Assembly (NCBI GenBank): GCA_011389835.1
Contig: JAABTO010000002.1
Coordinates: forward strand, 1 to 36,659
Reading direction: 5' to 3'
From: Desulfotignum sp.
GTDB taxonomy: Bacteria > Desulfobacterota > Desulfobacteria > Desulfobacterales > Desulfobacteraceae
Length of the DNA stretch: 36,659 bases
Position 1 is the stretch's first letter. Each line of letters starts with the position of its first letter. Under the pieces are notes generated by a model. The model ran no database searches. It was not told where the DNA came from and worked only from the letters and a program-made list of their open reading frames with translations. The position numbers and the translations under genes are program-made. Below are positions 1-36,659 of the stretch, piece by piece.

Positions 1-1016
1 CGGGATACGTGAACCGCCATTTCTGTGCATACGAGGCCCCGGCCGATGCCGGGCCCCTGCCGCTCTTTTCATACGGGGCCGTGGGGTTCGACCGGAACCG
101 GTTCCGGTCCGCCGCGCTTCAGGTGGACGCCGAACCCCGTCAGGACCTTCGGCAGATGCCCCGGAACCGGGTGATCAAAGGGGTTGGGCAGATGCAGAAA
201 ACATATCCGGACAACCGGCTGATGCGGCACCTGGAAACCTGTGCCCTGCAGTATGGATGCCCGGCCGGGAAAAACTTTTTTCTCCGACGGTATGAGGCCC
301 CGCTGCCCACCTCCCGGGTATGCAACGCCAACTGCCTGGGGTGCATCTCTTTGCAGTCCGGCACAAAATTGCATGCGTGCCAGGACCGGATCGCGTTCAC
401 GCCCACGGCCGAAGAGATCGCCCAGGTCGGCCTGGCACATATCCGGCAGGTGCCTGAGGCGGTTGTGAGTTTCGGCCAGGGATGTGAAGGCGAACCCCTG
501 ACCGCGCACCACGTCATTGTACCGGCGGTCCGGATGATCCGGGAAAACACGGACCAGGGGACCATCAACCTGAACACCAATGCCAGCCTGCCCGACCAGG
601 TGACGGCCCTGTGCCGTGCCGGGCTGGACAGCATGCGGGTATCCATGAATTCCGTGCGCAAAGCCACCTATACTGCCTATTTCAGACCCAGGTCCTATCG
701 GTGGGAAGATGTATTGACAAGTATCGATACCGCCCGTTCTCACAACCGGTTTGTGTCCATCAACTACCTGAACTGCCCGGGGGTCACGGATTCTGAAAAA
801 GAGGCGGCCGCCCTGTTTGACTTCATCCGCACCCACGACATCAACATGATCCAGTGGCGCAACCTCAATTATGACCCCCGGCACTATGTGACGGCCATGG
901 AATCTGCCGCCCCCGGCGGACCGCCCATGGGCATGGCCCCATTGATCGACGCGCTGAAACAAACCTTTCCCCGGCTGATCCACGGGTATTTCAACCCCCC
1001 AAAGGAGCGGTTTTGA
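1..1016 (+). CDS. Radical SAM protein, 5' end outside window
   Basis: The frame is open to the left window edge and the first possible start in the window is only a GTG at position 9, so the true start is probably upstream. Counting from that GTG, a CxxxCxxC cluster (C105, C109, C112, in the context RVCNANCLGC) is the 4Fe-4S/S-adenosylmethionine motif of radical SAM enzymes. The following region carries alternating strands and helices such as VVSFGQGCEGEPL and INLNTNASL, as expected for the partial TIM barrel. No SPASM-type extra cysteine cluster follows. The gene ends in a 4-base overlap (TTGA) with the downstream DRE-TIM gene, which implies translational coupling and a shared pathway. The substrate is not recognisable. 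Confidence 0.8.
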   Translation, partial: GYVNRHFCAYEAPADAGPLPLFSYGAVGFDRNRFRSAALQVDAEPRQDLRQMPRNRVIKGVGQMQKTYPDNRLMRHLETCALQYGCPAGKNFFLRRYEAPLPTSRVCNANCLGCISLQSGTKLHACQDRIAFTPTAEEIAQVGLAHIRQVPEAVVSFGQGCEGEPLTAHHVIVPAVRMIRENTDQGTINLNTNASLPDQVTALCRAGLDSMRVSMNSVRKATYTAYFRPRSYRWEDVLTSIDTARSHNRFVSINYLNCPGVTDSEKEAAALFDFIRTHDINMIQWRNLNYDPRHYVTAMESAAPGGPPMGMAPLIDALKQTFPRLIHGYFNPPKERF

Positions 1017-2125
1017 GACAGATCACCCTCATCGATCAGACCATCCGGGAAGGCATGCAGTTCCAGGGGGTGATGTTTTCCTGTGACCAGCGCCTGAAAA
1101 TCCTTGAATTTCAGGAAGCCCTGGGCGTGGATATCTGCCAGGCCGGATACCCGTCCGCCCATCCCAAAGAGGCCGCCATGGTCAAAACCCTGGTCGATCA
1201 TGCCGGGCAGCGCGGTTTCAACATCCGGGTGGCGGCCCTGGGGCGGGCGTTTCTGCCGGATGCAAAGATCCTGGTGGACACCGGTATCACAGATGTTCAT
1301 TTTCATCTGCACCTGCCCCCGGACACCGGGTTGCAGGCGCTGGAAAACACCTTTTCACAACTGATCCCGGTCGTCGACTTTGTCCGCACGGCCCGGCCGG
1401 ATGCAATCATCAGCCTGGCCGTGCTGGACATGGGAAAAACCCCCTTGAATCAGCTGGAAAAAGGCATCCGTATCCTGGGTAAAAACCATCTGGTGGACAT
1501 TCTCTCACTGCCCGACACCTCGGGCATCATGGCCCCCAACCAGGTGATGGACCGTATTGGACATGCCGCGGCCCTGGCCGGAGACATGGCGGTTTCCATC
1601 CACTGCCACAACGATCTGGGCATGGCATCGGCCAATTCCGTCATGGGGATCCTGGCCGGGGCCCGGGTGCTGGAAGTCTCGGTTTCCGGAATCGGGGAAC
1701 GCAACGGTATCGGGGATCTGTATCTCACCTCCCGGATTTTGGCCGATCAGGGCATTCAGACCGGGTTCTCCCATGACAATATCGATCAGGTCCGGGAATA
1801 TTATGAGTTTGTGGACGACATTGTCAGAGAACAGACCGGACAGGGCTTGATCCATGCGGCCACACCTGTTTTCGGACAGGCCGCGCACACCCATGTGGCC
1901 GGCACCCATGCCCAACACCTGTACGGTGCCGGGACCACCCCGGATTTTCACCTGAACCTGCTGTGCGGCAACCATCTGGTCAAAAAATACCTGACCCGTC
2001 ACCACATCGGGTTTCATCCGGAGCATTTGCCGGCCATCACCGCGGCCGTTAAAGAGATGAGCATTCAAAAAAACCGGCGGCTCACACCTGCGGAAGTCCG
2101 GAAAATCGTGCGTTTTTCAGATTAA
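1013..2125 (+). CDS. DRE-TIM metallolyase family enzyme (homocitrate/isopropylmalate synthase-like)
   Basis: This 370-residue protein probably starts at a TTG overlapping the stop of the radical SAM gene. It has the hallmarks of the synthase branch of the HMGL-like family: IDQTIREGMQ at 7-16 (metal and 2-oxoacid binding), HCHND at 197-201 (metal-ligand histidines) and GIGERNG at 226-232. These enzymes condense acetyl-CoA with a 2-oxoacid or run related aldol chemistry with a divalent metal. It is shorter than LeuA and lacks a C-terminal LeuA allosteric domain, so feedback-regulated leucine synthesis is unlikely. Homocitrate synthase, citramalate synthase or a dedicated enzyme paired with the radical SAM partner remain possible; the substrate is unknown. 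Confidence 0.75.
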   Translation: MRQITLIDQTIREGMQFQGVMFSCDQRLKILEFQEALGVDICQAGYPSAHPKEAAMVKTLVDHAGQRGFNIRVAALGRAFLPDAKILVDTGITDVHFHLHLPPDTGLQALENTFSQLIPVVDFVRTARPDAIISLAVLDMGKTPLNQLEKGIRILGKNHLVDILSLPDTSGIMAPNQVMDRIGHAAALAGDMAVSIHCHNDLGMASANSVMGILAGARVLEVSVSGIGERNGIGDLYLTSRILADQGIQTGFSHDNIDQVREYYEFVDDIVREQTGQGLIHAATPVFGQAAHTHVAGTHAQHLYGAGTTPDFHLNLLCGNHLVKKYLTRHHIGFHPEHLPAITAAVKEMSIQKNRRLTPAEVRKIVRFSD

Positions 2126-2221
2126 ATCCATTTTTTGGCAAAAACAATTTGCAAAAAAAAACCCAATTTGTTTTAATTACGGTTTAGCTGTTTTTATCTC
2201 AACAAGGGCGGCCCATACATT

Positions 2222-2914
2222 ATGACGATGGATTTTACAGATATTGTAATCGTGGCGGGAAACTATGGCAGCGGCAAGACGGAAACCGCGGTCAACCTGG
2301 CTGCGGCCTGCAGAAAAACCGGCAAATCCGTGGCCATTGCCGATCTGGACCTGGTCAATCCCTATTTCAGGACCAGAGAAGCCAGAATCCCTTTGGAAGC
2401 CATGGGGATCCAGGTGGTGCTGCCGGACCGCCAATACCTGCATGCGGACCTGCCCATCCTGGCCCCGGCCGTAGCAGACATTCTCCGGAACCCTTCGGAT
2501 GTCACCATTCTGGATGCCGGCGGCGATGATGTAGGCGTGACGGTCCTGGCATCTCTGGCAGCGGTGCTCAAAGACCGCAAAATCCGAATGCTTCAGGTGA
2601 TCAATGCGTTCCGGCCGTTTACCGGCGATGTGGCCGGATGCCTGAAAATCCAGAAGCAAATCGAAACCAGCGGCAAAATCAAGGTCACCGGCCTAGTGTC
2701 CAATGCCAATCTGATGGATGACACATCGGCGGCACATATCTACCAGGGATATGACCTGGTCAAGCAGGTGTCGGCTCATACCGGGCTGCCGGTGGAATTC
2801 ATCACCGCCACTCCGCAAATCCAGTCACAGCTGGACATGAACCGGATTGCCTGCCCGGTGCTGACCATTGACAGACACATGACGCCCCCGTGGAAACATG
2901 CCGGCACCACATAA
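2222..2914 (+). CDS. P-loop ATPase (MinD/CobB/ParA-like) heading the 2-oxoacid oxidoreductase operon
   Basis: This 230-residue soluble protein has a Walker A motif at 13-20 (GNYGSGKT), a DLDLVNPYFR segment at 41-50 that resembles the switch region of SIMIBI-class ATPases, and an acidic LDAGGDD strand typical of a Walker B region. The family includes cluster-assembly and maturation ATPases as well as ParA/MinD proteins. It lies 35 bases before the ferredoxin subunit gene and is preceded by an A/T-rich 96-base gap that likely holds the operon promoter. A role in assembly or activation of the iron-sulfur oxidoreductase encoded next is inferred from position only. An in-frame ATG at 2228 is an alternative start, and neither start has a strong ribosome binding site. 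Confidence 0.75.
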   Translation: MTMDFTDIVIVAGNYGSGKTETAVNLAAACRKTGKSVAIADLDLVNPYFRTREARIPLEAMGIQVVLPDRQYLHADLPILAPAVADILRNPSDVTILDAGGDDVGVTVLASLAAVLKDRKIRMLQVINAFRPFTGDVAGCLKIQKQIETSGKIKVTGLVSNANLMDDTSAAHIYQGYDLVKQVSAHTGLPVEFITATPQIQSQLDMNRIACPVLTIDRHMTPPWKHAGTT

Positions 2915-2949
2915 TACAAAACCCAAAACAAAAACAAGGAGTCATACAC

Positions 2950-3168
2950 ATGGCATTTCAACACGTTATTGACGACGAGCGCTGCAAGGGCTGCGGCCTG
3001 TGTGTCAATTTCTGCCCGAAAAATGTTCTGGAAATCACCGACAAGGTGAATGCCAAAGGACATTTTCCCGTATACCAGGCCCGGCCGGAAGACTGCATCA
3101 AATGCAGCATCTGCTGCATCATGTGCCCGGATGTGGCCATCACGATTGTTGAAACCCAGGACGCCTGA
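2950..3168 (+). CDS. vorD: 2-oxoacid:ferredoxin oxidoreductase, ferredoxin (delta) subunit
   Basis: This 72-residue protein has two 4Fe-4S motifs: CKGCGLCVNFCP in the N-terminal third and CIKCSICCIMCP in the second half. It is the electron-transfer subunit of a four-subunit 2-oxoacid:ferredoxin oxidoreductase. The open frame extends upstream to 2890, but the ATG at 2950 follows an AAGGAG ribosome binding site at about 2935 and gives the usual family length, so I chose it. It is the first of four subunit genes in the order delta, alpha, beta, gamma. The Vor rather than Kor name rests on the alpha subunit and on the branched-chain context. Confidence 0.88.
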   Translation: MAFQHVIDDERCKGCGLCVNFCPKNVLEITDKVNAKGHFPVYQARPEDCIKCSICCIMCPDVAITIVETQDA

Positions 3169-3184
3169 ACAAAGGAAAAAAACA

Positions 3185-4252
3185 ATGGCAAAAGTATTGA
3201 TGAAAGGAAACGAGGCCATCGGCGAGGCTGCCATTCGGGCGGGCTGTAAGAATTATTTTGCATATCCCATCACCCCTCAGTCCGAGGTGGCGGAATATCT
3301 GTCCAAACGGCTGCCCGAAGAAGGGGGCGTGTTTCTTCAGGGAGAAAGTGAAGTGGCGGTGGGGTATATGATTTTCGGCGCCGCCGGTGCCGGCGAGCGG
3401 GTCATGACCACCTCATCCTCGCCGGGCATCAGCCTGATGAGCGAGGCCCTGTCCTATATCACAGCGGCCCAGTGCCCGGCCGTGTTTGTGAATATCATGC
3501 GGGGCGGCCCGGGACTGGGGGGAATTCTGCCTTCCCAGGGCGATTATTTTCAGGCCACCAAAGGCGGGGGCCACGGCGATTACCATTTGCTGGTCCTGGC
3601 GCCGGACGGGGTCCAGGAAGCCGTGGAAATGACCATGCAGGCGTTTACCCTGGCGGAAAAATACCGGAACCCGGTCATGATCTTAGGCGACGGGCTGATC
3701 GGACAGATGATGGAACCGGTGGAGTTTCCCGACGATCTGAAAACCGAACCCACCAACAAAGATGACTGGGCCACCAACGGCATGGCGCATCGGAAAAGCG
3801 ACAAACGCAACCTGGTGAAATCCCTGTTTCTGGATCCCTCGGCACTCAACAACAACAACCTGGTTCTCAAAGCCAAATACGAGCAGATGAAAAAAGAGGA
3901 AGTGCAGTATGAACTGTACAATGCCGATACCGATTACCAGGTATTGATCACTTCCTACGGCACCATGAGCCGGGTGTGCCGCACCTCCATCGACATGCTC
4001 AAATCCGAGGGCATCGAAACGGCCATGCTGCGGCCCAAAACCCTGTTTCCGTTCCCGGAAAAACAGGTGTTTGACGCCGCCGGCAAACAAAGCTGTAAAG
4101 CGGTCATCAGCATCGAAATGAGCATGGGCCAGATGGTGGAGGATGTGGAGCGCTGTGTCAAAGGCCGCCGGCCCGTAGAATTCTACGGCGAGTGCGGCGG
4201 AGAGATTCCGTCACCGGAAAAAATTATCGAAATCATCAAAGCACTGTTATAG
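3185..4252 (+). CDS. vorB: 2-oxoacid:ferredoxin oxidoreductase alpha subunit (VorB-type)
   Basis: This 355-residue subunit begins with MAKVLMKGNEAIGEAAIRAG and carries the pyruvate:ferredoxin oxidoreductase domain I signature region (FAYPITPQSEVAEYL, then GESEVAVGYMIFGAAGAG and TTSSSPGISLMSEALSY). The C-terminal half is the transketolase C-like domain II. The longer frame from 3050 overlaps the ferredoxin gene and is not the real start; ATG 3185 follows an AAAGGA-like site. The family oxidatively decarboxylates 2-oxoacids to acyl-CoA and reduces ferredoxin. Its overall look matches proteins usually named 3-methyl-2-oxobutanoate dehydrogenase subunit VorB, i.e. branched-chain 2-oxoacids. 2-Oxoglutarate or aryl-pyruvate use cannot be excluded from sequence alone. 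Confidence 0.88.
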   Translation: MAKVLMKGNEAIGEAAIRAGCKNYFAYPITPQSEVAEYLSKRLPEEGGVFLQGESEVAVGYMIFGAAGAGERVMTTSSSPGISLMSEALSYITAAQCPAVFVNIMRGGPGLGGILPSQGDYFQATKGGGHGDYHLLVLAPDGVQEAVEMTMQAFTLAEKYRNPVMILGDGLIGQMMEPVEFPDDLKTEPTNKDDWATNGMAHRKSDKRNLVKSLFLDPSALNNNNLVLKAKYEQMKKEEVQYELYNADTDYQVLITSYGTMSRVCRTSIDMLKSEGIETAMLRPKTLFPFPEKQVFDAAGKQSCKAVISIEMSMGQMVEDVERCVKGRRPVEFYGECGGEIPSPEKIIEIIKALL

Positions 4253-4261
4253 GAGACCTTC

Positions 4262-4999
<738 letters not shown>

Positions 5000-5040
5000 A
5001 AACCATCCATTTCTTTACCCTAATACGTTTGGAGAAACCC

Positions 5041-5580
5041 ATGCAGACAGAAATAAAATTTGCAGGATTCGGTGGCCAGGGCATCCTGCTCAGTGCGAAA
5101 CTGCTCGCGTATGCCGCCATGAAGCAGGGATCATTTGTGGCCTGGATCCCGTCATACGGTCCGGAAATGCGCGGCGGTACCGCCTATTGCACCGTGGTGA
5201 TCAGCGACCGGCTCATTGGATCGCCCATCATCAAAAACCCCACCCACCTGGTGGCCATGAACCGGCCGTCCCTGGAAAAATTTGAAAACGATGTCAAACC
5301 CGGCGGCATCATCTTCATCAACTCCTCCCTGATTCCCGTGACAAGTCAGCGGACCGACGTCACCCAGCTGGTGGTGCCGGTCAATGACATCGCCATTAAA
5401 GCCGGATCGGTCCGGGCCGCCAATATCGTTGCATTGAGCGCGTTTGCCGCCAAAAGCAAGCTGGTGGACCTGGAACTGCTCAAGGAATGTGTCAAAGAAG
5501 AATTTGCCGCCAAACCCAAAATCATCCCGTTGAACATGGAAGCGTTCGACCAGGGGGTGAAAATCGCGCAGACGGCATAA
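5041..5580 (+). CDS. vorC: 2-oxoacid:ferredoxin oxidoreductase gamma subunit
   Basis: This 179-residue protein starts at ATG 5041 after a GGAGA site; the longer frame from 4867 runs through the beta-subunit gene and is rejected. The N-terminal FAGFGGQGILLSAKLLAYAA and the SYGPEMRGGTAYCTVVIS segment are the hallmarks of the catalytic gamma domain of pyruvate/ketoacid:ferredoxin oxidoreductases. It completes a delta-alpha-beta-gamma set, so the enzyme encoded here should be functional. The letter assignment is conventional; the function is well supported. Confidence 0.87.
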   Translation: MQTEIKFAGFGGQGILLSAKLLAYAAMKQGSFVAWIPSYGPEMRGGTAYCTVVISDRLIGSPIIKNPTHLVAMNRPSLEKFENDVKPGGIIFINSSLIPVTSQRTDVTQLVVPVNDIAIKAGSVRAANIVALSAFAAKSKLVDLELLKECVKEEFAAKPKIIPLNMEAFDQGVKIAQTA

Positions 5581-5596
5581 CCACCTTTATCCAGCC

Positions 5597-5621
5597 GGGG
5601 TGGTCACTTCGGTGACACCCC
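5597..5621. other. Hairpin with UUCG-type tetraloop before the ACT gene
   Basis: GGGGTGGTCAC (5597-5607), TTCG (5608-5611) and GTGACACCCC (5612-5621) form a stem with one bulged G closed by a C-UUCG-G tetraloop, an exceptionally stable RNA fold. There is no T-run after it, so it is not a standard terminator. It sits 31 bases upstream of the ACT gene and could modulate readthrough or protect mRNA ends. Confidence 0.55.
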
Positions 5622-5652
5622 TGGAAAACCTGACCATAAGAGAGGGACCGCC

Positions 5653-6132
5653 ATGATCCGAATTGAAATTTCCTTGTTTCTAAAAAATGTGCCCGGCGAG
5701 CTGGCAAGGCTCACCGACCTGTTCGGCCAGGCCGGCATCAACATCGATGCCATCACCATCCAGGATGCATCCGCCTATGTCCAGAACCTGTTCGAAGCCC
5801 GGGGAAAATCTTTGAAACGGCTGGCATCGTCAGCCAGCTACAGTTCCATGCGCAAGGATTCCGCCGACTTCGCCCTGGTCCGGATGCTCACGGACAATCC
5901 GGATGCCTCCGTCACCCTGCTCAAGGAAAATGACTATCTGTTCGACACCAAGGAAGTGGTGGCGCTGGATATCACCAACCAGCCGGGTGAATTTGCCAAA
6001 ATCGCCAAAAAGTTCGGCGAAGAACAGATCAACATCAATTATGTGTACGGGTCCGTGTCTGATGCCGACGGCAAATGCCTGTTCGTGTTCTGCCCCGAAG
6101 ACGTGGCCTCCGCCGCCTCTTTTTTTGAATAA
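5653..6132 (+). CDS. Tandem ACT-domain protein
   Basis: This 159-residue protein consists of two ACT-like modules. The first starts IEISLFLKNVPGELARLTDLFGQAGINIDAI and the second DITNQPGEFAKIAKKFGEEQININYVYG. The repeated NxPGEhA...GI/QINI pattern is the amino-acid-binding ACT fold. Such stand-alone proteins often lie next to indolepyruvate or branched-chain 2-oxoacid oxidoreductase genes and are thought to sense amino acids. Here it follows the gamma subunit by 72 bases and has a GAGGGA ribosome site at 5642. No catalytic domain is present, so a regulatory role is inferred. Its stop codon lies inside a 17-bp tandem duplication. Confidence 0.8.
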   Translation: MIRIEISLFLKNVPGELARLTDLFGQAGINIDAITIQDASAYVQNLFEARGKSLKRLASSASYSSMRKDSADFALVRMLTDNPDASVTLLKENDYLFDTKEVVALDITNQPGEFAKIAKKFGEEQININYVYGSVSDADGKCLFVFCPEDVASAASFFE

Positions 6133-6163
6133 ACCGCCGGGGTCAGTAAACCGCCGGGGTCAG
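6130..6163. repeat. 17-bp perfect tandem direct repeat spanning the ACT stop codon
   Basis: TAAACCGCCGGGGTCAG occurs at 6130-6146 and again, immediately adjacent, at 6147-6163. The first copy begins with the stop codon of the ACT gene. The second copy overlaps the left arm of the adjoining long inverted repeat, so the pair looks like a slippage or insertion-associated duplication at the end of that element. Confidence 0.85.
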
Positions 6164-6226
6164 GCCTTGTCTTTTTGATGTTTCATACGAAAATTACGAA
6201 ACGTCAAAAAAGCAAGGCCTGACCCC
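6156..6226. repeat. 71-bp fold-back element between convergent genes (REP/MITE-like or bidirectional terminator)
   Basis: GGGGTCAGGCCTTG (6156-6169) is exactly complementary to CAAGGCCTGACCCC (6213-6226). Pairing continues inward with CTTTTTGA/TCAAAAA and GTTTC/GAAAC (6180-6184 with 6198-6202), leaving a loop of about 13 bases. The element lies between the ACT gene (plus strand) and the acyl-CoA dehydrogenase gene (minus strand), which converge here, so it could terminate both transcripts. Its compact perfect ends also suit a dispersed palindromic element of the type mobilised by REP-associated transposases; no transposase is nearby. Confidence 0.75.
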
Positions 6227-6230
6227 AGTT

Positions 6231-7385
6231 TTAGGGTTTTCGTTTATCTTTGAGAATGTTGTTGGAAATCACGATGCGTTGAATTTCAGAGGTGCCTTCG
6301 TAAATGGTGAACACCCGGGCATCCCGGTAGAGCCGCTCCACCACATAATCCTTGGTGAATCCATATCCGCCGTGCATCTGGATGGCCCGGGCCGTGATCT
6401 CATTGACCATTTCCGAGGCAAACAGTTTGGCCATGGAGGCTTCTTTGGTGTACGGTTCCTTACGGTCCTTCATGGAGGCCGCAGACAGCATCAGCTGCCG
6501 GGCCGCCTCGATCTGGGTCGCCATATCCGCGATCTGAAACCGGATGGCCTGGTGCTTGGTGATGGGCACCCCGAACTGTTTTCTTTTGGACGCATAGGAC
6601 ACGGCCGCATCAAACGCGGCCTGGGCCACGCCCACGGACTGGGCCGCAATACCGATCCGTCCGCTGTCCAGACCGGACATGGCGATTTTGAAGCCATCCC
6701 CTTTTTTTCCCAGCATCAGGGAGGCAGGGACCCGGCAGTCCTCGAAAATCAAGTCTGTGGTATCTGAAGCCCTCAGCCCCATTTTATCTTCATTGTGCCC
6801 CACGATCAGACCTTTGGTGCCTTTGGGCACAATGAAACAGGAAATGCCCTTGTGGCCGGCCTCCGGGTCTGTTTTGGCCGTCACCAGCACCACTTTGGCA
6901 TGTTTGCCCGAGGTGATGAACCGCTTGGTGCCGTTGATGATATAGTGATCGTCGTCTTTGACGGCAACGGTGGCCTGGGACACGGGATCGGATCCGGCAT
7001 CCGGTTCGGTGAGACCGAATGCGCCGATCATTTCCCCGGACGCCAGGGGCACCAGGAACTGCTGTTTCTGTTCTTTTGTGCCGAAATTATTGAGACTTTC
7101 ACACACAATGGAATTCTGCACAGACATCACCACGGAGGTGGATGCGCAGGAATAAGCGATTTCAGACAACGCCAGCACATAGGACACGGTATCAGCGGAT
7201 TCTCCGCCGTATTCTTCGGGAATCATCATGCCCATGAGCCCGAGTTCCCCCATCTGCCGGAAGTTTTCCGCCGGAAACTCCTTGGTCCTATCCCGTTCCG
7301 CCGCCGTGGCGGCAATCACTTTTCTGGAGAATTCCCGGACCATGTTCCGGATCATTTTCTGTTCATCGGTCAAGTTAAAGAGCAT
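6231..7385 (-). CDS. Acyl-CoA dehydrogenase (short-chain/butyryl-CoA type)
   Basis: This 384-residue flavoenzyme has the full acyl-CoA dehydrogenase layout: an alpha-helical N-domain (MLFNLTDEQKMIRNMVREF), a beta middle domain with FGLTEPDAGSD and the FITSGKHA flavin-contact region, and a helical C-domain with IQMHGGYGFTKDYVVERLYRD. The catalytic base is Glu363 in IYEGTSEIQR, the position used by short- and medium-chain enzymes. It is the last gene of a minus-strand operon with the aminotransferase and the XRE-cupin regulator (15-base gap). Butyryl-CoA from the IcmF reaction, or another short branched acyl-CoA, is a plausible substrate by context. It would pass electrons to an electron transfer flavoprotein not encoded here. 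Confidence 0.88.
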   Translation of the reverse strand: MLFNLTDEQKMIRNMVREFSRKVIAATAAERDRTKEFPAENFRQMGELGLMGMMIPEEYGGESADTVSYVLALSEIAYSCASTSVVMSVQNSIVCESLNNFGTKEQKQQFLVPLASGEMIGAFGLTEPDAGSDPVSQATVAVKDDDHYIINGTKRFITSGKHAKVVLVTAKTDPEAGHKGISCFIVPKGTKGLIVGHNEDKMGLRASDTTDLIFEDCRVPASLMLGKKGDGFKIAMSGLDSGRIGIAAQSVGVAQAAFDAAVSYASKRKQFGVPITKHQAIRFQIADMATQIEAARQLMLSAASMKDRKEPYTKEASMAKLFASEMVNEITARAIQMHGGYGFTKDYVVERLYRDARVFTIYEGTSEIQRIVISNNILKDKRKP

Positions 7386-7400
7386 CGCATGCCTCCATTG

Positions 7401-7946
7401 TCAGGGAACGTAAACCACCACGATCAGGGTTGCATTCATTTGTCCGGGATTGCGCAGGTCATGCTTGACCCCGGAATTGAAATGCAGGGAATCACCAGCG
7501 GACAGCACATTGACATGCTCTCCCACCTGGACCTCTACCTGCCCTTCCAGCACGTGGACGAACTCTTCTCCTTCGTGCTGGAATCCGACCCCTTCATGAC
7601 GGGTTCCGGCTTCCACCACAATACGAAACGCTTTTAAATGCTGATTCTCAATTCCTGGCGTCAAAGGGGTATAGGCATATTGATCCGTGCGTTTGGTATA
7701 GGCCTGGGCCCGTTTTTCCACGGCGTCTTCCGGGTCCTTGAGCAGAAAATCGGAGTCCAGCTGCAACACCCTGGACATCTGAAGAAGGGTCCCCACAGAC
7801 GGACGCTTGTCACCGCTTTCAATCTGTTTGATCACTTCCTTTGCCAGGCCGGTCTCATTGGCCATGGTATCCAGGGTGACCTTTCTGTCCAGCCGGGCCC
7901 GCTTGATCCGCTTGCCCACGGGCGCGCTTTTTTTTGTCCTGGCCAT
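7401..7946 (-). CDS. XRE-family regulator with C-terminal cupin domain
   Basis: This 181-residue protein has an N-terminal helix-turn-helix domain (roughly 8-65: IKRARLDRKVTLDTMANETG, then IKQIESGDKRPSVGTLLQMSRVL) and a C-terminal cupin_2 barrel (roughly 105-180: GFQHEGEEFVHVLEGQVEVQVGEH, then GDSLHFNSGVKHDLRNPG). The cupin histidines and glutamates could bind a metal or small ligand. Regulators of this architecture usually control amino-acid, polyamine or organic-acid metabolism. The gene is sandwiched between the aminotransferase (8-base gap) and acyl-CoA dehydrogenase (15-base gap) genes, so it probably senses a metabolite of that pathway and controls its own operon. Confidence 0.87.
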   Translation of the reverse strand: MARTKKSAPVGKRIKRARLDRKVTLDTMANETGLAKEVIKQIESGDKRPSVGTLLQMSRVLQLDSDFLLKDPEDAVEKRAQAYTKRTDQYAYTPLTPGIENQHLKAFRIVVEAGTRHEGVGFQHEGEEFVHVLEGQVEVQVGEHVNVLSAGDSLHFNSGVKHDLRNPGQMNATLIVVVYVP

Positions 7947-7954
7947 GTCATCTC

Positions 7955-9019
7955 CTAATCTACGGATTCGATCCAGTTTTCCGTATCTTTTGTCTTTCCA
8001 TACTGGATGGATGTCAATGCATCATAAAACTTCATAGCGATCGGGCCGGGTCTGCCGTCACCGATGTGAATCACCTTGTCCTTGTAACAGATTTCCCCGA
8101 CCGGCGAAATCACCGCTGCCGTGCCGGATCCGAACACTTCCATCAGACGCCCTGTTTCATGGGCATCAAACACCTCATCAATGCTGATTTTTCGTTCCGA
8201 CACAGGCAATTGCCATTTTCTGGCAAGATCAATGACTGAAAACCTTGTGATGCCCGGCAGAATACTGCCGGTGAGATTGGGGGTCACCAGTTCATCATCG
8301 ATGACAAAAAAGATGTTCATGGCCCCCACTTCTTCGACATATTTTCTTTCCAGGGCATCCAGCCAAAGCACCTGGGCGTATCCCTGTTTTTTGGCAATTT
8401 CTCCGGCATTGAGACTGGCCGCGTAATTGCCGGCGGTCTTGAACTCTCCGACCCCGCCGGGAACCGCCCTGACATGATCTGTGGACACCCAGATCTTGAC
8501 CGGGGCCAGGCCGCCCGAGTAATAAGCACCCACGGAACATAAAATAATGAAAAACTTGAAGGTGAATGAGGATCTCACCCCCAGAAACGGGTCCGTGGCA
8601 ATGACAAACGGCCGGATATACAGAGACGTGCCCAGGGTTTCGGGAATCCAGTCCTTTTCCAGTATGAGCAACTGCTTGAGTGCATCCATGACAAAATCGA
8701 TGTCCAGTTCCGGTATGCACAGCCCCCGGGCCGACCGGTTCAGGCGTTCAAAATTATCCCTGGCCCGGAACAGCTGGATTTTTTTATCCGGGGTCTTGTA
8801 CGCCTTGAGCCCTTCGAATATGGCCTGGCCATAATGAAACACCATGGCCGCCGGTGACAAAGATACCGATGCAAACGGTTCGATCCGCGGATCATGCCAT
8901 CCTTTGTCCGTAGAATACTCCATCACAAACATATGATCTGTGAAAACGGTACCAAATCCCAGGTCTTCATCTTTTGGCCGGGTACCGGTTTTGGCAACCC
9001 GGGTCACTGCAATTTCCAT
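7955..9019 (-). CDS. ilvE: Branched-chain amino acid aminotransferase
   Basis: This 354-residue class IV aminotransferase is of the longer (BCAT-II-like) type. FHYGQAIFEGLKAYK (61-75) is the substrate/cofactor loop, and Lys194 in GEFKTAGNYAAS is the pyridoxal-phosphate lysine. Downstream, EEVGAMNIFFV and the PGITRFSVIDLARKW and FGSGTAAVISPV segments are family hallmarks. It interconverts Leu, Ile and Val with their 2-oxoacids using 2-oxoglutarate/glutamate. The neighbouring acyl-CoA dehydrogenase and the Vor-type oxidoreductase suggest a degradative role here, although biosynthesis is equally possible for this reversible enzyme. A good ribosome site (AGGAGGAAA on the minus strand) precedes the ATG. 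Confidence 0.92.
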   Translation of the reverse strand: MEIAVTRVAKTGTRPKDEDLGFGTVFTDHMFVMEYSTDKGWHDPRIEPFASVSLSPAAMVFHYGQAIFEGLKAYKTPDKKIQLFRARDNFERLNRSARGLCIPELDIDFVMDALKQLLILEKDWIPETLGTSLYIRPFVIATDPFLGVRSSFTFKFFIILCSVGAYYSGGLAPVKIWVSTDHVRAVPGGVGEFKTAGNYAASLNAGEIAKKQGYAQVLWLDALERKYVEEVGAMNIFFVIDDELVTPNLTGSILPGITRFSVIDLARKWQLPVSERKISIDEVFDAHETGRLMEVFGSGTAAVISPVGEICYKDKVIHIGDGRPGPIAMKFYDALTSIQYGKTKDTENWIESVD

Positions 9020-9075
9020 CTTTTTCCTCCTGATTCATCACAAAAATATAGGTATTATCAAATTTTAAATATTTT

Positions 9076-9107
9076 GTTATAAGACCGTTTCACCGTTGCT
9101 TTGTCAA
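9076..9107 (-). promoter_or_regulatory. Candidate promoter of the ilvE operon
   Basis: On the minus strand TTGACA (9107-9102) is followed by TTATAA (9082-9077). The 19-base spacing is longer than ideal, so this is only a candidate. The 180-base gap (9020-9199) between ilvE and the divergent CxxC gene is strongly A/T-rich. It also holds a small stem AGCATA/TATGCT (9107-9112 with 9121-9126) and two GTCAAGC copies (9103 and 9128) that could be regulator contacts. Confidence 0.35.
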
Positions 9108-9199
9108 GCATATTTTATTTTATGCTGGTCAAGCGTTGCATTGAGTATTATGATGGAAAATATTTGTTGAATCCAACCGGATCATGAAGGAGGCCCGGC

Positions 9200-9397
9200 A
9201 TGAGTGAAAAAAAATTCAAACAGATCTGCACCTGTGAAAAGTGCGGCAATGAAGCGGAAATGATTGTTACCTGCCAATGGGTTGAAGTGGAAGCGGCACA
9301 GGAAAAAAAGAAAGCAGAAAACACCCCTGTCAAAGTCAAAGGGACGGGCACCTGCACGTCCTGCGGCAATGAAGCAGACACCTGGATAGACCTCTAG
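9200..9397 (+). CDS. Small CxxC-repeat protein, zinc-ribbon-like
   Basis: This 65-residue protein has an AAGGAGG ribosome site ahead of ATG 9200. It contains two similar knuckles, CEKCGNEAE (12-20) and CTSCGNEAD (52-60), plus Cys10 and Cys25, separated by a charged lysine/glutamate-rich linker. The paired CxxC knuckles suggest one structural zinc or iron site formed by both ends. It lies 9 bases before a receiver-domain gene and is probably co-expressed with it. I do not recognise a named family; a redox or metal-binding accessory to the signalling genes is a guess from position. Confidence 0.7.
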   Translation: MSEKKFKQICTCEKCGNEAEMIVTCQWVEVEAAQEKKKAENTPVKVKGTGTCTSCGNEADTWIDL

Positions 9398-9406
9398 GAC
9401 GGTTAC

Positions 9407-9877
9407 ATGGACGATCGCCAAATCCTGGAAAACAAACGTATTCTGGTCGTGGATGACGAACCCGATGTCCTGGAAACCATGGAAGAGCTGCTGCACATGT
9501 GCCGGGTGGACACGGCCGGGTCGTTTGACACGGCTGTGCAGCATCTGGAAACCCATATGTATGATGCCGCGGTCCTGGATATCATGGGTGTCCGGGGGTA
9601 TGAAATTCTGGAGATCACCCGCCGCATGAACCTGCCCACCCTGATGCTCACCGCCCATGCCCTGACACCCGAAAATCTGGAAACCGCCCTGGAAAAGGGA
9701 GCGGATGCCTATATCCCCAAGGAGAAACTCGTGGACATCTCCGTGTTTCTGGCGGATGTATTGACGGCCAGAAAACAGGGCCGACAGGCCAATGCCCGAT
9801 GGTTCACGTTTGTCAAACCGGTATTTGACAAACTGTTCGGGCCGGAATGGCAGAAAAAAACAAAAATTGATGTCTGA
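9407..9877 (+). CDS. Stand-alone receiver-domain response regulator with conserved C-terminal tail
   Basis: This 156-residue protein has a complete receiver domain: Asp16/Asp17 of VVDDEPD, phosphoacceptor Asp58 in AAVLDIMG, Thr82 in LTAHA and Lys105 in YIPKEK. There is no DNA-binding output domain; about 40 residues follow, ending ARWFTFVKPVFDKLFGPEWQKK. Both the receiver and this tail match the C-terminal half of the UspA-receiver fusion at 21682-22584, so the two are paralogues and the tail is likely functional. The gene converges on a histidine kinase gene with a 5-base gap. A protein-interaction output is likely. Confidence 0.85.
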   Translation: MDDRQILENKRILVVDDEPDVLETMEELLHMCRVDTAGSFDTAVQHLETHMYDAAVLDIMGVRGYEILEITRRMNLPTLMLTAHALTPENLETALEKGADAYIPKEKLVDISVFLADVLTARKQGRQANARWFTFVKPVFDKLFGPEWQKKTKIDV

Positions 9878-9882
9878 ATCGC

Positions 9883-10635
9883 TCAATCAAGGGGGATGGA
9901 CACCTTGAATTCAGCGCCATGACCGGCATCCGACTCCAGCGCCATGTCCCCGCCCATGTCCCTGAGAAGCACCATCACACCGGCCAGGCCCAGACCGTGG
10001 CTTTGAATGGCATCTTCAATAGATCCCCCGGTGGTGAAATAGGTTTCAAATATCCGCTGGTGATCGACCCGGGGGATGCCCCGGCCGTCATCTTTCACCC
10101 ACAGGGTCAGACGCCTGTTCTCGATGCTTCCACGAATATCCACACGGGCGGTCCGGTGTTTGAATGCGTTGGTCACCAGGTTTCTCAGGATCTGTCTGAC
10201 TTTGGCCGCATCCAGACACACACTGGCTTCCCAGGTCGCTTTCTGAAAATCAAGGGTCACCCCGGCATCGGCGATCACTTCCTGAAGTTCGGCACAGGTG
10301 GTCACTTTTCTGACCCTGTCCGCCACGTTGGGGTCTGCCAGATCAAACACCTCCACCAGAACGCCCACAACCAGAGACGCCACGGTAAACTGTGAACAGA
10401 TCATGACCCCTTCCCTGGAACGCCCCAGTTCCAGAACATCGTTCACCAGCCGCTGGGTGGCCAGTGTATTGCGGACAATCCGATTGAGCACCTTGAGCTG
10501 CTTTTCAGTCAACGGGCCATACACATCCTGACGTTCCAGAAGGGATCGGGCTCCGGCATTGATGACGGATATCGGCACTTTGAGATCATGGATCAGAATC
10601 TCGGTTTTGATGTTGGAGTCAGGTATCTTGTTCAT
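9883..10635 (-). CDS. Soluble sensor histidine kinase without sensor domain
   Basis: This 250-residue protein starts almost directly with the dimerisation/phosphoacceptor helix (His16 in ILIHDLKVPISVI), followed by an ATP-binding domain with the N box NLVTNAFKH, G1 box DDGRGIP, F-like IFETYF and G2 box HGLGLAG. No membrane segment, PAS or GAF domain is present, so input must come from a partner protein or oligomeric state. It lies tail-to-tail with the receiver gene and is divergent from the PAS-GAF kinase at 10749; the three probably make one phosphorelay. Confidence 0.85.
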   Translation of the reverse strand: MNKIPDSNIKTEILIHDLKVPISVINAGARSLLERQDVYGPLTEKQLKVLNRIVRNTLATQRLVNDVLELGRSREGVMICSQFTVASLVVGVLVEVFDLADPNVADRVRKVTTCAELQEVIADAGVTLDFQKATWEASVCLDAAKVRQILRNLVTNAFKHRTARVDIRGSIENRRLTLWVKDDGRGIPRVDHQRIFETYFTTGGSIEDAIQSHGLGLAGVMVLLRDMGGDMALESDAGHGAEFKVSIPLD

Positions 10636-10748
10636 CCCCTCTTAAAATCCTTGCAATTTGATTCAATGATTTTATATAGTGGCAATATCGCATTATCTGA
10701 ATTGTTATACGAAGATACGTGAATCTTGTAAAGCCCTTTGGAGTTTTT

Positions 10749-13085
10749 ATGGCGGACCGTGATGCTGAGATCGCTGAACTCGAAAAAAAGATTCAGGCAC
10801 TGGAAGCAGAAAACCAGCTGCTGGGCAATATCATATACAAAGCCCCCATCCCCATTTTCGTGGTGGACCGGCATCACAAAATCAGCCATTTCAACCAGGC
10901 CCTGGAAGACTTGAGCGGATACAACGCCCGGGACATGATCGGAACCGACTGGCAGTGGAAAGCATTTTACGCACAAAAACGGCCTGTCATGGCGGATCTG
11001 ATCATCGACAACGCACCGGATGATCAGATCCTTTCTCTGTACGGCCCCAAATACAAGAAAGCACTGGCCAACAAACACCTGTTTTCGGCCACCGATTTTT
11101 TCCCGGACCTGCCCCCGGCCGGGAAATGGCTGTTCTTTACCGCGGCCGCCGTGTTCGACGACAGCGGTACCATTGCCGGAGCGGTTGAAACCCTCCAGGA
11201 CGTGACCGCTGAGAAAGCCAGGGAACAGGAGGTGTTCGATCTTTACCAGACCTATCACCAGGTACTGGAATTCATTCCATACCCCATTATCCTTTACGAT
11301 AAAAACGGTCATGTCACCTATGTGAATCCCGCATTTACCCATGTGTTCGGCTGGCCCCTCAGCGAAATCAAAGGCCGGATCCTGGACTTTGTGCCCGAAG
11401 ACCTGAAAGAGGAAACCAGCCGGATGCTGGACCGGTTCAGGGAGAACCAGCGAATCTCGCGCTACGAAACCCAGCGATTCACCAAAGACGGCCGGATGCG
11501 GGATGTCGTGATCTGGGCCGCTTCCTATACCTGGTCTAAAGAGCGGTCCGGTGAACATTTCGTGATCCTTAGAGACATTACCGAAGAAAAACGCCTGACC
11601 GCCAACAACCGGACCATTATGCGCATCAGTGCGGCCCTGCCCGAATATCCGGAACTCGAAGACCTCATGGACTACATCACCAGGGAAATCAAGGGGTTGT
11701 TGAACACCGAAGGGGCGGTGGTGCTGCTGTATGACGAAATCAAAAACGACCTGTTTTTTCTCGGGGCCGCCTATGACGACTCTCATACGGAACAGCGGGC
11801 CAGAAAGATCCGGTTCGCCTTAGATGAGGTGCTGGCCGGCAGGGTCCTGAAAACCGGAAAACCGGCCCTGGACAACAACGCGGACCGGTCGGAAAATCCC
11901 TATCCGGAGCGGGACCGCAAAATGGGATACAAGACAAGGAACATTCTGTGTGTTCCCATCCGGAGCGACAGCCGCATCACCGGTATTTTATGCGCGATCA
12001 ACAAGAAACAGAACCCGTTTGACGACAATGACATGGAACTGATGACTATGATCGCCAGTACCGTGGGCATCTCCATTGAAAACGCCCGGTTTGCCAAGGC
12101 CCTCAAAGACGCCTACCTGGATGTGGCATCCATGAACCGGGCCAAGGACAAAGCCATCAACCATCTGTCCCATGAATTGAAAACCCCGGTGGCCGTGCTT
12201 ACCGGTTCCCTGCAGATTCTCAAGAAAAAACTGTCGGAACTGCCTCAGATCAAGACCGAATCCACACTGGACCGGATCCAGCGCAATCTGAACCGCATCG
12301 TGCAGATCCAGGAGGAAACCGCCGATATCATGGACAAGAAAGTCTATGGGGCCAGGGATATGCTCCAGGTCATGCTCCAGACCTGCAAAGATGAACTGGC
12401 CACGTTGATCGAGCAGCACCTGGATGAAGAAGCTCCCATGGAAGTGGTCACGGCGGTCATTGAAAAAGAGTTCAGCTCCCCGGCGTTGAACAACCGGGAT
12501 ATCGATCTGAACCGGGCGCTGGCGGACCTTTTTGAATCCCTGAAACCCGCATTTTCCTTCAGAGACCTGGACATCACCGTGAATCTGGAAGACAATCTGC
12601 CGAAAATCCGCCTGCCCAGGGATGTATTTGAAAAATCTCTGGTCGGGTTGATCCGAAACAGCATCGAAAATACCCCGGATCATGGCCGTATCGACATCTT
12701 CACCCAGCAGAAACAAGACAGCGTCGTATTTACGGTCCATGATTTCGGCGTGGGCATTGAAACCGAAGACCAGAAACGGATTTTTGAAGGATTTTTCTCT
12801 GTCCAGAAAACCGCGGACTATTCCACCAAAACCCCGTATGATTTCAATGCCGGGGGCAAAGGCGTGGATCTGCTGCGCATCAAGCTGTTTGCCGACCGCC
12901 TGGGATTTTCCATACACATGGAATCCCGTCGCTGCCGCTTTCTGCAGGAGAACCCGGGCGAGAGCTGTCCGGGAAACATTGTTCAATGCCGGTTCTGCAA
13001 CGAAGTGACCGACTGCCTGAATTCCGGACATTCGGTATTTTCAATCAATTTTCCATGTGAGAAAAAATATGAAAAAACACTTTGA
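10749..13085 (+). CDS. PAS-PAS-GAF sensor histidine kinase with cysteine-rich C-terminal insert
   Basis: I chose ATG 10749 (778 residues) because GGAG at 10740-10743 precedes it; a GTG at 10719 would add ten residues. A short coiled coil (EIAELEKKIQALEAE) leads into one PAS domain, a second PAS with PAC tail (about 170-285) and a GAF domain (about 295-450). The dimerisation domain follows (His475 in LSHELKTPVAV), then an ATPase domain (NSIENTPDHG, HDFGVGIE). There is no transmembrane segment, so sensing is cytoplasmic. The ATPase domain carries a late insert with five cysteines (729, 740, 747, 750, 756), possibly a metal or redox site. The G2 region GGKGVDLLRIK is divergent. Confidence 0.88.
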   Translation: MADRDAEIAELEKKIQALEAENQLLGNIIYKAPIPIFVVDRHHKISHFNQALEDLSGYNARDMIGTDWQWKAFYAQKRPVMADLIIDNAPDDQILSLYGPKYKKALANKHLFSATDFFPDLPPAGKWLFFTAAAVFDDSGTIAGAVETLQDVTAEKAREQEVFDLYQTYHQVLEFIPYPIILYDKNGHVTYVNPAFTHVFGWPLSEIKGRILDFVPEDLKEETSRMLDRFRENQRISRYETQRFTKDGRMRDVVIWAASYTWSKERSGEHFVILRDITEEKRLTANNRTIMRISAALPEYPELEDLMDYITREIKGLLNTEGAVVLLYDEIKNDLFFLGAAYDDSHTEQRARKIRFALDEVLAGRVLKTGKPALDNNADRSENPYPERDRKMGYKTRNILCVPIRSDSRITGILCAINKKQNPFDDNDMELMTMIASTVGISIENARFAKALKDAYLDVASMNRAKDKAINHLSHELKTPVAVLTGSLQILKKKLSELPQIKTESTLDRIQRNLNRIVQIQEETADIMDKKVYGARDMLQVMLQTCKDELATLIEQHLDEEAPMEVVTAVIEKEFSSPALNNRDIDLNRALADLFESLKPAFSFRDLDITVNLEDNLPKIRLPRDVFEKSLVGLIRNSIENTPDHGRIDIFTQQKQDSVVFTVHDFGVGIETEDQKRIFEGFFSVQKTADYSTKTPYDFNAGGKGVDLLRIKLFADRLGFSIHMESRRCRFLQENPGESCPGNIVQCRFCNEVTDCLNSGHSVFSINFPCEKKYEKTL

Positions 13086-13111
13086 CAAACTGGAATCAAT
13101 TGCATTACAAC
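13082..13111 (+). promoter_or_regulatory. Candidate sigma-70 promoter of the acyl-CoA ligase/Liv region
   Basis: TTGACA (13082-13087) is followed after 18 bases by TACAAC (13106-13111, four of six matches to the -10 consensus). The -35 box overlaps the stop codon of the upstream kinase gene. The predicted start falls at the 18-bp operator just downstream, the same arrangement as at the other two operator sites in the window. Confidence 0.5.
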
Positions 13112-13120
13112 TAAAGTTGT
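13107..13120. promoter_or_regulatory. 14-bp palindrome over the -10 region
   Basis: ACAACT-AA-AGTTGT is a perfect inverted repeat overlapping the predicted -10 box, five bases before the GAGCGCTC operator. It may be the binding site of a second regulator acting on the same promoter. It is absent from the other two operator regions. Confidence 0.4.
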
Positions 13121-13124
13121 AGCG

Positions 13125-13142
13125 AGACTGAGCGCTCGTTCT
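13125..13142. promoter_or_regulatory. Operator site 1 (TetR-type), before the acyl-CoA ligase gene
   Basis: AGACTGAGCGCTCGTTCT is an 18-bp near-palindrome centred on GAGCGCTC, with symmetric AGA/TCT flanks. It matches site 3 (31803) at 16 of 18 bases and the reverse complement of site 2 (30438) at 15 of 18. It sits just downstream of a TTGACA promoter, so bound repressor would block initiation. Assignment to the TetR protein encoded at 29695-30360 is inferred from the autoregulatory copy. Confidence 0.75.
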
Positions 13143-13234
13143 TATTTGAGCCCGGGTATTTGAACCGAATGTTGGACCGGTACCATACTGACAAGCATAT
13201 TTGATTTGGCAAACTCTTTTTCCAGGGGGGATTC

Positions 13235-14731
13235 ATGGACCAGCTGCACCAGTTAAGCTTTTTCGACATTTACGAAAAAAACGCCCGGCTCCTGAATGAA
13301 AAAACCGCGATCCTCTGGCGTCAACAGGAAATCAGCTTTACCGAACTGTATGAACAGACCCTGGGCCTGGCTGCCGGTCTCTGCTCGCTGCCGGCCGGAA
13401 CGCGGGTGGCGGTCCTGTGCCGAAACCATCCGGTTTTTTTTCATCTTTTCGGCGCTGCATCCGCCCTGAACCTGACGCTGGTATTGATCAACCGGCGCCT
13501 GTCTGACAGCGAAATCCAGCATATCATCGAAGACACGACACCTCAGATGATCCTGTGCGACCATGACATGGCATCCCGGGCATCCCTGCTGGTCTCCCGG
13601 TGTCCCTTTCTGGATCAGCTTCTGGTGGTGGACGGTCCGGATGAAACCCTTTCATCGTGGTACCGGGACCCTCAAGCGTTTACCCCGGTTCTGTGCCGGA
13701 AGACCGACCCCTTTATGATCATCCATACGGCCGCGGTTCAGGGAAAGCCCAGGGGGGCGGTACTAAGCCAGGAAAACATCATACTTGCCAATCTGCAGCT
13801 GATTCACTATTACCATTTGAAACCCTCGTCGTGTGTGGCGGATATCCTGCCGCTGTTTCACATCATGGGCGTGAATCTGGCCCTGGCCGTCCTTCAAGCC
13901 GGCGGGAAAAACGCCATACTGGAAAAATTCGACCCCAATGACACCCTCACCCTTGTTCAAGACCTGAAAGTCACCCATCTGGGGTCCTTCCCTCCCATAC
14001 TGACCCTTCTTTTAGACGCCATTGACACCGGCACCTATGATTTAAACAGCCTTGAACTTGCTGCTGGGCTAGATGCACCGGACACGGTCAAACGGTGGGA
14101 ATCCACCACCGGTAAGCCCTTCTGGACCATGTACGGCCAGACCGAGACGTCCGGCCTGATCACGTTTTCTCCGTATTTTGAACGCGCCGGTTCCGCTGGT
14201 GCGGTCTCGCCACTGGTGGATATCCGAATTACAGATGATTTTGACCGGTTCCTGCCTGCCGGAGAAACCGGTGAAATAATTGTCAGGGGACCGCTGGTGT
14301 TCCAGGGATACTGGAACGCTTCGGAACTGAATGCACACACGTTCCGGAACGGCTGGCATCACACCGGCGACCTGGGCATGATTGATGTGGATGGTTTTCT
14401 GTTTTTCAAGGGGAGAAAAGCGGAAAAAGAACTGATCAAACCCGGAGGTGAAAACGTGTTTCCGGCAGAGGTGGAGCAGGCCGTCATGCAGCATGACGCC
14501 GTAAAAGAAGTGTGTGTGTTCGGCGTGCCGGATCCCAAATTTGGCGAAGGCATCAAAGCCGTATGCAGCCTGCACCCGGACAAGACCGTGACAGCGGAAG
14601 AATTGATCCGATTCACCGGGTCCGTGATCGCGGGGTACAAAAAGCCCCGATATGTGGCATTCATACCGGATCTTCCCAAAACAGGGGACGGCACCATTGA
14701 CCGGGAAAAAATTAAACAGCAGTTCTCATAA
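13235..14731 (+). CDS. Atypical AMP-dependent acyl-CoA synthetase
   Basis: This 498-residue member of the adenylate-forming superfamily has an AGGGGGGA ribosome site before ATG 13235. The core motifs YGQTETSGL, HTGDLGMIDVDGF and KAEKELIKPGGENVFPAEVE are intact. Two catalytic motifs are not: the phosphate-binding loop, normally TSGTTGxPKG, reads TAAVQGKPRG (165-174), and the C-terminal motif normally ending SGKIxR reads GDGTIDR, so the lysine needed for adenylation is Thr487. It may activate an unusual acid, use another lysine, or act mainly in thioester exchange. It is the first gene behind operator site 1 and lies 66 bases before livG, so it may lead the Liv transcript. Confidence 0.82.
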   Translation: MDQLHQLSFFDIYEKNARLLNEKTAILWRQQEISFTELYEQTLGLAAGLCSLPAGTRVAVLCRNHPVFFHLFGAASALNLTLVLINRRLSDSEIQHIIEDTTPQMILCDHDMASRASLLVSRCPFLDQLLVVDGPDETLSSWYRDPQAFTPVLCRKTDPFMIIHTAAVQGKPRGAVLSQENIILANLQLIHYYHLKPSSCVADILPLFHIMGVNLALAVLQAGGKNAILEKFDPNDTLTLVQDLKVTHLGSFPPILTLLLDAIDTGTYDLNSLELAAGLDAPDTVKRWESTTGKPFWTMYGQTETSGLITFSPYFERAGSAGAVSPLVDIRITDDFDRFLPAGETGEIIVRGPLVFQGYWNASELNAHTFRNGWHHTGDLGMIDVDGFLFFKGRKAEKELIKPGGENVFPAEVEQAVMQHDAVKEVCVFGVPDPKFGEGIKAVCSLHPDKTVTAEELIRFTGSVIAGYKKPRYVAFIPDLPKTGDGTIDREKIKQQFS

Positions 14732-14797
14732 CACCGCCACCCGGTGTGTATGGGAAAATCTGTTTTTTTCCAATAACCCACAGCATTTGGATTCTTT

Positions 14798-15559
14798 ATG
14801 GCGCAATTAACAATTTCAGACGTAACGCTTAATTTCGGCGGGCTCAAAGCCCTGTCCAATGTGGACATGGTCTTCGAACCGGGGCTGATCACCTCCATCA
14901 TCGGACCCAACGGGGCGGGGAAAACCAGCATGCTCAACTGTATTTCCGGATTTTACCACCCCACCAAAGGAAAAATCCTTTACAAGGACAAAGACCTGAC
15001 CCATGCATCGCCCCATCAGGTGTCCACCATGGGTATCGCCCGGGCCTTCCAGAATCTGGAGTTGTTTTCCGGGCTGTCGGTGCTGGACAACCTGCTGCTG
15101 GCCCGGCACCAGAACCTGACCTATTCGTTTCTCCAGGCCACCATTTTTTATGGAAAAGCCGCCCGGATCGAAGCGGAAAACAGGGCCGCCGTGGAAGATG
15201 TCATTGATTTCATGGAACTGGAGCCGGTGCGAAAACATATGGTGGGGAGCCTGAGCTACGGATTTCAAAAAAAAGTGGAAGTAGCCCGGGCTTTGACCAT
15301 GGACCCGGAGATTCTGCTGCTGGACGAACCCATGGCCGGCATGAACATCCAGGAAAAAGAAGATATTGTCCGGTTTGTCATGGATATCCAGAAAGAGCGC
15401 AATATCACCGTGGTGCTGGTGGAGCATGACCTGGGGGTGGTCATGGATATTTCCGACCGGATCTATGTGCTGGATTTCGGAGAAGTCATCGGATCCGGCA
15501 CCCCGGAGGAAGTCGCCAACAATCCCAAAGTCATTGAAGCCTATATCGGGGAGGACTGA
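14798..15559 (+). CDS. livG: ABC transporter ATP-binding protein, LivG type
   Basis: This 253-residue ATPase has Walker A GPNGAGKT at 36-43, the signature LSYGFQKKVEVARAL, Walker B ILLLDEPMAGM and the switch histidine in LVEHDLGVVMDISDR. The C-terminal extension after the switch region (VLDFGEVIGSGTPEEV, ending VIEAYIGED) is characteristic of LivG. The signature has YGFQ rather than the canonical SGGQ, as is common in LivG proteins. With LivF, LivH, LivM and the binding protein it forms a branched-chain amino-acid-type importer; the substrate could also be another carboxylate or aromatic acid. Confidence 0.88.
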   Translation: MAQLTISDVTLNFGGLKALSNVDMVFEPGLITSIIGPNGAGKTSMLNCISGFYHPTKGKILYKDKDLTHASPHQVSTMGIARAFQNLELFSGLSVLDNLLLARHQNLTYSFLQATIFYGKAARIEAENRAAVEDVIDFMELEPVRKHMVGSLSYGFQKKVEVARALTMDPEILLLDEPMAGMNIQEKEDIVRFVMDIQKERNITVVLVEHDLGVVMDISDRIYVLDFGEVIGSGTPEEVANNPKVIEAYIGED

Positions 15560-15564
15560 TCATC

Positions 15565-17490
15565 ATGAGCAACAATGAACACCTGCTGAAATTATCCATC
15601 CCCCAGCTGCTGCGGTGGCGGGTGGCTGAATCCCCCAAACGCACGGCCCTCAGGGAAAAGGATTACGGCATCTGGAATGCCTATACCTGGGAAGAATATT
15701 ATGATTATGTGAGAAAAACCGGCATGGGATTGCGGGCCCTGGGCCTGGGCAAGGGCGACACCATTGCCATTATATCGGACAATATCCCGGAACTGCTGTT
15801 TATGGCCATCGGGGGCCATGCCATCGGCGCCATCTCGGCCGGCATCTATCAGACCACCATGCCCGCTGAAATCGCCCAGATCATCCAGTACCTGAAAATC
15901 TCCGTGGTTTTCTGCGACAACCAGGAACAGGTGGACAAGGTCCTGGAGGTACGGGACCAGATCCCCAATGTGAAAAAGGTCATTTTCGAAGATCCCCGGG
16001 GCATGCGGGAATATATGTCCGACGACTGGTTCATCAACATCCGGGATCTGTTTGAGATGGGGGATGCCGCCCATGCCGAAGACCCGGACCTGTTCGAATC
16101 CCTGGTGGACCAGGGAAAACCCGACGATGTCTGCCATCTGTGCCTGACTTCGGGTACCACAGGGCTTCCCAAGGGCACCATGATGACCCATAAGAACTAT
16201 ATCAACATGGGCGTCAGAATCACCCAGGTGGACCCGCTGGAAGAAACCGATGAATATGTCTCTTTTCTGCCCTTTGCCTGGATCGGGGAACAGATGAACT
16301 CCTTTGGTGTGGCCATGGCCACGGGGATCACCATCAATTTTCCGGAATCCGTTGAAACCGCCATGTCGGATTTAAAGGAGATCGGCCCCCATTTCATGTT
16401 CGGGGCCCCCCGGATCTATGAAGGCATCCGGTCCGAAATCTGGCTGAAGATCGACCAGTCCTACTGGTTCAACAAACTGATGTACAACTATTTCATCAAC
16501 GTGGGCATTGCGGCGGCAGGATACCGAATGACCGGCAAATCCATGCCGGCAATGCTCCGGTTCAAGGCATGGCTGGGCAAACAGATCATCTTCCGGCCCC
16601 TGGTGAACCAGATCGGGCTGCTGCGGCTGCGGCGGGCCTATACCGGCGGGGCCGCCCTGGGACCCGAACTGTTCACCTTTTACCAGGCCATCGGGGTCAA
16701 CCTCAAACAGATTTACGGCCAGACCGAAATCACCGGTATTGCATACATGCACCGAGACGGGGATATCCGGCCGGAAACCGTGGGCAAGCCATTGCCCGGC
16801 ACCGAGTGCAAAATTGCCGATGACGGGGAGATCCTGTCCCGATCCCCCTCGGTATCTCCCGGATACTTTGAACTGCCGGAAAAAACCAAAGAACTGCTGG
16901 AAGGCGGATGGCTGCACTCCGGAGATGCCGGATTCATTGATGAAAACGGGCACCTGGTGGTCATTGACCGGGTATCTGATGTGATGCACAACAACAAGGG
17001 GGAGATGTTCTCGCCCATGTTCCTGGAAAATGCCCTCAAATTCAGTCCCTATATTAAGGAAGCCGTCATTTTCGGTAACCAAAAGGATTTTGTGGCAGCC
17101 CTCATCAACATCGACCCCATAGTGGTGGGAAAATGGGCCGAAGACAGAGGATTGTCCTACTCCACCTACATGGATCTGTCCAAAAAAAAGGATGTGGCAG
17201 ACCTGATCATGGAACAGGTGATCGATGTCAATTGCCGGGCGGAAAAAGAACACTTTAAGATCAAGCGGTTTGCCCTGCTGTACAAACTGCTGGATGTGGA
17301 TGACGGAGAGCTGACCAAAACCGGCAAAATCCGCCGCAAATTTGTGCAGGAACAGTATCAGAACCTGTATGAGGCGTTGTATGATGAAACTGTCAGTGAA
17401 AAAGAGGTCGAAGCGTCCTTCCAGTACCAGGACGGCCAGTCGACCCTGGTAAAAACCCAGATCGCATTTTACACGGTGAAAGGAGTCTGA
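15565..17490 (+). CDS. Long-chain-type acyl-CoA synthetase within the Liv operon
   Basis: This 641-residue AMP-forming ligase has an intact LTSGTTGLPKGTMMTH phosphate-binding loop, YGQTEITGI, HSGDAGFIDENG and a complete C-terminal LTKTGKIRRKF motif with its lysine, so it should be catalytically competent. Length and the MMTHKN...GAPRIYEGI style place it with long-chain/FadD15-like synthetases. It sits between livG (5-base gap) and livH (1-base TGATG overlap), so it is an integral operon member. Coupling import to CoA activation is the likely role. The acid is unknown: branched-chain, aromatic and medium-chain acids are all possible. Confidence 0.87.
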   Translation: MSNNEHLLKLSIPQLLRWRVAESPKRTALREKDYGIWNAYTWEEYYDYVRKTGMGLRALGLGKGDTIAIISDNIPELLFMAIGGHAIGAISAGIYQTTMPAEIAQIIQYLKISVVFCDNQEQVDKVLEVRDQIPNVKKVIFEDPRGMREYMSDDWFINIRDLFEMGDAAHAEDPDLFESLVDQGKPDDVCHLCLTSGTTGLPKGTMMTHKNYINMGVRITQVDPLEETDEYVSFLPFAWIGEQMNSFGVAMATGITINFPESVETAMSDLKEIGPHFMFGAPRIYEGIRSEIWLKIDQSYWFNKLMYNYFINVGIAAAGYRMTGKSMPAMLRFKAWLGKQIIFRPLVNQIGLLRLRRAYTGGAALGPELFTFYQAIGVNLKQIYGQTEITGIAYMHRDGDIRPETVGKPLPGTECKIADDGEILSRSPSVSPGYFELPEKTKELLEGGWLHSGDAGFIDENGHLVVIDRVSDVMHNNKGEMFSPMFLENALKFSPYIKEAVIFGNQKDFVAALINIDPIVVGKWAEDRGLSYSTYMDLSKKKDVADLIMEQVIDVNCRAEKEHFKIKRFALLYKLLDVDDGELTKTGKIRRKFVQEQYQNLYEALYDETVSEKEVEASFQYQDGQSTLVKTQIAFYTVKGV

Positions 17491-18383
17491 TGAGTTATTT
17501 TTTTCAAATTGTGGTCAGCGGCATCGTGGTGGGTTCCATCTATGCACTGGCAGCCCTGGGACTGGTGCTGGTGTACAAATCCAGCCGGGTGGCCAATTTC
17601 GCCCACGGACAGATCATTGCCGCAGGTGCGTTTATTACCTTTTTCCTCACGGTCCGGCTGGGAGTACCCATCTTTTTTTCATTCCTGGCCTCCATGCTCA
17701 TCACCTTTTTTCTGGCCATGAGTGTGGAAAGAATCTTTTTGCGACGGCTCATCGGGGAACCCATCATCTCGGTGATCATGGTCACCATCGGGCTGGCCTC
17801 CATTTTTGACGGGCTGATCTATCTGACCCCGTTCGGGTCGGAGAACTTTTCATTTCCCGACTTTCTGCCCACTGAATCCATTGTGGTGGGCGGGGTATCC
17901 ATTTCCTGGACCCAGCTGGTGGGGGTGATCATCACCTTTGTGCTCATCGGGGCCTTTTCCTGGTTCTTTAAAAAATCTACGGTAGGGATCTCCATGCGGG
18001 CCGTGTCGGACGACCAGTTCGGTGCCATGTCCGTGGGCATTTCGGTTCCCCGGGTGTTTGCACTGGCCTGGGCCACAGCCGGGCTGTCAGCCGCCGCTGC
18101 CGGGTGCATCATCGGCAATGTCACGGGGTTGAATTTTGAAACCCTTCATGCTTTCGGCATCGTGGTGTTTCCCGTGGTGATCTTAGGGGGCCTGGATTCC
18201 ATTTTAGGGGCCGTGGTGGCCGGCATCATCATGGGGCTGATCCAGCAGTTTGCCTCAGGATACCTGGACGGCAATTTCGGGCTCAACGGCACCGGCGATG
18301 TGATGCCATATATTATTTTGTTGATCATCCTTCTTTTTAAACCACATGGATTGTTCGGTGTCCATGAAATCGAGCGGGTGTAA
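17490..18383 (+). CDS. livH: ABC transporter permease, LivH type
   Basis: This 297-residue polytopic membrane protein has about eight hydrophobic helices and the LivH hallmark near the N-terminus (SGIVVGSIYALAALGLVLVYKSSRVANFAHG). Later come GISMRAVSDDQFGAMSVGIS, the cytoplasmic loop that contacts the ATPases, and VVILGGLDSILGAVVAGIIMGLIQQF. Its start overlaps the stop of the ligase gene by one base and it is followed after 3 bases by livM, so the three are translationally linked. Confidence 0.9.
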   Translation: MSYFFQIVVSGIVVGSIYALAALGLVLVYKSSRVANFAHGQIIAAGAFITFFLTVRLGVPIFFSFLASMLITFFLAMSVERIFLRRLIGEPIISVIMVTIGLASIFDGLIYLTPFGSENFSFPDFLPTESIVVGGVSISWTQLVGVIITFVLIGAFSWFFKKSTVGISMRAVSDDQFGAMSVGISVPRVFALAWATAGLSAAAAGCIIGNVTGLNFETLHAFGIVVFPVVILGGLDSILGAVVAGIIMGLIQQFASGYLDGNFGLNGTGDVMPYIILLIILLFKPHGLFGVHEIERV

Positions 18384-18386
18384 CCT

Positions 18387-19481
18387 ATGTCACAGAATCG
18401 GTGGTTAGCCACAGGGAATTTTTTCACCTCCTACAAACAAGAGCAGCGAACCTTTTTCACCCACCTGGACCGGACCATATTCACCTGTTTTCTGGTCATT
18501 TTGTTCGGGTGGCCCCTGTTGTTTGAAATCAGCAACAAATACATGCTGGTGCTGGACAACATCCTGATTGCCATTGTGGCGGTCATGGGACTGAACCTTT
18601 TGCTGGGATTTGCCGGGCTGATCTCCATCGGCCATGCCGCGTTCGTGGGCATCGGGGCCTATACCGTGGCTTCGGTGTGTCAGGTCATCGGAGAAAACCA
18701 TGTGATCGTCACCCATTTCTGGCCGGTGCTCATTGTGCTTGCCGGTCTCATGGGGGCGGCGTTCGGGGCGTTCGTGGGGCTGCCGGCCCTGCGGCTCAAG
18801 CATCTGTACCTGGCCATTGCCACCCTGTCGTTCCAGATGATCTTTGAATGGTTCATCCAGTTCATGAGCTTTTTCAACCAGGGCCAGACCATCTATGTGG
18901 GACGGGCCCACTGGCTCACCGGCCAGGTGGGCAGAAGCGACCATTACCTGTTCTGGTACTATATCATCCTGACCATTGTGGTGATCCTGGGGTTCGGGGT
19001 CAGAAACCTGCTGAAAACCAAATACGGGCGGTGCCTGGTGGCGGTGCGAGACAACGACCGGGCCGCCGACGCCATGGGCATGAACCCGGGACTCACCAAG
19101 GTGTATGCCTTTGCTCTGGCCGGATTCTTTGCCGGCGTGGCCGGGGCGCTGCACGCCTATCTCTACCGGGGGGTGGGGTTTGATTCCTTTACCCTGCATC
19201 ACTCGGTGGCCTATCTGGCCATGGCCATTGTCGGGGGCCTGGGCACGTTGAACGGGATTTTCTGGGGACCGGTGGCCATCAAATACCTGGATCTGCAGGT
19301 GGAGCAGTTCTCGGAACTGGCCGGGCACTACCTGACCTATGCCCCGAACGTGGCCACCGCGTTGAAACCTCTGAGCTTTGGTCTGGTCATCGTACTGTTT
19401 CTGATGTATGAACCCCGGGGCATTGCCAACTGGTGGCGCATCGTCAAATCATATACCAAGCTGTGGCCGTTCCGCTACTGA
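18387..19481 (+). CDS. livM: ABC transporter permease, LivM type
   Basis: This 364-residue polytopic membrane protein has a hydrophilic N-terminal tail of about 30 residues, then the LivM core: NLLLGFAGLISIGHAAFVGIGAY, LRLKHLYLAIATLSFQMI, the EAA-like loop GRCLVAVRDNDRAADAMGMNP and VAYLAMAIVGGLGTLNGIFWGP. It pairs with LivH to form the membrane channel of the importer. Confidence 0.9.
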   Translation: MSQNRWLATGNFFTSYKQEQRTFFTHLDRTIFTCFLVILFGWPLLFEISNKYMLVLDNILIAIVAVMGLNLLLGFAGLISIGHAAFVGIGAYTVASVCQVIGENHVIVTHFWPVLIVLAGLMGAAFGAFVGLPALRLKHLYLAIATLSFQMIFEWFIQFMSFFNQGQTIYVGRAHWLTGQVGRSDHYLFWYYIILTIVVILGFGVRNLLKTKYGRCLVAVRDNDRAADAMGMNPGLTKVYAFALAGFFAGVAGALHAYLYRGVGFDSFTLHHSVAYLAMAIVGGLGTLNGIFWGPVAIKYLDLQVEQFSELAGHYLTYAPNVATALKPLSFGLVIVLFLMYEPRGIANWWRIVKSYTKLWPFRY

Positions 19482-19553
19482 TAGAGATCGCGGCAGCGGC
19501 GCCAGCTTTGATCATATTTCAGGTCATAACCCCAACCACAGGAGGCAAGTATC

Positions 19554-20780
19554 ATGAAAAGCAAAACAACCTTAATTTTCAACGTATTTCTGGTTATTGT
19601 GTTCGTATTTGCATTCACCCTGCCGGCAAGTGCCGGCAAAACATACAAACTCGGGATGTCTCTGGCCATCACCGGCCCCACATCCGATGCGGGGAACCCT
19701 TATGCCAAGGGTGCTGAAGACTGGTTTAAGTTTGTCAATGAAACCGATTATCTTGGGGATGGTGACAAGATCGACTGCCCCATCCGGGATGACCAGTACA
19801 AAAATGACGTCACCAAGCGGTTTTTTGAAGAATTTCTGGATGACGGCATTCTGATTTTCTTGAGCTATGCCACCGGCGGCAACCTGGCATTGAAACGCGA
19901 TTTTGAAGAAGTCCAGATCCCGGTGATTCCGGCCTCCTATCATGAAGGCCTGATCGTGGATGCCAACTACACCTTCATGCCTGTGGCCACCTATTCGGAA
20001 AACGCGGTGGGACTGGCCGAGTATGTCATGGAAAACCATAAAGGGGGCGATACCCCCCAGGTCGCTTTCTTTATTCATCCATCCGCATTCGGCAGGGGGC
20101 CGCTGGAGGACACTCAGAAAGCCATTGCCGAAGGACTGAACATCGAGATCGTCGAAGTGGTGGAACATGGGACTGATCTTGACAACACCGCCATGCTCCA
20201 GCGCCTGGTGAGCAAGGATGTCCAGTATGTAATCTGCCACACCGTGCAGACCCCGGTGGCCACCATGCTCACCGATGCCCAGCGCTTAGGGGTGACGGCC
20301 GGCTCTTTTGGTGAAAAAGGCAAGCTCACCTTTCTGGGTGCCCACTATACCGGTGGCTCCGACCTGATCGCCCTGGCCGGCACCGCCACCGAGGGATACC
20401 TGTGGGCCGATTCCTATAACCTGACCTCGGAAAACAATGAAGGGGCCAAAAAACAGCTGGAACTGGCGGCACGGTACGGCCGGGATGACAAGGCCGCCAA
20501 CTCTCACAATTACGGTGCCGGCATTCTGGCGGCCCAGATCGCCACCGAAGCCATCAAAATGGCCAAAGAAACCGGGTTGAAAGTGACCCGGGAAAACCTG
20601 TACATCATGCTGCAGAAAATGAATTTCAACTCCTTTGTGGCAGCCGGACCGGTCACCTACTCAGACACCGAACGGATCGGCGTGGATGTCCAGAACATTT
20701 ATGTGGCCCAGGACGGCGTGTTCAAAAAGATCCAGTCTTTTGAATCCAAGTACATACAGAAAGTCCGGGCCGGCCGGTAA
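19554..20780 (+). CDS. Periplasmic substrate-binding protein of the Liv-type importer
   Basis: This 408-residue protein has an N-terminal signal peptide (hydrophobic stretch 7-24, predicted cleavage after PASA at residue 27) and then a type I periplasmic binding fold starting KTYKLGMSLAITGPTSDAGNPYAKGAEDW. No lipobox cysteine is present, so it should be soluble in the periplasm. An AGGAGG ribosome site precedes the ATG. The ligand pocket cannot be read by eye; proteins of this family bind Leu/Ile/Val, amides, aromatic acids or short carboxylates. The neighbouring ligases suggest an organic acid as an alternative to amino acids. Confidence 0.88.
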   Translation: MKSKTTLIFNVFLVIVFVFAFTLPASAGKTYKLGMSLAITGPTSDAGNPYAKGAEDWFKFVNETDYLGDGDKIDCPIRDDQYKNDVTKRFFEEFLDDGILIFLSYATGGNLALKRDFEEVQIPVIPASYHEGLIVDANYTFMPVATYSENAVGLAEYVMENHKGGDTPQVAFFIHPSAFGRGPLEDTQKAIAEGLNIEIVEVVEHGTDLDNTAMLQRLVSKDVQYVICHTVQTPVATMLTDAQRLGVTAGSFGEKGKLTFLGAHYTGGSDLIALAGTATEGYLWADSYNLTSENNEGAKKQLELAARYGRDDKAANSHNYGAGILAAQIATEAIKMAKETGLKVTRENLYIMLQKMNFNSFVAAGPVTYSDTERIGVDVQNIYVAQDGVFKKIQSFESKYIQKVRAGR

Positions 20781-20791
20781 CGGTAAATTTA

Positions 20792-20827
20792 CCCTGCCGG
20801 AAGATCATCGACATTTCCGGCAGGGTC
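20792..20827 (+). promoter_or_regulatory. 12-bp perfect hairpin between the binding-protein and livF genes
   Basis: ACCCTGCCGGAA (20792-20803) and TTCCGGCAGGGT (20816-20827) pair perfectly across a 12-base loop. No T-run follows. Such hairpins after binding-protein genes commonly protect the upstream mRNA or act as partial terminators, giving more binding protein than ATPase. That role is inferred. Confidence 0.65.
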
Positions 20828-20851
20828 AACCCCAAGCCAGAGAAATTATCT

Positions 20852-21658
20852 ATGGAAAACAATCTGCTGGAAGTCAACAATATTGAAGTGGTGTACAACG
20901 ATATCATCCAGGTTCTGCGGGGTGTCAGCCTGTATGTGCCCAAAGGCAGCATCGTGGCCCTGCTGGGCACCAACGGCGCCGGCAAGACCACAACCCTGCG
21001 GGCCATCTCCGGGCTGCTGAAGCCGGAAAACGGGGCGATCCGGGAAGGGCGTATCACGTTTGACGGCACTGACACCACCCATATGATGGGGACCGAAGTC
21101 GTCAAATACGGAGCGGTGATGGTGCCTGAAGGCCGCCGGGTCTTCAAGCACCTGACCGTGAACGAGAACATTATTGTGGGGTCCATCACCCGCAAGGACG
21201 GGGCCGCGGCTATCAAAAAAGACAATGACCTGATGTTCAAACACTTTCCCCGGCTGACCAATGTCACTAACCGGATGGCCGGGTACAGCTCCGGCGGAGA
21301 ACAGCAGATGATCGCTATCGCCCGTGCCCTGATGGCCGCGCCCAAGATGCTGATGCTGGACGAGCCCTCCCTGGGACTGGCGCCGCTGCTGGTCAAAGAG
21401 ATCTTTGAAAACATCCAGCGCATCAACCAGGAACTGAAAACCACCATTCTGGTGGTGGAACAGAATGCCAAAGTGGCCCTGGCGGTATCTGATTATGCCT
21501 ATATCATGGAATCCGGCAAAATCGTTCTGGAAGGCCCGTCCAAAGAGCTGCAGAACAACCCGGATGTCAAGGAATTCTATATGGGCATCACCAAAGGGGG
21601 TGGACGCAAATCCTTCAAAGATGTAAAATCCTATAAACGGCGCAAACGCTGGATGTAG
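20852..21658 (+). CDS. livF: ABC transporter ATP-binding protein, LivF type
   Basis: This 268-residue ATPase has Walker A GTNGAGKT at 39-46, the signature YSSGGEQQMIAIARAL, Walker B MLMLDEPSLGLAP and the switch region LVVEQNAKVALAVSDYAYIME. The LDEPSLGLAP and VEQN forms are typical of LivF. The C-terminus is extended by a basic tail (KSFKDVKSYKRRKRW) that usual LivF proteins lack. Confidence 0.9.
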   Translation: MENNLLEVNNIEVVYNDIIQVLRGVSLYVPKGSIVALLGTNGAGKTTTLRAISGLLKPENGAIREGRITFDGTDTTHMMGTEVVKYGAVMVPEGRRVFKHLTVNENIIVGSITRKDGAAAIKKDNDLMFKHFPRLTNVTNRMAGYSSGGEQQMIAIARALMAAPKMLMLDEPSLGLAPLLVKEIFENIQRINQELKTTILVVEQNAKVALAVSDYAYIMESGKIVLEGPSKELQNNPDVKEFYMGITKGGGRKSFKDVKSYKRRKRWM

Positions 21659-21681
21659 ACCTTAACAGTTAGGAGCTCAAC

Positions 21682-22584
21682 ATGAATATTCTGGTGGGAT
21701 ATGACGGTGGAGAAGAAGGACGCCTGGCGCTGTCCCTGGCCCGGGATACCGCAGTTTTCCACAATGCCTTTGTCCATGTGATCACTTCCATGGAAGGCGG
21801 GAGTTCGGAAAAACAGGCCGATATCCAGACGGCGGGAAAAAACCTGAATTTTGCCGAAAGCCTTCTGGCGCACGCCAATATTGAATGCGACTGCCAGCAG
21901 AGCGTTCGGGGCATGTCCGCCGGAGAAGACCTGGTGAAATTTGCTGAAGAAAACGATATCAACCATATTTTTCTGGGAATCCGAAAAAAATCCCGGGCCC
22001 AGAAAGCCATCCTCGGATCCACGGCCCGGTACGTGATTCTCAAGGCTCCCTGCCCGGTCACAACCGTAAAGTTTGATCTGGACACCATATCCAACCAGGA
22101 CCTGATCAAAGACCGCCGTATCCTGGTGGTGGATGATGAACCCGATATCCTGGAAACCATTGAAGAACTCATGGACATGTGCCTTCTGGATACAGCTGAA
22201 TCCTTTGAGGCTGCCAGAAAAAAACTGGATGCATCCGCGTATGATCTGGCGATCCTGGACATTATGGGCGTCAGAGGCTATGACATCCTGGCGCTGGCCA
22301 GGGAAAAAGACCTGCCGGCCCTGATGCTCACGGCCCATGCCCTGACCCCGGAAAACCTGAAGGAATCCATCAAAAAAGGAGCGGATGCCTATATTCCCAA
22401 AGATGAGCTGGCCAATCTGCCAACCCATGTGGCGGATGTGATCCGGAACCGGATCCAGGGGAACCAGGGCTATGGGGCCTGGTTTTCCAAACTCAAACCG
22501 TTTTTCGACAAATCCTTTGGATCCGGATGGCAGGAAAAAGACAAAAACTTCTGGAATTCGTTCAATGACAAATACGGCAGGTAA
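21682..22584 (+). CDS. UspA domain fused to a receiver domain
   Basis: This 300-residue fusion has a universal stress protein domain (1-130: MNILVGYDGG, IFLGIRKKS, then LGSTARYVILKAPCPV, matching the ATP-binding G-rich loop) joined to a receiver domain (145-260: Asp151/152, phosphoacceptor Asp193 in AILDIMG, Thr218, Lys240). It ends in a 40-residue tail containing WFSKLKPFFDKSFGSGWQEK. Receiver and tail match the stand-alone regulator at 9407-9877. There is no DNA-binding domain. The gene follows livF by 23 bases, so it is probably co-transcribed with the transporter and links ATP/stress sensing to a phosphorelay. Its stop lies 4 bases from the stop of the convergent M24 gene. Confidence 0.88.
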   Translation: MNILVGYDGGEEGRLALSLARDTAVFHNAFVHVITSMEGGSSEKQADIQTAGKNLNFAESLLAHANIECDCQQSVRGMSAGEDLVKFAEENDINHIFLGIRKKSRAQKAILGSTARYVILKAPCPVTTVKFDLDTISNQDLIKDRRILVVDDEPDILETIEELMDMCLLDTAESFEAARKKLDASAYDLAILDIMGVRGYDILALAREKDLPALMLTAHALTPENLKESIKKGADAYIPKDELANLPTHVADVIRNRIQGNQGYGAWFSKLKPFFDKSFGSGWQEKDKNFWNSFNDKYGR

Positions 22585-22588
22585 TCAT

Positions 22589-23794
22589 TCATAGCACGCA
22601 TACGGCATCCGGAAACCGGGTCAACCGCTCCAGCCCGGTATCTGTGACAAGCCAGGTATTTTCAATTCCCATAACCCCTTTGCCAGGCAGAATCACTTTG
22701 GGTTCCAGGGCCAGGACCATGCCCGAGGCCAGCACCATGGTCTGACCTTGGGCGATAAAAGGAAATTCGTCCAGTTCAATGCCCAGTCCATGGGCGGTAA
22801 ACCGGATTTTCGGATGGGCCGCGCCCATGAAATAATCCCCATACCCCAGATCCTCGGCCATGGCGGTCATCTGGTCATACAGATCCCCTGTCACAACTCC
22901 CGGAACCGCAGCCCGACTTACGGTTTCCTGAATCGACAGCATGGCTTCATGCGCCTTTTCCAGCTCATCGGGCAGCGCCCCCAGAGAAAAAATCCGTGCA
23001 TGATCTGCCAGGTATCCGTCCAGAGAAAACACATAATCCACCAGCACCGGTTCGTTAGGACGGATCACATCCCGGCCCGGGCCCTGGCCGATACTGGGAT
23101 TGAGTCCGGCTCCGGCCGTGGGAGAGGCAAATCCCCCGGGCACGGCCGCACTAGGCCCGCACATGATATGCCCGTAAAACAGATAGCTGTCCCACATCCG
23201 CATGCGGATCAGCCCCTGATGCCCCAGTTTTCGGGCATGGGCCTCCAGAAGGCCGGCCAGTTCGATTTCCGGCATACCGGGTTGAATCAATACCTTGACC
23301 TGTTCGGCCACCCGGTCGGCCATGAGCGCCGCATTCCGGATACATTGAATTTCAAATTCGGATTTCACCGCCCGCTGGGACCGGATCTCCAGGGACACAT
23401 CCCGGATGGCGCTAGTGGTGAAAATCTCTTTGTACATCAGATACTGGGCCGTCGGCAGCACATCCAGCTCCATGCCCAGGGTTTCGGGCCGGGTCAGGCC
23501 CTCACCAGACAGAATATCCGGAATTTTTTTCGGGCTCAGGACCGGGATCACCGGCAGAGGTGTCTCGGCCCTGGCCCGTTCCACATTCTTGAACACCATG
23601 AATACCGCGTCTCCCTTTTCCGGAACATACAGCCATCCGGTCTGGGTGGTGCCAGTGTAATAAAACAGATCCGCTTTCTGAATCACCAGGGCCCCGTCAA
23701 GGCCCTGGTTTTTCAACCGGTGCTGAAAATCAAGGATCCGGGTGCTCAATTCATGGACTGGAACAATATTACACAATTGTTCATTTATATTCAT
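22589..23794 (-). CDS. M24-family peptidase-like protein (Xaa-Pro aminopeptidase/creatinase fold)
   Basis: I chose ATG 23794 (401 residues), which overlaps the Hbd gene end by 14 bases and has AAGGG upstream; a start at 23839 would run further into Hbd. Residues 1-150 form a creatinase-like N-domain (NQGLDGALVIQKADLFYYTG). The C-terminal pita-bread domain shows the metal-ligand pattern: VDYVFSLDGYLADHAR (two Asp), TAHGLGIELDEFP (His), ALEPKVILPG (Glu) and GIENTWLVT (Glu). All five ligands appear present, so hydrolase activity is plausible. Its place after thiolase and Hbd suggests co-transcription, perhaps for peptide-derived amino acid supply; the exact substrate is unknown. Confidence 0.82.
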   Translation of the reverse strand: MNINEQLCNIVPVHELSTRILDFQHRLKNQGLDGALVIQKADLFYYTGTTQTGWLYVPEKGDAVFMVFKNVERARAETPLPVIPVLSPKKIPDILSGEGLTRPETLGMELDVLPTAQYLMYKEIFTTSAIRDVSLEIRSQRAVKSEFEIQCIRNAALMADRVAEQVKVLIQPGMPEIELAGLLEAHARKLGHQGLIRMRMWDSYLFYGHIMCGPSAAVPGGFASPTAGAGLNPSIGQGPGRDVIRPNEPVLVDYVFSLDGYLADHARIFSLGALPDELEKAHEAMLSIQETVSRAAVPGVVTGDLYDQMTAMAEDLGYGDYFMGAAHPKIRFTAHGLGIELDEFPFIAQGQTMVLASGMVLALEPKVILPGKGVMGIENTWLVTDTGLERLTRFPDAVCVL

Positions 23795-24632
23795 AAAAGC
23801 CCTTACCGGTCTTTCGGCCCAGCCAGCCCACTTCCACATATTTTCTGAGTAGCGGACAGGGCCGGTACTTGGAATCTTTGAATCCGTCGTACAGGGTTTC
23901 CATGATGGCCAGGCAGGTGTCCAGACCGATCAGATCGGCCAGGGCCAGGGGGCCCATGGGGTGGTTCATGCCCAGCCGCATCACCGTGTCGATATCTTCG
24001 GCTGTCCCTACCCCCTGGTACAAACAGAACACCGCTTCATTGATCATGGGCAGCAGAATCCGGTTGGCAATAAACCCGGGATAGTCACTGGCCTGGGCCG
24101 GTGTTTTGCCGAATTTTTCAGACAGTTTCCAGGTGATGTCAAAGGTCTCATCCGAGGTGGCAATGCTCCGGATCACCTCCACCAGCTTCATCAGCGGCAC
24201 CGGGTTCATGAAATGCATGCCGATGACCTTGTCCGGCCGGGAGGTCTGGGCCGCAATCCGGCCGATGGGAATAGACGAGGTGTTGGTGGACAAAATCACA
24301 TGGTCCGGACAGATCCTGTCCAGGTCCTTGAAAATGTTGAATTTCAGGTCTTCGCGCTCCACGGCCGCTTCCACGACAAAATCCACCTTTGCCATGTCGT
24401 TCAGATCCGTGGTAGTGGTGATCCGTTCCAGAATAGCGGACTTGTCCGCTTCGTTGATCTTCTCTTTTTTGACCATCCGGTCCAGGTTTTTGGTGATGTT
24501 GGCCACCCCGCTGTCGCAGAATTCCGGTTTGATATCACTCATGATCACTGACAGGCCCGAGGCGGCTGCTACCTGGGCAATGCCGTTGCCCATCTGGCCG
24601 GCACCAATCACACCAAAGATCTTTATATCCAT
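23781..24632 (-). CDS. hbd: 3-hydroxybutyryl-CoA dehydrogenase
   Basis: This 283-residue NAD(P)-dependent enzyme has an N-terminal Rossmann motif GAGQMG at 10-15, STNTSSIPI, the catalytic-histidine segment GMHFMNPVPLMKLVEVI, and the C-terminal domain with DYPGFIANRILLPMINEA and LGMNHPMGPLALADLIGLD. Length and composition match the short, monofunctional butyrate/acetoacetyl-CoA-type enzyme (Hbd/PaaH). It oxidises 3-hydroxybutyryl-CoA to acetoacetyl-CoA, the step before the thiolase encoded 42 bases upstream in the same operon. Confidence 0.93.
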   Translation of the reverse strand: MDIKIFGVIGAGQMGNGIAQVAAASGLSVIMSDIKPEFCDSGVANITKNLDRMVKKEKINEADKSAILERITTTTDLNDMAKVDFVVEAAVEREDLKFNIFKDLDRICPDHVILSTNTSSIPIGRIAAQTSRPDKVIGMHFMNPVPLMKLVEVIRSIATSDETFDITWKLSEKFGKTPAQASDYPGFIANRILLPMINEAVFCLYQGVGTAEDIDTVMRLGMNHPMGPLALADLIGLDTCLAIMETLYDGFKDSKYRPCPLLRKYVEVGWLGRKTGKGFYEYK

Positions 24633-24674
24633 TTTTTTCTCCTGTTTGATTACGTTTGTTTCACTGATGTTGGA

Positions 24675-25850
24675 TCATCGACGGACCACCAGGGCCACTG
24701 CTTCTCCACCTCCCAGACACAGAGACGCCAGCCCCTGATGTACATCGCGCTTTTCCATTTCATACAGCAGCGTGGTCAGCACCCGGGCACCGGACGCGCC
24801 GATGGGATGCCCTAAAGCCACAGACCCCCCATTGACGTTGACCCTGGCGGAATCCAGTTCCAGTACCTTGTTGATGGCGGTCGACGTTCCGGAAAACGCC
24901 TCATTGATCTCGAACAGATCGATATCGCTGATACGGATCCCTTCTTTTTTCAACACCTTGGGAATCGCATAAATCGGTGCCATCAGCACATATTTCATGT
25001 CAATCCCATAAGAGGCCTGGGCACCGATCTGTGCCAGGATGGGGCATCCCAGTTCCTTTGCCTTTTTCTCACTCATGACCACCACGGCGGATGCGCCGTC
25101 GGAAATAATGGACGCATTGCCGGCCGTGCCCACCCCGTCTTTTTTGAACGCGGGTTTCATCTTTGACAGCAGGTCGAACGACGTTTTCTGGGGGCATTCA
25201 TCCGTGTCAAACACTTTGGGATCTCCCTTGCGCTGCGGTACGCTCACCGGCAGGATCTCTTCTTTGAACCGGCCCGATGCCATGGCCTCGTTTGCCCGGC
25301 GGTAGGACTCTGCCGCATACCGGTCCTGATCTTCTCTGGACACCTCCCAGCGTTCCGAACACAGTTCATTGGACATGCCCATGTGAAAATCATTGACAAT
25401 GTCCCACAGCCCGTCATGAATCATGTGGTCCTCGATACGGCCCGGCCCCATGCGGTGCCCCCACCTGGCCTTGTCCATGTAATACGGGGCCATGCTCATC
25501 GTCTCCATGCCACCGGCCACCACCACATCGGCATCATTGCACTGGATGGCCTGGGCCGCCAGCATCACCGCTTTTAAAGATGATCCGCACACCTTGTTCA
25601 CGGTTATGGATTCCACTTCCCAGGGCAGCCCGGCCTTGACCGCGGCCTGCTTGGCCGGGTTCTGGCCGTAGCCGCAGGGCAGCACCATGCCCATGATACA
25701 TTCATTGACCCGGGATGATTCAATACCGGCCCGGGTGATGGCTTCTTTGATCACCATACCCCCCAGATCGGTGGCGCCTATGGTACTCAGTGTCCCGCCG
25801 AAACTGCCCAGAGGCGTTCGGACGGCACTGACGATGACTGCGTTCTGCAT
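24675..25850 (-). CDS. atoB: Acetyl-CoA C-acetyltransferase (thiolase)
   Basis: This 391-residue thiolase has nucleophile Cys88 in NKVCGSSLKAVMLAAQ, His348 in GGSVALGHPIGASGAR and Cys378 in SLCLGGGEAVAL. The residue after Cys378 is Leu where Ile is usual, a mild change. Size and motifs fit the biosynthetic/acetoacetyl-CoA class (AtoB/PhaA) rather than long-chain FadA. It cleaves acetoacetyl-CoA to two acetyl-CoA, or runs in reverse, and leads an operon with hbd. AAAAGGAG on the minus strand precedes the ATG. Confidence 0.92.
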   Translation of the reverse strand: MQNAVIVSAVRTPLGSFGGTLSTIGATDLGGMVIKEAITRAGIESSRVNECIMGMVLPCGYGQNPAKQAAVKAGLPWEVESITVNKVCGSSLKAVMLAAQAIQCNDADVVVAGGMETMSMAPYYMDKARWGHRMGPGRIEDHMIHDGLWDIVNDFHMGMSNELCSERWEVSREDQDRYAAESYRRANEAMASGRFKEEILPVSVPQRKGDPKVFDTDECPQKTSFDLLSKMKPAFKKDGVGTAGNASIISDGASAVVVMSEKKAKELGCPILAQIGAQASYGIDMKYVLMAPIYAIPKVLKKEGIRISDIDLFEINEAFSGTSTAINKVLELDSARVNVNGGSVALGHPIGASGARVLTTLLYEMEKRDVHQGLASLCLGGGEAVALVVRR

Positions 25851-26017
25851 GGATCGTTCTCCTTTTGAATTTCTGTCAATTATTCGCTATATTGCAGCTG
25901 GAATGTATCAGCTGTCTGTATCCTTTGCAAGTGTTTTCCAACCCGGACGAGCCCTGATCCGGCGTTTTTGGGCAAAGCCACCGTGCCAAGGGACGGCTGG
26001 TCAACAGACCCGTGCCT

Positions 26018-26193
26018 GAGGGGTGTGTGGGTTTCACTCCTCTGCCGTCTTTGACAAGGCGTAGAGCATGCTGCGCTAAACGGCAAAAACTGCGGGCAGG
26101 TATGTCCTCAAACAGTTTGCCGTTCTTCACGCTTCGCATGCCCAACGCCTTGTAACAAACACGTCAGAATGGGATTCAACCCACACACCCCTC
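26018..26193. repeat. Nested 176-base inverted repeat (structured element)
   Basis: Three nested stems share one axis. GAGGGGTGTGTGGGTT (26018-26033) pairs perfectly with 26178-26193. ACAAGGCGT (26054-26062) pairs with 26145-26153, with GCATGC at 26066-26071 facing 26136-26141 across a 3x3 internal loop. AACGGCAAA (26079-26087) pairs with TTTGCCGTT (26116-26124). GGGACGG at 25990 and CCGTCCC at 26222 may extend the fold outward. This could be a structured RNA, a dispersed non-autonomous repeat, or a transcription terminator after icmF; sequence alone does not decide. Confidence 0.75.
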
Positions 26194-26266
26194 CGGACAC
26201 TGGAAGATGCTGGCGGCGATACCGTCCCCAAGGCCTTCACTCAAACCGATTTTCTGCACAGCCGAG

Positions 26267-26349
26267 CCCCTGGCGGGGGTGCCTTGCCGACGGACTGTCG
26301 GAGCCACCCCGAGGATTCCAGGCCGGCGGCAAGTCACCCCCGCCAGGGG
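26267..26349. repeat. 23-bp-arm GC-rich inverted repeat
   Basis: The arms at 26267-26289 and 26327-26349 are complementary at 22 of 23 positions (core CCCCTGGCGGGGGTG with CACCCCCGCCAGGGG) around a 37-base loop. The left end lies 77 bases beyond the icmF stop codon, so on the minus strand the hairpin would be transcribed just after icmF. No T-run follows. It may act as a terminator or mRNA-end stabiliser, or be a dispersed palindrome. Confidence 0.75.
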
Positions 26350-26425
26350 CGGCACTCTGCCGACATTTGAGATCAAGACTGCCGCTGCAGCTGATTATAG
26401 CCTCGTGGCCGGTTCAAATCGACGG

Positions 26426-29400
26426 CTACATGTTCCGGCGGTACTTGCCTCCCACTTCGTACAGGGCCCCTGTGATGGTACCCAGGGAACAGACCTTGAC
26501 GGTCTCCATGAGTTCCGCAAACATGTTGCCGCCGTTCAAAGCCGTCTCCTGCAGCCGCTTCAGGGCCGCTTCCTGTTCATCCTGATGGGTGGCTTTGAAC
26601 GCATCCAGCCGTTCCAGCTGAGCATTTTTCTGTTTTTCGGTCGACCGGGACAACTCCAGATGATTGGCCATGTCCGCATAGTTTGCATCCGGGTCCTCAA
26701 AGGTGTTGATACCGACCAGCGGCAGTTTGCCCGAATGCTTGAGATGCTCGTAATACATGGACTCTTCCTGGATCTTGCCCCGCTGGTATCCGGTTTCCAT
26801 GGCGCCAAGCACCCCACCCCGCTCGGTAATGCGCTCGAACTCCACCAGCACGGCCTCTTCCACCAAATCTGTGAGTTCATCCAGGATAAACGACCCCTGG
26901 AGCGGGTTCTCGTTTTTGGCCAGGCCCCATTCTCTGTTGATGATCAGCTGAATGGCCAGGGCACGACGCACCGATTCCGCGGACGGGGTGGTGATGGCCT
27001 CGTCAAACGCGTTGGTATGAAGCGAATTGCAGTTGTCGTAAATGGCGCACAGGGCCTGCAGGGTGGTGCGGATATCGTTGAACTGGATATCCTGGGCGTG
27101 CAGGGACCGGCCCGAAGTCTGGATATGGTATTTGAGTTTCTGGGATTTGTCGTTTCCTTTGTATTTGTAGCGCATGGCAACCGCCCAGATGCGGCGGGCC
27201 ACCCGGCCGATCACCGTGTATTCCGGATCCATGCCGTTGGAAAAGAAAAACGACAAAGACGGGGCGAACTCATCGATATCCATGCCCCTGGACAGGTAGT
27301 ACTCCACATAGGTGAACCCGTTGGCCAGGGTAAGGGCCAGCTGGGTGATGGGATTGGCCCCGGCTTCAGCAATGTGGTATCCGGAAATAGACACGGAATA
27401 GAAATTCTTCACCTGGTGATCGATAAAATACTGCTGGATGTCCCCCATCATTTTCAGGGCGAACTCAATGGAAAAAATGCAGGTATTCTGGCCCTGGTCC
27501 TCTTTGAGAATGTCGGCCTGGACCGTGCCCCGCACCGACGAAAGCGCGAACGCCCTGAGTTCGGCAGCCTCTGTTTCATCGGGTTTGCGGCCGTTTTCTT
27601 TCTCGAATTTATCCATCTGCTGATGGATGGCCGTGTTCAGAAACATGGCCAGCATCATGGGGGCCGGGCCGTTGATGGTCATGGACACCGACGTGTTGGG
27701 GGCGCACAGGTCAAATCCGTCATACAGCACCTTGACATCTTCGAGCGTGCAGATGCTCACCCCGGAGGTGCCGATCTTGCCGTAGATATCGGGCCGCCGG
27801 TCCGGGTCAAACCCGTACAGGGTTACCGAATCAAACGCCGTAGAAAGCCGTTTGGCCGGATACGAGGAAGACAGCAGCTTGAACCGGCGGTTGGTGTCCG
27901 CAGGTCCGCCCTCTCCGGCAAACATCCGGGTGGGGTCCTCATCCGCCCGTTTCAACGGAAACACCCCGGCGGTATAGGGAAACTGGCCGGCAAAATTCTC
28001 CTTGCGCATCCACTGGTACTGATCCCCGGGATCGGTAAACCGGGGCCGAGCGATCCTGGGAATTCTGGAATGTGACAAAGATTTTGTGTACAGGGGCACC
28101 CTGAACTCTTTATCCCGGACATGGTAGATGAATTCATCTTTTTCATAGGCCTGAACGCTGGTCTCATACTGATCGATCAGATCATCGGTGTCCGGTTCCA
28201 CCTGCTGCCGGGCCCCTGTCAGGGCCTGCTTCAGTCCGGCAAGGGCCTGATCCATATCTTCCGGTTGAATCTCCAGGTCTTCCAGCGCCGAGGACAGGTG
28301 CCAGCACCGGCGGACCGCATCGGCCTGGTCCTGTGTGGCTTTGTGGTACTGGCGCACCGTGTCCGCAATCTCCGCCAGATACCGGGTGCGCTCGCCCGGA
28401 ATGATAATGGTTTTGGACGAGGACTCTTTGACATCGGCCCGGGGAATGGATGAAGCAAAGGCGGTCCCTTTAGCCTGGTTGATCTGATCCAGCAGGGTAT
28501 GGTAAAAAGCGGTGAGACCGTCATCATTGAACTTGGAGGCGATGGTGCCGTAAACCGACATCTCCTTGGGGTCCTTGTCCCAGGCCTTTCGGTTGCGCTG
28601 CACCTGTTTTCTCACGTCCCGGATGGCATCTTCGGATCCTTTTTTCTCGTATTTGTTCACCACCACGATATCCGCATAATCCAGCATGTCGATCTTTTCC
28701 AGCTGGGACGGGGCCCCGTACTCCGCAGTCATTACATACACGGACACATCCACCAGATCCACCACCCGGGAATCGCCCTGGCCGATGCCGGCCGTTTCCA
28801 CCAGGATCATGTCAAATCCAGCTGCCTTGACCACTTCCACGGCGTAAGGAAGGGATTCCGGCAGTTCGGTCTGGGACCGCCGGGTGGCCAGCGACCGCAT
28901 GTACACCCGGTCACTGTCAATGGCATTCATGCGGATCCGGTCCCCCAGAAGGGCACCGCCGGTCTTGCGGCGGGAAGGATCACAGGAGATAATGCCGATG
29001 GTCACCTCGGGCAAATCACGCAGAATCCGGATGATCAGTTCGTCGGTGAGAGAGGATTTACCGGCCCCGCCGGTACCGGTAAGGCCGATGACCGGAATGT
29101 TTTTCGACCCGGCTGCCGGGGTCAGACGGGCCATGATTTGTGTCAGCCGGTCCGGATCATTTGCACCGGCCTCCTGGACCGCGGAGATGACCCGGGCGAT
29201 GGTGAGCTTGTTGTCCACGTTCAGCCGGTCGAATTCCAGATGATCGAAATCCACACTCGGCCCGTCCATTTTGCGCATCATGTCGTTGATCATCCCCTGG
29301 AGACCCATCTTGGCCCCGTCTTCGGGCGAATAGATCCGGGTGATGCCGTAAGCGTGCAGTTCCGCCATTTCCGCCGGGATGATCACCCCGCCGCCGCCGC

Positions 29401-29698
29401 CGAAGATCTTGACATGGGAGGCCCCGTGCTCATCGAGCAGGTCTTTCATGTACTTGAAATATTCCATGTGCCCGCCCTGGTAACTGGAAACGGCAATGCC
29501 CTGGGCATCTTCCTCGATGGCGGCATCCACCACCTCCTTGACCGACCGGTTGTGGCCAATATGGATGACTTCGGCCCCCGTGTCCTGGAGAATCCGTCTC
29601 ATGATATTGATGGCGGCATCATGGCCGTCGAACAAAGAGGTGGCGGTAACAATTTTAATGGCGTGTTTCGGGGTATACGGCTGAGTTTCCTGAGTCAT
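26426..29698 (-). CDS. icmF: Fused isobutyryl-CoA mutase (B12 domain, GTPase chaperone, mutase)
   Basis: This 1090-residue three-part protein has a cobalamin-binding domain (about 10-145, with SLFDGHDAAI and GGGGVIIPAE), a MeaB-like GTPase (about 200-420, P-loop GTGGAGKS at 208-215, LVETAGIGQGD, VVNKYEKKG) and a mutase TIM-barrel domain (about 540-1090: IYGKIGTSGVSICTLEDVK, SISGYHIAEAGANP, FAPSLSFFFSNGMDPEYTV, HIQTSGRSLHAQD). This order is diagnostic of IcmF and unlike methylmalonyl-CoA mutase. It interconverts isobutyryl-CoA and butyryl-CoA using adenosylcobalamin; some IcmFs also act on isovaleryl/pivalyl-CoA. The start ATG overlaps the TetR stop (ATGA), indicating translational coupling. 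Confidence 0.93.
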   Translation of the reverse strand: MTQETQPYTPKHAIKIVTATSLFDGHDAAINIMRRILQDTGAEVIHIGHNRSVKEVVDAAIEEDAQGIAVSSYQGGHMEYFKYMKDLLDEHGASHVKIFGGGGGVIIPAEMAELHAYGITRIYSPEDGAKMGLQGMINDMMRKMDGPSVDFDHLEFDRLNVDNKLTIARVISAVQEAGANDPDRLTQIMARLTPAAGSKNIPVIGLTGTGGAGKSSLTDELIIRILRDLPEVTIGIISCDPSRRKTGGALLGDRIRMNAIDSDRVYMRSLATRRSQTELPESLPYAVEVVKAAGFDMILVETAGIGQGDSRVVDLVDVSVYVMTAEYGAPSQLEKIDMLDYADIVVVNKYEKKGSEDAIRDVRKQVQRNRKAWDKDPKEMSVYGTIASKFNDDGLTAFYHTLLDQINQAKGTAFASSIPRADVKESSSKTIIIPGERTRYLAEIADTVRQYHKATQDQADAVRRCWHLSSALEDLEIQPEDMDQALAGLKQALTGARQQVEPDTDDLIDQYETSVQAYEKDEFIYHVRDKEFRVPLYTKSLSHSRIPRIARPRFTDPGDQYQWMRKENFAGQFPYTAGVFPLKRADEDPTRMFAGEGGPADTNRRFKLLSSSYPAKRLSTAFDSVTLYGFDPDRRPDIYGKIGTSGVSICTLEDVKVLYDGFDLCAPNTSVSMTINGPAPMMLAMFLNTAIHQQMDKFEKENGRKPDETEAAELRAFALSSVRGTVQADILKEDQGQNTCIFSIEFALKMMGDIQQYFIDHQVKNFYSVSISGYHIAEAGANPITQLALTLANGFTYVEYYLSRGMDIDEFAPSLSFFFSNGMDPEYTVIGRVARRIWAVAMRYKYKGNDKSQKLKYHIQTSGRSLHAQDIQFNDIRTTLQALCAIYDNCNSLHTNAFDEAITTPSAESVRRALAIQLIINREWGLAKNENPLQGSFILDELTDLVEEAVLVEFERITERGGVLGAMETGYQRGKIQEESMYYEHLKHSGKLPLVGINTFEDPDANYADMANHLELSRSTEKQKNAQLERLDAFKATHQDEQEAALKRLQETALNGGNMFAELMETVKVCSLGTITGALYEVGGKYRRNM

Positions 29699-30360
29699 GA
29701 CGGCTCCTTTAAAAAGATGAGACCGAGAATAAAATCGGTCTGGATGGCGATATACTGGTCAATGGTGAACTGCTTTTGCAGATGCCAGCGACGGAATGCC
29801 CACATCTGTCCCAATACCGAGATGTTGTGTCCCACAAGATTGACGATGTCCACACCCAGAACCGGAAAGCTGTTTTTACCGGACATCCGGTTCAAGGTGG
29901 TAATAAAAATATCCGTGATATTCAATTCATTGGTCAACACCCGTTCCTGCCATTTTTTGGGCAGAAACTGGGTCACCTGGTACATGAGCAGAATATGATC
30001 GGCCATGTTGTCACACACTTTGAAATAGTGACGGATCACCCGGGCCAGGATTTCCCTGTCCCCGGTGGTGCCTGTCAGGGCCTCTTCCACCGCCTTCTGC
30101 ACCTCTTCATGAATGGTTTTGCACACCAGGTACAACAGATCTTCTTTAGAGCTGACATATTCATACAGGGAGCCGATGGAAAAACCTGCGGCCCCGGCAA
30201 TCATGCGGGTGGTGGTTTTATGGTACCCGTGATCGATAAACAGGGTGACAGTGGCATCGATGATATGCCGCCGCCGTTCTTTGACCAGCTCCGGATTCTT
30301 GATCTGGGTGGGCACCTCGGGATCGGTTATCCGCTGTTTCTTTTTCCTGTCCTTTACCAC
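29695..30360 (-). CDS. TetR/AcrR-family regulator coupled to icmF
   Basis: I chose GTG 30360 (221 residues), preceded by AAGGAG; a longer frame from 30498 would translate the operator itself and is unlikely. The N-terminal helix-turn-helix domain reads RRRHIIDATVTLFIDHGYHKTTTRMIAGAAGFSIGSLYEYVSSKEDLLYLV, a clear TetR fold, written here only to mark the motif in pieces: helix 1 around RRRHIIDATVTLF, recognition helix around SIGSLYEYVSSK. The C-terminal ligand domain (about 75-221) is unclassified. The stop overlaps icmF by 4 bases. Operator site 2 in its promoter implies autoregulation, with an acyl-CoA such as isobutyryl- or isovaleryl-CoA the likely ligand by context. Confidence 0.88.
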   Translation of the reverse strand: MVKDRKKKQRITDPEVPTQIKNPELVKERRRHIIDATVTLFIDHGYHKTTTRMIAGAAGFSIGSLYEYVSSKEDLLYLVCKTIHEEVQKAVEEALTGTTGDREILARVIRHYFKVCDNMADHILLMYQVTQFLPKKWQERVLTNELNITDIFITTLNRMSGKNSFPVLGVDIVNLVGHNISVLGQMWAFRRWHLQKQFTIDQYIAIQTDFILGLIFLKEPS

Positions 30361-30437
30361 AACAGCACCACTCCTTAATTGATTTCCGGGATATTTTTGA
30401 AAAACCAAGGCCGTCGGCCGCCCGGCAACGCCTGATA

Positions 30438-30455
30438 TGAACGAGCGCTCAATCA
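30438..30455. promoter_or_regulatory. Operator site 2 (TetR-type), autoregulatory, before tetR-icmF
   Basis: TGAACGAGCGCTCAATCA has GAGCGCTC at its centre and symmetric TGA/TCA flanks. Its reverse complement TGATTGAGCGCTCGTTCA aligns with sites 1 and 3 over all 18 positions. It lies just downstream of the predicted tetR promoter on the minus strand. Confidence 0.78.
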
Positions 30456-30461
30456 AACTTT

Positions 30462-30489
30462 TTTTTACATGAATCCATCCGGTTGTCAA
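30462..30489 (-). promoter_or_regulatory. Candidate sigma-70 promoter of tetR-icmF
   Basis: On the minus strand TTGACA (30489-30484) is followed after 16 bases by TAAAAA (30467-30462). The predicted start lies within operator site 2 at 30438-30455, giving simple steric repression. The 5' leader to GTG 30360 is about 90 bases. Confidence 0.6.
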
Positions 30490-30616
30490 GAAAAACATTG
30501 AACAACAGCTGGCATCGGTATTTGGTCTTTTTTTTATGACACGGTTGCGTTAAAATAATTTGTCCGACAAAAAACGTCACAACAAAATACCGTTCACCGT
30601 TCAGAAAGGAGGTTTT

Positions 30617-31099
30617 ATGGAACTGAAAACCCTGACCATCGATAACCCGGAATCGTTGAATTTCATTTTAGGCCATGCCCATTTCATCAAAACCGTCGAA
30701 GATATTCATGAGGCCATTGTCTGTACCGTCCCCAACGCCCAGTTCGGGGTGGCATTCTGTGAAGCATCCATGGAATGCCTGGTCCGGTTCAGCGGCACGG
30801 ACGAGGGATTGATCCAGCTGGCAAGAACCAATGCCCATGCATTGTCCGCCGGTCATACGTTCATCATTTTCATGCGGGACATGTTTCCCATCAACATTCT
30901 CAAAACCATCCAGAACGTTCCCGAGGTGGTCGGCATCCATTGCGCCACTGCCAATCCCGTAGAGGTCATTCTGGCGGAAACCGAGCAGGGCCGGGGAATT
31001 CTGGGCGTAATTGACGGATTTTCCGCCAAAGGCATTGAAACCGACGCAGATATTGAAAAACGCAAAGGCTTTCTGCGCATGATCGGGTACAAACAATAA
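30617..31099 (+). CDS. Adenosine-specific kinase family protein
   Basis: This 160-residue protein starts at ATG 30617 behind AAAGGAGG; the frame from 30560 is longer but lacks a start signal. The sequence (MELKTLTIDNPESLNFILGHAHFIKTV in its first 27 residues, CEASMECLVRFSGTD, GHTFIIFMRDMFPINILKTI, CATANPVEVILAE, GILGVIDGFSAKGIE) matches the small adenosine-specific kinase family (DUF355), about 160 residues with no classical P-loop. The cellular role of the family is poorly known. It is divergent from tetR-icmF; a link to adenosylcobalamin or purine handling is speculative. Confidence 0.8.
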   Translation: MELKTLTIDNPESLNFILGHAHFIKTVEDIHEAIVCTVPNAQFGVAFCEASMECLVRFSGTDEGLIQLARTNAHALSAGHTFIIFMRDMFPINILKTIQNVPEVVGIHCATANPVEVILAETEQGRGILGVIDGFSAKGIETDADIEKRKGFLRMIGYKQ

Positions 31100-31222
31100 C
31101 AGCCATGCCCTGCCGGCACGACAGACAATAAAAAATGCTGACAGACTGGTTCGGTGTTTCAAGCAAAGAGGACAGGGTCGACAAGTGAAAACACGTTGCG
31201 ACCCTTTTCCCGCATGACCGAA

Positions 31223-31645
31223 TTATTTGGTGATGAACACCGGGCATTCAGCTTTGTTGAGCACCTGATGGGCCACACTGCCTAAAAACAGCCCGGCCAG
31301 ATCCGAGACCCCCCGGGACCCCATGACGATGAGATCCATTTTCTCGATTCTGGCCACTTCAGAAATGTGGGTGCCCGGGGTTCCTTCCAGAATCCGTGTT
31401 TCATAGGACACCCCGGCTTTTTCAAGCATCTCTTCATATGGTTTGATCAGATCTTCTGATGATTTCATGATTTCATCGATGGCCTGCTGAAAATAGGGTT
31501 CCGACAACACCACGGGAAATCGGGCATGACAGTGCAGCAAAAGAATTTTGGAGTCGAACTTTTTGGCCAGATCAATGGCATACCGGGTGGAATTAACGGA
31601 ATGGGAAGACCCGTCCACCGGATTCAATATTTTTTTAAATTCCAT
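31223..31645 (-). CDS. Universal stress protein UspA family
   Basis: This 140-residue single-domain UspA protein starts at ATG 31645 after AAGGAGG; a start at 31678 lacks such a site. It begins MEFKKILNPVDGSSHSVNSTRYAIDLAK and ends with the ATP-binding G-2x-G-9x-G(S/T) type loop (VMGSRGVSDLAGLFLGSVAHQVLNKAECPVFI). It likely binds ATP and acts in stress adaptation. It is transcribed away from the acyl-CoA dehydrogenase cluster, with a 269-base divergent region between them. Confidence 0.88.
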   Translation of the reverse strand: MEFKKILNPVDGSSHSVNSTRYAIDLAKKFDSKILLLHCHARFPVVLSEPYFQQAIDEIMKSSEDLIKPYEEMLEKAGVSYETRILEGTPGTHISEVARIEKMDLIVMGSRGVSDLAGLFLGSVAHQVLNKAECPVFITK

Positions 31646-31761
31646 CACAAACCTCCTTTTTTCAGGTTTCGGATTCACGGCCAGAATGCGAATGCCTTTA
31701 TTCGCATATCCTTATGTCTTCATTGTAGGACACCCGGTCGATAAAAAAAAGCAAAAAAACA

Positions 31762-31791
31762 TTGACAATTCATTTTCTATAAATGTAGTAT
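31762..31791 (+). promoter_or_regulatory. Candidate sigma-70 promoter of the 31915 cluster
   Basis: TTGACA (31762-31767) is followed after 18 bases by TAGTAT (31786-31791). Operator site 3 begins 12 bases after the -10 box, at the predicted transcription start. The surrounding 31700-31800 is A/T-rich. Confidence 0.6.
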
Positions 31792-31802
31792 CCGAATAAA
31801 AT

Positions 31803-31820
31803 AGACTGAGCGCTCGATCA
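31803..31820. promoter_or_regulatory. Operator site 3 (TetR-type), before the acyl-CoA dehydrogenase cluster
   Basis: AGACTGAGCGCTCGATCA matches site 1 (13125) at 16 of 18 positions, including the whole AGACTGAGCGCTCG half. The core GAGCGCTC is identical at all three sites. It lies about 95 bases before the GTG of the acyl-CoA dehydrogenase gene. Confidence 0.78.
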
Positions 31821-31914
31821 GTTTTTCCTTTTATGTTGTCGAGCCTTGATGATGACACCGGTTGCAGGACGGAAGACGCATTCTAAATAACCCACAAAAA
31901 CAAGGAGGCGCAGG

Positions 31915-33063
31915 GTGGATTTTGACCTTACCAAAGAGCAGGAGATGATTCGTAAGGAAGTCAGAAAGTTTGCCCAGAAAGAGATCGCCCCGATCGCGGG
32001 GGAACTGGATGAAAACGAAGAGTTCTCCGAAGATCTGACCCGGAAAATGGGGGAAATCGGTCTTTTCGGCATGTTTGTTTCCGAAAGCTATGAGGGACAG
32101 GCAATGGATTATATCTCGTATATCATTGCCGTGGAAGAAATTGCGCGCATCGACGGGTCCCAGGCCGCCACCATTGCGGCGGGCAACTCCCTGGGCATCG
32201 GGCCCATCTATTATTTCGGCACGGAAGCACAAAAGAAAAAATATCTGCCCAAACTGTGCGCCGGAGAAGGTCTCTGGGGATTCGGACTCACCGAACCCAC
32301 GGCCGGGTCCGATGCCGGGGGCAGCAAAACCACGGCCGTGCTGGAAGGGGACGAATGGGTGATCAACGGCTCCAAAATTTTCATCACCAACGCGGCCTGC
32401 GACATGACCATGGGCGTCACAGTCCAGGCGGTGACCGGGACAAGGGACAACGGCAAGCCGGAATATTCCTGCATCCTGGTGGAAAAAGGCACCCCGGGAT
32501 TCAAGGCCGTGCCCATGCACAAAAAAATGATGTGGCGGTCCTCCAACACGGCGGAACTGTATTTTGACGATGTCCGGGTGCCTAAAGAAAACATCCTGGG
32601 CAAGAAAGGAGACGGATTCCACCAGATGCTGTCCACCCTGGACGGAGGCCGGTTGTCCATCGGTGCCATGGGACTGGGCGGGGCCCAGGGGGCCTATGAC
32701 CTGGCGCTGAAATACGCAAAGGAAAGAGAGCAGTTCGGCCAGCCCATCTCCAAATTTCAGGCTGTGGCATTCAAGCTGGCGGACTGCGCCATGGAGATCG
32801 AATGTGCCAGAAACCTGCTGTACAAGGCCTGCTGGCTGAAATCCCATCACCGCCCGTTTGAAAAGGAAGCCGCCATGGGCAAGCTGTACTGTTCCGAGGT
32901 CATGAGCCGGGTGGTGGACCATGCCGTGCAGATCCACGGGGGATACGGCCTGATGAAAGAATACAATGTGGAACGGTTTTACCGGGATCAGAAACTGCTG
33001 GAAATCGGTGAAGGCACCTCCGAGGTTCAGCGCCTTGTCATCTCGAGATACATCGGCTGTTAA
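31915..33063 (+). CDS. Acyl-CoA dehydrogenase, first gene of the carboxylase cluster
   Basis: This 382-residue flavoenzyme starts at GTG 31915 behind AAGGAGG. It has the three-domain layout: VDFDLTKEQEMIRKEVRKFA, then GFGLTEPTAGSDAGG and KIFITNAACDMT, then QIHGGYGLMKEYNVERFYRD. Glu366 in IGEGTSEVQR is the catalytic base at the short/medium-chain position. Isovaleryl-CoA dehydrogenases place the base elsewhere in the fold, so by this criterion it is not a typical isovaleryl enzyme even though the next genes suggest leucine-type catabolism. It is the first gene behind operator site 3, and its product would feed the adjacent hydratase and carboxylase. Confidence 0.87.
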   Translation: MDFDLTKEQEMIRKEVRKFAQKEIAPIAGELDENEEFSEDLTRKMGEIGLFGMFVSESYEGQAMDYISYIIAVEEIARIDGSQAATIAAGNSLGIGPIYYFGTEAQKKKYLPKLCAGEGLWGFGLTEPTAGSDAGGSKTTAVLEGDEWVINGSKIFITNAACDMTMGVTVQAVTGTRDNGKPEYSCILVEKGTPGFKAVPMHKKMMWRSSNTAELYFDDVRVPKENILGKKGDGFHQMLSTLDGGRLSIGAMGLGGAQGAYDLALKYAKEREQFGQPISKFQAVAFKLADCAMEIECARNLLYKACWLKSHHRPFEKEAAMGKLYCSEVMSRVVDHAVQIHGGYGLMKEYNVERFYRDQKLLEIGEGTSEVQRLVISRYIGC

Positions 33064-33083
33064 GCCGGATTGGAGCGTCTGTC

Positions 33084-33872
33084 ATGACTGAAACACAAGA
33101 ACTGCTCATCCGGGAGGAAAAAAACCAGGCCGCCATTCTCACGTTGAACCGGCCGGCCGTGATGAACTGCCTGAACTTTGACCTGTTGTATGCCCTCAGA
33201 GATGAAATCGAGGCGTTGCAGTTTTCCGATACGATCCGGTGCGTCATCATCACCGGAACCGGGGAAAAGGCGTTCTGCGCCGGGGCTGACCTCAAGGAAC
33301 GCGCCACCCTCACCCAGGACCAGGTCAAACAGTTCATTGTCACCATCCGAAACCTGCTGACCGCCATCCAGAACCTGAAAATGCCGGTGATCTCGGCGGT
33401 GAACGGCATCGCATTGGGCGGGGGCACGGAAATCGCCCTGGCATCGGACATCCGCATTGCATCCGGCACCGCGGTCATGGGCCTCACCGAAACCCGGCTG
33501 GCCATCATTCCCGGCGGCGGCGGCACCCAGCGACTGCCCCGGATCATCGGCGTGGCCAAGGCCAAGGAACTGATTTTCACCGGCCGCCGGGTGGATGCCA
33601 AAGAAGCCCTGGACATCGGCCTGGTGAACGCCACAGCCCCGCCGGAAAAACTCAAAGACACCTGCCTGGACATGGCCGCCATGATCGCCGAGACCGGCCC
33701 CATTGCCGTGGAAATGGCCAAATACGCCATTGACAAAGGTATCGAGACCGACCTGGCCACGGGCCTGGCCATCGAGTCCAATGCCTACCGGGTCACCATC
33801 CCCACCGAGGACCGCATCGAAGGTTTGACCGCGTTCCGGGAAAAACGCAAACCCGTATACAAAGGAAGATAA
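33084..33872 (+). CDS. Enoyl-CoA hydratase/isomerase, methylglutaconyl-CoA hydratase-like
   Basis: This 262-residue crotonase-fold enzyme has CAGADLKERA, the oxyanion-hole ALGGG (110-114), and two catalytic glutamates, Glu116 and Glu136, 20 residues apart as in active hydratases. The segment LTETRLAIIPGGGGTQRLPR, with KAKELIFTGRRVDAKEALDIGLV after it, closely resembles human AUH/bacterial LiuC, which hydrates 3-methylglutaconyl-CoA to HMG-CoA. It lies 20 bases after the dehydrogenase and 4 bases before the carboxyltransferase, the neighbour expected for that pathway. Crotonyl-CoA hydration in general beta-oxidation is also possible, since no other hydratase gene is in the window. Confidence 0.85.
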   Translation: MTETQELLIREEKNQAAILTLNRPAVMNCLNFDLLYALRDEIEALQFSDTIRCVIITGTGEKAFCAGADLKERATLTQDQVKQFIVTIRNLLTAIQNLKMPVISAVNGIALGGGTEIALASDIRIASGTAVMGLTETRLAIIPGGGGTQRLPRIIGVAKAKELIFTGRRVDAKEALDIGLVNATAPPEKLKDTCLDMAAMIAETGPIAVEMAKYAIDKGIETDLATGLAIESNAYRVTIPTEDRIEGLTAFREKRKPVYKGR

Positions 33873-33876
33873 CCCC

Positions 33877-35466
33877 ATGACCGATAACAAAACCTTCTGG
33901 GAAGCCCAGGAACAAGAACTGGAAACCATGCGGGAAAAAGCGGCCTGGCCCGGCGGACAAAAGGCCGTGGACAACCTGGCCAAACGCGGCAAACGCCCGG
34001 TACGGGAACTGATCACCGACCTCATCGATGCCGATACCCCGTTTTTCGAACTGTCCATGCTGGCCGGGTTCGGCATGGGATACCCCGGCGTGGAGGATGT
34101 GCCGTGCGCCGGCATTGTCACGGGCATCGGAAAAATCCACGGCAACTGGACCATGATCATGGCCAGTGACTCCCGGGTCAAGGCGGGCACCTATTTTCCC
34201 ATCACGTTGAAAAAACACATGCGGGCCCAGGCCATTGCGGAAAAATGCGGACTCAACTGCGTGTACATCGCCGACTCCGGCGGGGTGTTTCTGCCCATGC
34301 AGGCGGATGTGTTTCCCGATGACCAGCATTTCGGATCGATTTTCTACAACATGGCACGCATGTCCGCCATGGGCCTGCGCCAGGTCACGTTGAGCACCGG
34401 CGGCAACACCGCTGGCGGGGCCTATATCGTGTTCATGGCCTGTGAATCCATCATGATCGACAAGCAATCCTTTTCCTTTTTAGGGGGCCCGCCTCTGGTG
34501 AAAATGGCCACCGGCGAAGAGATCTCCGCCGAAGATCTGGGGGGTGCCAGAGTCCACACCCAGATTTCAGGCGGGGCCGACCATATGTGTGCCGACCAGG
34601 CCCAAGCCATTGCCAAAGTCCGGGAACTGATGTCTCTGACCCGGCCCCAGGAGCTGCACCTGCACCGCTATGACGTCAAAGAGCCGAAAACCGACGCGCC
34701 CGCGGTGTATGATGTGCTGCCATCCTCCCCCCACCAGGGCATCAAGGGACATGCCTTTCTCCAGGCCATTGCCGACGATTCTGAATTCATCGAAGTGAAA
34801 AAGAATTTCGCTCCGGGAAGGGGCACCAACATCCTTACCGGCAAGCTCCGCATCAAGGGACTGCCGGTCGGGGTGATCTGCTCCAACGGGGCCGGGATCA
34901 TCTTTCACGAAGCTGCCAAAAAAGTGGCGGAATGGGTGGTGAGATGTTCCTACGAGAAAATTCCGCTGCTGTTCATCCAGAGCGCGCCGGGGTATATGGT
35001 GGGATCGGAATCCGAACACGCGGGCATCGGCAAGTACGGGGCCGACATGGTCCGGGCCGTGTCCTGTGCCCAGGTGCCCCGGATTCAGCTGGTGATCGGT
35101 CCGGACAACGGGGCGGCCAACTACGGGATGTGCGGCCGGGCCTACCGGCCCAATTTCCTGTTTTCCACCATGCGGGCCCGCACGGCAGTCATGAGCGGCA
35201 AAAGTGCGGGCGGGGTTCTGTTGAGCATCGAGCAGGCCAAACGCAAAGCCACGGGCAGTCCCATGACACCCGACGAAATCACCGCGTTTCAGCAGAAAAT
35301 GATCGACAAATACGACGGCGAGGCCCATCCGTTTTTCTGTGCGGCCCGCCTGTTCAACGACCGGGTCCTCAAGTTCCACGAGATCCGGGACTGGCTGGCC
35401 ATGGCTTTGGAGGTCAGCCTGATCAAACCGGTTCCCGACCCCTCTTTCGGCAATTTCCGGTTTTAG
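33877..35466 (+). CDS. Acyl-CoA carboxylase carboxyltransferase (beta) subunit, methylcrotonyl-CoA carboxylase-like
   Basis: This 529-residue biotin-dependent carboxyltransferase has the duplicated crotonase-like fold. N-half: GTYFPITLKKHMRAQAIAEK, GGNTAGGAYIVFMA, FLGGPPLVKMATGEEISAEDLGG. C-half: GRGTNILTGKLRIKGLPVG, IPLLFIQSAPGYMVG, GADMVRAVSCAQVPRIQLVIG, NYGMCGRAYRPNFLF. Length and the GPPLVKMATGEE/NYGMCGRAY style match the MccB/LiuB/AtuC group (methylcrotonyl- or geranyl-CoA carboxylase) more than propionyl-CoA carboxylase. The matching biotin carboxylase and biotin carrier are not in the window and may lie downstream. Propionyl- or glutaconyl-type activity cannot be excluded. Confidence 0.85.
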   Translation: MTDNKTFWEAQEQELETMREKAAWPGGQKAVDNLAKRGKRPVRELITDLIDADTPFFELSMLAGFGMGYPGVEDVPCAGIVTGIGKIHGNWTMIMASDSRVKAGTYFPITLKKHMRAQAIAEKCGLNCVYIADSGGVFLPMQADVFPDDQHFGSIFYNMARMSAMGLRQVTLSTGGNTAGGAYIVFMACESIMIDKQSFSFLGGPPLVKMATGEEISAEDLGGARVHTQISGGADHMCADQAQAIAKVRELMSLTRPQELHLHRYDVKEPKTDAPAVYDVLPSSPHQGIKGHAFLQAIADDSEFIEVKKNFAPGRGTNILTGKLRIKGLPVGVICSNGAGIIFHEAAKKVAEWVVRCSYEKIPLLFIQSAPGYMVGSESEHAGIGKYGADMVRAVSCAQVPRIQLVIGPDNGAANYGMCGRAYRPNFLFSTMRARTAVMSGKSAGGVLLSIEQAKRKATGSPMTPDEITAFQQKMIDKYDGEAHPFFCAARLFNDRVLKFHEIRDWLAMALEVSLIKPVPDPSFGNFRF

Positions 35467-35559
35467 GCAAAGGAACCATGAAAGAGTTGAATGATACCGT
35501 TTTTACGGTTGCCTATCAGGGCCGCCATATTATAAATTCCTTATATGAGGAGACGACCC

Positions 35560-36659
35560 ATGACAGAATATGATTACTGGAAAATTTTCCCGAGAATGCC
35601 AAGAAAAGTCACCATCGGCGACATCACGGTCAGAGACGGATTTCAGCACCTGGAAAAATTCATTTCCACCCCGGCCAAGATCACCTATCTGGAGGAACTG
35701 ATTTTTGCTGGCTGCCGCAACATCGAGGTGACCAACCTGGGCAATCCCCGGAACATGCCTCAGTTTGCCGATGCCGAGGAACTGCTGGCCCATCTTCGAT
35801 CCGACAATTTTGTGTCCCGGGCAGCCAAAAAAGGCATTGACATGAAGGATGTGACCCTGACCGCCATCACCATCCGGGAGCCGTCCGTGGACCGGGCCAT
35901 CGAGCTCAAAAAACGCGGGGTCGGCCCGGACCGGGTTTTAATGATGGTGTCCACGGAAGAGCAGCACCATTTCGCCAATTCCGGCACCACCCTGCCCAAC
36001 TACTGGAAGGAAGCGGAACGGTGCATCCAAAAATGCACGGATGCGGGCATCAAAATGTGCGGCACCGTGTCCACCATCTGGGGGTCTCCCATCGGCGGGG
36101 CCACCAAACTGGAAGATGCCGTCAAGTTCACCAGACACTGGCTGGATATCGGGGCTTCGGACATCGAGCATGCCGATCACGACGGATCAGCGTCGGCCCC
36201 GGAGGTGTACCGGTATTTTTCCATGATCTTAGACGAGATCCCGGACACCTCGTTACACATCGCCCATTTTCACGAAACCAAACGCGTGGCATCGGCGTCC
36301 ACCCTGGCCGCGCTTCAGGCCGGCATCTGCCATTTCGAGTGCACCCTGGGGGGCCTGGGGGGGCAGCCGGCCAACTTTCTGGATGACCGGCCCATCAAGG
36401 GCACGGGCGATTATTATTATGACGACCCCCGGTATGTGGGGCTGGTCTGCCTGGAAGATACCCTTGTACAAATTGATGAAATGGGTATAGAACATGGATA
36501 TGATGTGGACCGGATCCTGTGGCTGGGCAGACAGCTGGAAAAAACCGTGGGCTTCCGCCTGCGCAGCGAAGCCATCATCAACGGCCGGACCCTGACCGAA
36601 GGCCATATGGAATACGCCCGGCCGGGTCTGGCAAAACTCAAGGAAAAACTGGGAGAGGC
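35560..36659 (+). CDS. HMG-CoA-lyase-like DRE-TIM protein, 3' end outside window
   Basis: The frame begins at ATG 35560 behind GAGGAGA (35547-35553) and stays open to the window end (366 codons). TVRDGFQ at 24-30 supplies the Arg-Asp pair and His236/His238 (HFHET) the metal ligands of the HMG-CoA lyase/pyruvate-carboxyltransferase family. The active-site loop reads GGLGGQP (264-270): HMG-CoA lyases have Cys where this has Gln269. The enzyme follows the AUH-like hydratase and carboxyltransferase, the expected place for a lyase, but the lost cysteine means a different mechanism or substrate is possible. A short frame around 35478 lies in the 93-base gap before it and has no support as a gene. 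Confidence 0.8.
   Translation, partial: MTEYDYWKIFPRMPRKVTIGDITVRDGFQHLEKFISTPAKITYLEELIFAGCRNIEVTNLGNPRNMPQFADAEELLAHLRSDNFVSRAAKKGIDMKDVTLTAITIREPSVDRAIELKKRGVGPDRVLMMVSTEEQHHFANSGTTLPNYWKEAERCIQKCTDAGIKMCGTVSTIWGSPIGGATKLEDAVKFTRHWLDIGASDIEHADHDGSASAPEVYRYFSMILDEIPDTSLHIAHFHETKRVASASTLAALQAGICHFECTLGGLGGQPANFLDDRPIKGTGDYYYDDPRYVGLVCLEDTLVQIDEMGIEHGYDVDRILWLGRQLEKTVGFRLRSEAIINGRTLTEGHMEYARPGLAKLKEKLGE

Follow-up and report, generated by a model that had tools for sequence, protein, structure and literature searches.

The window analysed here, a 36,659-nucleotide stretch of a Desulfotignum sp. contig, carries on its minus strand a gene for a FadR-like TetR-family regulator (tetR, 29695..30360; 221 aa, from a GTG at 30360 to a TGA at 29695) followed by icmF (26426..29698; ATG at 29698, ending at 26426), whose 1090 aa product is a fused isobutyryl-CoA mutase with a B12 domain, a GTPase and a mutase. 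Judged on its primary structure, by domain order, family score and substrate-site residues, this product is IcmF: Pfam places B12-binding (residues 14-115), MeaB (168-410) and MM_CoA_mutase (565-1083) domains in that order, the score against NCBIfam NF045497 ('fused isobutyryl-CoA mutase/GTPase IcmF') is 1879.3 bits (curated equivalog cut-off 1500), and the substrate-site stretches DPTRMFAGEG and EDQGQNTC align identically with those of PDB 4xc6. We take the Phe and Gln at these sites to mark the isobutyryl-CoA type, methylmalonyl-CoA mutase having Tyr and Arg, and another type of mutase was ruled out by the family score together with these residues. The IcmF of Cupriavidus metallidurans (4xc6) has the same domain order, matches across residues 10-1090 (1477 bits) and keeps the substrate-site Phe and Gln, with no function-relevant difference seen in the alignment. 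The genome encodes dsrA (593.8 bits against a cut-off of 392.85), which bears out a sequence-only reading of the window that took the organism for a probable sulfate reducer. That reading also held IcmF to be notable in such an organism, which it is not: IcmF scores above the cut-off in 144 of the 193 genomes searched (this one counted), and a sulfate-reducer group of the two-subunit isobutyryl-CoA mutase has been published, according to the available part of PMC5017805.

In the ORF reading of the window the tetR stop and the icmF start do share four bases, as had been claimed (ATGA, 29695..29698, minus strand). From this the pair had been taken for an autoregulated, translationally coupled unit, of which the autoregulation is upheld by the operator described below and the coupling is not. 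Of the 11 genomes of the genus that have the pair, this one alone shows the overlap; the other ten, with the genes adjacent, have gaps of 11 nt (n=5), 14 nt (n=1) or 107-119 nt (n=4), ruling out a conserved coupling device. Genus alignment traces the overlap to a single substitution in the tetR stop, TAA to TTA, with length unchanged, which excludes a homopolymer indel; an assembly base error is possible. The icmF ribosome-binding site AAAGGAG (29704..29710, minus strand) lies within the extended tetR 3' end, and its AAGGAG is retained in 11/11 aligned genus genomes. Because the overlap is confined within the genus to this genome and icmF has its own Shine-Dalgarno sequence, tight coupling is not a conserved property. 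Nor is the overlap conserved across homologs, a -4 overlap being found in 7/68 adjacent pairs outside the Bacillota and 4/24 within them, with start codons as chosen by the script. A hairpin predicted at 29720-29741 was considered as a terminator between the two genes and rejected, its stem being broken in both relatives folded (n=2). An eye-catching junction can be a one-base change; the conserved signal lies about 740 bases upstream, ahead of the regulator gene.

This signal is the 18-bp palindrome TGATTGAGCGCTCGTTCA (coding strand; 30438..30455, minus strand), which begins 6 nt past a predicted tetR-icmF promoter, TTGACA-16-TAAAAA (30462..30489, minus strand), at the expected +1, and so agrees with the earlier claim that the regulator's own promoter carries an operator. 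The promoter is absent from the list of a stricter promoter scan. A second operator, AGACTGAGCGCTCGTTCT (13125..13142, plus strand), follows TTGACA-18-TACAAC (13082-13111), and a third, AGACTGAGCGCTCGATCA (31803..31820, plus strand), follows TTGACA-18-TAGTAT (31762-31791). The distance from the -10-like element to the operator is 6-13 nt in all three cases, and the TTGACA ahead of that element is perfect; for tetR and for the ligase operon the -10 half matches at only 4/6 positions. The near-palindrome pattern occurs four times in the window at up to three mismatches (shuffle mean 1.09; four were reached in 1/100 shuffles). The tightened pattern GANYGAGCGCTCRNTC, derived from these sites, has three mismatch-free occurrences in the 3.17-Mb genome, all in the window, none with one mismatch and nine with two; the reversed pattern gave one match at up to two mismatches and none at up to one. 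Known RNA elements were absent from the window at gathering thresholds.

The same regulator probably also switches two neighbouring groups of genes for the breakdown of branched-chain amino and fatty acids. The predicted operon behind the second operator (13235..22584, plus strand) encodes two AMP-forming CoA ligases, a branched-chain-type ABC importer (two ATPases, two permeases and a binding protein) and a Usp/receiver protein. Divergent control from the 13125 site was rejected: minus-strand ORFs at 11988-13031 and 10632-11786 match no family, and a plus-strand ORF at 10719-13085 matches PAS histidine kinases. As these minus-strand ORFs are doubtful, the ligase operon is the most likely target of the site. 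Behind the third operator lies a predicted Liu-type isovalerate/leucine operon (31915..36657, plus strand) with acyl-CoA dehydrogenase, enoyl-CoA hydratase, carboxyltransferase and HMG-CoA-lyase-like genes, which runs off the contig. Downstream of icmF, also on the minus strand, are genes for a thiolase (24675-25850) and a 3-hydroxybutyryl-CoA dehydrogenase (23781-24632), for which each of the four genomes compared shows a separate promoter-like stretch. Further context genes (3050..9019) encode a VorB-type 2-oxoacid:ferredoxin oxidoreductase (plus strand) and an acyl-CoA dehydrogenase, a cupin-HTH regulator and a branched-chain aminotransferase (minus strand); no operator occurs at these genes here, and one is present at that place in several related genera.

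The same three sites are found letter for letter in 12/13 genus genomes (this one counted), even with the loci on separate contigs, compared to 0/13 for the reversed control. All 18 columns of the tetR operator are invariant in 11 genus genomes, against 42/182 of the remaining promoter columns. Beyond the genus, a site with at most one mismatch within 600 nt upstream was found for 72/76 distinct tetR homologs outside the Bacillota (at least 120 bits; rows with less than 300 nt upstream dropped) and the reversed control for 0/76, so that an operator in the regulator's own promoter is kept in homologs; only 2/24 Bacillota tetR genes have this form of the site upstream. Presence of TetR and presence of the site were associated across 88 genomes (66/3/9/10; Fisher p = 4e-6, relatedness ignored). 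In other genera the targets come from the same pathways, and include a branched-chain aminotransferase/acyl-CoA-dehydrogenase promoter by VOR genes.

The regulator itself has a Pfam TetR_N domain (PF00440, 53.2 bits), and its structure model (mean pLDDT 88.8) has the family's HTH and all-helical ligand domain and matches TetR structures in a fold search. The 429 matches at E <=0.001 discriminate weakly (DarR with c-di-AMP is included), and hold the acyl-CoA-binding regulators FasR with C20-CoA, FadR with acyl-CoA and AibR with isovaleryl-CoA. Mycobacterial FasR is both the top fold match and the top NCBIfam hit, at a score that places our protein outside that family (NF053731, 54.5 bits, far below the cut-off of 330). 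FadR/YsiA of Bacillus and FadR of Thermus share the fold and the acyl-CoA binding class, but the protein also falls outside the Bacillus FadR family (NF053878, 46.1 bits, cut-off 200), and the targets here are short branched-chain rather than long-chain. Bacillus FadR half-sites read TGANTGA...TCANTCA, and TGACTGAATGCTCATTCA is present at Bacillota icmF loci. AibR of Myxococcus xanthus (5k7z, rank 34, solved with isovaleryl-CoA and operator DNA) shares the TetR fold, a plausible short branched acyl-CoA ligand and a place in isovaleryl-CoA metabolism, but is only 16-17% identical in the fold alignment and serves a route that makes isovaleryl-CoA. At rank 9 of the fold matches stands BkaR (Rv2506) of Mycobacterium tuberculosis, which represses genes for branched-chain acids; its fold alignment gives 16% identity. 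In Proteobacteria the degradation of branched-chain amino acids is controlled by LiuR, a MerR protein, and LiuQ, a TetR; LiuR thus differs in family from our regulator, the common feature being control of a Liu-type isovaleryl-CoA operon.

Our best reading is that this FadR-like TetR responds to acyl-CoA and represses its own gene, icmF and the catabolism of branched-chain acids. It would bind TGANYGAGCGCTCRNTCA-type sites over the transcription start of three promoters, those of tetR-icmF itself, the CoA-ligase/ABC-importer operon and the isovalerate-degradation operon. Breakdown of branched-chain amino and fatty acids would yield a short, branched acyl-CoA (isovaleryl- or isobutyryl-CoA being the likeliest), and its binding would release TetR, so that uptake and activation, the isovaleryl-CoA route and IcmF would increase jointly; IcmF would convert isobutyryl-CoA to butyryl-CoA for beta-oxidation via crotonase, 3-hydroxybutyryl-CoA dehydrogenase and thiolase. 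We infer binding, repression, ligand and the direction of IcmF, and hold a repressor of these three operons, relieved by acyl-CoA, to be the probable state of affairs. The three-operon reading is supported because the three mismatch-free operators of the genome all fall in this cluster, and is weakened because this TetR does not have the motif to itself, G027 (a one-contig genome) has a perfect site and no tetR ortholog, and G108 has tetR-icmF and no site with at most one mismatch. The imperfect -10 halves, the weak discrimination of the fold matches and the methylmalonyl-CoA setting of regulator and site in G098 and G102 also count against it. Feedback keyed to isobutyryl/butyryl-CoA flux, as first proposed, is too narrow: with the same operator before the isovalerate and transporter/ligase operons, the ligand could equally be isovaleryl-CoA or another branched acyl-CoA. 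A sharp regulon would result, in which one regulator acts through one operator on three promoters to control the oxidation of branched-chain amino and fatty acids in a Desulfobacula relative; by title or abstract opening, the literature matches listed describe neither such a regulon there nor this regulator.

A Desulfococcus multivorans cluster that we take to be orthologous to the third operon (identity 71-86%) is apparently the source of the EchA2, Mcc and HmgL reported to be made only on 3-methylbutanoate in the available text of PMC5109826, the match being by gene content and position rather than locus tag. This isovalerate operon lacks the site and adjoins a different TetR, so regulon content varies between species; we rejected it as support for the operator, and it backs the enzyme assignment only. 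The tetR-icmF operon of D. multivorans does carry the operator. As far as the available text of the proteogenomic study goes, no isobutyrate-specific proteins were observed and a methylmalonate-semialdehyde route was proposed (PMC5109826), which weakens our reading; icmF is at the same time a candidate gene for isobutyrate use in this organism, for which the study could assign none. One perfect D. multivorans site lies where the same source, in its available part, places a myristate cluster with the TetR-type FadR2 (PMC5109826).

That IcmF mainly converts butyryl-CoA to isobutyryl-CoA, making branched acyl-CoA, or acts on isovaleryl- or pivalyl-CoA, is unlikely, though the most credible of the alternatives. 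The IcmF reaction is reversible and a side activity on isovaleryl/pivalyl-CoA is known. The lack of isobutyrate-specific proteins in D. multivorans and the route proposed there favour such a role too. Against it, icmF is linked to thiolase, 3-hydroxybutyryl-CoA dehydrogenase and acyl-CoA dehydrogenases in Desulfobacterota and also in Bacilli, where the five loci drawn comprise box, FeS-oxidoreductase-like ORF, thiolase, 3-hydroxybutyryl-CoA dehydrogenase, two acyl-CoA dehydrogenases, tetR and icmF. This is as expected if the product is burnt, and the operators place icmF among catabolic operons. Slightly less likely still is that the operator belongs mainly to some other regulator, either the cluster's cupin-HTH protein or a FadR-type TetR paralog, which would have tetR as just one target. 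The cupin-HTH ortholog likewise co-occurs with sites, the G027 site lies at cupin-HTH/aminotransferase genes, and three genomes (G013, G014 and G028) have similar sites at a different type of ligase/acyl-CoA-dehydrogenase genes, no more than about 5 kb from a TetR gene other than this one. However, the most constant site is that at tetR itself; five tetR genomes without a clear cupin-HTH ortholog (G016, G035, G098, G102 and G103) retain perfect sites, a further one, G116 (65% complete, with a cupin-HTH fragment), having none; and five tetR-lacking genomes (G018, G091, G092, G100 and G106) have sites with one mismatch only and none perfect.

We regard it as improbable that tetR and icmF form a unit standing alone, coupled in translation and keyed to isobutyryl/butyryl-CoA. 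The ATGA overlap and the unit's own operator favour it, as do the adjacency of tetR and icmF in 50/63 genomes where both places were comparable and the tetR homolog at 24/29 Bacillota icmF loci, but the same operator precedes two more operons, the overlap is peculiar within the genus to this genome, and three genomes (G019, G041 and G045) keep operator-tetR-thiolase-3-hydroxybutyryl-CoA dehydrogenase with no icmF in between. An activator requiring acyl-CoA, as the likeness to mycobacterial FasR might suggest, is very improbable, since each of the three operators comes after its -10-like element, a position from which a bound protein would obstruct polymerase rather than assist it.

Returning to the acyl-CoA-relieved repressor, the pairing of regulator, DNA site and IcmF is common to many relatives, and the overlap is a one-letter change of this genome. 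Adjacency in the recount was less general than the homolog loci suggested, many of these having been fetched via icmF. Among 72 named icmF loci whose upstream sequence ran to at least 900 nt (tetR homolog at least 120 bits; groups by record title), a tetR homolog was also present at 16/23 Desulfobacterota-like and other MAG loci, compared to 0/16 named after proteobacteria or Geobacter and 0/4 of Bacteroidota type, ruling out a universal pairing. It is conceivable, and we put it forward tentatively, that tetR-operator-icmF is an old acyl-CoA-sensing module common to Desulfobacterota and Bacillota, which governs the anaerobic oxidation of branched-chain acids by sulfate reducers, that its regulator has switched from one B12-mutase pathway to another, and that IcmF fills the gap at the isobutyrate step in D. 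multivorans and sulfate reducers like it. If so, the ligand specificity of the regulator should differ between the IcmF genomes and G098 and G102. Most genomes seen have IcmF and isobutyryl-CoA as the pathway concerned; in G098 and G102, by contrast, both regulator and site are located at methylmalonyl-CoA genes (methylmalonyl-CoA mutase, MeaB, carboxyltransferase and succinyl-CoA ligase).

Three copies of an 18-bp palindrome were found in the window. The first, TGATTGAGCGCTCGTTCA at 30455-30438, lies in tetR's own promoter, where an operator had been claimed, and the others lie at 13125-13142 (2 mismatches to the first pattern used) and 31803-31820 (1 mismatch), the same scan also giving one intragenic match with 3 mismatches. 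The pattern GANYGAGCGCTCRNTC, built from these three sites, occurred genome-wide 3 times at 0 mismatches, 0 times at one and 9 times at two (the reversed pattern gave 1 match at up to 2 mismatches); since it was derived from the window itself, other genomes are the stronger test. Each of the three operators starts 6-13 nt past a -10-like element with a perfect TTGACA ahead of it, which is the usual position for a repressor. The -10 halves match at 4 of 6 positions in two of the three promoters, and the tetR promoter was absent from the output of a stricter promoter scan of the window.

All three operators were letter-identical in 12 of 13 genus genomes, the source genome included (reversed control 0/13); a single site was found in G002, which is 78% complete, and a fourth, with one mismatch, in G009. 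More widely, a site at up to one mismatch was present in 75 of 88 genomes (reversed-control match in 10) and a tetR ortholog in 69 (at least 193 bits, the next match scoring 92), giving 66 genomes with both, 3 with tetR only, 9 with a site only and 10 with neither (p = 4e-6, a statistic that ignores relatedness). Counting each distinct tetR homolog outside the Bacillota for which 300 nt or more of upstream sequence was available, 72 of 76 had the site upstream, 68 of them perfect, compared to 0/76 for the reversed control; it was absent from the four loci L059, L062, L201 and L242. Only 2 of 24 Bacillota homologs, both from Alicyclobacillus, had it. A cupin-HTH regulator likewise co-occurs with the sites, but five genomes with tetR and no clear cupin-HTH ortholog keep perfect sites, and TetR is thus favoured as the binder.

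The tetR gene (GTG at 30360 to TGA at 29695, minus strand) and icmF (ATG at 29698 to 26426, minus strand) do share ATGA, as the sequence-only reading had said, but the tight coupling it drew attention to is not general, as relatives have gaps and icmF has its own ribosome-binding site. The tetR stop is TAA in G004, G009, G011 and G012 and TGA in G010, with AAGGAG directly after it and icmF 11 nt on; compared with these five close relatives, the source genome has a single base change to TTA at the stop position, and tetR is therefore five codons longer and ends within the icmF start, icmF retaining a ribosome-binding site of its own. Because the source assembly is in pieces (405 contigs) and 88% complete, a base error at this codon is possible. 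Elsewhere the gap was 14 nt in G001 and 107-119 nt in G003, G005, G006 and G007, and a 4-nt overlap was found in 7 of 68 icmF-adjacent pairs among distinct non-Bacillota tetR loci, with starts chosen by script. The conserved signal is the operator, rather than the ATGA overlap. A terminator-like hairpin at 29720-29741, immediately ahead of icmF and within tetR's 3' end, is intact in the window and broken in both of the two relatives folded; it could reduce read-through into icmF in the source genome.

Pairing of the two genes is nevertheless common: of the 63 tetR-ortholog genomes with a listed icmF position, 50 have them side by side and 13 have them separated, while of the six tetR genomes outside that comparison G035 and G047 have the pair, G019, G032 and G102 lack a strong icmF match and G103 has a weaker one. 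Where a named icmF locus included 900 nt or more of upstream sequence, tetR homologs were present at 24 of 29 loci from Bacillota and 16 of 23 from Desulfobacterota-like and other MAGs, but at 0/16 named for proteobacteria or Geobacter and 0/4 of Bacteroidota type.

Judged by sequence, the identity of IcmF is clear: its domains run B12-binding, MeaB-type GTPase, mutase, it scored 1879.3 bits against NCBIfam NF045497 (cut-off 1500), and the solved Cupriavidus IcmF aligned to residues 10-1090 with conservation of the Phe and Gln of the substrate site. In the source genome dsrA scores over its cut-off, and Desulfobacula MAGs (80% identity) are among the nearest named icmF loci, as is Desulfocicer vacuolatum (74%), which like Desulfococcus multivorans has the operator ahead of tetR-icmF; we accordingly take the organism to be a relative of Desulfobacula that carries dsr genes. 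IcmF in a sulfate reducer proved less unusual than had been supposed, as it exceeded the cut-off in 144 of 193 genomes searched, including the source genome. For mutases with separate subunits, PMC5017805 mentions a sulfate-reducer group of isobutyryl-CoA mutases. A third mutase large subunit in the source genome (G000:C277:9165-10709, locus L002) is a 553-aa open frame, the matched stretch scoring 419.8/876 bits, below the methylmalonyl-CoA mutase cut-off.

Besides tetR-icmF on the minus strand, the operators precede an operon at 13235-22584 (+), with two CoA ligases and a branched-chain-type ABC importer, and one at 31915-36657 (+), encoding acyl-CoA dehydrogenase, enoyl-CoA hydratase, carboxyltransferase and an HMG-CoA-lyase-like protein, whose gene order is that of the isovaleryl-CoA (Liu-type) pathway. 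Single members of the latter score below the cut-offs of their NCBIfam names, so this assignment rests on order, Pfam and a Desulfococcus multivorans cluster: in G095, which we take to be D. multivorans DSM 2059, genes at 3.21 Mb are 71-86% identical to it, and passages of PMC5109826 describe EchA2, Mcc, HmgL and a CoA ligase from a cluster at 3.20 Mb as formed only on 3-methylbutanoate. The window also encodes a branched-chain aminotransferase and a VorB-type subunit of a 2-oxoacid oxidoreductase, each over cut-off, and so has the look of an island for degrading branched-chain amino acids. A PAS-type histidine kinase is encoded at 10719-13085 (+), ahead of the second operator, and the opposite-strand ORFs at 10632-11786 and 11988-13031 are therefore unlikely to be genes.

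We consider it probable that TetR is an autoregulating repressor of branched-chain acid catabolism released by acyl-CoA; the predicted repressor would hold its own promoter and the branched-chain catabolic promoters until acyl-CoA released it. TetR fell below the cut-off of every NCBIfam family shown, the nearest being FasR (54.5/330 bits) and Bacillus FadR (46.1/200 bits). Its AlphaFold model (mean pLDDT 88.8) gave 429 structure matches at E ≤ 0.001, including FasR with C20-CoA, FadR with acyl-CoA, AibR with isovaleryl-CoA and BkaR. DarR with c-di-AMP matched as well, and these fold matches weakly suggest acyl-CoA as the ligand class and do not indicate which ligand.

The motif is not private to tetR, because similar sites occur at other ligase/acyl-CoA-dehydrogenase genes in G013, G014 and G028, where another TetR gene lies no more than about 5 kb away, and a perfect site at 3,193,161 in D. 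multivorans falls where passages of PMC5109826 place a myristate cluster with the TetR-type FadR2. The D. multivorans isovalerate operon had no site at up to 3 mismatches, and a different TetR adjoins it. Passages of the same study report no isobutyrate-specific proteins and leave the isobutyrate genes unassigned (PMC5109826); either IcmF is constitutive there, or it was overlooked, or isobutyrate is degraded by another route. D. multivorans locus L241 (8569-16847) reads operator-tetR-icmF-thiolase-HBD (3-hydroxybutyryl-CoA dehydrogenase)-cupin-HTH-acyl-CoA dehydrogenase, and is a candidate for its isobutyrate genes. In the one-contig genome G027 a tetR ortholog was not found, yet a perfect site is present, either a leftover or the target of a second binder; it lies at position 5001 of L202, at cupin-HTH/aminotransferase genes. 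G108 has the tetR-icmF pair, and an operator site was not found there at up to 1 mismatch.

In stretches fetched from other family members, sites again stood at tetR-icmF, the isovalerate operon and the ligase/transporter operon (the last often with one mismatch). A further site separates a branched-chain aminotransferase gene from a cupin-HTH/acyl-CoA-dehydrogenase pair in these other family members, several of which have VOR genes next to it; none of the four genus genomes drawn has this site. G019, G041 and G045 have operator-tetR-thiolase-HBD without icmF. The tetR gene and site of G098 lie ahead of genes for methylmalonyl-CoA mutase and succinyl-CoA ligase; those of G102 lie ahead of succinyl-CoA ligase, and two more sites in that genome precede methylmalonyl-CoA mutase-MeaB and an mmdA-type carboxyltransferase (847.6/998.8 bits). 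At these loci (L240, L243, L244 and L245) the tetR ortholog and operator are found with methylmalonyl-CoA-pathway genes in place of icmF. The five Bacilli loci drawn in full (L084, L090, L094, L098 and L112) have, in this order, the box TGACTGAATGCTCATTCA, an ORF of 707-784 aa (FeS-oxidoreductase-like where scanned, in L090), thiolase, HBD, two acyl-CoA dehydrogenases, tetR and icmF. Of the Bacillota loci scanned for the form TGANYGANNNNTCRNTCA, 18 of 23 held it at some position.

The icmF-thiolase gap is 575 nt in the window, compared to 148-154 nt in G009 and G012 and 308 in G007. Its extra DNA (25990-26400) contains nested inverted repeats (26015-26196 and 26253-26363), and parts of it recur in the genome (at least 15 matches, counting the query itself and its own two inverted halves), suggesting a MITE-like insertion. 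The promoter-like stretch before the thiolase (window 25851-25950, minus strand) has the palindrome ATTGCAGCTGCAAT in G009 and G012; the window has it with one base changed, and so, at another place, does G007. Thiolase-HBD may be under a different regulator.
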